Part shown: in pieces, positions 1 to 64,000 of the stretch
How the letters are laid out: every line of letters starts with the position of its first letter
Numbering within the stretch: position 1 is the stretch's first letter
Source of the DNA: an uncultured Bacteroidota bacterium
Lineage (GTDB): Bacteria > Bacteroidota > Bacteroidia > UKL13-3
DNA: 64,000 nucleotides
Assembly (NCBI GenBank): GCA_903910445.1
Contig: CAIVZR010000056.1
Span: forward strand, 1 to 64,000
Direction of reading: 5' to 3'
Notes under the pieces: model-generated
Databases searched by the model: none
The model's input: the letters and a program-made list of their open reading frames with translations, nothing else
Told to the model about the DNA's origin: nothing
Position numbers and translations under genes: made by a program

Positions 1-149
1 GGGTTTTAATAGCTGCGTAATTATATAAAACCTACGTTGATGTTCGGTACGCGGCGCGCCAGATATCTTCCGACAACTAAGCACAGCTAAGCATGTAGAA
101 AACATTTGAGTTCCTATTTCGGACTCGGGTTCGACTCCCGACAGCTCCA
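1..149 (+). ncRNA. ssrA: tmRNA (3' part, cut by window start)
   Basis: Transfer-messenger RNA rescues stalled ribosomes and adds a degradation tag. Only the 3' portion is present. The T-arm and acceptor end at 121-149 (GGACTCGGGTTCGACTCCCG followed by ACAGCTCCA) has the canonical tmRNA/tRNA-Ala-like form. The CCA is not encoded (the bases after the discriminator A149 are CAT), as is usual in Bacteroidota. The end of the tag frame is visible at 3-20: codons for V-L-I-A-A followed by TAA. The 5' half, including the acceptor partner strand, lies outside the window, so folding cannot be completed. A plain tRNA is excluded because no anticodon arm lies at tRNA distance. Confidence 0.9.
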
Positions 150-153
150 CATC

Positions 154-190
154 GCCCGCCAAAGCTCATAGAGCGACGGCGGGCTTTTTA
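154..190 (+). terminator. Rho-independent terminator of ssrA
   Basis: GCCCGCC (154-160) pairs with GGCGGGC (178-184), with an inner GCTC/GAGC pairing, and is followed by a T-rich run. It sits five bases after the tmRNA discriminator base. Confidence 0.85.
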
Positions 191-221
191 TTTACTGAAT
201 AATGATTGTGACGTATCTTTT

Positions 222-229
222 TATATTTG
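222..229 (+). promoter_or_regulatory. Bacteroidota -7 element (TATATTTG)
   Basis: Exact match to TAnnTTTG, 47 nt before the ATG of the TonB-like gene. No well-spaced -33 TTTG was found. Confidence 0.5.
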
Positions 230-275
230 CTCTGTCGAAATACAGTAATTAAAAAACAATAAAATATAAAGTCGT

Positions 276-1001
276 ATGAAATATACTTTACTACTCGCTC
301 TCATTTTTTCAGGAGCAACAAAATTGCTTTCGCAAGATACCACCTACTTTTATTTTGATAGAGGAGGGCACGAAACGAAGAAGGAACATGATTATTATTA
401 TCGAAAGGTTTTTAAATTAAATGACGGTTATATTGGTTACGACTATTATGCCAATGATACCTTACGAATGACGGGTGCCTATACCTCTGCAAAGGCAGAT
501 GTGAAGATGGGGAAATTTACCTACTATTATGAAAACGGAATAAAATCACGTGAAGGAATATTTGTTGCTGACAAATACGATGGAATTTGGGAATACTATT
601 ATAAAAGCGGGAAATTAGCTTCCAAAGTGGATTATTTAATGGATAGTGAAGTATCACTAGAATATTGGGATGAGGATGGAAATAAAATGGCTGGCCCAAA
701 TGCAAATGAAGTGATGCCTGAATTTCCAGGCGGCGAGATCGAGTTGATGAAATACATAAAGTCCAACACACATTATCCAGATTCCGCCTTTAAAAAAAAG
801 ATAACTGGAATGGTTCAAATAGGTTTTGTAATTACAACAGATGGCTTAATAGAAGATGTTAAGGTGATTAAATCCGTTCATCCGCTGCTTGATGCCGAGG
901 CATTAAGAGTTGTAAAAAGCATGCCTAGTTGGGATCCTGGCAGACAACATAATGTTCCTGTAAGGGTTAGCTATATTCTACCTATTAAATTTCAAAAATA
1001 G
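276..1001 (+). CDS. Secreted MORN-like/TonB C-terminal domain protein
   Basis: A 241-residue protein with a signal peptide (about 1-19, ending LLSQ). Residues 50-135 hold YwqK/MORN-type repeats of the form G-x-(W/F)-x-Y-Y-x-x-G. Residues about 145-241 form a TonB C-terminal domain (FPGGEIELMKYI near 150, a central GMVQIGFVI strand, then VKSMPSWDPGRQHNVPVRVSY). Such domains contact outer-membrane receptors or partner proteins in the periplasm. There is no N-terminal transmembrane anchor followed by a proline-rich linker as in classical TonB, so it is more likely an accessory TonB-like protein than the ExbBD partner. It is a single gene between the tmRNA terminator and a convergent CHAT gene. 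Family assignment is firm; the substrate is unknown. Confidence 0.85.
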   Translation: MKYTLLLALIFSGATKLLSQDTTYFYFDRGGHETKKEHDYYYRKVFKLNDGYIGYDYYANDTLRMTGAYTSAKADVKMGKFTYYYENGIKSREGIFVADKYDGIWEYYYKSGKLASKVDYLMDSEVSLEYWDEDGNKMAGPNANEVMPEFPGGEIELMKYIKSNTHYPDSAFKKKITGMVQIGFVITTDGLIEDVKVIKSVHPLLDAEALRVVKSMPSWDPGRQHNVPVRVSYILPIKFQK

Positions 1002-1083
1002 TTTAGTGGAATTCTTTGAATGTTTCTATAATTGAAATTTCAACAAAGCATTTAATCCATTATTAAATACCAAACCGAGTTCC

Positions 1084-4000
1084 CTAATTGATTAATACAA
1101 ATGCAGCCCAATCGGTGACAGGATATGTTCTACTCATAAGGATTTGCGTGGCTCTTAGGGCTTGTTCCGGGTTCTTTCCTGAAAATAAATTTTCGTAAAA
1201 ATTTTTCATAAAAACTGCGGTAGCCTGATCGGGAACCTGCCATAAGGAAATTAATAAATACTTCGCTCCTGCAATTTTCAATGCTCTCGATAATCCATCA
1301 ACACCCAAATTATTTCTAAGATCACCTAGGCCCGTCTCACAAGCACTGAGTGAAATAAGATAGCATTTTCGTAAATCGATATTTGATAATTCATAACCCA
1401 ATAAATAGCCTTCCGTTTCTTTATGCCGGCTACTATCTGGATTATTTGCATCGCTCACTACGATTCCACATCTGAATAATGGTTCGTTCTTCATTGCGGT
1501 TCGGCTCCATCGTCCCTCATACTTTTTATTTGCTGATACACTATCTAAATAAAATCCATGTGTGGCTAAATGAATTAACTGGTAATCTTTTAAAATATTA
1601 ATTAGTGAATCAGGAAATTGTTTGCCCGTGAGTATATTAACCTTCATTCCAGCTTTTGTGAATAAGGGCTCCAGGGCTTTAATTTCGGCAGTGGTTCCTG
1701 GTAGATAGTTCCATGAATATTTATCCTTGAAAAGTCGACTTCTATTTCCTTTATTAATAACCCCATAATCCAATCCTCCCGCAAGCAATGCATTTGCTCC
1801 CACTGGCAAACTATTTTTTTGTTGCATTAACGAATTGCTAGCAGTTAGAAGATGAAGCTGAACCTCCTCAAACAAATACAAGCTCTTATATTTAAGTGCA
1901 GCAAATGATATGCGATTAAGTAAACCGTCTTGTACTAGATACCAATCCTTTTTATTTTTAATATATGGAAGGAAAGGCTTCAGTAAGAGTTGAGCCAGTT
2001 TATCAGTACTATCACCATTATATTTATTCAAAGGTTTTTCATTTTCGTCAATTAATACCGAGCCTCTATCTTCATTAATATTCAGTGCAATATTCTGTGG
2101 TGATGAGTATGGATTTCTCAAAATCGAATCAATACTTTTTTCATCATATAATGAGATGACTTCCATTTTACCACCTGGCAAAATAATATACGCTCCGTAG
2201 TGTGCTGTTGAATCGGTCAATGATCTCGTATATCGTATCGTTTCTGTATATACTTCATTGGGTTTTAGTTTTGCTGAAATGATTTGCCACTTTGTTAGTT
2301 GCACCAGTGAATCCATACCTGACTGATCGAGCGTTCTTAGCCAAAGCGATTGCACCTGATCTTGTAATTTTTTCTCCTCATTGGTTTGCCTATTACCTAT
2401 ACGTTCACGGAGTAAAACCATATTTACTTCTTGACGCAATTCGCGAATTTCTTCAAGATATTCAAGGGTATTGCCATTCTTAAGTAATATTTCATTTGAT
2501 ATCAGGTTACCGTCGGCCAAGGCGTTTTTAATGGAGAGGGATTGAGCAATTATTTTTTCTTTAAGCTCTGGAAATGAATCGAGTTTTTTAGTAAATAATA
2601 ACTCATGATACACATCAAAATATGGCCGTAATTTCTGTTCATACAATCGCATTCGGTCTTCGGCTGATAGCATCATAAAGGTATATCGAATTTGCCGCCC
2701 AGTATAAAACAAAAGATTTGCAAGTAGTGATTCGGAAACTTTATTATCTGAACGTAACGTTGAATTAAAGCAGAGTAGCTGAACGGGGTAAAAGATCTGT
2801 AATGCAGTTGGATTACTTTCCAAATCATGCATACACTCAATAAGAAATTGGGTGTTCCATTTGCCTTGTAATGCGCTAAAAATTACTGTGATATATTGTA
2901 GGTGAGGCCAATGATCGGTTTTGTAAATTAAATCTGAACTGTCAAGCGGTGCCAGCTCGTCAATCAATTTAATTAATGAATCTTTTGCTTCATCATTTTT
3001 TTGCATTGCCATTAAGGTATAAACCTCCTCAATATGTAATGCCATATACCGTTCCCAGCGGAGGTCATTTTCTGAACCTGCATTGGTGGGCAATGGTGCA
3101 TATTTTTTCAAGAATGCAATATCTCTTAACGACTTTTCATAATTCCCTTGAAGTCGGTACGCAGTGCTTCGAATGGTAAATAAATTGACCATTCCGAGAA
3201 TTTTCTCATCTATGGTATAGTTATCATTATCAACTAAATCAAGTGCATCATTTACTGCAGCGATCTCGTCATCACCATTCCCCATTCTATCATATAACAC
3301 ACAGAGGCTTTGAAAAAGTGATACGATATCGGCCGCATTTATTACAGGCTTTACCTTGTACTGAGCTGCAGCCTCCATTTCATTAGGAATTATATCCTGA
3401 TACAGATATACTTTTAGCGACAATAAAACCTGCCCCTCTTTTTGCTCGCTTATGGCCCAATTGCAGAAACCATTAATAATAGCGGTGTAAATATAATAAT
3501 AACTCCTTCGTAAGTCTGGGTTGAATTCCGGTGTGCCATATTTATTTTGGAGCACAGTCTCTTCCTTTAATTCCTTAACTCTTGATATGAGTGTTTTGAA
3601 AACAGTTGCAAAATCTATCTTTCTGAGGGTTGCCTCCTTACTATTTTCATTTAAGAAAGTAAAATAAATTTGACCTGATTGCTTGTATTCTTCAGGGTAT
3701 TTTTTCACATAAGGCATAGCAATCCATTGTTCAAGATCACCTTTGGTAATGAGCCAATCCACATACATCAAGCTCAACTTATCCATAGGATCCTTTGAGT
3801 GATGTTCCATCAAACAATAATAATCGTAAAGGGCGAGGTATTTCGATTCCTCATATTGCTTTTGTATGAGCTTCTTATTTGCATAGTTAAGCACCCCAAA
3901 TCGATACCCATCATTTGATTTAACACCACTTACTAATTCACGAAAAAGCGTATCAATAGTCCACCATTGCTCCATCCTACCCGCCTTATAATGTAACATC

Positions 4001-4356
4001 ATTACATTATACAATCCATTAGCAAAGGAGTCGGCTAAAGTATTTTTGTTTCCGCTGAATAAATGAATTGCCTTGTTCTGGTAGCTCGCTCTTTGCACAT
4101 TCCCAAAAACATAAAACGACTGAAATAAGTGGACAAGTCCTTTATAAATTAGATACTCGCTTTCAAGTGGTGCTAATTTTAAATCAATAGCACTTATGAC
4201 TTCATTGGTTTTAAGCGAGTCGCCTTGTTCCATATAATAGCTTGCCATATCAAGCAAACTATCCACTTTCACTGCTTCTGCAGGGAACTTACTTTGGGCT
4301 TGACTTACAACACCTGACAATAAAAATAAAATAAAGAGGAATTTGCGTTTCAGCAT
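1084..4356 (-). CDS. TPR-CHAT domain protein, predicted extracytoplasmic caspase-like protease
   Basis: A 1090-residue protein. Residues 1-20 are a signal peptide (ending SQAQS). A long helical, TPR-like region runs to about 700, and a C-terminal CHAT domain (Caspase-HetF Associated with TPRs, clan CD) covers about 780-1090. The catalytic dyad appears intact: His933 in HLATHGF and Cys1006 in LSLSACETGLGD. The C-terminus DWAAFVLIN is typical of CHAT proteins. The TPRs probably bind a partner that controls proteolysis, and the signal peptide places the protein outside the cytoplasm. It is transcribed alone. Its substrate is unknown and activity is inferred from the dyad. Confidence 0.88.
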   Translation of the reverse strand: MLKRKFLFILFLLSGVVSQAQSKFPAEAVKVDSLLDMASYYMEQGDSLKTNEVISAIDLKLAPLESEYLIYKGLVHLFQSFYVFGNVQRASYQNKAIHLFSGNKNTLADSFANGLYNVMMLHYKAGRMEQWWTIDTLFRELVSGVKSNDGYRFGVLNYANKKLIQKQYEESKYLALYDYYCLMEHHSKDPMDKLSLMYVDWLITKGDLEQWIAMPYVKKYPEEYKQSGQIYFTFLNENSKEATLRKIDFATVFKTLISRVKELKEETVLQNKYGTPEFNPDLRRSYYYIYTAIINGFCNWAISEQKEGQVLLSLKVYLYQDIIPNEMEAAAQYKVKPVINAADIVSLFQSLCVLYDRMGNGDDEIAAVNDALDLVDNDNYTIDEKILGMVNLFTIRSTAYRLQGNYEKSLRDIAFLKKYAPLPTNAGSENDLRWERYMALHIEEVYTLMAMQKNDEAKDSLIKLIDELAPLDSSDLIYKTDHWPHLQYITVIFSALQGKWNTQFLIECMHDLESNPTALQIFYPVQLLCFNSTLRSDNKVSESLLANLLFYTGRQIRYTFMMLSAEDRMRLYEQKLRPYFDVYHELLFTKKLDSFPELKEKIIAQSLSIKNALADGNLISNEILLKNGNTLEYLEEIRELRQEVNMVLLRERIGNRQTNEEKKLQDQVQSLWLRTLDQSGMDSLVQLTKWQIISAKLKPNEVYTETIRYTRSLTDSTAHYGAYIILPGGKMEVISLYDEKSIDSILRNPYSSPQNIALNINEDRGSVLIDENEKPLNKYNGDSTDKLAQLLLKPFLPYIKNKKDWYLVQDGLLNRISFAALKYKSLYLFEEVQLHLLTASNSLMQQKNSLPVGANALLAGGLDYGVINKGNRSRLFKDKYSWNYLPGTTAEIKALEPLFTKAGMKVNILTGKQFPDSLINILKDYQLIHLATHGFYLDSVSANKKYEGRWSRTAMKNEPLFRCGIVVSDANNPDSSRHKETEGYLLGYELSNIDLRKCYLISLSACETGLGDLRNNLGVDGLSRALKIAGAKYLLISLWQVPDQATAVFMKNFYENLFSGKNPEQALRATQILMSRTYPVTDWAAFVLIN

Positions 4357-4468
4357 CAGTTTAAATTACATTTAGTTTTATGAGTGAATAATGGAGCTCG
4401 CAATTCAAAATCTAAAATGGTGTTGAAATGAAATAACGTTACAATAATAGTTCATTTCGTCTATAGTT

Positions 4469-5593
4469 TTAATCTGCGGCTGTAATTACCCCTTCCAATG
4501 ATTCATTGATTAGTGCTTTGTATTTGTTACAAATGAATTTCCAGGTATATCGTCTTAGTGCAATTTCCTTCATCACCTCACCAATTTCTTTTAACCGGCG
4601 TACAGGTGTTTGTTGAATCAATTCTTTTAATTCGTGGTAGTTGTTAAAATAGAGTGCCTTATTTTCTGTGGTGGTTCGGTTGTAAGAAACCCCGAATGCT
4701 ATAACCGGCAGTCCTAGGTACATTGCTTCTACTAATGCTGGGTTGGTGCCACCCGCAGCGTGCCCATGAACATAAGCGAATGCATTTCCTCTTATTAGAT
4801 CAAACCTCCTTTGATCATTGATTGAATTTAATAAAAATATATTTGAATATTGGCAGTAACGTGATTTCAAATTGATTCCATACTGACTCTTTTCCCAATT
4901 ACCCACGATAACTAAAATATGTCTAGGCAATTCGGCGAATGCATTCAATACTTCATGCACATTGTTCTCGGGTTCGATATGGCACACTTTAAATGCATAG
5001 GGCATATTCAAAAAAGGATACTCATGACGATCGATGGTATCTGGCTTTATACATATGGCATGATCGGCTCCATACTCGATGATATGGCTTAATCTGCCAT
5101 ATCGTAAGGAAGTATAGTCTTGTATTGATTCGTTATCTAAAATATCAATATGAGAATATTTAACGGCCACCTTTTCAACCCAAAATAAATACCATTTTGC
5201 CAATCGACTCCATTTATCACGTTTCCATTCGATGCCATTGATAGAAACGATAATTTTTTTGTTGGTGAATAATTTAACAAAAGGTAAAATCCATGCACCA
5301 GCAACACCAAAAATCAATAATACATCTGAATAGAAAAGGGAGTGAATAATTGAAATCGAATCATAAATGATACTCTGCATTCCATTCGCTTCGAATGGAA
5401 TAAATTTAAGCTTTGCATTTTTATAATATGGCTTTCGATCTTCCTTTTTATATTTTTTTCTTGAACAGTAAACTGTTATATCATATTCATCGCTAAGGTT
5501 GTCGACCAAATGGGCTGCAAGTGTTTCAAATCCACCATACAATGCAGGGAGCCCTACAGTACCTATAATAGCAAGTTTTTTATTCGATTCCAT
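4469..5593 (-). CDS. GT4 glycosyltransferase with DUF1972-type N-terminus
   Basis: A 374-residue GT-B glycosyltransferase. The N-terminus IGTVGLPALYGGFETLA is the signature of the DUF1972/rhamnosyltransferase-like subgroup. The C-terminal nucleotide-sugar lobe contains GGTNPALVEAMYLGLPVIAF, the E-x7-E-like motif. These enzymes transfer a sugar from an NDP donor to a growing surface glycan at the inner membrane. The gene lies downstream of another GT4 gene on the same strand, but 517 bp and a terminator separate them, so it is probably transcribed separately. Donor and acceptor cannot be read from the sequence. Confidence 0.87.
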   Translation of the reverse strand: MESNKKLAIIGTVGLPALYGGFETLAAHLVDNLSDEYDITVYCSRKKYKKEDRKPYYKNAKLKFIPFEANGMQSIIYDSISIIHSLFYSDVLLIFGVAGAWILPFVKLFTNKKIIVSINGIEWKRDKWSRLAKWYLFWVEKVAVKYSHIDILDNESIQDYTSLRYGRLSHIIEYGADHAICIKPDTIDRHEYPFLNMPYAFKVCHIEPENNVHEVLNAFAELPRHILVIVGNWEKSQYGINLKSRYCQYSNIFLLNSINDQRRFDLIRGNAFAYVHGHAAGGTNPALVEAMYLGLPVIAFGVSYNRTTTENKALYFNNYHELKELIQQTPVRRLKEIGEVMKEIALRRYTWKFICNKYKALINESLEGVITAAD

Positions 5594-5793
5594 TTAATAA
5601 ATCAATTGGAGATTGTAATAGGCTTTGCTAAAGCTGTTCCAACCTTATAACCATTCATTTTATTGGGTTGCGAGGCATGTTAAAATAAATTATTTCCATT
5701 TCATGGACGTGATTTCCATACTTATAAATAGCTTCATTATATCCGTTCTAAATTGAAAATTTGTTATTTGCAGTAGCTTCGAAATATTCAATC

Positions 5794-5826
5794 AAAAAAA
5801 AACCAGTCATTATCAGTGACTGGTTA
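5794..5826 (-). terminator. Rho-independent terminator, minus strand
   Basis: A perfect 9-bp stem AACCAGTCA (5801-5809) / TGACTGGTT (5817-5825) has a 7-nt loop. On the minus strand it is followed by a run of T (the A-run at 5794-5800). It would end transcription of the glycosyltransferase at 6111-7217 and its downstream open frame. Confidence 0.75.
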
Positions 5827-5930
5827 ATAAAAACTATTTGACTAATGAATTTAACTCGTTTTGAAAATCATATTTAATCTGCTTTAAATTGGATAATTCG
5901 TTTGGTTATTCCAACTTTCATGAAATTAAG

Positions 5931-6110
5931 TTATTTCAATTTTGATATTTGTTTTGTTGCATCTAAAACTGGAATTGAATTATAAATAACTTGTTCATAT
6001 ACTTCTATAATTAAATTACCTCGAGTTGACCATTGGATTTTTTTTAAACTACTTCCTCGGCATTGCATTTTATCAGTATAATATGTCGCGACTGATTTTC
6101 TTAGTTCTCG
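5931..6110 (-). pseudogene. In-frame 59-codon open extension after a glycosyltransferase stop (possible gene remnant)
   Basis: Directly after the TAA stop (6113-6111) of the glycosyltransferase gene, the same frame stays open for 59 codons to a TAA at 5933-5931. The translation starts RELRKSVATYYTDK and contains KKIQWSTRGNLIIEVYEQVI, which resembles the C-terminal helix of GT4 enzymes. An internal ATG at 6068 would give a 45-residue peptide. In DNA this AT-rich such a run is unlikely but not impossible by chance. It may be the tail of a second, decayed glycosyltransferase, a C-terminus cut off by a point mutation, or a small protein. It lies upstream of the terminator at 5794-5826, so it would be in the same transcript. 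Confidence 0.35.
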
Positions 6111-7217
6111 TTATAAATACAAATTATCGAATTCATTGATTATAGAATCCCAGTTAAAAGCCTCGGCAACCATGGTTTTCGCATTTTGTTTAATGGCATC
6201 CAACTCATTGTATTCCCACGACATATTGAGCTCAAGAAAAGCCAATGCCAGAGCCAATGAATCATCATTTGCAACTGCAATACCCGCATTGTATTTCTCG
6301 ACATAGGACGCAATATTTGTTGCATGGGTCACCACTGCAGGAACTTTCATATTGCAAGCTTCTAATACCGATACAGGCAATCCTTCGTTACGAGAAGGAT
6401 ATGCAAAGATGGTCATCTCTGAAATCAATTGATTCTTTTCTTCCCCAAACTTCCCTTCATGCATTATTATGTTTTCTTGCAGATTTAATTCAGAAATCAT
6501 CCGAATTAATTCCAATCGTTCCTCGCCATCTCCAATAATTAAGAGCTTAGAATTTGGCTTTAGATTATTGAATTTCTCAAACGCAGTAATTAATAAATCA
6601 AGCCCTTTGTTATATACATCAAGTTGGCCAACGAAACCAATAATAAAATCGGTACCCTTGGCTCTTTCGGCAATAAATGTTTGTGGTGCTTCAAAGCCAT
6701 AGGGCAAATGAAACGATTTGATGTTAGGGAAAATTTTATTAAGCCCTTCCATTTCACTTTCACTGAGCACGTGAATTCGTTTTGCATTCATCAATAATTC
6801 CTTTTCACAAAACCGGAAATAGATTTTTTTCACGAAGGCATTTCGTTCCATAGCAACGGCATTATAAGAACCATGTGCTGTTATTACGAATGAAATATTG
6901 TGCTTAGCTAAAAATTTTGAGACCGTTGAATAAATTGGAACCCATCCACCATGCAAATGAAATGTAGCAGTACTTTTCTTTTCAAGCAATGCCTCTTTGA
7001 GTTTGTTATCCAATTTAAACGGATTACGATAAGCTTGAAAAAGTTGAGTGCTAAAATTACTTTCATCATAATTTGTATTCAGGTCTTTGGTGATGCCCCA
7101 AACTGCCACATCTCGTCCAGAGGCAGCTTGTTGTGTTGCAAGTTGGTAAACCACCATACTCACGACGTCCATTTGATCAGGATTTGCTTTCCCTAAAATA
7201 AGATGAATTACTTCCAT
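6111..7217 (-). CDS. GT4 family glycosyltransferase
   Basis: A 368-residue GT-B glycosyltransferase. The N-terminal domain (MEVIHLILGKANPDQMDVV...) is an acceptor-side Rossmann fold. The C-terminal domain holds FIIGFVGQLDVYNKGLDLL (about 193-212) and EGLPVSVLEACNMKVPAVV (about 285-303), the donor-binding E-x7-E region. It probably adds a sugar to a surface polysaccharide at the cytoplasmic face of the inner membrane. The protein ends FDNLYL; the reading frame remains open for 59 codons after the stop, so the ancestral protein could have been longer. A 412-bp gap separates it from the kinase operon upstream. Confidence 0.87.
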   Translation of the reverse strand: MEVIHLILGKANPDQMDVVSMVVYQLATQQAASGRDVAVWGITKDLNTNYDESNFSTQLFQAYRNPFKLDNKLKEALLEKKSTATFHLHGGWVPIYSTVSKFLAKHNISFVITAHGSYNAVAMERNAFVKKIYFRFCEKELLMNAKRIHVLSESEMEGLNKIFPNIKSFHLPYGFEAPQTFIAERAKGTDFIIGFVGQLDVYNKGLDLLITAFEKFNNLKPNSKLLIIGDGEERLELIRMISELNLQENIIMHEGKFGEEKNQLISEMTIFAYPSRNEGLPVSVLEACNMKVPAVVTHATNIASYVEKYNAGIAVANDDSLALALAFLELNMSWEYNELDAIKQNAKTMVAEAFNWDSIINEFDNLYL

Positions 7218-7564
7218 AAAATAAATTGCTTCCTAGATAAAATATATTGCTATCAAAGTGTTTGATTTTTTAAACTACATAACCGCTGTAGGGATCCATC
7301 CATAGAAGTTAAAGGCATCTTAAATCTTTACTATTCTTGAGTTGATTCAAGAAGCCTGTTCCACGCGGAGAAGGTGTGAATCTTTAGAAATCGAGATTAA
7401 AATGATGTAGTTTGAAAATGTTTAAGAAATAATCATCATCGGTAACAAAATTTTCAAATCGATTCAAATTTAGAATGTCGCTCGAGCATTAGCTACAATC
7501 AAGCCACGAAGCAAAACATCTGTTAATAAAGGCATTTACATTGGCTTATGCGCATTTATTTCCA
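7218..7564. other. Intergenic region with one inverted repeat, no gene seen
   Basis: No convincing coding frame. An inverted repeat TTCTTGA (7334-7340) / TCAAGAA (7347-7353) lies about 117-136 bases upstream of the glycosyltransferase start and could be an operator or a transcript hairpin. No TAnnTTTG element was found near the start at 7217. Confidence 0.4.
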
Positions 7565-7606
7565 AAAAAAGAACCCCGATTCCAAGATATGGAATAGGGG
7601 TTCTTT
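7565..7606 (-). terminator. Terminator of the NtrC-FIST-kinase operon
   Basis: AGAACCCC-ATTCC and GGAAT-GGGGTTCT pair around a short loop (7568-7604). On the minus strand the stem is followed by a T-run (A-run at 7564-7570). It lies 24 bp past the kinase stop. Confidence 0.75.
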
Positions 7607-7629
7607 TGTGCTTTTGGCAGCTTATTGGG

Positions 7630-10600
7630 CTATTCTAACTCCGTTTCTTTCAAAGAATCCACCACGGCATTAATTACTTCGGTGGTATAACTTACTCCTT
7701 CAAAAAGTTTTGCATTTGAATTAACCAACGGATCAAAGAATTCTAAATCACGTATCGTATTTTTCAAAGAATGAATTCCTAAATTAGCCAAGGAAGGTTT
7801 CAATTTATGTGCAATTCGTTTGATAGAATCAATATCCTCTATTTGAAATGCGTCGTTGAATTCCATAACCAATTTTTGTGCGGTATCAATAAAGATATTC
7901 AGCATCTTTGTTACAAACTCCCTATTTCCCCTACTCATTTCTCTCAATTGAGTTAAGTCGTATAATTCAGCTCGGTTCAGTTTTTGGGTTTTTAGGTTAT
8001 TCAAAATTCCCATTTCCTTGACAATAACTTGTAATAAATTCTCCTCTTCAAATGGCTTGGTGATATAGGAATTCATCCCTGCTTTTAGGCATTTATCAAT
8101 TTCCGATTTGAAAGCATTGGCCGTGAGGGCAACTATTGGAGTTTTAATTTGTAATTGTTCGCGAATAATATGGGTTGATTCAATTCCTCCCATAACAGGC
8201 ATTTGCAAATCCATCAAAATCAAATCAAAACTTTGATTTTTTAATATATCTACCGCAATCTCACCATTGGCTGCTTCCGTAATATTTAGTTCATAAGGCA
8301 ATAGCGCATTGGTCACTACCAGGCGATTCATCTCATTGTCTTCAACTAATAGTATTTTTTTATTTCTAAGGTTATCTACATTGATAGATTTAACATCCTC
8401 AAGCAATTTTGACAAATTGCCTAACGGCAAATTTAGCTTGACTGTTACCTCTGTACCTTCCCCCTTTATGCTTTCAATCAAAATACTTCCTTTCATGGCG
8501 TCAATCAATTCCTTGGTGATAACCAGCCCAAGGCCTGAGCCACCAAAACTTCTGGATCCTGATAAATCTTCTTGCTGAAACTTTGTAAATATTCTTTTTA
8601 AATAATTAGGATCCATTCCAATACCATTATCAATAACTTTCAGTATAACTTCCTGATTCTCATCGGTAGCTGTTACGCATTCACATTGAATGATTACATT
8701 TCCATTCCTACTAAACTTAATTGCATTGCCAGCCAGATTTATTAATATCTGACGAATTCGAGCGGCATCACCAATAAAAACCCTCTTGAGGTTAATATCT
8801 ATTTTCTTCTCAAGTTGAATTGAATTTTCATCGGCTTGGCTTTGTAGAATTTGCACTACATCGGTGATTACTTCTTGTAAACTAAAATGATGATTTTCGA
8901 GTTTAAATTCTCCAGCTTCAATTTTCGAGAAATCGAGAATATTATTAATGATGGAAAGGAGATGCTGGGAGGCCTTGGTAGCGCTATCTAAATGACTTTG
9001 CTGTTTGGCTGAAAGCGTATGCTTTCTTAGCTCTCTTATCATGCCTATGATTCCATTGAGTGGGGTTCGAATTTCATGACTCATGTTAGCAAGAAATGCC
9101 TCTTTGGCAAGGGCCGATTGCTCCGCAATTTCTCTTGCAAGCACTAATTCATGTTCAATTTTCTTTTGTTCGGTGATATCCAAATGAATTCCAATGGAAC
9201 CAATTACAACACCCTCTTCGTTATAACGAGGTGTACCTGACACGAGCCACCACCTCAAATTACCAATTCGATCTTTGATGGAAATTTCGTATGCATCAGA
9301 AACTCCCATTTGACGTAATTCTTGTTTTTTTTGAGCCAATTCCTTGTGCTCTCCAAGTTCAAGTAATTCGGAAGTTTTTTGACCTTCTAATTCATTCAAC
9401 TCAAATCCACTCATCTCACAGAAACTATGGTTAGCAAATTGTATGATATCATTATTATCCACTTCGAGCAACCCTAGGTTCATGTTTGCGATAATACTTC
9501 TGTATTTTAGCTCGCTTGCTGCAAGATTCTCTTGTGCCTTTTTTCGATCAGAGATATCGCGAATAAATGAAACCAAAATTACCCTTTTTCCCAAGTTAAC
9601 TGGTGTTATAGATAATTCTACAGGAAATTCATCTCCCGACTTTTTAATTGCCGATAATTCCAATAGACGCTGCAGAATTGGACCAACGCCAGTTTTCTGA
9701 TAATGCATCATTCCCCTTTCATGTTCTTCTCTATATCGCTCTGGAATAATTAAATTAGACAATTTAGAATTTAAAACTTCCGCTTCTTTCCATCCAAATA
9801 TCTTTTCTGCTTGTGGATTCCAAAGAATTACTTCACCACTCTGGTTGATAGCAATAATTGCTTCATGTGCAGAATTCATGATAATTCTGCTCAGCGCTTC
9901 ACTTTCGGCAATAGCATCTAGCGTTTTCCTGCGTTCAGTGATATCCGTATAATTCCAAAAGTGACCAGAGTATACTTCTTCAATAAAAATTGGAATATAG
10001 TCGCGTTCAAAAATTCGACCATCAGTCAATTTTAATATTTCCCCAGTTATATTTTTCTGTTGTTCTAACCTTGTGATAATCCCATTGACAAAACCTTCTT
10101 GATCATTAAAAAGGTGCTTGGCATCCTCTCCAGCCTTAGAACAGTCGGCGCCCACTAAAAACTTAGCCTCTACAGGGATACCAAACATATTACAAAAAGT
10201 TTGATTCGCAAAAATCACTTTTCTGTTTTCGTCTTCAACCAAAATCCCAGTGTTTATGTTTCGAATTAAAGTGTTGATGCTATTAGCATTTTTATTCAGT
10301 TCCTGTTCTGTTTTCTTGCGCTTAGCAATTTGTTCTTTAACATAATCAACGATACCAACTAAATCCTCTTCATCCGATTCGGTATCTGTTGTATCCTCCA
10401 AATTCAATAAAGTTTCGCGTAATTTACGGATAGAAATTCTTTTCTCTGTAGCTTCTTTTTCAAGCTTAAGGTTAATTTCCCTATAGTCATTTTCGCTTCT
10501 ATTGAAGGCAAAATTTGAAATTTCAATATCTTTCTCAAACGACTCATAGGCTTCACTTACAGCAGAAATAAATGAATTGAATTCCTGTGAATCCAGCGAG

Positions 10601-10653
10601 ACATCAGCCAGGTGCTTTTTTAGCTGTCGCTTTAATAGTTTATGAATTTCCAT
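7630..10653 (-). CDS. Multi-PAS hybrid histidine kinase with receiver and Hpt domains
   Basis: A complete phosphorelay in one soluble protein (1007 residues from this start). In order: an N-terminal helical segment, three PAS domains with PAC tails (about 110-500), HisKA with phosphoacceptor His in MSHEIRTPLNGI (about 525), HATPase_c with N, G1 (DNGIGMD) and G2 (GGSGLGL) boxes, a receiver with ILMDLQMPVMGG (about 740-855), and Hpt with AHKLKPSLANLG (about 920). No membrane segment or signal peptide is seen, so it senses an intracellular cue. The ATG at 10653 is preferred because it overlaps the FIST stop as TAATG and gives the family-like start MEIHKLLKRQLKK; an ATG at 10710 would extend it by 19 residues into the FIST gene. 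It is the last gene of the operon, and the Hpt probably passes phosphate to the NtrC-type regulator. Confidence 0.92.
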   Translation of the reverse strand: MEIHKLLKRQLKKHLADVSLDSQEFNSFISAVSEAYESFEKDIEISNFAFNRSENDYREINLKLEKEATEKRISIRKLRETLLNLEDTTDTESDEEDLVGIVDYVKEQIAKRKKTEQELNKNANSINTLIRNINTGILVEDENRKVIFANQTFCNMFGIPVEAKFLVGADCSKAGEDAKHLFNDQEGFVNGIITRLEQQKNITGEILKLTDGRIFERDYIPIFIEEVYSGHFWNYTDITERRKTLDAIAESEALSRIIMNSAHEAIIAINQSGEVILWNPQAEKIFGWKEAEVLNSKLSNLIIPERYREEHERGMMHYQKTGVGPILQRLLELSAIKKSGDEFPVELSITPVNLGKRVILVSFIRDISDRKKAQENLAASELKYRSIIANMNLGLLEVDNNDIIQFANHSFCEMSGFELNELEGQKTSELLELGEHKELAQKKQELRQMGVSDAYEISIKDRIGNLRWWLVSGTPRYNEEGVVIGSIGIHLDITEQKKIEHELVLAREIAEQSALAKEAFLANMSHEIRTPLNGIIGMIRELRKHTLSAKQQSHLDSATKASQHLLSIINNILDFSKIEAGEFKLENHHFSLQEVITDVVQILQSQADENSIQLEKKIDINLKRVFIGDAARIRQILINLAGNAIKFSRNGNVIIQCECVTATDENQEVILKVIDNGIGMDPNYLKRIFTKFQQEDLSGSRSFGGSGLGLVITKELIDAMKGSILIESIKGEGTEVTVKLNLPLGNLSKLLEDVKSINVDNLRNKKILLVEDNEMNRLVVTNALLPYELNITEAANGEIAVDILKNQSFDLILMDLQMPVMGGIESTHIIREQLQIKTPIVALTANAFKSEIDKCLKAGMNSYITKPFEEENLLQVIVKEMGILNNLKTQKLNRAELYDLTQLREMSRGNREFVTKMLNIFIDTAQKLVMEFNDAFQIEDIDSIKRIAHKLKPSLANLGIHSLKNTIRDLEFFDPLVNSNAKLFEGVSYTTEVINAVVDSLKETELE

Positions 10654-11801
10654 TAATTCAGCTTCTCGGAAAATGTAGTAATTGTCATTGTTTGATTGTG
10701 CAATTGACATCTACCTTCATTATTGAAAGGTGATAGCTCACCATATGAATAGAATCCACTAATTGTAGTATTCTTATCGAAAATATCGGCAACAGCCTCT
10801 ACTTCTTCATCCACTCTTTGCTTAAGAATTAATTTACGTCCGACGCAACTAATTAATAGGGCGAAATCAGGTTTCCTGTTTAATTCATGATTAAATGAAA
10901 GTGATGCAGCTTGTGAAGCGGCGTCGATGAGGTTATCGAAATTGGCTTTCATTAATTTCACTCTTGCCCCCATAGGTATATCTCCAGCGAAAGTGAGTGA
11001 TTGATTCGCTTCATCTATAGATAAAATCGTCCTCACCAATATTTCGGAAGAGTCGGGCATTATAATCGCCAATGGGAACAATAGCGCTGATGAAGGCAGG
11101 TCATCGGCATATTTCCCTAAATAATCTTTATAGAGTTTCAATGCGTTATAATTATCAATCTCGTATAAAATATTATTGTTCGATTTGGTAACTGTTTTTT
11201 CGGGACCAAAAGTATCCCATCCACCCATCGACCCATGTCCAACTTGCAAATGCGCTCCATGAAATCCAATGGCCACTAACTCCCCAGTTTTAGGAACCTC
11301 ATTTAGGCCAACACCGGTTGATTGAAATAGAATGCCATCGGCCGCCAATCCACCGGTTACAGGAACACTCTTAGGTAAAATACTGGAGATGCCTTTTATT
11401 AACTCACTTCCATTAATCAATGAGCCATCCGATAATACCATTACATAGTTTATTTCATCTGCCAATATTTTATTTGCTAATGCGACACCCGCTTCTAAAC
11501 TGCTTTTATAATCAGCTATATTCACTTTTGCTGTACTGATGGGCGTATGACTAAATTCTAATGCGGTAATTACGACCGTATCATCAAATACTTCCTGATC
11601 ATATATTTCTCCGGCAGTGGAGCATATTGCGATTTCCGCCAATGGGAAATAGGCTCGTAACCGAGTGTAAAATTCGGGGTTCATTATAAGTGCCTTCTCT
11701 CCAAAGGCAAGAACTAATTGAGGCATATCGATACTAATATGCATCGTTTTCGAATACGGTACAATTTGAGAGTTTACATATTCAAATAATTTTGCCTTCA
11801 T
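10653..11801 (-). CDS. FIST domain sensor protein
   Basis: A 382-residue protein with FIST_N (about 40-230; VPVTGGLAADGILFQSTG, LVAIGFHGAHLQVGHG) and FIST_C (about 235-375; LISCVGRKLILKQRVDEEV, FYSYGELSP). FIST domains are predicted intracellular ligand-binding modules, often found with kinases, chemoreceptors or GGDEF proteins. Here FIST is a separate polypeptide translated just before a hybrid kinase (TAATG overlap) and three bases after the sigma54 activator. The arrangement suggests that it supplies the ligand-sensing input to that kinase. There is no signal peptide. The ligand is unknown. Confidence 0.9.
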   Translation of the reverse strand: MKAKLFEYVNSQIVPYSKTMHISIDMPQLVLAFGEKALIMNPEFYTRLRAYFPLAEIAICSTAGEIYDQEVFDDTVVITALEFSHTPISTAKVNIADYKSSLEAGVALANKILADEINYVMVLSDGSLINGSELIKGISSILPKSVPVTGGLAADGILFQSTGVGLNEVPKTGELVAIGFHGAHLQVGHGSMGGWDTFGPEKTVTKSNNNILYEIDNYNALKLYKDYLGKYADDLPSSALLFPLAIIMPDSSEILVRTILSIDEANQSLTFAGDIPMGARVKLMKANFDNLIDAASQAASLSFNHELNRKPDFALLISCVGRKLILKQRVDEEVEAVADIFDKNTTISGFYSYGELSPFNNEGRCQLHNQTMTITTFSEKLN

Positions 11802-11804
11802 ATC

Positions 11805-13157
11805 TTATAATTTAATTTCTCCTGATTTAATCATGTTATAAATGGTTGACTTACCAATATCGAGTTTGCCAGCCACTTCCACCACATTATCGCCATACTT
11901 TTTCAAGTAGAAGTGAATGATATCCGCGTTATATTCTTTCAATGTTTTTTCAATACTTGTAAAAACATTGTCGGCATTTAATGATTTATATGAAATATCT
12001 TCTCCTGTAATTTCCTTGCCATCACACATTACACAAGCCAAATCCATAATCGATTTGAGTTCTCTCACATTGCCTGGGTAGTTGTATTTTAAAAGTTTCT
12101 CTTTGGCCTCTTCTGAAATATGCAATGCCTTCATTTTATTTTCCTTAGCAAAGTGGTCGGTAAAATGCTTTGCTAGAATCAAAACATCTTTTCCTCTTTC
12201 CCGCAGTGGTGCCAATAAAATTGGCAAGCCAATCACACGATAATAAAGATCTTCACGAAAGTTGCCATTCTTTACTTCAACAGCCAAATCTTTATGGGTA
12301 GCTACCAATAATCGTGCATCAAACTTCACCGCCTCACTTCCTCCCACGCGCACCACTTCACGTTCTTGTAAAACTCTCAGTAATTTACTTTGTAAGTTTA
12401 AATCCAGCTCGGCAATTTCATCTAGAAAAATAGAGCCCCCGTCGGCTTCTTCAAACTTACCTGCCTTGCGCGCAACGGCACCTGTGAAAGCCCCTTTCTC
12501 ATGTCCGAACAATTCACTCTCGATAAGCTCTTTGGGTATGGCCGCCATGTTTACCGCGACGAATGGTTTATTCCTTCTTTCACTATTGTAATGAATGGCC
12601 TTTGCAACTACTTCTTTTCCGGTACCTGTTTCGCCACTTATCGAAACATTGATATTAGATTTGATTGCTTTCTCAATAAATGTAAATGATTTCTTTATCG
12701 CCGGACTCTGTCCTAGTAAAGTATTCTCAAAATCATATTTTGATTCTAATTGTTCACTGAGTTCTTCTACTTTATTTCGAAGATTAGAATTCTCTCTTAT
12801 TTTGAGTATGCTGTTCCAAAGCAGTTCCCTTGAGTTATCATCTTTGATAATATAATCAAATGCACCTTTCTTTAGCAAATCTAAGGCAATAGAAATTTCT
12901 TCTTGACCGCTAATAATAATCACAGGAATTTCCCGATTACTCTCCTTGATTTTCCTCAACAATACTTCACCACTCAAATCGGGTAAATTAAAATCAATAG
13001 AAATTACATTGGGTCGTTGATGAAGATTGTCTAGGCAAGCTTTTGCCGTATCAAGAAGAATGACTTCATATTCTGGGTTTAATGATAAATGATACGACAA
13101 TAGTTGTCCATACCATGGATCATCTTCTACAATGAAAATTTTGAAATTACTCATCAA
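11805..13157 (-). CDS. NtrC-family sigma54-dependent response regulator
   Basis: A 450-residue regulator: receiver domain at 5-120 (phospho-Asp in VISIDFNLPDLSG, Lys in IIKDDNS), AAA+ sigma54-interaction domain at about 145-370 (Walker A GETGTGKE, GAFTGA loop in GHEKGAFTGAVARK, Walker B GSIFLDEIAEL, arginine finger region REDLYYRV), and a Fis-type HTH at about 410-450 (VVEVAGKLDIGKSTIYNMI). The intact GAFTGA loop indicates that it activates RpoN holoenzyme. It is the first gene of a three-gene operon with a FIST sensor and hybrid kinase, so the kinase's Hpt is the likely phosphodonor. Target promoters could not be identified in this window. Confidence 0.95.
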   Translation of the reverse strand: MMSNFKIFIVEDDPWYGQLLSYHLSLNPEYEVILLDTAKACLDNLHQRPNVISIDFNLPDLSGEVLLRKIKESNREIPVIIISGQEEISIALDLLKKGAFDYIIKDDNSRELLWNSILKIRENSNLRNKVEELSEQLESKYDFENTLLGQSPAIKKSFTFIEKAIKSNINVSISGETGTGKEVVAKAIHYNSERRNKPFVAVNMAAIPKELIESELFGHEKGAFTGAVARKAGKFEEADGGSIFLDEIAELDLNLQSKLLRVLQEREVVRVGGSEAVKFDARLLVATHKDLAVEVKNGNFREDLYYRVIGLPILLAPLRERGKDVLILAKHFTDHFAKENKMKALHISEEAKEKLLKYNYPGNVRELKSIMDLACVMCDGKEITGEDISYKSLNADNVFTSIEKTLKEYNADIIHFYLKKYGDNVVEVAGKLDIGKSTIYNMIKSGEIKL

Positions 13158-13200
13158 TAATAATAGCTTTATAGTTTACAGTGTTATTTGTTGTAAGGTT

Positions 13201-13208
13201 CAAAAGTA
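13201..13208 (-). promoter_or_regulatory. Bacteroidota -7 element (TACTTTTG) of the NtrC-FIST-kinase operon
   Basis: Exact TAnnTTTG on the minus strand, 43 nt before the ATG at 13157. No clear -33 TTTG at 17-23 nt spacing. The remaining bases to 13509 hold nothing else recognisable. Confidence 0.45.
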
Positions 13209-13509
13209 TACATTTAATTAGATATTTTGAATACCGTAGAATATTGCCAAAATTCTTGCTTTATGAATGCAAATTTTAGACTATTAAGGATACAAATTCA
13301 GCCTCAAAAACCAGGATTCAGACTCCCTTTCCTTAATTTAATGGCGAAAATTTCAGGATAAATATTAGTTCGTCTTAAATTGGGAATTATCATATTCTAG
13401 CGGTGGAGAATTTGAAGATTTAGGTCGAAAAAATCGTTACAATTTTATTTTCAGCATGGGAATCAAGTCTGAATTAAACCCCTTTCCTTGATAAAAAATA
13501 AATTATTAG

Positions 13510-13932
13510 CTATCCAATCACTAAAAAATAAACATCGGTTTTGTTTCTGCGGATATTTAGACATTCGAAACCTCCCGATTCGGGAATAAATTCGATTAAA
13601 TCGAAGCTCTTGCATGACTTTGGAAGCCCTGTGAAGATCAGTGTGAATCGCACCGTTTCCATGGCCTTCACTGGCATCCATTGCGGGTAGAGCGTGATAT
13701 TCTCGGAGGCGACCAAATCGCTGCAATGACTCGAATCATTATCTAATAAATGGGTGGATCTCCAAATACGAATTTGATCATCAAATATTTGAGCGGTGTA
13801 TTCACAATGCACTACCACCTGCGACTCGGTTATTGGCTTACTGGCCAACTCCTGTCGCACCGACTCACTAATTTGAGGCTGGGTAACAGGTTTAGGGGTC
13901 TTCGGTTTCTTTATTGTGGGCATAATACTCAA
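13510..13932 (-). CDS. Conserved Bacteroidota protein of unknown function
   Basis: A 140-residue protein with a proline/lysine-rich N-terminus (KKPKTPKPVTQP) and a C-terminal beta-rich segment: VRFTLIFTGLPKSCKSFDLIEFIPESGGFECLNIRRNKTDVYFL. The pattern FTLIF-GLP-C-SFDL-E-IPE-GGF---I-RNKTDVY is one I recognise from uncharacterised Bacteroidota proteins, often as a C-terminal module. No signal peptide is seen. It is preferred over an overlapping 87-codon frame at 13463-13726 because its translation looks protein-like and ends in the conserved motif. It is divergent from the P450 gene. No function is assigned. Confidence 0.6.
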   Translation of the reverse strand: MSIMPTIKKPKTPKPVTQPQISESVRQELASKPITESQVVVHCEYTAQIFDDQIRIWRSTHLLDNDSSHCSDLVASENITLYPQWMPVKAMETVRFTLIFTGLPKSCKSFDLIEFIPESGGFECLNIRRNKTDVYFLVIG

Positions 13933-14105
13933 TGCAAAGTAATTGAATTTTCAGCAAATGAAAGCTCCTATGTGAAGAAAGCTATCCTCATTAGCTCTAG
14001 ATAATATCCACCATAAATTATACTATCAACATTAAAAATTACAATGACACCAATCCCATTCTTTTCCTATCTTGCCCAGAGATATATCAACAAGAATTAA
14101 GGCGC

Positions 14106-15173
14106 ATGCTCCATCCCAATCTAAATCAGAACCCGCCACCAATCAAGGAATGGAGCCCTGATTTAAATGCATGGAAGATTCATTCTTACCAATTGGTATT
14201 ATCCATCTTGAGCGACCCACGTTTTGCGACGGTAGGGGCAAGTAATCAAAATGAACAATTGTCTATTCCAAGCAATCCTTTAGAATTAGCATCCCCCAAC
14301 CCAGTTATTATTGATGCCTTTCAACAAGAACTGCTTTGGGTTAGAAATAAAATGCATACAGCAATTGATGCTCGTTGCCTAAGTGTTCTAACCAAATCCG
14401 ATATCGATATCTATCAAGATATTATTTTGCCTTGTTGCCAGCAACTTGCTATAGAATTAACCGATGGCAGCATTACACAAAAGGAAGCACCTTTATTACT
14501 TGACGCGGCCTATGAATTATTTTTAATGAATGATACCAACGAGCCGCTTCAAGCCCATGAAGCCGTGTCTTTCCTTTCCAATTTTTTCTTAAATAGATTA
14601 CATCCTCTATCACCACAGCATCAAACCGATTTTATAAATACCCTCACACAAGCTGATGTTGAACCTTCAATGCTAATTGCACCATTAGTGCAATTATTTA
14701 CAGGGTTGGCTACTTCACTCCCATTACTTATTTCAAATGTGATGCTTGCCTTATTTACGAATGAAGAAGCGCAAAAGCAATATTTAATTTCGCCATCCAA
14801 AAGTATTAATGAGCTATTGCGTTATGCGGGGCCGGCGCAATATGTTTACAGAATGGCGTTAGAAGGTGGTTCAATAAACGATTATTCCTTCAAACGTGGA
14901 GACCGATTGGCATTGTTTCTAATCTCTGCCAACATGGATTCAACGCAATTTAAATGTCCACATCAACTACAACTAAAACGCGCAGCAGTTGCACATGTTA
15001 GTTTAGGTTATGGAATACATGCTTGCCTAGGTGCACCACTCATTCGTGCAGCTCTTCAAATTATTCCTGAAAGTATTTTAAAGCATTTCCCCAGTATACA
15101 ACTCGATATGAATTCAATTCAATGGGGCGGAAGTAAAGGGATTCAGGGAGTGGTAAGAATGAATTCACTTTAG
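14106..15173 (+). CDS. Cytochrome P450
   Basis: A 355-residue soluble haem-thiolate monooxygenase-like protein, shorter than the usual 390-410. The K-helix ExxR is present (Glu236, Arg239 in NELLRYAG). The haem loop is SLGYGIHACLGAPLIR with the proximal ligand Cys307; the usual leading Phe is Leu. In the I-helix, where most P450s have (A/G)Gx(D/E)T, this protein has TGLATS (199-204): Thr203 is kept but the acidic residue is Ala. This may alter oxygen activation or favour a peroxygenase-like reaction. No ferredoxin or ferredoxin reductase gene is adjacent, so redox partners lie elsewhere. The substrate is unknown. Confidence 0.88.
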   Translation: MLHPNLNQNPPPIKEWSPDLNAWKIHSYQLVLSILSDPRFATVGASNQNEQLSIPSNPLELASPNPVIIDAFQQELLWVRNKMHTAIDARCLSVLTKSDIDIYQDIILPCCQQLAIELTDGSITQKEAPLLLDAAYELFLMNDTNEPLQAHEAVSFLSNFFLNRLHPLSPQHQTDFINTLTQADVEPSMLIAPLVQLFTGLATSLPLLISNVMLALFTNEEAQKQYLISPSKSINELLRYAGPAQYVYRMALEGGSINDYSFKRGDRLALFLISANMDSTQFKCPHQLQLKRAAVAHVSLGYGIHACLGAPLIRAALQIIPESILKHFPSIQLDMNSIQWGGSKGIQGVVRMNSL

Positions 15174-15254
15174 TGCAATATTTCCAGAAAGATTTTATTA
15201 TTCCTCCCAAGAGCTAAGGTTCATCCCAATACAAATTCAAAATTCATTCACCGA

Positions 15255-15443
15255 TTATAGGTTTTTAGAAGCTTGTTCATAGTTATCGTAATAAAATTTA
15301 TAGACGGAAACGAGTAAATATTCGTAAATGCTAAATGGAAGTATTCTTTCCCGTTTAAAAGAGTCTTTCTTGGTTTTGGTTTGACTAAATATTAGTAAAG
15401 GAATTATAAATAAAATTAAAAAGTGAAAGAATCGATGGTTCAT
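15255..15443 (-). CDS. Possible small exported peptide
   Basis: A 62-residue frame starting with a good signal peptide (MNHRFFHFLILFIIPLLIFSQ) followed by a charged stretch and IYEYLLVSVYKFYYDNYEQ. The export signal argues against a random frame, but there is no recognised domain. The tail loosely recalls the first helix of secreted YidD-like (PF01809) proteins, whose Cys-rich core would be missing, so it could be a truncated remnant. Confidence 0.3.
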   Translation of the reverse strand: MNHRFFHFLILFIIPLLIFSQTKTKKDSFKRERILPFSIYEYLLVSVYKFYYDNYEQASKNL

Positions 15444-15558
15444 TAATTTTCTCGTGAGGTAAATAAAAAAACAGCAAATAAAATTTTCAATACTCCTTTT
15501 TAGGCAATATTAATAGCAGTACATAAGTAATAGAAAAAGAAAAGTATGAAAGTGCTAA

Positions 15559-16590
15559 TTATGATTTCAAACCTGCATTCACTAAGGGTATCACTTTCTT
15601 TCCAATGAGTTCGATTGACTGCATCAATTTATCATGTATAATATCGGCGTTATCCATTTGAAAAGTGAAACGTGATATGCCACCTAAGGCTTCACTATGT
15701 CTTAGAATTTTTTCGGCAACCTCTTCCGCACTTCCCACCACCAATGCGCCTGTTGGTCCATTTTGCGCATCAAATCGAGGGCGACTCACAGGAGGCCAAC
15801 CACGTTCTTTCCCAATACGGGTGAAGGTTTCGGCATAACCCGGATAATAGGTATTCACTGCTTCTTCGCTCGTATTAGCCACGAATCCTAAAGAATGTAA
15901 TCCAACCTGAAGCTTTTCTGGCGCATGCCCTGCTTGGGCTCCAGCCTGCCGATACAAATCAACTAAAGGACGAAAGCGATGTGTTTCCCCACCAATAACT
16001 GCCACCATCAATGGCAATCCCATAGCACCAGCACGTGCAAAAGACTGAGGCGTACCACCAACACCCAACCATATTGGCATCGATTCTTGCAAGGGTCGAG
16101 GATAGATTGACTGTTCCTCCAATGCAGGTCTGAAACGTCCACTCCAATTCACTTCTTCATTATCGCGTATATTGAGTAAGAGCCCCAGCTTCTCAATGAA
16201 GAGGGCATCATAATCCTGAAGGTTTAATCCGAATAATGGAAATGCTTCGGTGAATGAGCCACGCCCAACCACAATTTCAGCGCGACCATTAGAAATTAAA
16301 TCGAGGGTGGCAAACTCTTGAAAAACACGCACCGGATCGGCAGCGCTAAGCACGGTTACCGCGCTGGTAAGTATAATTTTTTTTGTGCGTGCTGCCGCTG
16401 CAGCCAAGATCACAACAGTAGCCGAATCCAAAAATTCTTTACGGTGATGTTCTCCAATTCCGAATACATGAAGTCCACAGGTATCAGCGTGTTCAATACG
16501 TTCGAGTAATTGTGTGATGGAGGTGGTTCTATCGATTCCATTATTGTTGAGACTGCCTGCTGCAGCGAAACTATCAATTCCTATTTGCAT
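15559..16590 (-). CDS. LLM-class flavin-dependent oxidoreductase
   Basis: A 343-residue bacterial luciferase-like (TIM-barrel, FMN-type) oxidoreductase. Signatures are GIGEHHRKEF (about 45), LSAADPVRVFQEFATLDLIS (about 83) and GRAEIVVGRGSFTEAF (about 104). The ATG at 16590 (MQIGIDSF) is preferred over an upstream ATG at 16626 because family members start directly with the first beta strand. The protein probably uses reduced flavin from a separate reductase to oxidise a small molecule. It is downstream of cutC on the same strand with 153 bp between. The substrate is unknown. Confidence 0.9.
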   Translation of the reverse strand: MQIGIDSFAAAGSLNNNGIDRTTSITQLLERIEHADTCGLHVFGIGEHHRKEFLDSATVVILAAAAARTKKIILTSAVTVLSAADPVRVFQEFATLDLISNGRAEIVVGRGSFTEAFPLFGLNLQDYDALFIEKLGLLLNIRDNEEVNWSGRFRPALEEQSIYPRPLQESMPIWLGVGGTPQSFARAGAMGLPLMVAVIGGETHRFRPLVDLYRQAGAQAGHAPEKLQVGLHSLGFVANTSEEAVNTYYPGYAETFTRIGKERGWPPVSRPRFDAQNGPTGALVVGSAEEVAEKILRHSEALGGISRFTFQMDNADIIHDKLMQSIELIGKKVIPLVNAGLKS

Positions 16591-16743
16591 GTTTATAGTT
16601 TGGTTTTCCTTATTGTCAAATAGCAAAAACTATGATTAAATTTACTAAATATGTGAATTCAAAATAAGATTATTATTAAGATATAAAATAATTTAGATGA
16701 AAGTAATTAAACGAGATTCTGAATCTCCTAGTTTGAATTTCAA

Positions 16744-17457
16744 TTAAATTAGATCGAGCACCTGTCGTAATGCCATTACTTTTTCCAAACTCGTTACTTG
16801 AGTGGGTTTTATAGTTATACTTTGATTGGATGCAATTTCTGCAATATTCATTTTACAAGTCGCGTGAACACTGCGCACTTCCGTTTTTGCCACTATGGCT
16901 GCGGCATTTTCGGCTGTGATTCCCGACCCCGCCTGTATTTCTATTCGATGGCCATATTTATTTTGCAAATTTGCAATTGTTTCCATCCCTTCCCATGCCG
17001 TTGATTTACCTCCGCTGGTAAGAATTCTCTCAAAGCCAAGGTCGATGATGGTTCCAGCCGCGGTAATTAAATTATCACTAGCATCGATGGCACGATGAAA
17101 AGTGGCTGGCCCCTGATTCCAGGCTTTCAGAATGCGTTTGCATGCGTCTTCGTTTACTTTTCCATTTTCATTAAGTGCACCAAACACAATTCCATTCACG
17201 CCCAGTTCCCTACAAATCCCTACATCTTGAATCATGATTTCAAGTTCGTTATCAGAATAAACAAAGTTACCACCACGGGCACGTATCATCACATAAATAG
17301 GTAGCTTTATTTTCTCCTTCACCTGCTTTATCATACCATATGATGGCGTACAACCACCTTCTTGTAAGTTCTCAAAAAGCTCTATGCGCTGGGCTCCCCC
17401 TTGCGCTGCATGAAGGCAGGAGGTAAAACTATTACATGCTATTTCGAGTGTCAACAT
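16744..17457 (-). CDS. cutC: CutC family protein
   Basis: A 237-residue TIM-barrel protein of the CutC family, of normal length. Conserved segments: LEIACNSFTSCLHAAQGGAQRIELFENLQEGGCTPS (given in parts), YVMIRARGGNFVYS, GVNGIVFGAL, TFHRAIDAS, RILTSGGKSTAWEG and IQAGSGI. CutC was named for copper tolerance in E. coli, but its molecular activity is not settled. It lies 57 bp downstream of the glycosylasparaginase gene on the same strand, which suggests co-transcription. Confidence 0.93.
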   Translation of the reverse strand: MLTLEIACNSFTSCLHAAQGGAQRIELFENLQEGGCTPSYGMIKQVKEKIKLPIYVMIRARGGNFVYSDNELEIMIQDVGICRELGVNGIVFGALNENGKVNEDACKRILKAWNQGPATFHRAIDASDNLITAAGTIIDLGFERILTSGGKSTAWEGMETIANLQNKYGHRIEIQAGSGITAENAAAIVAKTEVRSVHATCKMNIAEIASNQSITIKPTQVTSLEKVMALRQVLDLI

Positions 17458-17514
17458 TGGCTTTTGATTTTAATAAATTATAATTTTGAAATGCATGTAT
17501 TGTTCGAATTGGAA

Positions 17515-18543
17515 TTACTGCATCATAAATTTGCTATCGATTTTTTTTGTATCTCCATTCCCATCAGTCACACCATAATCAAAATTACGATGCAATGCAT
17601 AGCCTCCATATTCACCTTTTTTATTGATGGCAATAAATCCAACCTGAATTGTATTTGCATCTTTGGGCGTATTCTTCTTTATGCGTTCAACAGCTTTTTT
17701 ACATGCTTGTTCCGGACTCATTCCCTGGCGCATAAATTCAACTACCAGAAAACTGCCACAAATTCGAATCACCTCTTCTCCTTGACCGGTAGCTGTTGCA
17801 GCCCCTACTTCATTATCAACATACAGGCCCGCGCCAATAATAGGCGAATCACCAATACGGCCTCTCATCTTAAATCCCATGCCACTGGTAGTGCATGCCC
17901 CGCTTAGATTCCCGTTCTTATCCATGGCAATCATTCCAATGGTATCATGATTGAATTCGTTGGCTTCATCGCCTGGTGCAATATAAGGACCATGCCCTTT
18001 CTCAATATTCATCACAGGTTTATATTCACTTTTACGCAACCATTCTTCATAGGCTCTCTTTGCATGAAAGCTAAGTTCGAGTCCTTGAAGCTCCATCCCA
18101 TTTTGTACTGCAAATTGTTGTGCACCCGCACCAACCAGCATCACATGGGGTGTTTTTTCCATCACCAAACGCGCCACATGAATGGGGCTCTTTATTTGTT
18201 CCAGCGCAGCCACACTTCCAATCTGATACTTGTGATCCATGATACATGCATCCAGGGTAACAATCCCTTCTCTATCGGGGTTGGCACCGAGGCCCACGCA
18301 ACAATTTTCGGGATCATTCTCCGATACTTGCACTCCCGCTTCTACAGCATCGAGGGCAGTACCACCTTCTGATAGTATTTTCCAAGCTGGCACGTTGGCT
18401 GTCTTCGATTGGTTATACCAGGTGCTAAGCACAATGGGTTTATTCACCGGTTTGGTAAGCGATGCTATGGTTTGTGAGCGGCCTTTCAAGGATAGCGCGA
18501 GTCCTGAAATGCCCAAGGAGGCGAGGAGTTGTCGACGATTCAT
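17515..18543 (-). CDS. N4-(beta-N-acetylglucosaminyl)-L-asparaginase (glycosylasparaginase)
   Basis: A 342-residue Ntn-hydrolase that cleaves the GlcNAc-Asn bond after glycoprotein breakdown. Autoprocessing should occur before Thr201 in HDTIGMIA, giving alpha and beta chains. Substrate-site motifs GRIGDSPIIGAGLY and ATATGQGEE are present. The N-terminus MNRRQLLASLGISGLALS looks like a twin-arginine-type export signal, so the enzyme is probably periplasmic. Length and motifs resemble the Elizabethkingia/Flavobacterium glycosylasparaginase more than plant-type isoaspartyl peptidases. It is probably the first gene of a short minus-strand unit with cutC. Confidence 0.9.
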   Translation of the reverse strand: MNRRQLLASLGISGLALSLKGRSQTIASLTKPVNKPIVLSTWYNQSKTANVPAWKILSEGGTALDAVEAGVQVSENDPENCCVGLGANPDREGIVTLDACIMDHKYQIGSVAALEQIKSPIHVARLVMEKTPHVMLVGAGAQQFAVQNGMELQGLELSFHAKRAYEEWLRKSEYKPVMNIEKGHGPYIAPGDEANEFNHDTIGMIAMDKNGNLSGACTTSGMGFKMRGRIGDSPIIGAGLYVDNEVGAATATGQGEEVIRICGSFLVVEFMRQGMSPEQACKKAVERIKKNTPKDANTIQVGFIAINKKGEYGGYALHRNFDYGVTDGNGDTKKIDSKFMMQ

Positions 18544-18690
18544 GTGTGAAAAGTAAATAATTTATTTAGGGTAGCAAAATTGCAACTTTGAATCCGTAAA
18601 TGTTGTTCAATGATTTTTCTAATCTCACCTTTTTTTTGTTTTATTTACACGGGAAAATGTAATTCCTAATTCTATATTTACGCAACCTAC

Positions 18691-21600
18691 ATGTTTTTGA
18701 AAATTAAAAATTATTTCCTGCTGTTGTTTTTAATACAAGTGCTTCCCACCATCGCACAAAATATTACAGTGAGTACCAGCAAGCCCAGTACCCAGATGAT
18801 TGACAAGGTGGCTGCAAGTCCATCAGGAAAATTATTGGCGGTATTAACGCTGCAAAATACTTCTATAAAGGTGCTTGATGCGTTTGATGGATCGTTTCTT
18901 TACAATTACCCAATCGATGAAAGGGTGGAAGGCGTATTCTTCACCGACGAAACAACTTTATTATTGATCCATAAATTTAAGATGGAGCTCCTGGATATTA
19001 AGAATCATCAAGTCATCGATTCAATAAATCTTCAGGATGTGATTGTGAGCACCGATTTTAATCTTGCCTACAAAGTAATTGCCATCACTTCATTAAATTC
19101 AGTAAAAACATTTTCATGCTCCAATCAAAAATTTGTGGCTTTAGGTACTCGCGAAGCGCCCTATTGCACTTATGTGAGTATTTCACTCGATGGCAGATTT
19201 TTCGCTATTCAAGAAAAACAGAAAGTGAATATTTATCATTCAAGAAGCATGAAACTTGAATCGAGCATTTATATTGAGAATTTGGAGGGTTTTATTCTAA
19301 CCGAAAATTATTTGGTAGCACTTAGCTCCAATCCTATCAGTTATCGTTATTATACCTTTGAAGGAAAATCACTAAGCACAGCATATGAAATCAAATACTT
19401 GGGCGACCTAAATTCCTTCTCTCTACAAGCATCTCAGGATTTCATTCTACTTAAAAACTATAATAAATTAATCTTAGCTGGAGCGGATGGAAGTCAAACA
19501 ATTTTAGGAACGGATAATAATTATTATCGATTAAACTATTCGGCACGATCGAGGCTATTTGTGATTTGGAATTGGGATGCCATTAAGATTATTGATTCAG
19601 AGGGAATGTTACATCAGGAAATAACCGCATCGCAATTGGATGATGAAATATACGATGACCATTTGGCAACAGGAAAAAGCATTTCCCTTTCACCAAATCA
19701 AATAAAATTTTCAGATTCGAAACATAAACATGAATACGTTATCACAGCATCTAGTGCCAATAGTATATTCTACAGCGAACATTGGGTGGCAATTGTAAAA
19801 AGCAATGCCTCCGTAGAAATTCGTGATATAAAGCAAGAGAACTTAATCTATTCGATACAACTTCCTCGAATTCCATCTTCCCTCTTATTAGATGAGAAGA
19901 ATCTTGCTGTATTGCTTGCCGACAATATGGATAGTACCCTTTATTTTTATTCGCTATCAGATGGCATAAAACGCAAATTAATCAAAGATAGTAGTCGTAT
20001 TACTGCACTGGCATATGATGGCACAAATTTGTATTGGGGAAATAATAGAGGGGATATCAGCGTTGCAAAACTAAACGCTGACGAATTCAAAATCCACAAT
20101 AAAGTCAATGTGTTTGGAGATGGGATTTCGAAAATAATATGTCTAGAAGAATCACTTATAATAACATCCTATGGCCGCATGGTGGATGTAAAAAAAGATT
20201 TGAGTGATGTATTATCCACTCCATTTCTGATGGTAGGACATAATGGATATATCCATGATTTATGCCTATTGCCTAATCGTCGATTCATGCTAAGCAGTGC
20301 GCTTGATCACACCATTAAATTATGGGATTTACAAACCCATCGGCTCATTCAATCTTATGATCTCGATACCTTACAGGCATTGCATTTAAGAGCTCCATCG
20401 AATACTCAATTCTGGTTTTATGGGACGAATTTTGTAAGGGGTAATATTCAAGATTCTACTATTATTTCTAACACCTTACAACCCAAATTAGAATTGGTGG
20501 TGCAATCGCCCAATAGTACTTCTCCATTAAAATTAGTAATCAGCCCCAATGGGACCTTACTTGCCACCGTTGATAATAACACAGTTAAAGTTCGCGATTT
20601 GAAAAGTGGATTTCTCCTTAGTGAATTTAGTACACCTTCAAAATTAGTGAACGGAATTACCTTTACTGCTCAAGGAAATAGTTTGGCTGTGGCAACTGGC
20701 GATGGAGTTACATTATTTGATCCTTATAGTGGGGAAATCGTTCGCAATATTGATTTAAGTAAGAGAGGGCGATCTATTCATGATGTGGAGGCTTATCAAA
20801 ATAGGATTGTGGCTATGAATGTTCATGGCTGGCATAATCCACTCATCTTACATAAAAACTCAGGTTTGTCTTTGGGCGAACTATTTTATTATACGGAAGC
20901 TGAGCCCGATAAATACTTGCTTGATTTTAAATGCACCCTAGATGGTTCAAGGCTAGTAACCTACGGAAGCAATTATCTAAAGGTATTCGATCTAAATCAT
21001 AGCCACCTCTTCAGCATTCCATTAGCTGGCAAGGGGAAAACCAATACATGGGTTGTTGATTTGATGAGCCTTAGTTATGATGGAAAATATATCCTCTTTA
21101 ATGATTTTGATAAATACTCCAATTTAAAAATTGCAAATCTCAATACGGGAAAAATTTTAAAAGAGCATCGAGGTGGCATTGGAGCAATAGGGAAAGATGG
21201 CAACTATATTTATGATATTGGAGATAGCCGTTTGTGCATGCGTAATATTTTCAATGATTCAATTCAATTATTAGCGGTTCATTTTGATGGCATTATTAAT
21301 AATGTAGTTTACAATGCCGTGGCCGAAATTTTTGCGGTGAGTGATAATTGGGGGAATATAAAAATCCTGGAAGGGCGAACAGGAGCGCTCTTATCTGAAA
21401 TCAATCGCTGGGACCAATATACCTATAATGTCATCGCATCTAATGATGGTAGTCGATTATTATTTAACAATAGGAGTGGACTTTATACCATCGACCTCTC
21501 TAGCTTAGAGCGCGAAGCGATACCCGCAGAGAACTACCCCTTATCGGGTGTGTTCTCACCCAACTCCGATAAGTTATTCTTTCGTAATAAAACAACCATC

Positions 21601-23775
21601 TATTCAAAAACTTTTAGCAATGGAAAAATTGATTCATTATTCGAGTTAAAACTTTCGGCTAAAGAAATTAAGGCAATGAATATTTCCAATGATGCCAAAC
21701 TACTCTATTTCACAAATGCTGACGATGATATTATAGTTTATGAAATCAATAGTGGAAAGGAAATTTTCAGATTTAATAAATACAAAATAAAAGGCATGGA
21801 TGGATTGGTAGTTCATGATATAATAAGTGCCAGAGAAGGCTATGAAATAAAGGGCACCGCAAATTATACTCAAGGCAATGAAAGTGGATTCCGACAAGTA
21901 CGTTTAACCATGAATGAGCAGATGCCCATTGCATTCCAATCACCCGAAATTCGATTGACCCGAGAAAGCAAAAATGGACTTGACGCCATGCGATTTGAGC
22001 TGGATACTAAAATAATGAGTATCACTAAAGATGAAAAATATCTTGTATACATGAAGAAGTTGGAATTGTATATTTTAGATATCAAAACAGGCAATACCAT
22101 ATTCAATCGCGATAACCCAATAAAGGGAAGTATTACACAGGCTTGCTTTACCCAAAATCAGAAGTACTTCATCATTGGATTTGAAGATGGCACGATTGAA
22201 GTTTATAATTTTCAAAAGCAAGGTAGGCAATATAATTACGGCAATGAATCCTATGGATTATATCAAGAGACCGTTTTCAAGGCCAATACGAATGGGATTG
22301 AATCGATGGCGATAAGTGGCGCATGGCTTATAGTGAAAGGCACGAATGCGTTCACTACTTTATTTGATATTGAACATGGCTGGAAAAAGGCTATAGATAT
22401 GGATTTCATTAAAGATGAGGATCAAATTTTCATCAATGCATCCAATGAGTATTTCACCACGAAAAATGCATTGAACTATATTGCATTAAAAAAAGACCAG
22501 GTCATATTTCCAATCGGACAATTAGATATCAAACTCAACCGTCCAGATAAGGTTTTAGAGTCAATTCATTCAACCGATACCATGCTGATTCGTTCTTATA
22601 AAAACGCTTATGGAAAGCGACTTCAAAAATTAAAAATAGATACCAATACTTTATCAAACACATTGGAACTTCCAATTGCGGAATTTAAAAATAAATCAAG
22701 CTTGCCTTATAACCAAGCATTGCCCGATTTGAAATTAACCCTAAACACCAGCGATACCAGTGCTTTCATCGACCGAGTTAATGTTTGGGTTAACCAGGTG
22801 CCCATTTGGGGAATGAATGGGTTAAGCATTAAGTCGCGCAAACTGCATTCGTTTGACACTTCGATAACCCTTATATTAAGCAATGGAATTAACCGCATTG
22901 AATGTGCTATAACAAATACCCGAGGATCGGAAAGTAATCATACACCGATAAGCATTAGCTATACCCCTGCGAAGAACATCGAATCAAAAGTTTATTTTGT
23001 AGGTATCGGTATCGACCAATTTGCAAACCCAAAATATAACCTTCGTTATAGCTGCAAGGACATTCGCGATTTATGTGCGAAATTGCGGGAGAAGTATGGA
23101 GAGCAATTAATCATTGACACCCTTTTTAATAAACAAGTGACAGTTTCAAATATCACGGCGCTAAGGGCAAAGCTATTGACGTCCAATGTTGATGACAAGG
23201 TGGTAATTTCCTATTCAGGTCATGGTTTACTCGACCGAAAGTATAATTATATCCTCTCCACCTACGATGTAGATTTTGACCACCCAGAATTAAAAGGGCT
23301 GGCATATGAATCTATGGAGCATTTGCTTGATAGCATTCCTGCCCGTAAAAAACTATTATTAATAGATGCTTGTCATAGTGGTGAAGTGGATAAAGAAGAT
23401 GTGATTGCCATGAACCAAACTTCCGATTCAATGAAACTTACCAAGGGCAGTCAGCTTTTAGAATATACCAATGAACCTTCCCTCGGTTTAAGAAATAGCT
23501 TTGAGTTAATGCAAAATGTTTTTGTGAATGTTGGTCAGAATACGGGTGCAGTAATCATTTCTGCTGCTGCAGGAAATCAATATGCTTTAGAGAATGGTGA
23601 TTTACAAAACGGGGTTTTTACTTATACCATTTTAGAAGCTTTGAACCAATACCCAACTATTAAAATTGGGGCGTTACGCAAAACCGTCTCGGAGCGTGTA
23701 TCCCAACTCACCAATGGATTACAGAAGCCTACCTTCCGAAATGAAACGATGGCCGTGGATTGGGATGTATGGTAA
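18691..23775 (+). CDS. WD40-repeat protein with C-terminal caspase (C14) domain
   Basis: A 1694-residue protein with a signal peptide (about 1-22, ending TIAQ). Residues about 30-1280 carry many WD40/YVTN-type blades (for example GHNGYIHDLCLLPNRRF...DHTIKLWDLQT near 525). Residues about 1430-1690 form a caspase-fold domain: YFVGIGIDQF, catalytic His1511 in YSGHGLLD and Cys1561 in LLIDACHSGE. Both dyad residues are intact. The propellers probably form a recognition scaffold and the caspase domain cleaves a partner. With its signal peptide it is expected in the periplasm or outer envelope, unlike cytoplasmic metacaspases. It is upstream of a T9SS-secreted giant protein on the same strand, but 207 bp and a promoter-like element separate them. 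Confidence 0.9.
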   Translation: MFLKIKNYFLLLFLIQVLPTIAQNITVSTSKPSTQMIDKVAASPSGKLLAVLTLQNTSIKVLDAFDGSFLYNYPIDERVEGVFFTDETTLLLIHKFKMELLDIKNHQVIDSINLQDVIVSTDFNLAYKVIAITSLNSVKTFSCSNQKFVALGTREAPYCTYVSISLDGRFFAIQEKQKVNIYHSRSMKLESSIYIENLEGFILTENYLVALSSNPISYRYYTFEGKSLSTAYEIKYLGDLNSFSLQASQDFILLKNYNKLILAGADGSQTILGTDNNYYRLNYSARSRLFVIWNWDAIKIIDSEGMLHQEITASQLDDEIYDDHLATGKSISLSPNQIKFSDSKHKHEYVITASSANSIFYSEHWVAIVKSNASVEIRDIKQENLIYSIQLPRIPSSLLLDEKNLAVLLADNMDSTLYFYSLSDGIKRKLIKDSSRITALAYDGTNLYWGNNRGDISVAKLNADEFKIHNKVNVFGDGISKIICLEESLIITSYGRMVDVKKDLSDVLSTPFLMVGHNGYIHDLCLLPNRRFMLSSALDHTIKLWDLQTHRLIQSYDLDTLQALHLRAPSNTQFWFYGTNFVRGNIQDSTIISNTLQPKLELVVQSPNSTSPLKLVISPNGTLLATVDNNTVKVRDLKSGFLLSEFSTPSKLVNGITFTAQGNSLAVATGDGVTLFDPYSGEIVRNIDLSKRGRSIHDVEAYQNRIVAMNVHGWHNPLILHKNSGLSLGELFYYTEAEPDKYLLDFKCTLDGSRLVTYGSNYLKVFDLNHSHLFSIPLAGKGKTNTWVVDLMSLSYDGKYILFNDFDKYSNLKIANLNTGKILKEHRGGIGAIGKDGNYIYDIGDSRLCMRNIFNDSIQLLAVHFDGIINNVVYNAVAEIFAVSDNWGNIKILEGRTGALLSEINRWDQYTYNVIASNDGSRLLFNNRSGLYTIDLSSLEREAIPAENYPLSGVFSPNSDKLFFRNKTTIYSKTFSNGKIDSLFELKLSAKEIKAMNISNDAKLLYFTNADDDIIVYEINSGKEIFRFNKYKIKGMDGLVVHDIISAREGYEIKGTANYTQGNESGFRQVRLTMNEQMPIAFQSPEIRLTRESKNGLDAMRFELDTKIMSITKDEKYLVYMKKLELYILDIKTGNTIFNRDNPIKGSITQACFTQNQKYFIIGFEDGTIEVYNFQKQGRQYNYGNESYGLYQETVFKANTNGIESMAISGAWLIVKGTNAFTTLFDIEHGWKKAIDMDFIKDEDQIFINASNEYFTTKNALNYIALKKDQVIFPIGQLDIKLNRPDKVLESIHSTDTMLIRSYKNAYGKRLQKLKIDTNTLSNTLELPIAEFKNKSSLPYNQALPDLKLTLNTSDTSAFIDRVNVWVNQVPIWGMNGLSIKSRKLHSFDTSITLILSNGINRIECAITNTRGSESNHTPISISYTPAKNIESKVYFVGIGIDQFANPKYNLRYSCKDIRDLCAKLREKYGEQLIIDTLFNKQVTVSNITALRAKLLTSNVDDKVVISYSGHGLLDRKYNYILSTYDVDFDHPELKGLAYESMEHLLDSIPARKKLLLIDACHSGEVDKEDVIAMNQTSDSMKLTKGSQLLEYTNEPSLGLRNSFELMQNVFVNVGQNTGAVIISAAAGNQYALENGDLQNGVFTYTILEALNQYPTIKIGALRKTVSERVSQLTNGLQKPTFRNETMAVDWDVW

Positions 23776-23837
23776 TTTAATGCCCTCCGACTTCTAAATT
23801 ACGACCTAAAATGCGTGGTCAAATCCTATTAATTTTG

Positions 23838-23845
23838 TATGTTTG
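23838..23845 (+). promoter_or_regulatory. Bacteroidota -7 element (TATGTTTG)
   Basis: Exact TAnnTTTG in the gap before the giant T9SS protein gene, 137 nt before the preferred ATG at 23983. No well-placed -33 element. Confidence 0.4.
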
Positions 23846-23982
23846 TATTCGAAGGAACGATAAACTAATCTTAATACCTCTAAAGTGATTTTTAGTGATT
23901 TTTGCAATTAGCATTTATTACCCTATACATTTATTTGCGATCAGCCTTCAACAAACTATTTGACCCTAGCGACCAACTTATT

Positions 23983-26900
23983 ATGATGAAAAAATTTCTA
24001 CCCTTCGTCCTATTACTTTCCTTTTTTATTCTATTAGCACTTACGAGGCCATTTTCGAATAGCTCCAACGAGCCTTTGAAGACGGCTGAAAATGCAACTG
24101 AAAAAAATCCGATCACCAAGCCTTCAAATATTAATAATGAGGTAAAACAAAAATCAATAGCAACTAGCACTATTGCTGAAGACGGCTTTTCAAAGGAGCA
24201 TGAATTAGAGATGGAGGAGGCTGAAACGGATGGTCCTATGGAAGCCATCGAACAAGATTTCAATCGCACGATGAATCCTACTTTGGGCCGCCCTACGCGT
24301 GAAAATCTGGTTGGAATCCTGCAACAGATGAGCGCCAATTCAGTTCTCAATTCACCTGGAAGCAGCACCACGCCTTGGATAGAAAGAGGCCCCAATAATG
24401 TTGGAGGTAGAACTCGTGCCATCATGGTGGATCCAAACGATGCAACTAAAAAAACCATTTGGTCGGCAGGTGTCGATGGAGGATTATGGAAGACAACGGA
24501 TATCACAGCTACGAGTCCAAACTGGGCTCCTATTAATGATACGTTCGCAAATCTCGCGATTACCTGTATGGCATATGACTCACTAAATAGTGATACGATG
24601 TATTTTGGAACTGGAGAAGGCTGGTATAATTCAGACGCAGTAAGAGGTTCGGGGGTATGGCGTACAACCAATGGCGGGACAACTTGGTCTCAACTAGGGA
24701 GCACTACGGGTTCATCCTTTAATTATATTAATCGAATTGCTGTGCATCCTACCAACCATAAAGTTTATATCGCCACAAAAAATGGAATTTATATTTCATC
24801 CAATGCGGGTGGTACATTCACAAATATTGGCTATACAGGAAAGAATGTTTCCGATATAGAAATTGCTTATAGTGGAAGAGTGCATATTGGAATCGGTGAT
24901 TATACAATTACAAGGGAATACCATTATACTGATAACGATGGAACTACATGGGACCCAACGGCTACTAATTTTAATACCATTGTCACCGGGGGCCGTCGTG
25001 TGGAATTAGCCATAGCACCATCAAATAACGCCACCTTGTATGCATTGGTAGGAACCACGGGTGCAATACAAGGCATCTTTAAATCGACCAATAGTGGTAT
25101 AACTTGGGCTGCAACAGCCGCTACGGCATGGTTCGATCAAAACTGCGCATCTTCATCATCGGATTTTACTCGAACACAATCATGGTACGACCTTGCCATT
25201 GCTGTAAATCCAACGGATGAGAACCATGTGATGATTGGTGGAGTAGATATTTTAAAAACCACAAACGGAGGAACAAGCTGGTCACAAATAACTAGTTGGT
25301 GGGGAGGATGTAGTCGCCAATATGTTCATGCCGATCAGCACGTAATTTATTATGAACCAGGAAGTAGTACCGTAGCTTATTTTGGCAATGATGGTGGTAT
25401 TTGGAGAACAGCAACTGCAACTGCAACCACCCCTACAATTGCCGCTAAGGGCAATAACTATAATGTGACTCAATTTTATTCTTGTGCCATTCATCCTACC
25501 AGTGGTTCAAATATTTATTTGGCAGGGGCTCAGGATAACGGCACACAGCGATTCACCACTGCAGGAATGAATGCAACCACCGACGTAACTGGAGGTGATG
25601 GAGCACTTTGTTTTATCGATCAAGCAAGTCCTGCCTATCAGATTGCGTCTTATGTTTATAATAATTTCTACTTATCAACCAACAGTGGCGCATCATTTAC
25701 TGGCACATTAATCAATGACAATGTAACCGGTAGATTCATTAATCCTGCAGGTTATGATAACAACTTACATATTCTATATACTGCCCGATCGACAAGTACA
25801 ATTTATCGAGTGAAAACAGTAACTGGAACACCTTCTACTGCTACCTCTGTAACAATAACAGGCATGGCTGCTATGGCCAGCTTTTTCAAAGTCTCACCAT
25901 ATACTACCGCTTCATCTACTGTTTTTATTGGTAATGAAGCAGGCAAAGTTTATAAAGTTACCAATGCCGATAATACACCTACAATCACTGATATTAGTGG
26001 TACAAGCCTACCTGCTGGAACTATTTCAGGTATTGATATTGGTGCGAATGAAAATGAACTCGCAGTCACATTTTTCAATTATGGAGTTACATCCGTTTGG
26101 TATACTTCCAACGGAGGTACCTCTTGGGTGAGTAAAGAAGGTAACTTACCTGATATGCCCGTTCGATGGGTATTGTTCAATCCGAATAATCGTGATGAAG
26201 TATTGCTTGCCACCGAGCTTGGTGTTTGGGCCACTACCAATTTCAGTGCTACCACACCTTCATGGATTACTTCTAATGCAGGCTTAGCCAATGTTCGGGT
26301 TGATATGTTACAATATCGCAGCTCTGATAAAATGGTTTTTGCTGCTACTCATGGTCGTGGCCTATATTCCAATGTGGGCTTCTCTCCTGCGCCAATACCC
26401 AATTTTAGCGCGTCCTTATTACAGCCATGCATCAATCAAACAGTGACATTAAGTGATGCAAGTGCATTGAATCCAACTTCTTGGTCGTGGAGTATTACGC
26501 CATCGAGCTATAGCTTTGTTGGAGGTACTACAGCAAACTCTCAAAATCCACTGGTGCAGTTTACAGCCCCAGGAACAAGCTATAGTATTACACTCGCCGC
26601 CACCAATTCATTTGGAAGTAATAATATCACCAAATCAAATTATATCACCACCATTCCTGCGATAACAAGTAATACCATCAGCGGCACGCAAGCGGTATGT
26701 TTGGGTATTGCACCTACTTTGTTCAGTGGCTCACAACCGGCTGGCGGCGCATCTGCAGTGAATTCAGGTACGAAGGTGAATGAGGAATTTAGTGGAACAC
26801 TAACACCTTCGGGTTGGAATTTAGTATTGAATCAAAATACATTACTTATAGCCGACACGCTCAATAGTTATATCCGCGGTGGAACCAAAGGGGATATCAT

Positions 26901-29900
26901 GGCGAATAATTTCAACGTATCCGCTACAAGCAGAGCACAGATGAATACCAAAACATTTACAGCTATTGTATCACCTGAGCAATTGAATTTTGATGTTGCT
27001 CATGCAACCTATACTGGCTACAGCGATTCCTTAATCATTCTCACTTCTAGTGGTGCAACTTTCACCCGTTTGGCAGCTTGGGGATCGGCACAAACGGTTG
27101 ACACCATCAATGGCATTACCACTGCTGCGGCGCAGACTTCGGTGTTTGTTCCAACTGCAACACAATGGTGTAAAAAATCAGTAACATTACCTGCAGGTAC
27201 AACACAAGTGCGATTTGAATTTTATTCTGGTTTTGGAAACGAATTATATATCGACCGAGTTCTTATTGATAGTTTTGCATTGCCTATTACTTACCAATGG
27301 ATTAAGAGCACCACCTCTGCCACCACAGGATTCAGTGCAGCGGCAGGTTCTAGCACCTCTAAAGATTATTCATCGGCAGCACTAAGCAATAACACCTGGT
27401 TCCGTCGAATTGTAAATTCAGGATCGTGTACTACAGATACTTCTTCGGCAATTGCTATCACTGTTAATAGTTTACCCACCGCAAATATCACTGCTGGAGG
27501 TGCTACTACTTTTTGTCAAGGTGGAAATGTTACACTCAATGCCAATACTGGAAGCGGTTTGAATTATCAATGGCGTTTGAATAATGCTAATATATCTGGT
27601 GCTACCGCTGCTAGTTATGTAGCATCTGCAAGTGGTGTTTATAAAGTAGTTGTTACCAATAGTAATGGCTGTATCGACTCTTCAAACACGATTACGGTTG
27701 TTGTAAATGCGTTACCAAGTGCAACAATTACACCCGCAAGTGCAATCACTTTTTGTCAAGGAGGCAGTGTGGTATTGAATGCAAATACGGGTGGGGGACT
27801 TACTTACCAATGGCGTAAAGATGGGGCAAATATTAGCGGAGCAACCAGCGCATCTTATACAGCAAGCACTTCGGGAGCATACAAAGTAATTGTTACCAAT
27901 GCTAATGCATGTTATGATTCCTCTTCTGTGGTAAATGTGGTAGTGAACTCCTTACCATCAGCTACAGCAACTGCTGCAAGTGCCACCACTTTTTGCCAAG
28001 GCGGAAGTGTAATAATTAATGCAAATACGGGTAGCGGACTTACCTATCAATGGAGAAAAGACGGTGCAAATATTTCAGGTGCCACTGCATCAAGTTATAC
28101 CGCAACAAGCAGTGGTAGTTATAAAGTGGTTGTTACTAATTCGAGTAGTTGCACTGATTCATCAAGTGCTATTTCAGTAACTGTAAATGTATTACCAAGT
28201 GCAACAATTACACCCGCAAGTGCAATCACTTTTTGCCAAGGAGGCAGTGTGGTATTGAATGCAAATACGGGTGGGGGACTTACTTACCAATGGCGTAAAG
28301 ATGGGGCAAATATTAGCGGAGCAACCAGTGCTTCTTATACAGCAAGCACTTCGGGAGCATACAAAGTAATTGTTACCAATGCTAATGCATGTTATGATTC
28401 CTCTTCTGTGGTAAATGTGGTAGTGAACTCCTTACCATCAGCTACAGCAACTGCTGCAAGTGCCACTACTTTCTGTCAGGGCGGAAGTGTTGTCATCAAT
28501 GCCAATACAGGTGGTGGACTCACCTACCAATGGCGAAAAAATGGTGCGAATATTTCAGCCGCCAACTCGCCTAGTTATACAGCAACCACTAGTGGCAGCT
28601 ATAAAGTGGTTGTAACCAATTCCAATAGTTGTTCTGATTCATCAAGTGCCATTGTGGTAACAGTAAATACCTTACCAACAGCAACAGCCACTGCTGCTAG
28701 TACAACCACTTTTTGTCAGGGAGGTAGCGTTGTTCTAAATGCGAATAGTGGTAGCGGACTTACCTACCAATGGCGTAAAGATGGAGTGAATATTAGCAGT
28801 GCTACAAATATTAGTTTTACGGCGAACACAAGTGGGAATTACAAAGTAATCGTGAGCAATTCCAATGGTTGTATCGACTCTTCAAATGCGATAACAGTTA
28901 CTGCAAATGCATTACCAACGGCCACAATTACTCCTGCAGGAGCCACAACTTTCTGTCAAGGCAATAGTGTTTTGATTAATGCCAATACAGGAAGCGGATT
29001 AAATTACCAATGGAGAAAAGATGGAACCAATATTAGTGCTGCCACCTCATTTAATTACTCCGCTTCTGCCGCTGGTGTTTATAAAGTAATCATAACCAAT
29101 AGTAATGGTTGTATCGATTCTTCAAATGCAGTTACTGTAATAGTAAATTCATTGCCAAGTGCGAGCATCACTCCTGGAGGCGCTACTACATTTTGCCAAG
29201 GTGGTAGTGTAACACTTTCGGCTAATAGCGGAAGCGGTCTTAACTATCAATGGAGAAAAGATGGAATTGATATATCGGGTGCTACTGGAATATCATTTAA
29301 CGCGAGTGTAAGTGGCAACTACAAAGTGGTAGTCACCAATACCAATGGATGTATTGATTCATCGAGTGCCTTAACGGTAGTAGTGAATGCACGCCTAGGA
29401 GCTACTATTACTGCCAATGGTTCGCTTAGCTTTTGCCAAGGTGGAAGTGTTATGCTTAACGCAAACACTGGAAGTGGTTTAAGCTATCAATGGAAGAAAA
29501 ACGGATTGAATATTAGTGGAGCTAGCAGCGCAAGCTATGCTGTTAATAGCGCAGGCAATTATACTGTCGTTGTAAATAATGCTTCTAATTGTTCCGACTC
29601 TTCAACTGCAGTAACAGTAGTAGTGAATCCTTTACCAAATGCAACAATTACACCTACAGGCGATACTATATTCTGTATTGGAGGTAGTGTTATTTTAAAT
29701 GCCAATGCAGGAACAAACTTATCCTATCAGTGGAAGCTGAATGGTAATAATATCAGTGGTGCGAATGCAATAAATTACACCGCAAATAGCGCAGGTAGTT
29801 ATCAGGTGGTAGTAACTAACGCAAATGCATGCAAAGATTCATCGAGAGTAATCACTGTTACTGTGAATCCATTACCTATTGCTCCTATCATTACATTGAA

Positions 29901-30327
29901 TGGTTTAAAACTCACCACTACCAGCACAGGAAATTACCAATGGTTCAGAAATGATACAGCCATTTCAGGAGCTACGATTAATAACTATGATATTACTCAA
30001 AAGGGAACATATAAATTACGAATTACCGATGTGAATGGCTGTTCAGCAATTTCAAATAGTATCATCATAAGTAATGTTGGTATTCGATCGGGCAGCATCG
30101 ATTTTCCTTTCTCCGTATATCCAAATCCTGCCGATAATATTATTATCATCGAAGGAATTAGTGTTGATGAAACAGAGGTTTCGTTTATGATTATCAATGC
30201 CCTTGGCGAAATTGTTAAGGTTGGAAATATCACCAAACAAAAAACCGAAATCGAAATTAGTGATTTAGCCAAAGGAGTATATCTCGTGAGAATTGGCGAC
30301 CGAATAGAGAAGTTTGTTAAAGAATAA
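23983..30327 (+). CDS. Giant T9SS-secreted protein: BNR/sortilin-like propeller, ten 80-aa Ig-like modules, sorting domain
   Basis: A cell-surface or secreted protein of about 2114 residues. The start at 23983 (ATGATGAAAAAATTT) is preferred over upstream 23902 because it gives a proper signal peptide (MMKKFLPFVLLLSFFILLAL). After a low-complexity acidic linker, residues about 125-800 form VPS10/BNR-like propeller repeats (GGLWKTTD, GVWRTTNGGTTWSQL, LKTTNGGTSWSQI). A PKD-like domain follows (NFSASLLQPCINQTVTLSDAS), then a jelly-roll-like region, then ten Ig-like modules of exactly 80 residues (27472-29871) and one shorter module. The C-terminus (FSVYPNPADNIIIIEG ... KGVYLVRIGDRIEKFVK) is a type A T9SS sorting domain. 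Likely an adhesin or large surface glycan/protein binder; there is no catalytic motif. Confidence 0.88.
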   Translation: MMKKFLPFVLLLSFFILLALTRPFSNSSNEPLKTAENATEKNPITKPSNINNEVKQKSIATSTIAEDGFSKEHELEMEEAETDGPMEAIEQDFNRTMNPTLGRPTRENLVGILQQMSANSVLNSPGSSTTPWIERGPNNVGGRTRAIMVDPNDATKKTIWSAGVDGGLWKTTDITATSPNWAPINDTFANLAITCMAYDSLNSDTMYFGTGEGWYNSDAVRGSGVWRTTNGGTTWSQLGSTTGSSFNYINRIAVHPTNHKVYIATKNGIYISSNAGGTFTNIGYTGKNVSDIEIAYSGRVHIGIGDYTITREYHYTDNDGTTWDPTATNFNTIVTGGRRVELAIAPSNNATLYALVGTTGAIQGIFKSTNSGITWAATAATAWFDQNCASSSSDFTRTQSWYDLAIAVNPTDENHVMIGGVDILKTTNGGTSWSQITSWWGGCSRQYVHADQHVIYYEPGSSTVAYFGNDGGIWRTATATATTPTIAAKGNNYNVTQFYSCAIHPTSGSNIYLAGAQDNGTQRFTTAGMNATTDVTGGDGALCFIDQASPAYQIASYVYNNFYLSTNSGASFTGTLINDNVTGRFINPAGYDNNLHILYTARSTSTIYRVKTVTGTPSTATSVTITGMAAMASFFKVSPYTTASSTVFIGNEAGKVYKVTNADNTPTITDISGTSLPAGTISGIDIGANENELAVTFFNYGVTSVWYTSNGGTSWVSKEGNLPDMPVRWVLFNPNNRDEVLLATELGVWATTNFSATTPSWITSNAGLANVRVDMLQYRSSDKMVFAATHGRGLYSNVGFSPAPIPNFSASLLQPCINQTVTLSDASALNPTSWSWSITPSSYSFVGGTTANSQNPLVQFTAPGTSYSITLAATNSFGSNNITKSNYITTIPAITSNTISGTQAVCLGIAPTLFSGSQPAGGASAVNSGTKVNEEFSGTLTPSGWNLVLNQNTLLIADTLNSYIRGGTKGDIMANNFNVSATSRAQMNTKTFTAIVSPEQLNFDVAHATYTGYSDSLIILTSSGATFTRLAAWGSAQTVDTINGITTAAAQTSVFVPTATQWCKKSVTLPAGTTQVRFEFYSGFGNELYIDRVLIDSFALPITYQWIKSTTSATTGFSAAAGSSTSKDYSSAALSNNTWFRRIVNSGSCTTDTSSAIAITVNSLPTANITAGGATTFCQGGNVTLNANTGSGLNYQWRLNNANISGATAASYVASASGVYKVVVTNSNGCIDSSNTITVVVNALPSATITPASAITFCQGGSVVLNANTGGGLTYQWRKDGANISGATSASYTASTSGAYKVIVTNANACYDSSSVVNVVVNSLPSATATAASATTFCQGGSVIINANTGSGLTYQWRKDGANISGATASSYTATSSGSYKVVVTNSSSCTDSSSAISVTVNVLPSATITPASAITFCQGGSVVLNANTGGGLTYQWRKDGANISGATSASYTASTSGAYKVIVTNANACYDSSSVVNVVVNSLPSATATAASATTFCQGGSVVINANTGGGLTYQWRKNGANISAANSPSYTATTSGSYKVVVTNSNSCSDSSSAIVVTVNTLPTATATAASTTTFCQGGSVVLNANSGSGLTYQWRKDGVNISSATNISFTANTSGNYKVIVSNSNGCIDSSNAITVTANALPTATITPAGATTFCQGNSVLINANTGSGLNYQWRKDGTNISAATSFNYSASAAGVYKVIITNSNGCIDSSNAVTVIVNSLPSASITPGGATTFCQGGSVTLSANSGSGLNYQWRKDGIDISGATGISFNASVSGNYKVVVTNTNGCIDSSSALTVVVNARLGATITANGSLSFCQGGSVMLNANTGSGLSYQWKKNGLNISGASSASYAVNSAGNYTVVVNNASNCSDSSTAVTVVVNPLPNATITPTGDTIFCIGGSVILNANAGTNLSYQWKLNGNNISGANAINYTANSAGSYQVVVTNANACKDSSRVITVTVNPLPIAPIITLNGLKLTTTSTGNYQWFRNDTAISGATINNYDITQKGTYKLRITDVNGCSAISNSIIISNVGIRSGSIDFPFSVYPNPADNIIIIEGISVDETEVSFMIINALGEIVKVGNITKQKTEIEISDLAKGVYLVRIGDRIEKFVKE
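27472..29871 (+). repeat. Ten tandem 240-bp coding repeats
   Basis: Ten consecutive in-frame units of exactly 240 bp, each encoding an 80-residue Ig-like module of the pattern LP-A-I/A-x-FCQGGSV-LNANTGSGL-YQWRKDG-NISGA ... YKVVVTN---C-DSS-AVTVVVN. Length is conserved without a single indel. Modules 2 and 4 are almost identical in DNA: 27712-27985 versus 28192-28465 differ at three positions, all synonymous. This points to recent unequal crossing over or gene conversion of a two-module (480-bp) block. Confidence 0.95.
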
Positions 30328-30344
30328 CTACAAATTTTCACCGC

Positions 30345-30386
30345 ATAAAAAAACGCTGTCGGTAGTTTCCGGCAGCGTTTTTTTTA
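30345..30386. terminator. Bidirectional terminator between convergent T9SS genes
   Basis: AAACGCTGTCGG (30351-30362) pairs with CCGGCAGCGTTT (30369-30380), with an A-run on the left and a T-run on the right, so it can work for both flanking convergent genes. Confidence 0.85.
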
Positions 30387-30401
30387 TTAAATTGTAGGAT
30401 A

Positions 30402-32411
30402 TTATTCTTTAATCAATTTCACTTGCAATACCGTTCCATTATGATTTATTACGCCAAGATAATATCCTGGAGTCCATGTTTCTGCTGGCACTAAAATATT
30501 TTCCTGCCCCTTGATTTTTTCAGTTTGTATACATTGACCCTGCATATTGTAAATCATCATTACTTCTGCATTTCTAAATGATTCAGGTAATGCAATGGTG
30601 AAATCTTTATTTGAAGGATTTGGGTACACATTACTTGTTTCTGGTCCTCCTAATGAAGTAATACCAGTAACCATATTGCCAGTTAAGAATCCATTTTGAA
30701 TGGCTTTATTAAAAGCTACGGTGGATCCATTATCTATTTTACCACTGGGGTCAATTAACAATCCTACAATATGCAAACGAGAAATATTCCAGGTAGGGTC
30801 AATCACCACTTGGAAGTTATGTGTAAATGAATCACCTGGATTAATTGAGGCGGCAAAGGCATTACTCAAGCCCGCAAAATTTGGAGAGATAATTCGCCCC
30901 ACATGATCGTATACCATTTTACTTGCAGGAACAGGATTCGACAACAATTCAAATCCACCCATCACGCCCGAACCACCACCAGCATAGGCATTCGACTGAC
31001 TATATTTTGAAGAAGTACCGGTAACACTATCTTCTACTAAGACAAAAGCAATTCGATAATTACCAGTCACTGCGGTTTTGAATTTTGTAGTCAAACTTAC
31101 ATCCAATACTCGGGTAGTTGCATTGTATTTTGCACCACCGCGAATCACACCTTTGGGTGCTACCATGATACGAGTCAAGAAATCACCTTCCATTGCTGAA
31201 GGATCTTTTGAAGTTCCTCTATCAACCAACATACTAGGATAACCACTTATTTTAGGTCCAATACCTTTATCGTATGGAGAGAATGTCATGGGGTCGTTAT
31301 TATGAACTGCAATACCAATAATTAAGTTGGTATATTTATCATCCATCTTCTTCAACCAAACTGCACCTCTAGGGCACCATTGACACCAGGTTCCTGTAGC
31401 TTCTTCGGCAACCACAAATTTATCAGCAGCAGGCACGGGAGCACTGACGTTTAATACTTTTAAATTATCTGCCGTATTATCATCAGCAATACCATTCACC
31501 AGTTTCACTTCTGCACTTACAGTACTTGCTCCTGCTAATAAAGTAATATTATTATCAAGGGTAATTGTAGTAGTGGCCAAACTCGCTAAAGTAAGCCCGC
31601 TTACATTTTTAGTTTGCTTTACGTTATTATAAGTGAATTCAACACTTGCAGAAGTAATCACTTGTGTTCCGATATTACGTATTTCTACTGTTGGCGTTAC
31701 AATTTGTCCGGCCAAGGATCCTAATACATTATTAATTGCCGATACTGTACCATTCAAATTGGGTTTGATATAGGCTGCATAAGTATAAGATACATCGTCG
31801 ATATAATAAGAGCTGTTGGTTGTTGGATAAATATCCATAGAGGCTATTTGACGATAAGCATTTTGGAAGATTCCTTTAGAAACACCATCAATTAAAAAAT
31901 TCCAGGTATTGGTATTGAGGTTGATTTGCAATTCTACCTTCATCCAAGTATTTTGGGTATACGACCCTTTCAATAATTCGCCCGATAAGGTATTTACTAA
32001 ATTGAATTGTCCTAATGAATCGAAATTCACATCGACACTCCAGCCTTTACCTAGTGTAGTTTGCTCCTGCAAATTGAAATAACCTTTCTTTTGATTATCA
32101 ACAAACATGTTCATGCTCAAATTCAAAGTGCCGGTATTATACTGCCCTCCAAAAGGAAGAACAATATCGCTTGGACCGCCACTTGTAGAAGTGAAGTAGA
32201 GTGAATTACTCCCGCTTTTAGCCTTCATGCTGCTAATCTTCACATCATCGGAACCTCCGGGGCTATTGCTCCATGTTTTCCATGTGGTATTTGACAGTCC
32301 AAGATAATTTCCAGAAGTATAGGAATCGAAATTATCGGTAAATGTTTGCGCCACTGCTTTTGTTGAAAAGGCAGACATCGCAATAAAGAGAAATGCGTAA
32401 AACTTATTCAT
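30402..32411 (-). CDS. T9SS-secreted protein with LamG-like and Omp28-like thioredoxin-fold domains
   Basis: A 669-residue secreted protein. A signal peptide (1-21, ending AVAQ) is followed by a concanavalin/LamG-like domain (about 23-210), a CARDB-like beta domain (about 215-325), an Omp28-related domain with FVVAEEATGTWCQWCPRGAVWL (about 333-354, a thioredoxin-like CxxC), and a type A T9SS sorting domain (NVYPNPSNKDFTIALP ... YYLGVINHNGTVLQVKLIK). The CxxC suggests a surface thiol-redox or metal-related role, but Omp28 family function is not established. It has its own promoter (TATATTTG with a spaced TTTG) and lies 119 bp downstream of a metal-binding beta-barrel gene. Confidence 0.87.
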   Translation of the reverse strand: MNKFYAFLFIAMSAFSTKAVAQTFTDNFDSYTSGNYLGLSNTTWKTWSNSPGGSDDVKISSMKAKSGSNSLYFTSTSGGPSDIVLPFGGQYNTGTLNLSMNMFVDNQKKGYFNLQEQTTLGKGWSVDVNFDSLGQFNLVNTLSGELLKGSYTQNTWMKVELQINLNTNTWNFLIDGVSKGIFQNAYRQIASMDIYPTTNSSYYIDDVSYTYAAYIKPNLNGTVSAINNVLGSLAGQIVTPTVEIRNIGTQVITSASVEFTYNNVKQTKNVSGLTLASLATTTITLDNNITLLAGASTVSAEVKLVNGIADDNTADNLKVLNVSAPVPAADKFVVAEEATGTWCQWCPRGAVWLKKMDDKYTNLIIGIAVHNNDPMTFSPYDKGIGPKISGYPSMLVDRGTSKDPSAMEGDFLTRIMVAPKGVIRGGAKYNATTRVLDVSLTTKFKTAVTGNYRIAFVLVEDSVTGTSSKYSQSNAYAGGGSGVMGGFELLSNPVPASKMVYDHVGRIISPNFAGLSNAFAASINPGDSFTHNFQVVIDPTWNISRLHIVGLLIDPSGKIDNGSTVAFNKAIQNGFLTGNMVTGITSLGGPETSNVYPNPSNKDFTIALPESFRNAEVMMIYNMQGQCIQTEKIKGQENILVPAETWTPGYYLGVINHNGTVLQVKLIKE

Positions 32412-32433
32412 GTAATGATTTGATTAAAAAAAT

Positions 32434-32463
32434 CAAATATAGAAATAGTTTATACAAAACAAA
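32434..32463 (-). promoter_or_regulatory. Two-part Bacteroidota promoter (TTTG - 18 nt - TATATTTG)
   Basis: On the minus strand a -33 TTTG (32460-32463) and a -7 TATATTTG (32434-32441) are 18 nt apart, the best complete promoter in the window. An inverted repeat ATTTGATT (32418-32425) / AATCAAAT (32431-32438) overlaps the -7 and start region and might be an operator. The ATG is at 32411. Confidence 0.6.
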
Positions 32464-32530
32464 GGTAGTCCAGAAACATTCTCAAGATAATGAAAGGAAG
32501 TGCTAAAAAGTTACTTATGAAAGGCAATAC

Positions 32531-33655
32531 CTATTTGGCTTGTATCAAATCCATTTTACAATCCGGACAACTGCCTGGTTTATCACTAATGACTTTAGGG
32601 TGCATCGGACAATAGTATTTTCCTGTGCCTTTTAATTTCTTTGCTACATCTTCTCTCGCATAAAAACGAAATGACACTCCAAAAGTAGTGAGGTGCTGAG
32701 AACCAATCTGTGTTTTAATTACATACTGATAAACAGGAATATCAGTCATAGCATAAAACGAGAATTTGCCTCGTGAATAGTTCACCATGGGGGTGATAAA
32801 AACTTTTCGGTAGCCTGTTGCTTCTGGGTCATAATTTGGGTAATGATATAATAAAATATCATGATTCAATTGCATTTTGGCGACTTGCTCATAGCGCATT
32901 TGTAAGGTTACCCCATAATGATCGAGAAACGATTTGGTGGCGAATAATGAAACACTTCCATAATTCCCAAGCTTCTCTCCTATCGGATTCCATCCTTTTT
33001 TAATATAAAGCGCATTGGCAAACACCTTGAAATTTTGTTTCACCCAACCATGAAATAAAAACAAATGAAAAATAATATCCTGTGCTCCTGATGAAAGCTG
33101 CACCGATTGCGGCTTGGTGACGTAGTAGGTGGCACCCGAAAATGGTTCAATATTTTTTGAAGAATCGTTATAGCTTCCTAATGGAATTTTAAATCCCAAT
33201 CCAAGGGTAATCTCTTTTTTAGTCTTACCATTATACTTATTAAGAATATCGTAACGCGGAAAAAAAATCAAATCGCCTACACCCCCAGATTGATAAGTGG
33301 TCGCTGGATTTTGACGCAACCCTACTTCCTTCTTCTGAAAATAGTACCCGCTTTCAATCGACATCGTGAGATTTTTTGATACTCCATAGGCTAATCGGAA
33401 ATATTCGTAATGACTCGTATAGCTATCAAAATATTTTGCTGTATCGCGTTTTGACCCAGTATAGAAATTATTTGTGTTGATTAATTGAATGTTCGTATTG
33501 AGTTCAATTTGATTTTCATCGAGTACACCTTGAGAAGATCCTCCTGCGATGGGGCAACCACTTCCTCCAGCACAACATTGAGCGCTTGAATTAATTGAAT
33601 TAAAAGCAAAGAAACTAAACAGCAAAAGAGAAAGAATATACCTACCAAAACTCAT
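32531..33655 (-). CDS. Outer-membrane beta-barrel-like protein with C-terminal heavy-metal-binding domain
   Basis: A 374-residue protein with a signal peptide (ending NSSAQ) and a Cys-rich mature N-terminus (CCAGGSGCPIAGG). Alternating aromatic/polar strands follow (YFRLAYGVSKNLTMSIESGYYFQ, FYAMTDIPVYQYVI), typical of an outer-membrane barrel. The C-terminal 30 residues form the HMBD motif YYCPMHP...PGSCPDCKMDL found in copper/heavy-metal efflux proteins. It is probably in the outer membrane and binds a soft metal such as Cu. It is 27 bp downstream of the thioredoxin-fold T9SS gene, so the two are probably co-transcribed. Confidence 0.8.
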   Translation of the reverse strand: MSFGRYILSLLLFSFFAFNSINSSAQCCAGGSGCPIAGGSSQGVLDENQIELNTNIQLINTNNFYTGSKRDTAKYFDSYTSHYEYFRLAYGVSKNLTMSIESGYYFQKKEVGLRQNPATTYQSGGVGDLIFFPRYDILNKYNGKTKKEITLGLGFKIPLGSYNDSSKNIEPFSGATYYVTKPQSVQLSSGAQDIIFHLFLFHGWVKQNFKVFANALYIKKGWNPIGEKLGNYGSVSLFATKSFLDHYGVTLQMRYEQVAKMQLNHDILLYHYPNYDPEATGYRKVFITPMVNYSRGKFSFYAMTDIPVYQYVIKTQIGSQHLTTFGVSFRFYAREDVAKKLKGTGKYYCPMHPKVISDKPGSCPDCKMDLIQAK

Positions 33656-33682
33656 AACAACCTCATTAAAGAATAGAAAATC

Positions 33683-34459
33683 TTATTGTGTGATAACCAC
33701 ATTCATATACTGAAATTTACTTCCACTTTGTATACGAAGTAAATAGGTGCCCGCTGCAAGCCCGGTATATTCGAGAGGCAAATTATTTTCACCAGCTTCC
33801 TTGACTCCTTTGAATACGGCTTTGGCAAGCTTGCCGTCCATACCGTATAAGTCAATTACTATATCCGACTTTTCTGTTAATGTGAATTTAAGTTGTGCCC
33901 CATTGAAAGCTGGATTAGGTGAAACACTTGCTGCTTGTATTGGGCTAGTTCCTTGTTCAATTCCTGTTGCAGCCATGGCTTGATTCAAGGCTGTTTGCAT
34001 TGCATTTGCATCCACGGTATTGGCTGCATTATAAAAAACTGTATGACTGGCACCGCCACCCAAGATTACCACTTTTGGCATTCCAACACTTCCATAAGCG
34101 GTCATCTTCACTTTCGAATCGGAGAATGTAATGGCATTGGTTATATTATTCGAACTCTTCCAGCTATTTAATGAAGTACAATTGGTTCCACCATCATCAT
34201 CAAACATATAAAAACTTACCAAGTTAGGATGGGCCGTTTTGGTGCTTTCCATCAAGGCGTTGGCAGTTAACGATGGGCCAAGGCATGAACCACAAGGCAT
34301 TACCCACACAATGATAATCACCTTTCCAGAGTTGAGTTCATTAAACAAATGATGGGATACCCCATTACAATCGGTGGACGTGAAATCGGTAGCTGTTTGC
34401 GCTTGTACATTAAACATTGTAATCAATGCAAAACTGATACTGAGTAGTAATTTTCTCAT
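33683..34459 (-). CDS. T9SS-secreted thioredoxin-fold protein
   Basis: A 258-residue protein. After a signal peptide (1-20, ending VQAQ), residues about 22-165 have a redoxin/thioredoxin-like fold with CGSC in VWVMPCGSCLGPSL (about 53-66) and a later MPKVVILGG strand carrying the cis-Pro position. Residues about 175-258 are a type A T9SS sorting domain (SVSPNPAFNGAQLKFTL ... AAGTYLLRIQSG). It is probably displayed on the cell surface or secreted, with a possible disulfide or peroxide-linked role. It is the first gene of a two-gene unit with the metal-binding barrel. Confidence 0.85.
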   Translation of the reverse strand: MRKLLLSISFALITMFNVQAQTATDFTSTDCNGVSHHLFNELNSGKVIIIVWVMPCGSCLGPSLTANALMESTKTAHPNLVSFYMFDDDGGTNCTSLNSWKSSNNITNAITFSDSKVKMTAYGSVGMPKVVILGGGASHTVFYNAANTVDANAMQTALNQAMAATGIEQGTSPIQAASVSPNPAFNGAQLKFTLTEKSDIVIDLYGMDGKLAKAVFKGVKEAGENNLPLEYTGLAAGTYLLRIQSGSKFQYMNVVITQ

Positions 34460-34479
34460 ATTAAACTAGGTTGAATATT

Positions 34480-34487
34480 CAAAATTA
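34480..34487 (-). promoter_or_regulatory. Bacteroidota -7 element (TAATTTTG)
   Basis: Exact TAnnTTTG on the minus strand, 20 nt before the start of the thioredoxin-fold T9SS gene at 34459. It lies in the divergent gap shared with the AlkB-like gene. Confidence 0.5.
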
Positions 34488-34571
34488 AACCTTTTATCCC
34501 GTTTTTGCACTATGAGATAAGTCAATCCTCAAATTTCTCAGAAATGGCGCTACAAAATCGTCATATATTAT

Positions 34572-34579
34572 TATGTTTG
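34572..34579 (+). promoter_or_regulatory. Bacteroidota -7 element (TATGTTTG) that decides the AlkB-like start
   Basis: Exact TAnnTTTG whose ATG (34573) is the first ATG of the longest frame. If this is the -7 element, the real start must be downstream, at 34591, leaving a leader of only a few bases. Confidence 0.5.
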
Positions 34580-34590
34580 TATCATTCAAT

Positions 34591-35568
34591 ATGAAATACC
34601 TAGGAAGTTTAATTACTGGAATTCTCGCCATTTATGGAAATCTGCATGGAGGTCACTTCGTTTGGATGAATACCGCAGCGATGTTGGTTTTATTTGTTGC
34701 TCTCGATTGGTTGCTTCCAACTGTGGTAGAAACCGAGAGAAAAGAGAATTCAGTTTTACCTACCCTTATTCTTTTATTGCACGTTGTATCACACACCATT
34801 GCGATTGCCATATTAATAATTGGTGCTAGCAATCATTTCTTGAGTGGCTATGTGCTTGTAGGTGCCATCATTTCTACTGGATTGAACGCGGGTATATCAG
34901 GAATTATCTCAGCGCATGAGCTCATACACAGAAAGCAAAGCAGGATGCAGGCTTTAGGAGTTTGGAATTTACTCCTAGTGCATTATTCTCACTTTTTTAT
35001 TGAACATATTAAAAACCATCATAAGCATGTTGGGACCATGCGCGATCCGGCCACTGCTCGTAAGAATGAATCCCTCTATGCTTTTTTTGTGCGTACCATT
35101 CCGGCCCAATTTATCTCGGCATTCACCATAGGAAATGCACAAAAGAAATGGCATCAAAATATTGTCCTTCGGTTGCTTGTTGCTCAGTTGAGTCTCGATA
35201 TTGCCATAGTATATTTCTTCGGAAATACAGCGCTCATTGCATTTGTAGCACAATCGCTCATTGCAATTTTACTTCTCGAGTATGTTAATTATATCGAACA
35301 TTATGGGCTCGTTAGAGTGGAAGGATCAAAATATACTGCACAACATGCCTGGCAGAGCGATGCCATCACCTCTCGAATTACCTTATTGGAACTTTCCAGG
35401 CATAGCGACCATCATTTAAAGGCTTCGAAACCATATCATGAATTGGTATCACACCCCGGCAGCCCTACCTTGCCTGGTGGCTATTTCGGCATGTTTTATT
35501 GTTGCTTGATTCCTGCCTTGTGGTTTCGAATGGTAAACCCATTGCTTAGTGAAACGGATAAAACTTAA
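34591..35568 (+). CDS. Alkane 1-monooxygenase-like membrane di-iron hydroxylase
   Basis: A 325-residue integral membrane protein of the fatty acid desaturase/AlkB superfamily. Histidine motifs are HELIHRKQ (about 110), EHIKNHHKHVGT (about 136), NYIEHYGLVR (about 231) and SRHSDHHLKASKPYHEL (about 265). Several hydrophobic helices flank them. These residues bind the di-iron centre that hydroxylates terminal CH3 groups of alkanes or related lipids in the inner membrane. No rubredoxin or rubredoxin reductase gene is adjacent. The start was moved from 34573 because that ATG overlaps a -7 promoter element. Confidence 0.88.
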   Translation: MKYLGSLITGILAIYGNLHGGHFVWMNTAAMLVLFVALDWLLPTVVETERKENSVLPTLILLLHVVSHTIAIAILIIGASNHFLSGYVLVGAIISTGLNAGISGIISAHELIHRKQSRMQALGVWNLLLVHYSHFFIEHIKNHHKHVGTMRDPATARKNESLYAFFVRTIPAQFISAFTIGNAQKKWHQNIVLRLLVAQLSLDIAIVYFFGNTALIAFVAQSLIAILLLEYVNYIEHYGLVRVEGSKYTAQHAWQSDAITSRITLLELSRHSDHHLKASKPYHELVSHPGSPTLPGGYFGMFYCCLIPALWFRMVNPLLSETDKT

Positions 35569-35637
35569 GCACAATATGGCCATAAAAGTGGTGAACAACT
35601 GCCCTGAGCCCAGCCTTCGATTCCCCATTATTTTATT

Positions 35638-35645
35638 TACTTTTG
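35638..35645 (+). promoter_or_regulatory. Bacteroidota -7 element (TACTTTTG) of gcvP
   Basis: Exact TAnnTTTG, 52 nt before the gcvP ATG. No -33 TTTG at normal distance. Confidence 0.5.
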
Positions 35646-35697
35646 CGCCGCTTTTAAAAGCATTTCGCTATTTCATTTTTATTATCTGTACCTCCCC

Positions 35698-38604
35698 ATG
35701 AAATTAAACGTCCATTATTCTAAAAAATTCAGCGACCGTCATACTGGCGCTACTTCCGAAGAAACACAAGCGATGCTGAAGCAGATTGGTGCTCCGAGTG
35801 TTGATGCGTTAATCGACGAAACAATTCCTTCAAGCATTCGCCTAAAAGAGCCCTTGAATATTAAGCCTGCCCAAACTGAAGAACAGTTTTTGGCAAATTT
35901 GAAAAAGATTGCTTCAAAAAATAAAATCTTCAAACAATATCTTGGTCAAGGATACTATAACACTTTTACTCCTGGTGTGATTCTGCGTAATATCACCGAA
36001 AACCCAGGATGGTACACACAATATACCCCTTACCAAGCAGAAATTGCCCAAGGCCGTTTAGAGGCACTGCTCAATTTCCAAACCATGATAATTGAACTCA
36101 CAGGTTTGGAAATCGCCAATGCATCTTTATTGGATGAAGCTACTGCCGCTGCCGAAGCAATGCACATGATGCAGGATATGAAATCGAAGACACAAGGTGA
36201 TAAATTATTCATCGATGCCAATACTTTCATTCAAACAATCGATGTTTTAAAAACGCGTTGTGAAGCCTTAGGAATTGAAGTAGTCATTGCCGATTATCGT
36301 ACTACTACCCTCGATTCGTCGTTCTTTGGGGCTTATTTACAATACCCTAATAATGAAGGCACCATTGAAGACTATCGCATATTCATCAACCATACACATG
36401 AAGTCGGAGCCAAAGTTTGTGTAGGTGCCGATTTATTAGCCCTAACAATCCTTACGCCTCCGGGAGAATTTGGCGCAGATATTTGTATTGGATCATCACA
36501 ACGTTTTGGAGTTCCATTAGGTTACGGTGGCCCTCACGCTGGATTTATGGCTACCAAGGATGAGTTTAAACGCTCGATGCCCGGTCGTATTATTGGTGTT
36601 AGTAAAGATGCTCAGGGTAATCGTGCTTTACGTATGGCGTTGCAAACTCGCGAACAACATATTCGTCGCGATAAAGCCACAAGTAATATTTGTACGGCTC
36701 AGGTTTTACTAAGTATCATGGCATCAATGTATGCTGTATATCATGGACCTGAAGGATTGAAGAAAATTGCACTTCGTACACATAGCTTGACCCGCCTATT
36801 TGCAGAAGCAATAACCGCTGTTGGTTACAAAGTAGAAAACGAAACCTATTTCGATACACTTAGAATTAAAACACGCTATACCTTCGAAACCATTCGCGAG
36901 ATGTCGGAGAAAGCCAATATCAACTTACGTTATTTTGAAGATTATCATACTGGTGTTTCTTTCGATGAAACAACCACCTTCGAAGATGTGAAAGAACTCT
37001 TAGCGATTTTCTGTAAGGCCAATAAATCAACACCTGTTAACTTAGATGCATTGGCCAATACCCTTGAGCTTAATTGGGCTAAGCAGCATGTTCGTACTTC
37101 TACTTATATGCAATATGATGTGTTTAACAACTATCATACTGAGCATGAAATGTTGCGTTATATCAAACGCTTGGAAGCGAAAGATTTGAGTATGGCCCAT
37201 AGCATGATATCGTTAGGAAGTTGTACAATGAAACTCAATGCAACTACCGAAATGATTCCTATCACCTGGCCTGAGTTCAACCAATTGCATCCGTTCATTC
37301 CTGCAATTCAAGCCGTTGGATATCACGAAATTTTCGAAGAGCTAGAGCGCGATTTAGCTGCTATCACTGGATTTCAAGGCACTTCGTTACAACCCAATGC
37401 GGGAGCTCAAGGAGAGTATGCAGGTTTACTTGTTGTCAGAGAATACCTAAAAAGCATCGGACAAGGACATCGTACTGTGGCTTTAATTCCTAGCTCTGCC
37501 CATGGAACCAATCCTGCAAGTGCTGTAATGGCGGGCATGACTGTAGTGGTAACCAAGTGCGATGAAAATGGAAATGTGGATGTTGCCGACCTCAAAGCAA
37601 AAGCTGAATTACATAAAGACAATTTGGCTTGTTTGATGGTAACCTACCCATCGACCCATGGAATTTTTGAAACTGAAATTAAAGAAATTACTGCCCTCAT
37701 ACATCAATATGGTGGTCAAGTATATATGGATGGTGCCAATATGAATGCTCAAGTTGGCCTTACCTCTCCGGCTTCAATTGGAGCCGATGTTAACCATATT
37801 AACTTACATAAAACCTTCTGTATCCCGCACGGAGGTGGTGGTCCGGGCATGGGCCCAATTTGTGTGGCCAAGCATTTGGTGCCATTCTTACCAAGTCACA
37901 GTGTGATAAAAACAGGTGGTAGTAAAGGAATTCATGCAGTAAGTGCCGCTCCTTGGGGAAGTGCAAGCATCCTTTTAATTAGCTATGCTTATATTAAAAT
38001 GATGGGGCCTGATGGGTTGACCGAAGCAACCAAGTATGCTATTTTGAAAGCAAATTATATTGCTTCTCGATTGAAGGGAAGTTATAAAATTTTATATACC
38101 GGGCATCAAGGCCGTTGCGCGCATGAAATGATTTTGGATACTCGTACATTCAAACATGCAAGTGGAATTGAAGTAGAAGATTTGGCAAAACGATTGATGG
38201 ATTATGGATTCCATGCACCAACCGTTTCATTTCCTGTAGCTGGTACATTAATGATAGAACCTACCGAAAGTGAAAGCTTGGCGGAGTTAGATCGTTTCTG
38301 CGATGCGATGATTGCCATCCGTAAAGAAGTGGAAGATGTAGAAAGTGGCAAAGCAGATAAGACGGATAATGTATTGAAGAATGCACCACATACTGCAGCC
38401 ATGATTACTGCGAATGAGTGGTCACATGCCTATACTAGAGAAGAAGCAGCCTTCCCTATTTCATTTGTTGCTGATCGAAAATTTTGGCCAAGTGTAGCAC
38501 GTATCAATAATACTTATGGCGATCGCTATTTGGTATGCAGCTGTGCTCCTATCGCATCTTATGCCGAAGCCGATGAGGCGAAGGTAACTGGGAGCCAAGG
38601 TTAA
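35698..38604 (+). CDS. gcvP: Glycine dehydrogenase (decarboxylating), P-protein, single-chain type
   Basis: A 968-residue P-protein of the glycine cleavage system. It decarboxylates glycine with PLP and passes the aminomethyl group to the lipoyl arm of GcvH. Both halves (homologous to the alpha and beta chains of split types) are fused. The N-terminus has [12 protein letters not shown], and [16 protein letters not shown] occurs near 105. The PLP lysine is Lys705 in [20 protein letters not shown]. Full length with no defects. gcvT and gcvH are not in the window. It ends at a shared terminator facing a response regulator gene. Confidence 0.97.
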
Positions 38605-38620
38605 TAAATCCCGACCTAAC

Positions 38621-38656
38621 AAAAAAGCCATTACAAATATGTAATGGCTTTTTTTA
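38621..38656. terminator. Bidirectional terminator between gcvP and a response regulator
   Basis: AAAAAAGCCATTACA (38621-38635) pairs with TGTAATGGCTTTTTTT (38640-38655). Flanking A- and T-runs make it usable in both directions. Confidence 0.85.
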
Positions 38657-38668
38657 TTTCTGAAGAAA

Positions 38669-39115
38669 CTAAGAAAGTAATTTCTGGCGGAGGATGAATT
38701 CGTACTGTTCGTTATCCCTTTTAATTTTTTGTGATGCTTCGTAATTATCGTAAGCATCTTGTATTAGTTTCTTTAGTTCTTCGGCAACATAAGGCTTACG
38801 TACATACTGATATATTTTTCCTTTGTTTACTGCTTCAATTACCGTTTCCATATCGGTATATCCGGTAAGAAGTATACGCACCGGATCGGGGTAATCTTTC
38901 ATTACCTCTTCCAAGAACTCAACACCCGTTTTAATTGGCATACGTTGATCGGTAATAATCACATGAATCTTATTCTTCTCTAGAAGAAGTTTTCCTTCAT
39001 CGGCCGACTCGGCGATAAAGACTTCAAAATCGATACGGAAATTGGCTTTGAATGAAACTAAATTGTTTCTTTCATCATCCACGTAAAGTACTTTTATTTT
39101 AGGTTTCTCGCTCAT
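38669..39115 (-). CDS. Stand-alone response regulator (REC only)
   Basis: A 148-residue receiver protein: acidic pair DDE near residue 12, phospho-Asp in VIITDQRMPIKTG (about 58), Thr in RILLTGYTD, Lys in YVRKPYVAEEL, and a short C-terminal coiled helix (QKIKRDNEQYEFIL). There is no output domain. The DxRMP...RILLTG(Y/F) subtype also occurs in the receiver-kinase at 43207-44298. The start is 54 bp from the divergent ThiF-like gene, so it is probably a partner of that signalling cluster, acting by protein interaction or as a phosphate sink. Confidence 0.88.
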   Translation of the reverse strand: MSEKPKIKVLYVDDERNNLVSFKANFRIDFEVFIAESADEGKLLLEKNKIHVIITDQRMPIKTGVEFLEEVMKDYPDPVRILLTGYTDMETVIEAVNKGKIYQYVRKPYVAEELKKLIQDAYDNYEASQKIKRDNEQYEFILRQKLLS

Positions 39116-39147
39116 AAAACGGTATGTATATTCAATGTAAATTATGC

Positions 39148-39155
39148 TATATTTG
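39148..39155 (+). promoter_or_regulatory. Bacteroidota -7 element (TATATTTG) of the ThiF-kinase operon
   Basis: Exact TAnnTTTG whose last base is 15 nt before the ATG at 39170, giving a very short leader. It lies in the 54-bp divergent gap facing the response regulator. Confidence 0.5.
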
Positions 39156-39169
39156 CTTTTTTATTAGTG

Positions 39170-40282
39170 ATGTTCCAAAACAAATATAGCGCTTCCATTC
39201 ACAAAAGTAATAAAATATCGCAAAATTTCGCGCCCTTGTTTTTTCGTATTGCAAGTGAGGATGACCTCTTTTATCTCGATAGATTAATCCAATCGCATCC
39301 AGAGATTTGCATTATTGATGAAATCAAAAGTCAGCTTCGCGATTTAGTCAAGTTGCGAAACCCTTCGAAAAAACTCAACGAAGATGAGATCAATTCCTTG
39401 ATATTGAGCCATATTAACGAAACAAATATTGACGAATATGGAGTATGGGTTTATTATCCTTGGTGTAATAAATTAGTTCATCTTTTAGATGAAGGGGAGT
39501 TTGTAGAAGTAAGAACCAACAGAAATAAAAATAAGATTACTGCTGAAGAGCAGTCTCAATTAGCTACAAAAATTGTGGGTGTGATTGGGCTTTCCGTTGG
39601 GCAATCGGTATCAGTTACGATGGCCATGGAACGTTGCTTTGGTGAACTTCGCATTGCCGATTTTGATACTCTAGATCTTACGAATTGCAATAGAATTCGA
39701 ACTCCGGTTTCAAATTTGGGTTTGCCCAAAGCGGTGATTGTAGCTAGAGAAATTTCAGAGATAGACCCCTTTCTTACTGTAAAATGTTATTTAGATGGTA
39801 TTACTCCTGAGAATATAGACGATTTCATGACGAAGGATGGCAAGTTGGATGTGCTGGTAGAAGAATGTGATAGTGTAGAAATAAAAATTGTTAGTCGATT
39901 CAAGGCCAAAGAACATCGTATTCCAGTAGTGATGGAAATGAGTGATCGTTGTATGATTGATGTGGAGCGATACGACTTAGAGCCTGATTTGAAGATGTTT
40001 CAAGGTAATATTGAGCACCTCGATTTAATCAATATCAAGGATTTAAATCCTCAACAAAAGATGGCATACATGTATCCAATGGTGAGTGGTGATAATGTAT
40101 CAATGCGACTCAAGGCATCTGTTGGAGAGATGGGAAAAACCTTATCTGCATGGCCTCAATTGGCATCTGCAGTAATTCTGGGGGGAGGCGCAAGCGCCGA
40201 TGTTGTGCGCAGAATTTTACTCGACCATACCCGAATTTCGGGAAGGTTTTATTTTGATATTGAACAAACCATAGGAAAATAA
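39170..40282 (+). CDS. E1/ThiF-like adenylyltransferase
   Basis: A 370-residue protein. Residues 1-120 are an uncharacterised N-terminal region. An E1-like Rossmann domain follows from about 134: nucleotide loop VGVIGLSVGQS (137-147), Asp164/Asp166 in RIADFDTLD, Arg175 in NCNRIRTP, Lys187 in GLPKAVIV, and the Mg-site region DVLVEECDSVEIK (about 235). These are the ATP-binding residues of ThiF/MoeB/E1 enzymes that adenylate a carboxylate. No CxxC zinc site or obvious catalytic Cys loop of MoeB is seen. Related E1 domains occur fused to nitroreductases (Rv1355c type), but that part is absent here. The GTG at 39167 is possible, but the ATG at 39170 is preferred. It is the first gene of an operon with a GNAT-like enzyme and kinases; its substrate is unknown. 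Confidence 0.85.
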   Translation: MFQNKYSASIHKSNKISQNFAPLFFRIASEDDLFYLDRLIQSHPEICIIDEIKSQLRDLVKLRNPSKKLNEDEINSLILSHINETNIDEYGVWVYYPWCNKLVHLLDEGEFVEVRTNRNKNKITAEEQSQLATKIVGVIGLSVGQSVSVTMAMERCFGELRIADFDTLDLTNCNRIRTPVSNLGLPKAVIVAREISEIDPFLTVKCYLDGITPENIDDFMTKDGKLDVLVEECDSVEIKIVSRFKAKEHRIPVVMEMSDRCMIDVERYDLEPDLKMFQGNIEHLDLINIKDLNPQQKMAYMYPMVSGDNVSMRLKASVGEMGKTLSAWPQLASAVILGGGASADVVRRILLDHTRISGRFYFDIEQTIGK

Positions 40283-40365
40283 TTAAAACTTGTTTTGAGA
40301 ATGTGTTCCATTTTTATAATTTGCACGCAACTTGAAAACAAATAACTATTTTTTAGCACACAGAG

Positions 40366-41082
40366 ATGATTAGAATTAGAGCTTTTCGGGCTATAGATGA
40401 ACCTCAGACCTGCAATAGGTTTTTGGAGGGACACCGAAAGGTGCTCGAGGAATTCAATTTGGAGAATATCACCACCAATACACCTAAGTGGATAAGCCAT
40501 CCGCAAACATATGTAGTGATTGGAGAACTTGATGGAGATTTGATTGGAGGAATCCGTGTACAATTGGCAGATGGAGATTTTCCATTGCCTGTAGAAGATG
40601 CTGTTGGGCATTTTGATGCAAACATTCATAAATTGGTCGAAAAATATAGAACAGACGTGGGAACAGGTGAGCTTTGTGGACTTTGGAATTCTAGAAGGCT
40701 ACCTCCAAACTTGGGGATTACCGTTCTGTTATCCATTGCTGCAGTGTCCATTTGCGACCAACTAACCATAAAAAACCTTTTTGCAATTTGTGCGGGATAT
40801 ACTTTAGCGGGTGCACGTCGATTGGGCTTTGAGATTGAAAAGTCGGTTGGAAATAATGGAGAATTTACTTATCCAAATTCTAATTTTGTGGCGAGGGTTT
40901 TAAGCATGAATTGTATTACTTTAGCATCCTCCAATGTGCAATATAAAGGTGAGATGTTGGATTTAAGAGCTGACCGTAATTTCAAAAGAATTTTGCAAAC
41001 TTCACAAGAGCCTATTCCTATTGAATACGATCTTATATTGAAGAATATCACTAGTGACATATTAAATGGTACTAAAAATTAA
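40366..41082 (+). CDS. GNAT/autoinducer-synthase-like acyltransferase
   Basis: A 238-residue protein with the layout of LuxI/FeeM-like GNAT acyltransferases. An N-terminal RIRAFRAIDEPQTCNRF segment is followed by TYVVIGELDGDLIGGIRVQL (beta hairpin with GG-R), then GTGELCGLWNSRRLPPNLG (the place of the LuxI E-x-SR motif), a helix ITVLLSIAAVSICD, LFAICAGYTLAGARRLGF, and a C-terminal TYPNSNFVARVLSMN. Such enzymes transfer acyl groups to amino compounds, and LuxI members make quorum-sensing signals. Similarity is by pattern only. It is 83 bp after the E1-like gene and 6 bp before the receptor kinase, so synthesis and sensing could be coupled. It could instead modify a lipid or peptide. Confidence 0.6.
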   Translation: MIRIRAFRAIDEPQTCNRFLEGHRKVLEEFNLENITTNTPKWISHPQTYVVIGELDGDLIGGIRVQLADGDFPLPVEDAVGHFDANIHKLVEKYRTDVGTGELCGLWNSRRLPPNLGITVLLSIAAVSICDQLTIKNLFAICAGYTLAGARRLGFEIEKSVGNNGEFTYPNSNFVARVLSMNCITLASSNVQYKGEMLDLRADRNFKRILQTSQEPIPIEYDLILKNITSDILNGTKN

Positions 41083-41088
41083 CGAATA

Positions 41089-43203
41089 ATGAGACAAAGA
41101 ATCCTCCTGATGTTGCTGCTCTTCAGAGCGGTTGTTTCATATTCCATACAACCCGTTACTTTTCAAAAGAACGATCAGCCACAACTCATTGGTAAAAAAA
41201 TTGAATATTACGAAGATAAAAAGAGTGATAAAAAAATTGAAGAGATTGCCAATAATGTAACTTTCACTCCCCACGCTAAAGATGTTGCTAATTTCGGACT
41301 TGAAAATTCATCTTTTTGGATTCATTTTCAAATTTTCAATAACTCCGACTTACCCGAATTATTATTGGAGGTAGCCCAACCACAAGAAGATGAGATAGAA
41401 CTCTATACCCGAAATGCTGATGGTAGTTTTATTGTTATAAAGATGGGCGACAAATTGCCTTTCAGCGAACGTAGCTATCGTTTTCCAGCATTTATTTTCA
41501 AGTTACCCCTCTTGCCTGCTGCAACTGGCGACTATTACCTTAGAGTAAAAAATCACGAACAACAACAAGTGCCAATCTATATCGGGGCACCTGATGATAT
41601 CATTAATAAAAATATCAATAGCGAAACCATCATCGCTTTGTATATGGGTATCATCCTCGTGATGTTTCTATATAACCTCTTTTTGTATTTTAGTATTCGC
41701 GACAAATCCTATCTCTATTATGTATCTTATGTAATTACCATTGGTATTACACAAATAGCATTATTGGGATACGCATTTAAATTCTTATGGCCTAATAACC
41801 CATGGTTGCAAAATAATGCAACCTATATCTTTAGTAGTTTATCAGGCATCGCAATTTCAATCTTCTTACAAGACTTCTTAAAAACGCGTATTGTAACGCC
41901 TCGATTAAGCAGAATCATAGATGTATTCGTTTTAGGATATATTATTTGCATACCGATTGCAACTGTTTTCCACCAATATATCACAGGATATTACATGCTT
42001 CAAGTACTCGGAATGGGTGGAGCAGCAATAGCAATTGCAACTGCAGTAATTGCACTTCAGAAGAAAGTTGCTTCAGCAAAATTCTTTCTATTCGCTTGGT
42101 TGGTATTTCTTTTAGGAGTTATCATTTTCGTTTGTAAAGATTACAATATCGTACCATATAATTCATTCTCACTCTATACACTTCCTTTAGGATCGGCCAT
42201 TGAGTTAGTGCTCATCTCCTTTGCTTTGGCCAACCGTATCAATATCTTGAAAAAAGAAAAAGAAGCTTCTCAAATGGAAGCGCTGAGAGCTGCTGAAGAA
42301 AATGAACGCTTGGTATTAGAGCAAAATACAATCCTCGATGCAGAGGTGAAAGAGCGAACTAAAGATTTGCAATCGGCCATGGTTGAATTAAAACGTTCGG
42401 AAGTGGAATTGGTAAATCGTGAGAAGATGTCGTCATTGGGTTTGCTTACTGCTGGTATTGCTCACGAAATTAATAATCCAATTAACTTTGTTTCTGCAAG
42501 TGTATCACCATTAAAACGCGATATCCTCGATATCATCGATTTAATGAATGAGTACGAAACTTTACATGGTGACGGATTTACAAAGGAACGTTTTGAGGAA
42601 ATTGAAAAGATGAAGGAGCGATTGGATACACCATTTGTTGTTGAAGAAATTAATATGCTTCTAAATGGTATTGAAGAAGGAGCAGTTCGCACAGCCAATA
42701 TCGTTCGTGGATTGCAAAAGTTCTCACGCTCTGATGAACATATTATGAAGAATGCCGACCTGATTGATGGCATTGAAAATACATTAACGCTCTTAAGCAC
42801 ACAGATTAAAGATCAAATAACCATTGAAAGAGATTACCAACCAATTCCATTTTTGGATTGCTCACCAGGTAAACTCAACCAAGTGTTTTTGAATATTCTT
42901 TCCAATGCTGTTCATGCTTTGCAGAGCAGTAACAGAAAACAAAAAATCATCACAATTGCTACTTATGTGAAAGATAATTGCATATTCATCAGTATGAAAG
43001 ACAATGGAGTTGGAATTCCCGACAGTGAACATGAAAAGATTTTCGATCCGTTTTATACCACCAAGGAAGTTGGCAAAGGAACTGGCTTAGGATTGTCAAT
43101 TTCGTATGGCATCATCAAAGATCATAAGGGTGAAATCATTGTGAATAGCCGCCAGGGAGCTGGTGCTGAATTTATTTTAAAACTTCCGATTATTACCTAC
43201 TAA
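41089..43203 (+). CDS. 7TM-DISM receptor histidine kinase
   Basis: A 704-residue inner-membrane sensor kinase. A signal peptide or first helix (1-20) is followed by a periplasmic 7TMR-DISMED2 beta domain (about 25-175; FGLENSSFWIHFQIFN, DYYLRVKNHEQQQVPIYIG), seven transmembrane helices (about 182-390), a coiled-coil linker, HisKA with His in AGIAHEINNPINFV (about 465), and HATPase_c with NQVFLNILSNAVHAL, DNGVGIPD and GKGTGLGLSI. DISMED2 domains are thought to bind carbohydrates or other small ligands. It is 6 bp after the acyltransferase gene and 3 bp before a receiver-kinase, so it is the likely receptor of the operon. Confidence 0.93.
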   Translation: MRQRILLMLLLFRAVVSYSIQPVTFQKNDQPQLIGKKIEYYEDKKSDKKIEEIANNVTFTPHAKDVANFGLENSSFWIHFQIFNNSDLPELLLEVAQPQEDEIELYTRNADGSFIVIKMGDKLPFSERSYRFPAFIFKLPLLPAATGDYYLRVKNHEQQQVPIYIGAPDDIINKNINSETIIALYMGIILVMFLYNLFLYFSIRDKSYLYYVSYVITIGITQIALLGYAFKFLWPNNPWLQNNATYIFSSLSGIAISIFLQDFLKTRIVTPRLSRIIDVFVLGYIICIPIATVFHQYITGYYMLQVLGMGGAAIAIATAVIALQKKVASAKFFLFAWLVFLLGVIIFVCKDYNIVPYNSFSLYTLPLGSAIELVLISFALANRINILKKEKEASQMEALRAAEENERLVLEQNTILDAEVKERTKDLQSAMVELKRSEVELVNREKMSSLGLLTAGIAHEINNPINFVSASVSPLKRDILDIIDLMNEYETLHGDGFTKERFEEIEKMKERLDTPFVVEEINMLLNGIEEGAVRTANIVRGLQKFSRSDEHIMKNADLIDGIENTLTLLSTQIKDQITIERDYQPIPFLDCSPGKLNQVFLNILSNAVHALQSSNRKQKIITIATYVKDNCIFISMKDNGVGIPDSEHEKIFDPFYTTKEVGKGTGLGLSISYGIIKDHKGEIIVNSRQGAGAEFILKLPIITY

Positions 43204-43206
43204 GAA

Positions 43207-44298
43207 ATGAGACCTAAAATTTTATATGTAGATGACGAACATCAAAATCTGACGATTTTCGCATCCCTCCTCCGAAAGCAATACGAGGTACTTACTTCAG
43301 TCACGGTTTCTGGAGCTTACGACATCCTTCATGAGCACAAGGATATTCCTATTGTGGTGGCCGACGAAAGAATGCCAGAGCAAAGGGGTATTACTTTTCT
43401 TGAGAATGTTAAAACCATTAATCCCGATTGCATCAGGATTTTATTAACCGGATTCGCGGATAAGGAAGTACTCGAATATGCTATCAATAAATCGGGGATT
43501 TCATTCTTTATTGAGAAGCCGTGGAATGAAACCATTCTTCACATATCGCTTGAAAATGCAATTGAGCTCTATGATTCTCGTCAAATTTTAAGACTCAGAA
43601 ATGTGGAACTTCAAAAAGCGAATGATGCCCTCACACGCTTTACCTATAGCGCTTCCCATGAAATGCGTTCACCCCTCACCAATATACTCGGAATCGTAAA
43701 AGTATCGCGCTTAGATAATGATATAGAAGATCTGAAGAACTATTTCAATATGATTGAATCTTCCGTGATTCATCTCGACGGATTTGTAAAAAACTTAATT
43801 GGATACTATAAAAATGCAGGGATTGATTTGGAATTCCATGAAGTGGATATTCAAAAAATAATAGATGAAATTATTGGCGCATTCAAATTTATTGAAGGCT
43901 CTAAAAATATCACATATAATGTTTCTGTCGAAGGAACAGAGAAGCTCATTTCCGATGCTACCCGTATTAAAATGGTGATGACGAACTTAGTGACCAATGC
44001 CATCAAGTTTCAGAAGAATGATGGAACACCATCTGTCATCAATATACATGTCAATGTTAATGCAAGTGAAGCAAGTATCGTAATTAGTGATAACGGAATT
44101 GGAATAGATGAAGAAGAACAAAAGAAACTTTTCAATATGTTCTATCGCTCCTTACATCCCCGTTCTGGTACTGGAATTGGATTGTTTATTGTAAAAGAAA
44201 CCATCGAAAAGCTCGGAGGCACCATCACCCTCTCTTCACAAAAAGAAGTAGGAACTACCTTCAAAATTTCACTCTTAAATCACCTTGCTAAAAAATGA
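43207..44298 (+). CDS. Receiver-histidine kinase (REC-HisKA-HATPase)
   Basis: A 363-residue cytoplasmic protein. The N-terminal receiver (1-120) has YVDDEHQN, phospho-Asp in VVADERMPEQRG (about 54) and Lys in FFIEKPWNE. HisKA follows with His in SASHEMRSPLTNILG (about 157), then HATPase_c with MTNLVTNAIKFQKN, DNGIGIDEE and GTGIGLFIVKE. A receiver before a kinase allows the upstream 7TM kinase to control a second kinase. It starts 3 bp after the 7TM kinase gene and its stop overlaps the next receiver gene by 4 bp (ATGA), so translation is probably coupled. Confidence 0.92.
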   Translation: MRPKILYVDDEHQNLTIFASLLRKQYEVLTSVTVSGAYDILHEHKDIPIVVADERMPEQRGITFLENVKTINPDCIRILLTGFADKEVLEYAINKSGISFFIEKPWNETILHISLENAIELYDSRQILRLRNVELQKANDALTRFTYSASHEMRSPLTNILGIVKVSRLDNDIEDLKNYFNMIESSVIHLDGFVKNLIGYYKNAGIDLEFHEVDIQKIIDEIIGAFKFIEGSKNITYNVSVEGTEKLISDATRIKMVMTNLVTNAIKFQKNDGTPSVINIHVNVNASEASIVISDNGIGIDEEEQKKLFNMFYRSLHPRSGTGIGLFIVKETIEKLGGTITLSSQKEVGTTFKISLLNHLAKK

Positions 44299-44675
44299 TA
44301 CAGCCTAAGTTTATAATTGTTGATGATAACCCGATTGATTTAATGGTAAACAGGCGTTTGCTACAAAATACCTTCGAGGGTGCTACGGTGAATTCATTTA
44401 ATAACTCCGTTGATGCTGTTGAGTTCTTTAAGAAGAATGGAAATAATAGCGCCGAGTTACCCAATGTACTTTTGCTCGATATTATCATGCCCCGTCTTGA
44501 TGGCTTTCAAGTAATTGAAGAACTCGAAAAAATATTCACTGCAATTCCTTTTAAAATTTTTCTACTATCATCAACATTGGATGATGCCGATTTCGACAAG
44601 GCCAAGGAAAGCCGTTCGGTTCAAAGAATTCTTGGAAAACCATTGGATACCGAGAACCTGAAAACGCTAATCTAA
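44295..44675 (+). CDS. Response regulator (REC only), end of the ThiF-kinase operon
   Basis: A 126-residue CheY-like receiver: IIVDDNPIDLMVNRRLL (acidic pair at 9-10), phospho-Asp in NVLLLDIIMPRLDGF (about 61), Ser in FLLSSTLDD and Lys in RILGKPLDTENL. There is no output domain. The sequence is of a different subtype from the receiver at 38669-39115. The ATGA overlap with the receiver-kinase supports a direct kinase-receiver pair. It ends 3 bp from a convergent lipoprotein gene with no terminator between. Confidence 0.9.
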   Translation: MIQPKFIIVDDNPIDLMVNRRLLQNTFEGATVNSFNNSVDAVEFFKKNGNNSAELPNVLLLDIIMPRLDGFQVIEELEKIFTAIPFKIFLLSSTLDDADFDKAKESRSVQRILGKPLDTENLKTLI

Positions 44676-44678
44676 TTA

Positions 44679-44945
44679 TTACTTGCCCTTTTCTTGAGAA
44701 GCTTCAATGAAGTTTCCTTCTGAATCAAAAGAGGCCTCAAATTCTTTGCCATCGCTTTTCCATTCGGCTTCATATTCTAATTTTCCATGTTCCTTCTCTT
44801 TGCTCCATTGAGGGTCAGTAACTGAGGGATATCGTGCAGCAAAAGCCGAACGAACTGCGGGTGGTACCGATTCAGTTATTAATTTTTGTTCGATGCATGC
44901 TGAGATGAATAACAAAAATATAAATAGGGTTAGATATTTATTCAT
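44679..44945 (-). CDS. PepSY-like lipoprotein
   Basis: An 88-residue small protein. A signal peptide with lipobox FISAC (Cys about 17) is followed by one PepSY-like (PF11396-type) domain: VPPAVRSAFAARYPSVTDPQWSKEKEHGKLEYEAEWKSDG (given in parts), ending DSEGNFIEASQEK. Such proteins are periplasmic or outer-membrane-attached in Bacteroidota; a role in inhibiting peptidases or binding ligands is only suggested. It lies 3 bp from the end of the response regulator gene, tail to tail. Confidence 0.82.
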   Translation of the reverse strand: MNKYLTLFIFLLFISACIEQKLITESVPPAVRSAFAARYPSVTDPQWSKEKEHGKLEYEAEWKSDGKEFEASFDSEGNFIEASQEKGK

Positions 44946-44987
44946 GATATAGGTTAGCGTTAATTGCTTGATTTGATTAATAAAAGA

Positions 44988-46220
44988 TTAGAAATGATCA
45001 TACCAGGTAAGATAGAATTTCTTCACCGTCTTACTTAATGCCATAATATTATGTTGGTCGCTTGCCTTTGCAATATCGCGTACCGCCCCATCTTGATATA
45101 AAATTTTAATGGTATTCACCGCGCTATTATATGCGTTATTCTCTACCTTACCCTGTAATACAAAGTAGGCAGCATCTTCAACACTTATCTTTAACAATTT
45201 AGATACGTGCTTCAACCTGCGATCGATTTCGGCCTTTGGAGTTTCCTTATCGCTGATAAGCACTTCAGGTAATTTGCGATTCAAGATATTCCTACACAAA
45301 GAACTCAATACTTTATCAGAATGATTTTGCCAAACTTTAATCGAAGTGGTAATATCATTATCGTCGAGCTGGCTGAATAAATCGAGATTCAAAGGATTGG
45401 AAGCGAATTGTTTTGCGCTGATATGGTTATAAAGAAAATGTTCAAATGCTGGAGTAGCAAATAATTGCACCTTTTTTTTCGCCAATTCGCGTGCCCTGCG
45501 CAAAATTGCAATAAGTACTTGCTCAGCTGCCAATACCGTTTTATGCAAATACACCTGCCAATACATGAGCCTACGCGAAATGATAAAATTCTCAATGCTA
45601 TAAATACCCTTCACTTCAACCACCAACTCATCTTTCCTTACATCCAACATTTTAATAATTCGATCACTCCCAATCATCCCTTCTATCACACCCGTGAAGA
45701 AACTATCTCTTCGTAAATAATCAAGCCGATCCATATCTAATTGACCACTTACCAACTGATGAAGAAATTTCTTGCTATATAGATTATTGAAAATCTGAAT
45801 CGCCATTGTTAAGCGGCCCCCGAACTCCTCATTCAATTTATTCATCATCAACGCCGAGATTGTTTCATGACTCACTTTTTGAACAATACTGTTTTCAAGA
45901 GCGTGAGAAAATGGACCATGTCCGATATCGTGAAGTAATACAGCTACACACGCTGCCTCGGCCTCGGCATCAGTAATTTGCACGCCTTTTAACTTCAAGT
46001 TATCAATGGCCTGTGTTGTTAGCCACATCGCTCCTAATGCATGATGAAATCGGGTATGCAATGCTCCAGGGTATACCAAATGGGTTAACCCCAACTGTTT
46101 TATTCGCCGCAATCGCTGAAACCATGGGTGTTCCAACAATTCAAAAACCAAGTCGTATGGAATTTTTATAAATCCATACACGGGGTCATTCACAATCTTA
46201 TTTTTATTTTTCTGTGTCAT
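44988..46220 (-). CDS. HD-domain phosphohydrolase
   Basis: A 410-residue HD-superfamily protein related to dGTP triphosphohydrolases. Metal-site residues are visible: His in HTRFHHALGAMWL (about 57-60), HD in VLLHDIGHGPFSHALEN (about 95), and Asp in DMDRLDYLRRDSFF (about 165). Family members hydrolyse nucleotides or similar phosphate compounds; the exact substrate is unclear. The start ATG lies inside the 3' end of the GT39 gene (17-bp overlap), which indicates co-transcription and possibly coupled translation, although the functions appear unrelated. Confidence 0.9.
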   Translation of the reverse strand: MTQKNKNKIVNDPVYGFIKIPYDLVFELLEHPWFQRLRRIKQLGLTHLVYPGALHTRFHHALGAMWLTTQAIDNLKLKGVQITDAEAEAACVAVLLHDIGHGPFSHALENSIVQKVSHETISALMMNKLNEEFGGRLTMAIQIFNNLYSKKFLHQLVSGQLDMDRLDYLRRDSFFTGVIEGMIGSDRIIKMLDVRKDELVVEVKGIYSIENFIISRRLMYWQVYLHKTVLAAEQVLIAILRRARELAKKKVQLFATPAFEHFLYNHISAKQFASNPLNLDLFSQLDDNDITTSIKVWQNHSDKVLSSLCRNILNRKLPEVLISDKETPKAEIDRRLKHVSKLLKISVEDAAYFVLQGKVENNAYNSAVNTIKILYQDGAVRDIAKASDQHNIMALSKTVKKFYLTWYDHF

Positions 46221-47703
46221 GAGCTTTTAAGGAATCTAATCGATAGGCAAAAATATCGTTTTCGTGACGCAATAACGTAGCATGAAATTTATTTAGCATC
46301 AGATCTTGTAAATTTGTCTCAAACAACATCACCGAGTCGTTTACTTGTAATTCATCGTAGGTGATTGTGCCTACACGTTGCCCCCGGTTTTGCATCTGCT
46401 TTAAGTAAAACGAATGATGTGGTGCATAGCCTCCACCTGAAAGGAAATGATATCCAGTTAAGTTGAGTTGCTCTCTATTCGCCATTTGCAGATAGGTTGC
46501 CATGGTATAAAAATATTTCTCTTGATATTCTTCATCCGAGTGATAAATACGTGGCATTAATTTCACTCCTCCGAATACTCCAAAACCCAATACCATCAAT
46601 ATTAACAGAGCAGGTTTCATCACACTGCTTTTTTGTCGTTTCTCCCACAGTTGATTGAGATAATAAAAGAACCCAGCACAAATTAAAACAACGAAAATGT
46701 ACGCAGGAGCATCATACCAAAATAATTTTGTTGCCGATAAACTAATAATTAATAGAAATCCAAAAAGGATGATAAAAGAAAACAGGATTATTTTTTTCAC
46801 CTTTATATCTTCAATTAAAAAGTAAGAAATGAGTCCGGCTAATACAAAATACCAATAATACCGAAACCATTGATTGACACCATTGCTAATATAAAACAAA
46901 AAATCAGCATCATGTCCTTGGGCTGGCTTTAGATACATGGATTTCCATTCCGATTCCACCACCAAGTCCCAATAGCCGGGCTGTGCTTCATTTCGAATGA
47001 TATAATAACCTACCACCAAAATCAAAAAGAGCAGTATCCCTAGGTAAGTATGCTTGTCTTTCAATAAAAACGTGAGTTTTTTTTGTGTGAGCGTGTAGAT
47101 AAATAATGATGGAAAGAAAAGAAGCCCCGCCGTGCCCTTCATCAACACTGCCAATGCAAAAAATAAAAAGGTGCTATATAAAAACACACGCTTCTGATTG
47201 TCTAAAAAAATAAAATACGTTAAGGCACCTAGCCCAGTAAAACAACCCAATGGCGCATCATAATCTCCTGTTCGAGCCACATGGGTTCGAATCAATGCCT
47301 CGCTCGTCAGTAATAAAATACCGCATAAAATGGCAATCCAATAACTCTTAAAGTATTTCCAAGCAAAGAGCATCATTCCTATAGAAAGCAGCGAAGTGCA
47401 TACAGCTGAAGGAAAGCGAATGGCAAATTCATTAACCCCAAAGAGTATCATACTCCAAACCTGCATCCAGATAAGCACTGCCGGTTTGGTTCCGAAGGTA
47501 TCAGGAATCCCATCGAAGGTGGGAACCCAAAATTGCCGGCTCTGAAACATTTCATAAGCATTGTGGGCCTGACGGCCCTCATCCCAAATACGGATGGGTA
47601 ACTTACCGAGTTCACTGAAACAAGGAAAGAGCGGTATTGCCAGAATTACCACAACCTGTAGGATGTGTATCAAGCTAATATTATTTTTTATCGTGCCTGG
47701 CAT
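46204..47703 (-). CDS. GT39-family membrane glycosyltransferase (ArnT/PMT-like)
   Basis: A 499-residue polytopic membrane protein with about eleven hydrophobic helices. The first periplasmic loop contains RIWDEGRQAHNAYEM (about 37, with the catalytic acidic pair region D-E) and FGTKPAVLIWMQVW, typical of dolichyl-phosphate-mannose or ArnT-like transferases that use polyprenyl-phosphate sugars. It probably decorates lipid A, glycans or proteins on the periplasmic side. It overlaps the HD gene start and is divergent from porX. Confidence 0.87.
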   Translation of the reverse strand: MPGTIKNNISLIHILQVVVILAIPLFPCFSELGKLPIRIWDEGRQAHNAYEMFQSRQFWVPTFDGIPDTFGTKPAVLIWMQVWSMILFGVNEFAIRFPSAVCTSLLSIGMMLFAWKYFKSYWIAILCGILLLTSEALIRTHVARTGDYDAPLGCFTGLGALTYFIFLDNQKRVFLYSTFLFFALAVLMKGTAGLLFFPSLFIYTLTQKKLTFLLKDKHTYLGILLFLILVVGYYIIRNEAQPGYWDLVVESEWKSMYLKPAQGHDADFLFYISNGVNQWFRYYWYFVLAGLISYFLIEDIKVKKIILFSFIILFGFLLIISLSATKLFWYDAPAYIFVVLICAGFFYYLNQLWEKRQKSSVMKPALLILMVLGFGVFGGVKLMPRIYHSDEEYQEKYFYTMATYLQMANREQLNLTGYHFLSGGGYAPHHSFYLKQMQNRGQRVGTITYDELQVNDSVMLFETNLQDLMLNKFHATLLRHENDIFAYRLDSLKAHDTEK

Positions 47704-47770
47704 TTAATCGTAACAAAAAGAATCATTTAATCGTACAATACAAAAAATATTTTCTCAATTATTTCTTTCA

Positions 47771-47778
47771 TACCTTTG
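47771..47778 (+). promoter_or_regulatory. Bacteroidota -7 element (TACCTTTG) of porX
   Basis: Exact TAnnTTTG, 90 nt before the porX ATG. The long leader contains a possible short ORF and an inverted repeat ACCTGTA (47798-47804) / TACAGGT (47843-47849). Confidence 0.5.
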
Positions 47779-47790
47779 CAAGTAACCCGC

Positions 47791-47865
47791 ATGAAACACC
47801 TGTACCCTATTTTAAATTCAAATTTTCAATATCTTCTTTCGTTACAGGTTTTAAATACTTTTTAA
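47791..47865 (+). CDS. Possible 24-codon upstream ORF in the porX leader
   Basis: Just after the porX -7 element an ATG opens a 24-codon frame (starting MKHLYPILNSNF, Leu-rich, ending LNTF) whose TAA lies two bases before the porX ATG. This placement would suit translational coupling or a leader-peptide control. No similarity to known leaders; chance is possible because the frame is short. Confidence 0.25.
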   Translation: MKHLYPILNSNFQYLLSLQVLNTF

Positions 47866-47867
47866 TT

Positions 47868-49424
47868 ATGACTAAAATTCAACTGCTTTGGGCCGACGAT
47901 GAAATCGATCTGCTGAAACCACATATCCTTTTTTTAACAGGAAAGGGTTACGAGCTTACCACTGTTACCAATGGGAAAGATGCATTAGAAGAATGCAAGA
48001 AACGAAGCTTCGATGCCATTCTACTCGACGAAAATATGCCTGGCATTAGTGGACTCGAAACACTAAATCAAATAAAAGGCATCAACCCCGATACTAAGGT
48101 AATTATGATTACCAAGAGTGAGGAGGAAAGCATTATGGAAGATGCTATTGGAAGCAAGATTGATGATTATCTTATTAAGCCGGTGAACCCCAATCAAATT
48201 TTACTAAGCTTAAAAAAGATTTTAGATGGGAAACAATTGGTGAGTGAAAAAACCACAAGTAATTATATGCAGGAGTTTCGCCAAATAGGCATGACCATTC
48301 AAGACAAATTGAAATTCCAGGAATGGGCTGAAGTATATAAGAAGTTGGTGTTTTGGGAACTTGAATTGCAAAACAGTCAGGATAAAAGCATGGAGGAAAT
48401 TTTATTAAGCCAAAAAACTGAAGCCAATAATAATTTCGCCAAGTTTATTGAAAAAAACTATGTGAACTTTTTTGTTAAACCCGATGCCGATGCGCCATTG
48501 ATGAGTAATAATATTATGAAGCGTAATGTGTTTCCATTACTCGATCAACCTGATCCGGTTTTCTTTATACTCATCGACAATTTACGATTCGACCAATGGA
48601 AAACCATACAACCTGAACTGGCTACCATTTTTAATTTGCAAGTAGAAGAAACCTACATGAGCATTTTACCTACTGCCACTCATTATTGCAGAAACAGTAT
48701 TTTCAGCGGTTTGCTACCTTCGGAAATGGAGAAGCGTTTTCCTAACCTATGGCAAAATGAGGAAGATGAAGAAGGAAAAAACATGCATGAAGAAGAGTTC
48801 TTGCAAGCACAACTCAATACTTTTAACCGTAAAGACATCAAAACCAGTTATACCAAAATAACCACCTTTGATGCAGGACGCGATTTGGTTGATAACGTGA
48901 ACAATCTCTTTAAAAACAAGTTCAATATCATCGTTTACAATTTTGTAGATATTATTTCACATGCTCGCACTGAGATGAGTGTGATACGTGAATTGGCTGA
49001 TGACGAAGCGGCTTACCGATCGCTTACCCTCAGTTGGTTCCGTCATTCGCCCTTATTCGAGGCACTTCAGAAAATTGCAGAGAAAAAAGTGAAGCTGGTG
49101 ATTACAACCGATCATGGAAGTGTAAGAGTGCAGAATCCCGTAAAGATTATAGGAGATAAGAACACCAATAGCAATTTGCGTTATAAAACGGCCAAGAACT
49201 TGGCTTTCGATAAAGAAGAGGCATTTGAAATTAAGCACCCACAAGATGTATCCTTACCCATTTTGCACATGAGCAGCACCTATGCATTCGCACGTAATAA
49301 TGATTTCTTTGCATACCCCAATAACTATAATTATTACGCTAACTATTATCGTAATACTTTTCAGCATGGTGGTATCAGTATGGAGGAAATGATTGTACCG
49401 TTTGTGGTTATGCAGAGCAAATAA
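47868..49424 (+). CDS. porX: PorX, T9SS response regulator with PglZ domain
   Basis: A 518-residue orphan response regulator needed for type IX secretion in Porphyromonas and related bacteria. The receiver (1-120) has LLWADDEIDLL, phospho-Asp54 in ILLDENMPG and Lys104 in YLIKPVNP. A helical linker leads to a PglZ/alkaline-phosphatase-like domain (about 200-515) with metal-site motifs FFILIDNLRFDQW, LVITTDHGSVRV and FQHGGISMEEMIVPFV. Full length. PorX works with kinase PorY and sigma factor SigP; neither is in the window. Its presence fits the three T9SS cargo genes here. Confidence 0.95.
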   Translation: MTKIQLLWADDEIDLLKPHILFLTGKGYELTTVTNGKDALEECKKRSFDAILLDENMPGISGLETLNQIKGINPDTKVIMITKSEEESIMEDAIGSKIDDYLIKPVNPNQILLSLKKILDGKQLVSEKTTSNYMQEFRQIGMTIQDKLKFQEWAEVYKKLVFWELELQNSQDKSMEEILLSQKTEANNNFAKFIEKNYVNFFVKPDADAPLMSNNIMKRNVFPLLDQPDPVFFILIDNLRFDQWKTIQPELATIFNLQVEETYMSILPTATHYCRNSIFSGLLPSEMEKRFPNLWQNEEDEEGKNMHEEEFLQAQLNTFNRKDIKTSYTKITTFDAGRDLVDNVNNLFKNKFNIIVYNFVDIISHARTEMSVIRELADDEAAYRSLTLSWFRHSPLFEALQKIAEKKVKLVITTDHGSVRVQNPVKIIGDKNTNSNLRYKTAKNLAFDKEEAFEIKHPQDVSLPILHMSSTYAFARNNDFFAYPNNYNYYANYYRNTFQHGGISMEEMIVPFVVMQSK

Positions 49425-49429
49425 TACGA

Positions 49430-50119
49430 TCATGAAAGAGGGTAATCTCTCATATCATTGATTAATTTCATATCCAAACCATTTATATAGCTTGTTAGCT
49501 CCCGGGTAAAATCGTCGAGCGCATGTGCCGATTCTTTAATATATGCAAGGATTGTAGCTAGTTCCTCTTCGGAATTTTCTTTGCTTTCAAGTAAATTTAC
49601 CAAACCTACTAAATTGGTTACTGGCTGTCGTACATTATGAGAGATCATAAATAGCATGTCCTCCAATTCCTTGATTCTACGATGTCGCTCATTCTCTGCC
49701 TGCTTTCTTTCATCTATTGAAAAACGCAAAGAGAAATATTGAACTATGGTTCCATCATCATCTTTCAATGGAATGATAATGCTATGTAACCAAAAATAGG
49801 TACCGTCCTTGGCTTTACATTTCACTTCACCTTCCCATATATCACCCTTTGTAATGGTTTGCCATAATTCTCGAAAAAAGTGTGGTGGGTGATGCCCCGA
49901 ATTAACAATCTTATGTTTTTGTCCTAGCAATTCGTTTTCAGAATATTTACTAATCTGACAAAATTTTTGATTCACGTAAATAATTACTCCTTGTGCATCT
50001 GTAATTGAACAAATAGTATGAAGGTCGAGCGCAAGCTTATAAGCGCCCAGCAAACGCACTAGTAATTTTCTTGAACTAGTATTCAAGTAGGTAGCAAATT
50101 TTATCATGTTTTGTTTCAA
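49430..50119 (-). CDS. PAS protein with HisKA-like segment but no ATPase domain
   Basis: A 229-residue protein: a short N-terminal helix, one PAS/PAC domain (about 28-145; ITDAQGVIIYVNQKFC, WEGEVKCKAKDGTYFWLHSIIIPLKDDDG in parts, FSIDERKQAE), then a DHp/HisKA-like helix pair with His in LFMISHNVRQPVTNLVGL (about 170). The frame stops where HATPase_c should begin, and no ATPase remnant is visible downstream before the convergent porX. It may act as a phosphotransfer or dimerisation module, or be a truncated kinase. It ends 5 bp from porX, tail to tail. A second ATG four codons in is possible. Confidence 0.85.
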   Translation of the reverse strand: MKQNMIKFATYLNTSSRKLLVRLLGAYKLALDLHTICSITDAQGVIIYVNQKFCQISKYSENELLGQKHKIVNSGHHPPHFFRELWQTITKGDIWEGEVKCKAKDGTYFWLHSIIIPLKDDDGTIVQYFSLRFSIDERKQAENERHRRIKELEDMLFMISHNVRQPVTNLVGLVNLLESKENSEEELATILAYIKESAHALDDFTRELTSYINGLDMKLINDMRDYPLS

Positions 50120-50228
50120 TTGCCGTGAAAAGGCCTTTTTACATTAGTTTTATGAAGCACTCGCTTTCAATACGATTTTACTTCTTCCCGAATTTACGTT
50201 AAATAAAGATGAAATAATCTTTTATTTT

Positions 50229-51449
50229 TTATTTTGTTTCAGAAATCAACTCGTGGGCATCGTCTCCACTAGGTATAATTGTGAATTTCTGCTTTATTCT
50301 CAAGAAATAGGATTCGTAATAATAATACGATAACCAAGAGAATAAAATAGTACCCGAAATAAAGATTGAATAAAATAGTATTAGGTCAAGTATACTTGAA
50401 CCTGTTCCCCAACCTTGTTTATAAAAATAATAAATCAAGAAATAGATAAAAGGATGGTATAGATATAAACCATAAGAGATGCTCCCCAGTCGGTTTAACC
50501 AGGAAAATTCCAAGTTTAAAACACTGCTAGTATTGGAAGATACATTTAAGATTAGAATCAGAAATAAGACTCCATATATATCATGCGTTATAAAGCCAAA
50601 GGTTATTCCAAAACAAAGCAATAAAAAAAGTAGAATGTACGAAGTAATTTGAATGGACTTTTGATACAAAAATGCTAGAACCCGTTCTTTCTTTTCGATA
50701 ATGAAATAGGCTCCCAGCCCGCCAATAGCCATACAATCGACCCGAAACCAAACAAAAAACTTACTGATTGCTTCACATATCATCCAACTGGTTTTGTTGA
50801 ATTCGGTGAGAGGATGAAAGTTATTCCATTGAGCAAAGCCAAAGCGCAATAACATATTTATAACAATAATGATGATTGCCATTTTTAGAAATTTACTTGA
50901 AAACCAGTTCATCAAAAATGGCCAGATCAAATAAAATTGCTCTTCCACTCCCACACTCCACAAATGATTTATTACACCTGCATCAAAGATGATTGCTTTC
51001 ACAAAATCACCAAGAAATAAAGCAAAGAGTCCTAGTTTTAGCCAAGGATAGGTTTGGGTAAATTCATGGGTGTGCGCATCCAAGTATGGAAAAATAAAAA
51101 ACCCAATACCCAATGCTAAAAAATAAGCTGGCCATATTCTAAGTATTCTTCGAATAATAAAACTCCCAGTTTTTATTTTTTGAATTTTTTGCTTCTCGGA
51201 AAATAAAAGAAACGTGATTAAGAACCCGCTTAAAACAAAAAACAGGGTAACTCCCAATCCTCCCAAATCGCTTTTTATAAATGACGTGCTAAAACCAAAC
51301 TCCTTCACCAACGGGAAGGTATGCGATATCATCACCACAAATGCAGCAATAAAACGAATTCCATTTAATGAAGGAAAGTATATTTTGTTCGACAAGACTA
51401 TTGATGATAATAACAAAATCAAATTAACATAAAAAGAATGATAGCGCAT
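50229..51449 (-). CDS. Acyltransferase family 3 (OafA-like), copy 1
   Basis: A 406-residue polytopic membrane acyltransferase. N-terminal motif: FPSLNGIRFIAAFVVMISHTFP (given as FPSLNGIRFIAAF and MISHTFP), with the catalytic-type His. Then FFVLSGFLITFLL and RRILRIWPAYF. It transfers acyl groups to sugars of surface glycans. It closely resembles the copy at 56241-57320. That copy begins MSSNKLFFPNLNG, so the true start here may be the TTG at 51395 (SNKIYFPSLNG); the ATG at 51449 adds 18 mostly hydrophobic residues. It is divergent from purT. Confidence 0.88.
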   Translation of the reverse strand: MRYHSFYVNLILLLSSIVLSNKIYFPSLNGIRFIAAFVVMISHTFPLVKEFGFSTSFIKSDLGGLGVTLFFVLSGFLITFLLFSEKQKIQKIKTGSFIIRRILRIWPAYFLALGIGFFIFPYLDAHTHEFTQTYPWLKLGLFALFLGDFVKAIIFDAGVINHLWSVGVEEQFYLIWPFLMNWFSSKFLKMAIIIIVINMLLRFGFAQWNNFHPLTEFNKTSWMICEAISKFFVWFRVDCMAIGGLGAYFIIEKKERVLAFLYQKSIQITSYILLFLLLCFGITFGFITHDIYGVLFLILILNVSSNTSSVLNLEFSWLNRLGSISYGLYLYHPFIYFLIYYFYKQGWGTGSSILDLILFYSIFISGTILFSWLSYYYYESYFLRIKQKFTIIPSGDDAHELISETK

Positions 51450-51567
51450 AGTAGCCCATATCTAATTTTTTCTTTCTAAAATTTATAATAATATCTCATA
51501 TCATTTAAGGCACTCAAATACTTATCTATTTTTTACATCTTTGCCCAACTATTTAAGAAATCAAATC

Positions 51568-52734
51568 ATGCATAAGAAAATTTTATTACTGGGCTCGGGT
51601 GAATTGGGAAAAGAATTCGTGATTGCTTGCCAGCGATTAGGTCAATATATTATTGCCTGCGATTCTTATGCAGGAGCACCCGCGATGCAGGTATCCCATG
51701 AATTTGAGATATTCAATATGCTTGATGGAGATGCGCTCGACGCTGTGGTGGCCAAGCACCAACCCGATTTGATTGTACCGGAAATTGAGGCGATTCGCAC
51801 CGAACGCTTTTACGATTATGAGAAGCAAGGCATACAAGTGGTACCCTCGGCACGTGCTGCTAATTTCACCATGAACAGAAGGGCCATTCGCGATTTAGCA
51901 GCCATGGAATTGAAACTTCGTACCGCGAAATATTTTTATGCTGATAACTGGAACGATTTTACTGAAGCGGTTAATAATATTGGATTACCCTGTGTTATAA
52001 AACCATTGATGAGCTCATCAGGAAAAGGACAGAGTTTAATAAAAACTAATGAAGAAATGGAACATGCCTGGCAATACGCCATGGATGGAAGCAGGGGCGA
52101 CTTGAAAGTTGTTATCGTAGAACAATTTATTAAGTTTCATACGGAGATAACGCTACTTACTGTAACTCAAAAAAACGGACCCACCTTATTTTGTCCGCCC
52201 ATTGGCCACCGCCAGGAACGTGGCGATTATATGGAAAGCTGGCAACCCTGCCCCATGACCGAAACCGACCTCAACGATGCCCGCGAGATGGCAGCCAAAG
52301 TAACGCAAGCCTTGGGCGGAGCAGGTATTTGGGGTGTCGAATTTTTCCTCACCAGCGAAGGGGTTTATTTCAGTGAGCTTTCACCAAGGCCGCATGATAC
52401 CGGCATGGTGACACTAGCTAATTCGCAAAACTTTAACGAATTCGAATTGCATGCCCGTGCGGTATTAGGCTTACCTATTCCCGAAATTTCTCTTGAAAGA
52501 GCCGCCGCCAGTGCAGTGATTTTAGCGAAAGCTGGTGGTGATGACTATCCAACTTATGATGGGCTTGAAAAAGCAGCATCCATTGCTCATACCGACATTA
52601 AAATATTTGGAAAACCAACCACTCGAAAATATCGCCGAATGGGTGTGGCATTGGCCTACGGAGCTCCAAATTCAGATACTAACGAATTACGTAAAAAAGC
52701 ATTTGATACCGCTTCACTTATAAAGGTTTCGTAA
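51568..52734 (+). CDS. purT: Formate-dependent phosphoribosylglycinamide formyltransferase
   Basis: A 388-residue ATP-grasp enzyme of purine synthesis that makes formyl-GAR from GAR, formate and ATP. N-terminal [22 protein letters not shown] (in parts [14 protein letters not shown]), ATP-grasp parts [15 protein letters not shown] (about 148) and [15 protein letters not shown] (about 276). The ATG at 51568 (MHKKILL) is used because the longer frame begins with a TTG and adds nine unrelated residues. Full length. It is flanked by two minus-strand acyltransferase genes, so transcribed alone. Confidence 0.95.
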
Positions 52735-52760
52735 TTTTTTTCTAAATACTTGCGCTAATT

Positions 52761-53816
52761 TTATGCGGCTCTTGCTGGAAGCCCAGTCATCCTTCTGAGC
52801 CATGCATTCATCATTTTCCCCAATGGAATTTCAATGAGATAGGTTATTGCGGCTGCCAAACTAACCGTGATGAATAATGCAATACCTGAAGCAATCCAAA
52901 AATTAAAATCCAGGTATTTAATAAGTCCTGGTATGATTACTTCGGCACTGATATATTGATGAATTAGATAGATTGCAAATGAAATTTTCCCAAAGAACAA
53001 GGTGTATTTATTAACCAAAAAACCCAGCATTTTTAAGGAGAATAGGATAAAGAGCAGGTAGAAAAATGCAAGTACAAAAGTATAATGATATAGGGTAATT
53101 CGAGATGCACTTTGTCCTCCATTATCGAAGAGAAGCAGCTGGGCTATATAACAACAAAGCAGGAAGAAATAATATCCTATATGTTGTCCCGGGTTATAGG
53201 ATTCGGTTACTAGTTTATAAAAAACAATTCCAGATAGAAATAATGGAAGGTGATTTATAAGCGGGAATCCTTGATGAATCAACATTAAATTAGGGTATAA
53301 TGGCTCCAGCCAAAGATCATTAAGAATGATAAATACAATCATTATGACTCCAAAAGGAATAAATGCATTTAACTTCCTGGTGGCGAAAAAAAGTGCAATA
53401 AGTAAATAGAATAACATCTCCACAATCATGGTCCAATAAGGTCCATCGATATCTTTGATATTCAGGTAAAATTGAAACATCGTTAAGTTCCCCAGCAAAT
53501 CCAACAAACTGGGTACCGCCTTAGATGGCATGTAGAATCCTACAATTATTTGCATTAAAAAGGTTATCATTACACAGGTCCAATAGGTGGGATAAAGCCT
53601 GGAAATTCGATTCACCAAAAATTCTTTTGTTGAGCTCACTTTCGTGATACTCATAAAAATCACAAACCCACTAATGATGAAAAACAAATCAACCCCAGCC
53701 ACCCCATATTTAAAGCCATATTCAGCCTGGCTTCTTCCCATAGTAAAATGGAAAAAGACGACCAGTAAAGAAGCCACCCCTCGCAATGCATCAAGCTCCC
53801 TAAATCTTACATTCAT
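52761..53816 (-). CDS. Acyltransferase family 3 (OafA-like), copy 2
   Basis: A 351-residue polytopic membrane protein. N-terminal RFRELDALRGVASLLVVFFHF carries the conserved R-D-x-LRG...H pattern (split here as ELDALRGVAS and VVFFHF), followed by GVDLFFIISGFVIF and NRISRLYPTYW. About ten hydrophobic helices. It belongs to a different subfamily from copies 1 and 3, closer to exopolysaccharide or O-antigen acetyltransferases. It is convergent with purT and divergent from purL. Acyl donor and acceptor are unknown. Confidence 0.9.
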   Translation of the reverse strand: MNVRFRELDALRGVASLLVVFFHFTMGRSQAEYGFKYGVAGVDLFFIISGFVIFMSITKVSSTKEFLVNRISRLYPTYWTCVMITFLMQIIVGFYMPSKAVPSLLDLLGNLTMFQFYLNIKDIDGPYWTMIVEMLFYLLIALFFATRKLNAFIPFGVIMIVFIILNDLWLEPLYPNLMLIHQGFPLINHLPLFLSGIVFYKLVTESYNPGQHIGYYFFLLCCYIAQLLLFDNGGQSASRITLYHYTFVLAFFYLLFILFSLKMLGFLVNKYTLFFGKISFAIYLIHQYISAEVIIPGLIKYLDFNFWIASGIALFITVSLAAAITYLIEIPLGKMMNAWLRRMTGLPARAA

Positions 53817-53995
53817 TCCTTAGTTTTATATAATAGCATTGAATTTTTAAACTTTTTTTATCAGTTTTTCTAGCATTCAAAGATATTACAGGAAATGAAA
53901 CTCCCCCGAAATTAAATTTGAAGCCATTAACTATAAAAATTCAGTTTATCTTTCCTCAATTCATTAACACTATCGGGCATTATTTTCAAAAATGT

Positions 53996-54003
53996 TACCT
54001 TCG
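53996..54003 (+). promoter_or_regulatory. -7-like element (TACCTTCG) just before purL
   Basis: One mismatch to TAnnTTTG. It ends 4 nt before the preferred ATG at 54008, consistent with a near-leaderless mRNA and against the longer frame that begins with a TTG at 53918. Confidence 0.35.
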
Positions 54004-54007
54004 CGGC

Positions 54008-56230
54008 ATGTCTTCAACCTCTGTGCAAATAGCAACCGTAGAACAAGCCCAACAATTGGGTCTTCGTCCTGATGAATTTGATAAAATAACCGAGATTCTC
54101 GGAAGAACACCCAACTTTACCGAACTCAGTATTTATAGCGTTATGTGGAGCGAACACTGCAGCTATAAGAACAGTATCGTATGGCTTAAAACCCTTCCAA
54201 AAAAAGGTGAAAAAATGCTTGCTGAAGCCGGGGAGGAAAATGCTGGTTTGATTGATATTGGCGGAGGTCTGGCGGTTTGTTTCAAAATTGAATCACACAA
54301 CCACCCGAGTGCTATTGAGCCTTATCAAGGTGCTGCCACAGGTGTTGGAGGAATCAACCGTGATATTTTTACTATGGGGGCACGTCCAATTGCCCAGTTA
54401 AACTCATTGCGTTTTGGAAAACTTACCGAAGATAAAACCAAATGGTTATTGAAAGGTGTTGTGAAAGGAATTGGCGATTACGGCAATGCCTTTGGAATTC
54501 CTACGGTAGGTGGTGAGGTATATTTCGACGAGTGCTACCATGTGAACCCATTGGTGAATGCTATGAGTGTGGGAATTGCAAAAGTTGGAAAAACTGCGAG
54601 CGCCACTTCTTATGGAGTAGGCAACCCAGTTTATATCATTGGATCAGCCACTGGAAAGGATGGAATTCACGGCGCTTCATTTGCTTCAAAAGATATTACT
54701 GAAGATAGCGCGAAAGACTTACCAAGCGTGCAAGTGGGCGACCCATTCGCAGAAAAGCTTTTATTAGAAGCTACTTTAGAAATTATCGAAACAGGCGCTA
54801 CCATTGGCATTCAGGATATGGGAGCTGCAGGTATCACTTGTTCTACCAGTGAAATGAGTGCAAAGGGCGAGCATGGTATGATTATCTATCTCGACAAAGT
54901 GCCTATGCGTCAGAAAGGAATGGTTCCTTTCGAAATATTATTAAGCGAAAGTCAAGAGCGTATGCTCATGGTAATTAAGAAAGGACGTGAAGCAGAAGTA
55001 GAAAACATCCTTCGCAAATGGGATATATCATACGCTGAAATTGGTGAAGTGACTGCGGGTGACCGATTGGTATATTATTTTAATAATGAATTGGTAGCCG
55101 ATGTTCCAGCTCAAAGTTTGGTACTTGGAGGTGGTGCTCCGGTGTATCATCGTGAATATACTACCCCAGGCTATTTTGCTGAAATTGCAAAATTCAATCC
55201 GAGTGATATTCCATTACCCGAAAACTTGGTAGAAGTTGCCGAGTTTTTATTGAAGCATCCAAATATTGCCAGCAAACGCTGGGTATACAATCAATACGAT
55301 AGTATGGTTGGAACCATTACCCAGACTACCAATCAACCATCTGATGCGGGTGTGGTTAAGGTAAGAGATACCGACAAATCACTGGCCATGAGTGTGGATT
55401 GCAATAGCCGTTTTGTATTCGCCGATCCTGAAGTAGGTGGCATGATTGCAGTGGCTGAATGCGCAAGAAATATTGTATGCGCCGGTGGCGACCCCGCTGC
55501 CATTACCAACTGCCTCAATTTTGGCAATCCATACAACCCCGAAGTTTATTATCAATTTGTACATGCCATAAAAGGTATCAGTGCCGCTTGCTTGAAATTC
55601 AATACCCCTGTTACAGGAGGTAATGTAAGTTTCTATAATCAAAGCAGTGATAATGATGCCGTATTCCCAACTCCTACCATTGGTATGATTGGTATTATTG
55701 AAGATGGCAGAAAGCACACCACCTTAGGCTTTCGTAATGAAGCCGATGTTATCGTCATGGTGGGCGATACCAGAAACGATTTTAATTCGTCGCATTATAT
55801 TGCACATTATCATAATATAAAATACTCACCTGCTCCTTTTTTCAATTTAGATGAAGAGTATGATGTGCAAAGAGCAACCCTCAATTTAATTAAAAGCGGG
55901 TTGGTTGAAAGTGCGCATGATGTAAGTGAAGGTGGACTTTTTGTTACGCTTTGCGAAAGTGCATTCGTAAATAATTTAGGGTTCACCGTAGGGATTACCG
56001 ATGGCTACCGAATGGATGTTTCATTGTTTGGAGAAAGTCAAAGTCGTATTATCCTGAGTGTACGCCCAGACAATATCGACGAGGTGATGGCTGCCCTTCA
56101 AGGCGTTCCTCATTGCATCTTAGGTAGCGTTACTGGTTCAGAAGCCTTAGTAAATGGCGATAGCTTTGGAAGCATTGAGCATTTGAAGTCATTGCATCTT
56201 ACCTCAATAGAAAACATGTTGACGAATTAA
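54008..56230 (+). CDS. purL: Phosphoribosylformylglycinamidine synthase, PurL subunit (small type)
   Basis: A 740-residue FGAM synthase subunit that converts FGAR to FGAM with ATP and glutamine-derived ammonia. Family motifs: VMWSEHCSYKNS (about 48), KIESHNHPSAIEPYQGAATGVGG in parts (about 90), QDMGAAGITCSTSEMS (about 268), and SAHDVSEGGLFVTLCE (about 635). The length is that of the PurSQL-type enzyme, so PurS and PurQ should be encoded elsewhere. The ATG at 54008 is used; the TTG-started extension of 30 residues is not family-like. It is followed after 10 bp by an acyltransferase gene. Confidence 0.95.
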   Translation: MSSTSVQIATVEQAQQLGLRPDEFDKITEILGRTPNFTELSIYSVMWSEHCSYKNSIVWLKTLPKKGEKMLAEAGEENAGLIDIGGGLAVCFKIESHNHPSAIEPYQGAATGVGGINRDIFTMGARPIAQLNSLRFGKLTEDKTKWLLKGVVKGIGDYGNAFGIPTVGGEVYFDECYHVNPLVNAMSVGIAKVGKTASATSYGVGNPVYIIGSATGKDGIHGASFASKDITEDSAKDLPSVQVGDPFAEKLLLEATLEIIETGATIGIQDMGAAGITCSTSEMSAKGEHGMIIYLDKVPMRQKGMVPFEILLSESQERMLMVIKKGREAEVENILRKWDISYAEIGEVTAGDRLVYYFNNELVADVPAQSLVLGGGAPVYHREYTTPGYFAEIAKFNPSDIPLPENLVEVAEFLLKHPNIASKRWVYNQYDSMVGTITQTTNQPSDAGVVKVRDTDKSLAMSVDCNSRFVFADPEVGGMIAVAECARNIVCAGGDPAAITNCLNFGNPYNPEVYYQFVHAIKGISAACLKFNTPVTGGNVSFYNQSSDNDAVFPTPTIGMIGIIEDGRKHTTLGFRNEADVIVMVGDTRNDFNSSHYIAHYHNIKYSPAPFFNLDEEYDVQRATLNLIKSGLVESAHDVSEGGLFVTLCESAFVNNLGFTVGITDGYRMDVSLFGESQSRIILSVRPDNIDEVMAALQGVPHCILGSVTGSEALVNGDSFGSIEHLKSLHLTSIENMLTN

Positions 56231-56240
56231 TCAAGAGCTC

Positions 56241-57320
56241 ATGTCAAGCAACAAATTATTTTTTCCCAACTTAAATGGTTTAAGATTTGTTGCAGCTTTG
56301 CTAGTTATAATTTCTCATTTCTATGATAGCCGAATTAAGTTTAATCTCAGCCATGTCGATAATGATTCGATTTTTTATGGTTTAGGAGAACTCGGTGTTA
56401 CAATATTCTTTGTGCTGAGTGGTTTCCTTATTACAACATTATTGCTCCATGAAAAAAAACAAAACGGCGATATCTCGCTTAAGAATTTTTATGCACGACG
56501 AATTTTTAGAATATGGCCTTTATACTTCTTGATTGTAATTCTTTGCTTCTTCGTCATACCACATATTAGCATTTTAAAAATTCCTGGAGTGGATATGATT
56601 CAAAACCATTTTGGGCAGAGCTTCTTTTTCTTTTGTTTGATTCTACCTGCTTTCGCAATGCATGCTTTTGGAAATATCCCATTTGCTACCATCACCTGGT
56701 CGATTGGAGTTGAGGAGATTTTCTATTTAATCTCCCCCTTATTTATCAAGTATTCTAAACATCTGCTTACCACCTTTATTTTATTTGCGATTGCATTTAT
56801 TTTTTTAGGAAATAACTTCGTTACCAATCCTAATAATAATAAATACATAGGGGTGCTAATTTTATTCTTGGTTGATTTGAGGCTTACCACGCTAGCTATT
56901 GGAGCCATCGGAGCTATTCTATATTTCCGATACCCTGAAAAAATTACTCGTCTGATTTTAAATAAACCATTACAAATCCTTTCATTTGGGGTTGTCATTC
57001 TCATTTTTTTAAGAATCATTGAAAGCCCTTATTTCAATAACGAAATTTTTGCGCTCTTTATGTGCCTAGCAATCTTGAATTTGGCTTTAAATAAAGAATC
57101 TTTATTACGTCTATCCCATCCAATCCTGGAATATTTGGGTAAAATATCATATGGTATTTACATGTATCATCTGCTTCCAATCTTTTTCTTTACAAGGCTC
57201 TTTCCAATGGCCAATCTGTATTTACTATTTAGCTTGTGCCTACTTACCACCATTGCCATTGCTTCCCTTTCCTACCATACTTTGGAAAAATATTTCTTAA
57301 GGCTAAAATCACGTTTCTAA
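56241..57320 (+). CDS. Acyltransferase family 3 (OafA-like), copy 3
   Basis: A 359-residue polytopic membrane acyltransferase with FFPNLNGLRFVAALLVIISH, GVTIFFVLSGFLITTLL and RRIFRIWPLYFL, and about ten hydrophobic helices. It closely resembles copy 1 (50229-51449) and probably arose by duplication. It starts 10 bp after purL on the same strand, so it is likely on the purL transcript although its role, O-acylation of surface sugars, is unrelated to purines. Confidence 0.9.
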   Translation: MSSNKLFFPNLNGLRFVAALLVIISHFYDSRIKFNLSHVDNDSIFYGLGELGVTIFFVLSGFLITTLLLHEKKQNGDISLKNFYARRIFRIWPLYFLIVILCFFVIPHISILKIPGVDMIQNHFGQSFFFFCLILPAFAMHAFGNIPFATITWSIGVEEIFYLISPLFIKYSKHLLTTFILFAIAFIFLGNNFVTNPNNNKYIGVLILFLVDLRLTTLAIGAIGAILYFRYPEKITRLILNKPLQILSFGVVILIFLRIIESPYFNNEIFALFMCLAILNLALNKESLLRLSHPILEYLGKISYGIYMYHLLPIFFFTRLFPMANLYLLFSLCLLTTIAIASLSYHTLEKYFLRLKSRF

Positions 57321-57330
57321 GAAAAATATA

Positions 57331-57348
57331 CTTTACTTGGAAGTAAAG
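57331..57348. promoter_or_regulatory. Inverted repeat upstream of acyl-CoA dehydrogenase, possible operator
   Basis: CTTTACTT and AAGTAAAG are perfect 8-bp arms around a 2-nt centre. There is no T-run, so it is not a terminator. It lies 11 bases upstream of a -7-like TATTTTCG (57360-57367) and 46 bp before the ATG, a normal site for a repressor. Confidence 0.35.
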
Positions 57349-57394
57349 GGCAATAGAACTATTTTCGCAGTCCATAATTATACCCTATCATCCC

Positions 57395-58534
57395 ATGGAC
57401 TTTCAATTAACCGAAGAACAAATAGCGATACAACAAGCTGCTCGCGAGTTTGCACAAAAAGAATTATTACCTGGAGTAATTGAGCGCGATGAGCATCAAA
57501 AATTTCCTGCCGAACAAATTAAAAAACTTGGAGAACTTGGATTCCTCGGTATTATGGTTGATCCACAGTATGGTGGTGCTGGTATGGATACCGTGAGCTA
57601 TGTTCTAGCGATGGAGGAATTAAGTAAAGTAGATGCCTCAGCCTCGGTGGTTATATCCGTTAATAATTCACTTGTTTGTTGGGGATTAGAAGAATTTGGA
57701 AATGAAGCTCAAAAGCAAAAATATTTAGTGCCATTGGCTTCTGGCCAAGTACATGGTGCCTTTTTATTAAGCGAGCCTGAAGCCGGCAGCGATGCTACTT
57801 CTCAGCGTACTACCGCCATTGATAAAGGTGATTATTATTTAATGAATGGTACGAAGAATTGGATTACCAATGGAAATAGCGCTACGTATTATTTAGTAAT
57901 CGCACAAACAGATGTTGAGAAAGGCCATAAAGGAATCAATGCCTTTATCGTAGAAAAAAACTCACCAGGGATTACTATTGGTAACAAAGAAAACAAAATG
58001 GGAATTAGAGGTAGCGATACCCATAGCGTCATGTTTCAAGATGTAAAAGTTCCGAAAGAAAACCGCATTGGTGAAGATGGATTTGGATTTAAATTCGCTA
58101 TGAAGGTGCTTGCTGGAGGCCGTATTGGTATTGCCGCACAAGCCTTAGGAATTGCTAGTGGTGCTTATGAATTATCATTGAAATATGCCAAAGAACGTAA
58201 AGCATTTGGCACCGAAATTATGAACCATCAAGCCATTCAATTTAAATTGGCGGATATGGCAACCGAAATTGAAGCAGCACGCTTACTCATCATGAAAGCG
58301 GCTTACTTAAAAGATAAACATGAAGACTATGCTATCGCCAGCAGTATGGCGAAAGTATTTGCGAGTGAGGTAGCAATGAAGACTACTACCGAAGCGGTTC
58401 AAATTCATGGTGGTTATGGATACGTAAAAGAATACCATGTGGAGCGCTTGATGCGCGATGCTAAGATCACTCAAATTTATGAGGGAACCAGTGAGGTACA
58501 ACGTATCGTAATTGGTCGCAGTATTCTTAAATAG
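57395..58534 (+). CDS. Short/branched-chain-type acyl-CoA dehydrogenase
   Basis: A 379-residue FAD enzyme that introduces the alpha-beta double bond into acyl-CoA and passes electrons to ETF. Motifs: FQLTEEQIAIQQAAREFA (N-terminal helices), FLLSEPEAGSDA (about 123), NGTKNWITNG (about 150), GVKIGNKENKMGIRGSDT-like segment (about 190), RKAFGTEIMNHQAIQFKLADM in parts, and IYEGTSEVQRIVIGR with the catalytic Glu near residue 364. Full length. Bacteroidota homologues are mostly annotated as butyryl- or isovaleryl-CoA dehydrogenases; the chain preference cannot be read here. A possible operator lies upstream. Confidence 0.93.
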   Translation: MDFQLTEEQIAIQQAAREFAQKELLPGVIERDEHQKFPAEQIKKLGELGFLGIMVDPQYGGAGMDTVSYVLAMEELSKVDASASVVISVNNSLVCWGLEEFGNEAQKQKYLVPLASGQVHGAFLLSEPEAGSDATSQRTTAIDKGDYYLMNGTKNWITNGNSATYYLVIAQTDVEKGHKGINAFIVEKNSPGITIGNKENKMGIRGSDTHSVMFQDVKVPKENRIGEDGFGFKFAMKVLAGGRIGIAAQALGIASGAYELSLKYAKERKAFGTEIMNHQAIQFKLADMATEIEAARLLIMKAAYLKDKHEDYAIASSMAKVFASEVAMKTTTEAVQIHGGYGYVKEYHVERLMRDAKITQIYEGTSEVQRIVIGRSILK

Positions 58535-58543
58535 TATACTGTT

Positions 58544-59257
58544 TTATAAGTCATACTTATCCAGCACCTTAAGAAACACATCAAAGTCTTTCGGATAGGG
58601 TGCTTCAATACTTATCTCTTTCTCGTCCAAATCTTTAAATTTAAGAGAGAAGGCATGTAAGGCCACGCGTTGAATCATGGGCCTTTCCACTTCATCCGAA
58701 TTTTTAAATTTCTTTTTTATTTCCGAAAGCATTGGCAATCGGCCCTTATAGGTGGTATCGGCTGCGATACTTGCATTTTGTGATGCCAGGTGAATTCGAA
58801 TCTGATGCATTCTACCCGTATATATTTCACATTGCATCAAGGCATAATGCTTAAACAATTTCAAGGTGGTGAAAATCGACAAGGCTTTTTTTCCATCTTG
58901 CTTGTCAATTTTAACGGTCCCGGTACTGGTTTGCTTAATCGGTAAATCAACAATGAGCTGGTCGAATTTACGGGGTGCACCGATGATTGCATGGTAAATT
59001 TTCCGCACTTCCCTGGCCTCAAATTGCATGGCGGCATGACGATATGCTTCTGCGTTTTTAGCAATTAGTAATGCTCCACTTGTTTCCTTATCAAGCCGAT
59101 GACATACCTGGGCATCAGGACAATACCCCTTGGCTAATAATAATATATTGGTTCCATCACCTCGATCGTCAAGGGTAGCAATATGAGAAGGCTTATTGAT
59201 GATAAGATAATTTTCATTTTCAAACAAAAGCAGGGAAGAGAAATTAATAAAGGCCAT
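58544..59257 (-). CDS. RluA-family pseudouridine synthase
   Basis: A 237-residue RNA pseudouridine synthase. The catalytic Asp lies in HRLDKETSGALLIAKN (about 54). KIYHAIIG and GRMHQIRIHLAS are the other RluA-family signatures. No S4 domain precedes the catalytic domain. The target (rRNA or tRNA) cannot be decided from this sequence. It ends 9 bp from the convergent acyl-CoA dehydrogenase gene and is divergent from rpoD. Confidence 0.93.
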   Translation of the reverse strand: MAFINFSSLLLFENENYLIINKPSHIATLDDRGDGTNILLLAKGYCPDAQVCHRLDKETSGALLIAKNAEAYRHAAMQFEAREVRKIYHAIIGAPRKFDQLIVDLPIKQTSTGTVKIDKQDGKKALSIFTTLKLFKHYALMQCEIYTGRMHQIRIHLASQNASIAADTTYKGRLPMLSEIKKKFKNSDEVERPMIQRVALHAFSLKFKDLDEKEISIEAPYPKDFDVFLKVLDKYDL

Positions 59258-59618
59258 AATTACGTCGGCAAATTAACCCAATTCAATTGATACCATGCAG
59301 ATATTCTCGGAAAAGAAAAATGATAGTGATTTTTAAAACTTCAAAAATTCGATTTTTCCAACTTTTTTGATGTCAAAAAATGACATTTAAAGCATAAAAT
59401 AGAAGGTCATTTTTATGTAAAATTTAGGTCATTTTCCTGGTCTGTTTTTTAAAAAAAGCGCCTACACAAACATTGCGCCAAAGGGGTATAAACAATTTTA
59501 AACTACATGATTATCAGGCAGTTTATATTTATTTTCAGTGTAAAAGCCGAACCGCCTTTTTTCAATTATATATTCGAATAACCAACAAGTATTTTTAAAC
59601 CTCTAACTTAAATTGCCT
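59258..59618. other. Long AT-rich leader/regulatory region of rpoD
   Basis: No gene seen. It contains an inverted repeat TGTCA (59371-59375) / TGACA (59381-59385), two further GGTCATTTT direct repeats about 30 bp apart (near 59407 and 59428), and a -7-like TATATTCG (59569-59576, one mismatch) about 42 nt before the rpoD ATG. The repeats could be protein-binding sites, but low complexity makes this uncertain. Confidence 0.35.
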
Positions 59619-60482
59619 ATGCGTCAGCTGAAAATTACTAAACAAATTACAAATCGGGAAAATCGATCTTTAGAAAAATACTTGCAGGAAATAGGAGCCG
59701 TCTCGCTCATCACCGCCGACGAAGAAGTAGAGTTGGCCGTGCGCATCCGTCAGGGCGACCGTCAAGCATTGGAACGTTTGGTTAATGCCAATTTACGTTT
59801 CGTGGTGTCGGTATCGAAGCAGTATCAAAATCAAGGATTGACTCTTGGAGATTTAATTAATGAAGGCAACCTCGGGCTGATAAAAGCCGCCCAGCGCTTC
59901 GATGAAACGCGGGGCTTTAAATTTATCAGCTATGCAGTGTGGTGGATTCGTCAAAGCATTTTGCAAGCCATTGCAGAGCAAGCTCGAATCGTACGATTGC
60001 CTTTGAATCGTGTGGGTGCACTAAGTAGAATTAGCAAAGCCATGGCCGATTTAGAACAGAAATACGAAAGGGAGCCCACGGTAGAAGAACTTTCGGAAGT
60101 TCTCGACTTAGATATTGAAAGTATACGTGATATGCTTAAAAGCAATAACCGCCATGTAAGTATGGATGCTCCCATGGTTAGTGGAGAAGAGAATACCTTG
60201 CTTGCAGTGCTCGAAGATTGCGATCAGCCCGGACCCGATTCAGCCTTAATAAGTGAATCGTTATGCGAAGAGATTGGAAGAGCCCTCTCTCATCTTCCTC
60301 CTCGTGAGCGTGATGTATTGCGACATTTTTATGGTATTGGGGGTTGTACTCCATTATCGTTAGAAGAAATCGCAGAGAGCCTTACCTTAACACGTGAACG
60401 CGTTCGGCAATTGAAAGAAAAAGCCATCAAACGACTGAAGGGAACTAGCCGTAGTAGCCGTTTACAAGCCTACTTGGCATAG
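59619..60482 (+). CDS. rpoD: RNA polymerase primary sigma factor RpoD/SigA
   Basis: A 287-residue primary sigma factor of the short Bacteroidota type. Region 1.2 ([20 protein letters not shown] in parts), 2.1-2.4 ([49 protein letters not shown]), 3 (RLPLNRVG), and 4.1-4.2 ([38 protein letters not shown] in parts) are all present. Region 1.1 is absent. This sigma is expected to read the TAnnTTTG promoters listed in this annotation. The ATG at 59619 (MRQLKIT) is used, as in homologues; the longer frame begins with a TTG. Confidence 0.97.
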
Positions 60483-60531
60483 TGCCTTACCCTATACCGC
60501 TTTAGCCATAATCCGGTATTTTTTAGACCCC

Positions 60532-60572
60532 GAATCCCGATACTTAAAGTATCGGGATTTTTGTTTTTTTTT
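60532..60572 (+). terminator. Rho-independent terminator of rpoD
   Basis: AATCCCGATACTT (60533-60545) pairs with AAGTATCGGGATT (60547-60559), followed by a long T-run. It lies 50 bp past the rpoD stop. Confidence 0.85.
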
Positions 60573-60610
60573 AAAGAATATAATTGCCGTGATTCGCAAC
60601 CCTATCAATA

Positions 60611-61798
60611 ATGAAAATTGTTCACCTATCTAATAATTTAATTCCTGGAGGCGCCGGCAAAGCCGCCCGGACAATAAATGAAGCCCTGCAAAAAGCGGGC
60701 ATGGATAGTAGTCGACTCGATATTCCTTACAACACTTTTTGGCAACGGGGCATGAATACTTTCAGGGCGTATTATGATAAACTGCCGCTACAACGATATC
60801 CAAGAAACCCGAAAACAGCCTTTAGTACTGCCAATATTGGAATGGGAACTGATGCGCTAAAAGCCTTAGAACATGCAGATCTTATCCATTTGCATTGGGT
60901 TCATCAAGGATATATCGGTTTTAAAGAAATGGAATTTATTGCTAGCCTAAATAAAAAGATTTACATCAATATGCATGATAGTTGGTGGCTCTCAGGTGGC
61001 TGCAATGTAACTCATGGTTGCAATCAATGGCAAAATGGATGTGGCCGTTGCCCTCAACTAAATAGCACTATCAACAATGATTTAAGCAGTAAACTTTTCT
61101 CTACAAAACGAGCAATTCTCAAAAAACTCAACCCTACAATTATTTGTGCTAGCACTTGGATGTACGAACGTGCAAGCACCGCCCCAATGTTTAGTGGTTT
61201 TAAAATTGCACGAATCCCTTATGCCATCGACTTGGAGAAATACCATCCAGTAAATAAGGTGGAAGCGCGCGCTGCCTTTGGCTTACCGCTCGATAAGAAA
61301 TTAATACTTTTTGGTTCTGTCGACCTCAATGATCCAAATAAAGGATTTAGCTATTTCCGCTCAGCAATCAACGAATTACCCGAAGAGGATGAATTGGAAA
61401 TTGTCATTTTCGGGAATCTACCGAATGGTGAAATCAATATCTCAAAAAAAATTCACGCACTCGGACTTCTTCACGATGAAGCACTCTTAGCGAAAGCATA
61501 CAGTGCTGCCGATATTTTTGTAGCACCCAGCTTAGAGGATAATTTCCCCAATACCGTGCTCGAATCAATTACTTGTGGAACGCCAGTAGTAGCTTTTAAT
61601 ATTGGAGGTATGCCCGACATGATAACACACCTTGAAAACGGCTTTTTAGCAGAGGCCAAAAACGCACATCAACTCATGCTTGGCATCTCAAAATGCCTCA
61701 CCGATACTGGGAAAATGAGTACCTTCGCACGTAAAAAATCAGAAGATGCGTTTCGTTTTGATATCATCGCTCAAAACTACACCAAGCTATATCAATGA
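60611..61798 (+). CDS. GT4 family glycosyltransferase
   Basis: A 395-residue GT-B glycosyltransferase. The N-terminal GGAGKAARTINEAL is the WcaC/ExpE-like acceptor-domain loop, and HLHWVHQGYIGF and MHDSWWLSGGCNVTHGC are typical of the WcaC-like colanic acid/polysaccharide group. The donor lobe has LEDNFPNTVLESITCGTPVVA (in parts EDNFPNTVLESI) with the E-x7-E motif. It overlaps the O-antigen polymerase gene by 4 bp (ATGA), so both are in one operon for surface polysaccharide. Confidence 0.9.
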   Translation: MKIVHLSNNLIPGGAGKAARTINEALQKAGMDSSRLDIPYNTFWQRGMNTFRAYYDKLPLQRYPRNPKTAFSTANIGMGTDALKALEHADLIHLHWVHQGYIGFKEMEFIASLNKKIYINMHDSWWLSGGCNVTHGCNQWQNGCGRCPQLNSTINNDLSSKLFSTKRAILKKLNPTIICASTWMYERASTAPMFSGFKIARIPYAIDLEKYHPVNKVEARAAFGLPLDKKLILFGSVDLNDPNKGFSYFRSAINELPEEDELEIVIFGNLPNGEINISKKIHALGLLHDEALLAKAYSAADIFVAPSLEDNFPNTVLESITCGTPVVAFNIGGMPDMITHLENGFLAEAKNAHQLMLGISKCLTDTGKMSTFARKKSEDAFRFDIIAQNYTKLYQ

Positions 61799-62973
61799 GT
61801 TTCTTTCAAAAATTTATACGCTTTCTCTTTTGTACTCAGCTTTTCTTTAATGTAATTTTTTCAACTAGCTTTTCTAAAGCATTTAATATTGGTGATGCAT
61901 TTAATATCACTATATATTTTATAATGCTTCTTAGTTTCTTGGTTCAGGTTCGCTATTTGATGCAAATGAAAGTTGCCTTCCTAATCCTGATTTTCACTTT
62001 CCTCTCCTCCTACTATAATGGGTTTGTTGGCTTAAGAATGGGGATCTTTATTAATTTCCTGAGCTTTAGTGCGGTCGAATTGGCCATAGTATCAACTACC
62101 TTTCAGAACATGAAAGTATTCTTCAAATTATTTTATTTTTTGTATGGCTTTATCCTTGTACTAAGTGTTTTTTTAATTGCGATAGGGATAAATACACAAC
62201 CTTTCACAGGAATGTATATGGCTGTAAAAGTTAGTGGCATCCCAGTTCAAATATGGGGGTTATTTAGTGATAAAAATACTTTTGGGTTTACAATGATGTT
62301 GCTTTTTTTAATGAGTTTTCTCCTCCCTGATTTTAAATACAAGAAGTTAATCCTCGTTTTTACTTTTGTATTTGTAGTGCTTTCAGGTAACCGAAGCGGA
62401 TTATTAACTTTATGCTTTACCTTGGTTTTTAGCTTAATTATTAAGCCAGAATATTCAATTAGTAAGAAATTGTCAGTAGCCCTTTTGGCATCTATCGTTC
62501 TATTTGTAATCGTTTCCATTTATTTAAATTCTCCCTTGAATACACGGGGGGTAGAGTCAAAGGACAGGGAAGAATTATACGATATTGCCTTCTCATTTAT
62601 CAATCATCATTTCTGGTTCGGCATTGGGCGAGCATTGATTGTTGGGGGCGAGTATATACATACCCATAACCTCTATCTTCAGGTATTGGCCGAAGAAGGT
62701 TTTTTGTGCTTGTCGATTTACATTATCCTGTTTTTAAAAGTACTCTTCAGAGCTTCCTATAGTAGTAAAATTTTAAGTCTATCCATTTTCATTTTTACCG
62801 CATTTAACCCCGCCTTGGTTCCAGGAAATTTATTTACGGTCGTCTTACTTATTATCCTGGGGCGTTATATCGATGATGTAAGGACTTGGCATGCACTGAA
62901 CCCACCCAAAGAACAACAAACTTTATTGCAAATTATGAATATGAAAACTATCCCTCAAGAATCGACTTTGTAG
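61795..62973 (+). CDS. O-antigen ligase/polymerase (Wzy-like) membrane protein
   Basis: A 392-residue polytopic inner-membrane protein with about ten helices. The central LVFTFVFVVLSGNRSGLLTL (in parts VVLSGNRSGLL) and the large periplasmic loop FWFGIGRALIVGGEYIHTHNLYLQVLAEEG (key residues GIGR, HTHNLYLQVLAE) are the O-antigen ligase/Wzy_C signatures. It polymerises or ligates lipid-linked oligosaccharides on the periplasmic side. It is translationally coupled to the GT4 gene (ATGA overlap). Polymerase and ligase cannot be told apart by sequence alone. Confidence 0.88.
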   Translation: MSFFQKFIRFLFCTQLFFNVIFSTSFSKAFNIGDAFNITIYFIMLLSFLVQVRYLMQMKVAFLILIFTFLSSYYNGFVGLRMGIFINFLSFSAVELAIVSTTFQNMKVFFKLFYFLYGFILVLSVFLIAIGINTQPFTGMYMAVKVSGIPVQIWGLFSDKNTFGFTMMLLFLMSFLLPDFKYKKLILVFTFVFVVLSGNRSGLLTLCFTLVFSLIIKPEYSISKKLSVALLASIVLFVIVSIYLNSPLNTRGVESKDREELYDIAFSFINHHFWFGIGRALIVGGEYIHTHNLYLQVLAEEGFLCLSIYIILFLKVLFRASYSSKILSLSIFIFTAFNPALVPGNLFTVVLLIILGRYIDDVRTWHALNPPKEQQTLLQIMNMKTIPQESTL

Positions 62974-62997
62974 TGATAATTCATGAATTATTAACAA

Positions 62998-63005
62998 TAC
63001 ATTTG
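62998..63005 (+). promoter_or_regulatory. Bacteroidota -7 element (TACATTTG)
   Basis: Exact TAnnTTTG, 28 nt before the ATG of the aminotransferase gene. The nearest upstream TTTG is 27 nt away, longer than the usual spacing. Confidence 0.4.
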
Positions 63006-63033
63006 CCATAGTATTCGTTTATTTCATTTGTTA

Positions 63034-64000
63034 ATGAGCCACCCAAATATAAGCAATCAGAACCCCAAAACTCAGGCGTCGCCTCTAGGGTTCAATAAGC
63101 CCCATTTCACTGGCTCCGAAATAAAATATATTCAAGAAGCAATCTCCAATTCGAAGATTGGTTCCAATGGTGTTTTCACTCAAAAATGTCATCAATTTTT
63201 TGAAACAGAATACGGATTTCGGAAAGTGTTTCTTACTCCGAGCTGCACCGACGCATTGGAAATGTGTGCACTGCTTATTGACACCAAGGAAGGCGACGAA
63301 ATTATTGTACCCTCTTATACTTTTGTATCTACTGCCAACGCGTTTATACTTCAAGGTGCAAAAATTATTTTTGCCGATAGTGAATCAAATTCACCCAATA
63401 TAGATATTACCACGCTGGAGGCCTTGATTACTCCCAAAACCAAAGCCATTGTATGTGTACATTATGCGGGCATGGCTTGTGATATGGATGCACTCTTGAA
63501 TCTTTGCAATAAATATCAATTGTATTTAATTGAAGATGCTGCTCAGGCAATCGATTCATTCTATAAAGGAAAAGCACTTGGTAGCATCGGTCATTTGGCT
63601 GCCTTTTCTTTTCACGAAACAAAAAATATTACGTGTGGCGAAGGTGGAATGCTCGTTGTAAATGACGAACGATTGATACCCAGAGCAGAAATTATTCGTG
63701 AGTATGGAACCAATAGAAGTCAATTTTTAAGAGGCGAAATTGCACAATATGGATGGATGGATAAGGGCTCTTCGCACATGCCTAGTGAGCTTTTGGCCGC
63801 CTTCCTCTTTGCACAATTGGAGTGCCTTACAAAAATCCAATCACAGCGAATGATACATTGGAATCAATATGAAACTTTATTGAAACCATTACATAATCAA
63901 GGCTTGATACAACTACCTGAAATGAGTGAAAGCATAAAACATAATGCTCACATTTTTTATATTATTTGTCAGGATAAAAGTCAACGCACCGCACTCGTCA
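63034..64000 (+). CDS. wecE: dTDP-4-amino-4,6-dideoxygalactose transaminase-like (DegT/DnrJ family), cut by window end
   Basis: At least 322 residues of a PLP-dependent sugar aminotransferase. After a short N-terminal extension, FNKPHFTGSEIKYIQEAI starts the WecE/RffA-type enzyme. PSCTDALEM (about 70) binds the PLP phosphate, VPSYTFVSTANAF follows, EDAAQAIDS (about 170) holds the pyridine-N Asp, and FSFHETKNITCGEGGML (about 192) carries the Schiff-base Lys. The frame is open to the last base. The enzyme makes an amino sugar (TDP-Fuc4N type) for surface polysaccharide, which fits the adjacent GT4 and polymerase genes. Confidence 0.85.
   Translation, partial: MSHPNISNQNPKTQASPLGFNKPHFTGSEIKYIQEAISNSKIGSNGVFTQKCHQFFETEYGFRKVFLTPSCTDALEMCALLIDTKEGDEIIVPSYTFVSTANAFILQGAKIIFADSESNSPNIDITTLEALITPKTKAIVCVHYAGMACDMDALLNLCNKYQLYLIEDAAQAIDSFYKGKALGSIGHLAAFSFHETKNITCGEGGMLVVNDERLIPRAEIIREYGTNRSQFLRGEIAQYGWMDKGSSHMPSELLAAFLFAQLECLTKIQSQRMIHWNQYETLLKPLHNQGLIQLPEMSESIKHNAHIFYIICQDKSQRTALV

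Follow-up and report, generated by a model that had tools for sequence, protein, structure and literature searches.

The locus at positions 38669-44675 of the window, i.e. of the whole 64,000-nucleotide stretch of Bacteroidota DNA analysed here, raises the question of why two biosynthetic enzymes are encoded directly in front of a membrane-bound sensor kinase. To our knowledge, the chemical signals of Bacteroidota are poorly known. A preliminary description had suggested that an E1-like enzyme adenylates a carboxylate, that an acyltransferase then joins it to an amine, and that the kinase senses the product. We regard the cluster as a strong candidate for a chemical signalling system of Bacteroidota that has not yet been described, although the order of the chemical steps has to be revised and the enzymes turn out to have characterised relatives.

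The cluster comprises six confirmed open reading frames. RR0, a single-domain receiver of 148 aa (38669-39115, minus strand; Pfam Response_reg, 1.6e-15), is divergent from five head-to-tail genes on the plus strand. These encode an E1/ThiF-like enzyme (39167-40282, with a GTG start or an ATG at 39170; Pfam ThiF and NF005901), an N-acyltransferase of 238 aa with a predicted FeeM/LuxI fold (40366-41082; AlphaFold2 model and structural matches), the 7TM-DISM sensor histidine kinase HK1 of 704 aa (41089-43203; Pfam 7TMR-DISMED2, 7TMR-DISM_7TM and HisKA/HATPase), a receiver-histidine kinase of 363 aa (43207-44298; REC-HisKA-HATPase according to Pfam) and a single-domain receiver of 126 aa (44295-44675; Response_reg, 1.9e-13), whose gene overlaps that of the receiver-kinase by 4 bp. 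The successive spacings of 83, 6, 3 and -4 bp agree with the earlier gene calls. The divergent intergenic region (39116-39166, from ORF coordinates and sequence) is 51 bp long if E1 starts with the GTG at 39167, and 54 bp long, the value given previously, if it starts with the ATG at 39170; many relatives retain this divergent layout. Neither a DNA-binding output domain nor an exporter gene was found within the cluster, all receivers being single-domain or fused to kinases. Elsewhere, the window encodes a protein of 1694 aa that is rich in WD40 repeats and has a caspase-like domain (Peptidase_C14) at its C terminus (18691-23775), a protein of 2141 aa that combines PKD and Ig domains with a sorting tail for type IX secretion (23902-30327), and a PorX-like protein with receiver and PglZ domains, the architecture of the type IX secretion response regulator (47868-49424).

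The cluster is a real, conserved enzyme-plus-receptor module. We compared 140 loci, i.e. 60 from genomes that share the phylum of the window and mostly also its class, and 80 named loci from an E1 profile search, the two sets partly overlapping. In 133 of the 140 the enzymes have an HK1 orthologue nearby on their own strand, three further loci are truncated by contig ends, and four have no HK1; gene order and linkage, on which the earlier proposal depended, are thus conserved in relatives. The four exceptions are a locus with a remote acyltransferase (L142), a locus labelled Blastocatellia in which an E1-oxidase fusion is found beside a GNAT-domain protein and no kinase (L161), a locus without acyltransferase (L217), and one combining an E1-oxidase and a remote acyltransferase with no kinase (L222). 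Two other loci (L101 and L137) only seemed to lack the acyltransferase, an impression caused by shadow ORFs in their GC-rich DNA. A locus labelled Azovibrio (L151) has a Bacteroidota-type cluster and may stem from a mislabelled bin. Removal of near-identical copies and restriction to loci with an intact kinase gene left 119 non-redundant loci, 69 with an E1-oxidase fusion, 45 with E1 alone and five without a detected E1. The gene order is E1-GNAT-HK1 in 89 loci and GNAT-E1-HK1 in 25, and the gaps among these genes have a median of 6 bp, 96% being no longer than 100 bp. Thus, the order of the enzymes has been shuffled while the linkage was kept, which argues for selection on the gene set. Moreover, as a genome encodes only 0-5 7TM-DISM proteins, the adjacency of HK1 is not explained by abundance.

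Acyltransferase and kinase are also inherited together. Among 58 relatives the acyltransferase and a full-length HK1 orthologue, defined by a score of at least 430 bits, occur in the same 26 genomes and neither occurs in the other 32 (Fisher 4.5e-17, phylogeny ignored), the next best score among the 32 acyltransferase-less genomes being 276 bits; in one genome (G003) the HK1 orthologue is split over two contigs. Presence differs within six genera, and the two genes are always present or absent together. Across 295 genomes of the class, 52 have both, three only the acyltransferase, one only HK1 and 239 neither (Fisher 4.9e-53, phylogeny ignored). Three of the four discordant genomes (G528, G566 and G374) are so at contig ends, leaving G503 as the only real case. 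For acyltransferase and HK1, the co-occurrence search proposed in the preliminary description returns joint presence or absence in 58/58 relatives and 291/295 class genomes. The partial distance-correlation between enzyme and sensor beyond shared ancestry is weak (0.13-0.26) and not diagnostic, the acyltransferase tracking the kinase domain more.

The E1 gives an indication of the chemistry. Its match to the NCBIfam family NF005901 ('Rv1355c family protein') covers the N-terminal half of the profile, positions 3-340 of 722, at E=6.5e-133, and it shares 39% identity over 358 aa with an Rv1355c protein of Mycolicibacterium. Its score of 444.5 bits is below the full-length curated cut-off of 476, because the second half, a flavin oxidase, is missing. 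Rv1355c is TrzS, which catalyses the ATP-dependent cyclisation of N-acyl tryptophan and, by means of the fused flavin oxidase, the subsequent O2-dependent desaturation to N-acyl tryptazolones (PMC12856293). The active site of the window E1 is intact, the ATP-site residues D165, N175, R176, K188 and D235 being invariant in 19 homologues. TrzS needs an Asp in its ThiF domain, D217 in M. smegmatis (PMC12856293), of which D235 is probably the counterpart. The window E1 has the ThiF-type adenylating/cyclase half of the family and a neighbouring N-acyltransferase (40366-41082) with a predicted FeeM-like fold; judged by sequence, it corresponds to the cyclase half of the Rv1355c/TrzS family, the flavin oxidase half being absent.

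For the acyltransferase, sequence searches of Pfam, NCBIfam and PDB gave no significant family match. The Pfam FeeM family PF21926 is hit with E=0.045 and 14 bits, below the cut-off of 27, so that it cannot be counted as a member, and no FeeM match was found among 44 homologues at E 0.01. Its AlphaFold2 model, built with 44 homologues, has a mean pLDDT of 93.9, and in Foldseek FeeM comes first and BjaI third. In VIA-align, FeeM reaches Z 18.0 (176 residues, 2.5 A), LasI 16.5 and BjaI 15.8. Since Z 16.6 is attained, over a shorter span, by an ordinary GNAT as well, it is mainly coverage and Foldseek rank that single out FeeM and AHL synthases among the GNATs. The modelling against LuxI and FeeM called for earlier thus yields a three-layer GNAT fold which, as predicted, is of the FeeM/AHL-synthase type, and E102, W107, Y169 and P170 are invariant in the 44 homologues. 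The likeness to FeeM and the LuxI/BjaI synthases lies in this predicted fold, whereas identity is about 12% and there is no sign of SAM or homoserine lactone chemistry. TyzA of the tyrazolone pathway is likewise reported as closest to FeeM and BjaI (PMC10404671). A Rhodococcus protein encoded beside Rv1355c is a remote relative in profile comparison (163 columns, P=2e-5, probability 77%). On a Streptomyces plasmid (L224:4914-6712), a GNAT gene is overlapped by that of a single-domain E1 belonging to the same family (41% identity), with no kinase beside them; direct profile comparison of that GNAT with the Bacteroidota acyltransferase revealed no homology.

The step at the carboxylate varies between relatives. 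In most of them a flavin oxidase is fused to E1. An oxidase homologue, which might act in trans, was found neither in the window genome nor in 16 other E1-only genomes, whereas the same search was positive in 4/4 fusion genomes (22 genomes were searched, one of which, G107, has no such E1, leaving 17 E1-only genomes). In three loci E1 is missing and its slot between acyltransferase and kinase is taken by a methyltransferase, a SAM methyltransferase in two (L099:8755-9519 and L131:7147-7914) and an ICMT-type enzyme in the third (L134:7703-8344), i.e. by two unrelated types. E1 and both methyltransferase types could all neutralise the carboxylate of an N-acyl amino acid, either by ring closure or as a methyl ester, and would thereby give a neutral, membrane-permeant product.

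HK1 has the DISMED2, 7TM, HisKA and HATPase architecture according to Pfam and its model. The sensor model (residues 1-400, window 41089-42288; pLDDT 90.4) has a periplasmic domain that matches the periplasmic domain of RetS (3jyb) and also carbohydrate-binding modules. In a Foldseek search the whole sensor model also hit human TMEM87A and Wntless, with E values between about 6e-4 and 8e-4 (weaker than the RetS match), suggesting a common arrangement of a beta-sandwich plus 7TM bundle. HK1 shares periplasmic DISMED2, 7TM and kinase with the RetS/LadS-type 7TM-DISM kinases, but it is operon-linked to biosynthetic enzymes, has distinctive 7TM residues and belongs to a clade of linked kinases that is separated, with support 0.886, from 11 unlinked 7TM-DISM proteins. 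The clade-specific invariant residues N196, Y208 and W337 sit in the 7TM bundle, probably in its cytoplasmic half as far as the predicted topology goes, and may have more to do with passing on the signal than with binding. In the relay proteins, phosphotransfer residues are conserved: D56 and K107 of RR0 are each found in 101/101 homologues, D53 and H151 of the receiver-kinase in 103/103 and 102/103, and D62 and K115 of the downstream receiver in 66/66. Past its receiver fold RR0 carries a C-terminal tail, EF-LRQ-L (E139, F140, L142, R143, Q144 and L146), each residue of which is present in 94-99 of 101 homologues; the tail is a possible docking motif. At some loci an RR0-related receiver with PAS and kinase domains replaces the receiver-kinase downstream of HK1.

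Based on these findings we propose that the acyltransferase would N-acylate an amino acid from acyl-CoA or acyl-ACP, and that E1 would adenylate the carboxylate of the N-acyl amino acid and close the ring to a 5(4H)-oxazolone. Both activities of the preliminary description are kept, but their order is reversed, because by analogy with TrzAS and TyzACB the acyltransferase would act first (PMC12856293, PMC10404671). Since the window genome has no flavin oxidase, the ring product would stay saturated, whereas in most relatives the oxidase domain fused to E1 would desaturate it. The product, neutral and lipophilic, or a ring-opened form of it would then exit the cell or enter the membrane and be bound by the 7TM-DISM kinase, and HK1 would phosphorylate the single receivers and the receiver-kinase, relaying the signal to a target outside the cluster. 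Homology argues for N-acylation and ATP-dependent cyclisation by the enzymes of the locus, and we consider it quite likely that the module makes an N-acyl oxazolone. Conserved linkage and co-inheritance suggest that the product is the ligand of HK1. We marginally favour a chemical signalling module in which the enzymes make an oxazolone and HK1 senses it; taken jointly, production of an N-acyl oxazolone and its perception by the module's own kinase have about an even chance. The idea of making and sensing a compound thus survives with its gene order and its GNAT/FeeM/LuxI fold, and without its order of reactions, and its enzyme half has characterised relatives.

Enzymes and kinase could also be coupled in the opposite direction, and this is the main rival: kinase and phosphorelay would detect an outside cue, e.g. 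a glycan or envelope stress, and control the synthesis of an oxazolone that serves as metabolite, antibiotic or membrane lipid. The resemblance of the HK1 periplasmic domain to the RetS sensor and to carbohydrate-binding modules means that the ligand could be a glycan, which counts against a self-made ligand; moreover, oxazolone production is antibiotic-inducible in some proteobacteria, and the role of oxazolones is open (PMC12856293). However, there is no DNA-binding regulator among the single-domain or kinase-fused receivers of the cluster, no kinase is reported with TrzAS and TyzACB, so that synthesis needs none, and the layout matches phcBSRQ, where the ligand is the operon's own product. 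We regard control by an outside cue as rather unlikely. Less likely still is that N-acyl amino acids are activated or capped for transfer to a protein, lipid or amine, the kinase sensing a modified envelope component or a precursor. An E1 without oxidase, as encoded in 45/119 non-redundant loci, could pass an adenylate or azlactone to a nucleophile, and oxazolones are reactive, their ring being opened by acid and alcohols (PMC12856293), but the cluster shows no gene for an acceptor protein, a carrier or a conserved transferase.

Two readings can be set aside. The ThiF domain and weak PADLOC E1-E2 matches (E 5e-6 or weaker, 17-23 bits) might point to E1-based ubiquitin-like conjugation or anti-phage defence. 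We rejected this as very improbable, since the NF005901 match is far stronger (E=6.5e-133) and the partner genes are missing, with no E2, JAB peptidase or ubiquitin-like protein among the six proteins and no PADLOC match for the other five. That the genes are chance neighbours with no functional coupling might be argued from the commonness of two-component genes in Bacteroidota, but this is refuted by the conservation data, i.e. adjacency in 133/140 loci, linkage kept through shuffled gene order and co-variation within genera, and we give it practically no credence.

If a self-made oxazolone is indeed sensed by HK1, Bacteroidota possess an autoinducer circuit built on an enzyme of LuxI/FeeM fold, and the swap between E1 and methyltransferases suggests a modular way of varying the signal. 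In its broadest form, i.e. widespread cell-cell signalling in Bacteroidota by signals that are N-acyl oxazolones, or probably methyl-capped N-acyl amino acids in certain lineages, and that a FeeM/LuxI-fold acyltransferase and a carboxylate-capping enzyme produce and a dedicated 7TM-DISM kinase perceives, this proposal stands just short of an even prospect. As the module occurs in the cultured genera Pedobacter, Chitinophaga, Daejeonella and Mucilaginibacter, it offers a genetic system in which the role of oxazolones becomes testable. Among them, Daejeonella lutea DSM 22385 (L155) carries an E1-oxidase and Chitinophaga eiseniae (L160) E1 alone.

The preliminary description knew of no characterised system of this composition, which holds for the whole combination but not for its enzyme half. 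Our searches of the papers accessible to us, specific ones and a broader one, returned no paper on the combination, which is not proof of novelty. The closest relative of the enzymes, TrzAS (Rv1356c-Rv1355c) of Mycobacterium, likewise pairs a ThiF-type cyclase of the same family with an adjacent N-acyltransferase, but its cyclase carries the flavin-dependent oxidase half that the window E1 lacks, and its reported neighbours are c-di-GMP turnover genes, not a 7TM-DISM kinase (PMC12856293). The TrzAS authors noted that oxazolones resemble signal molecules and proposed signalling, calling the role of these compounds a major open question and naming no receptor, and their text mentions neither kinase nor receptor (PMC12856293); the conserved, dedicated HK1 is a candidate receptor for N-acyl oxazolones. 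The N-acyl tyrazolone pathways TyzACB and OxzAB also combine a FeeM/BjaI-like acyltransferase with a ThiF cyclase for the same predicted chemistry, but have a separate or fused oxidase, a different ThiF subcluster and no reported sensor kinase (PMC10404671). For the arrangement as a whole the nearest parallel is Ralstonia phcBSRQ, which consists of a synthase, a sensor histidine kinase, a receiver-plus-kinase protein and a receiver without DNA-binding domain (PMC8578825), the order also seen in the window. The phc operon contains neither acyltransferase nor E1, and its methyltransferase PhcB makes a hydroxy fatty acid methyl ester (PMC8578825), whereas the window cluster encodes no methyltransferase and only a few relatives do. 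As the synthase differs, the locus is not a member of the Phc type; by its gene order as described, rather than by kinase homology, it may nevertheless work like phcBSRQ, in which the fatty acid methyl ester produced by PhcB is sensed by PhcS (PMC8578825).
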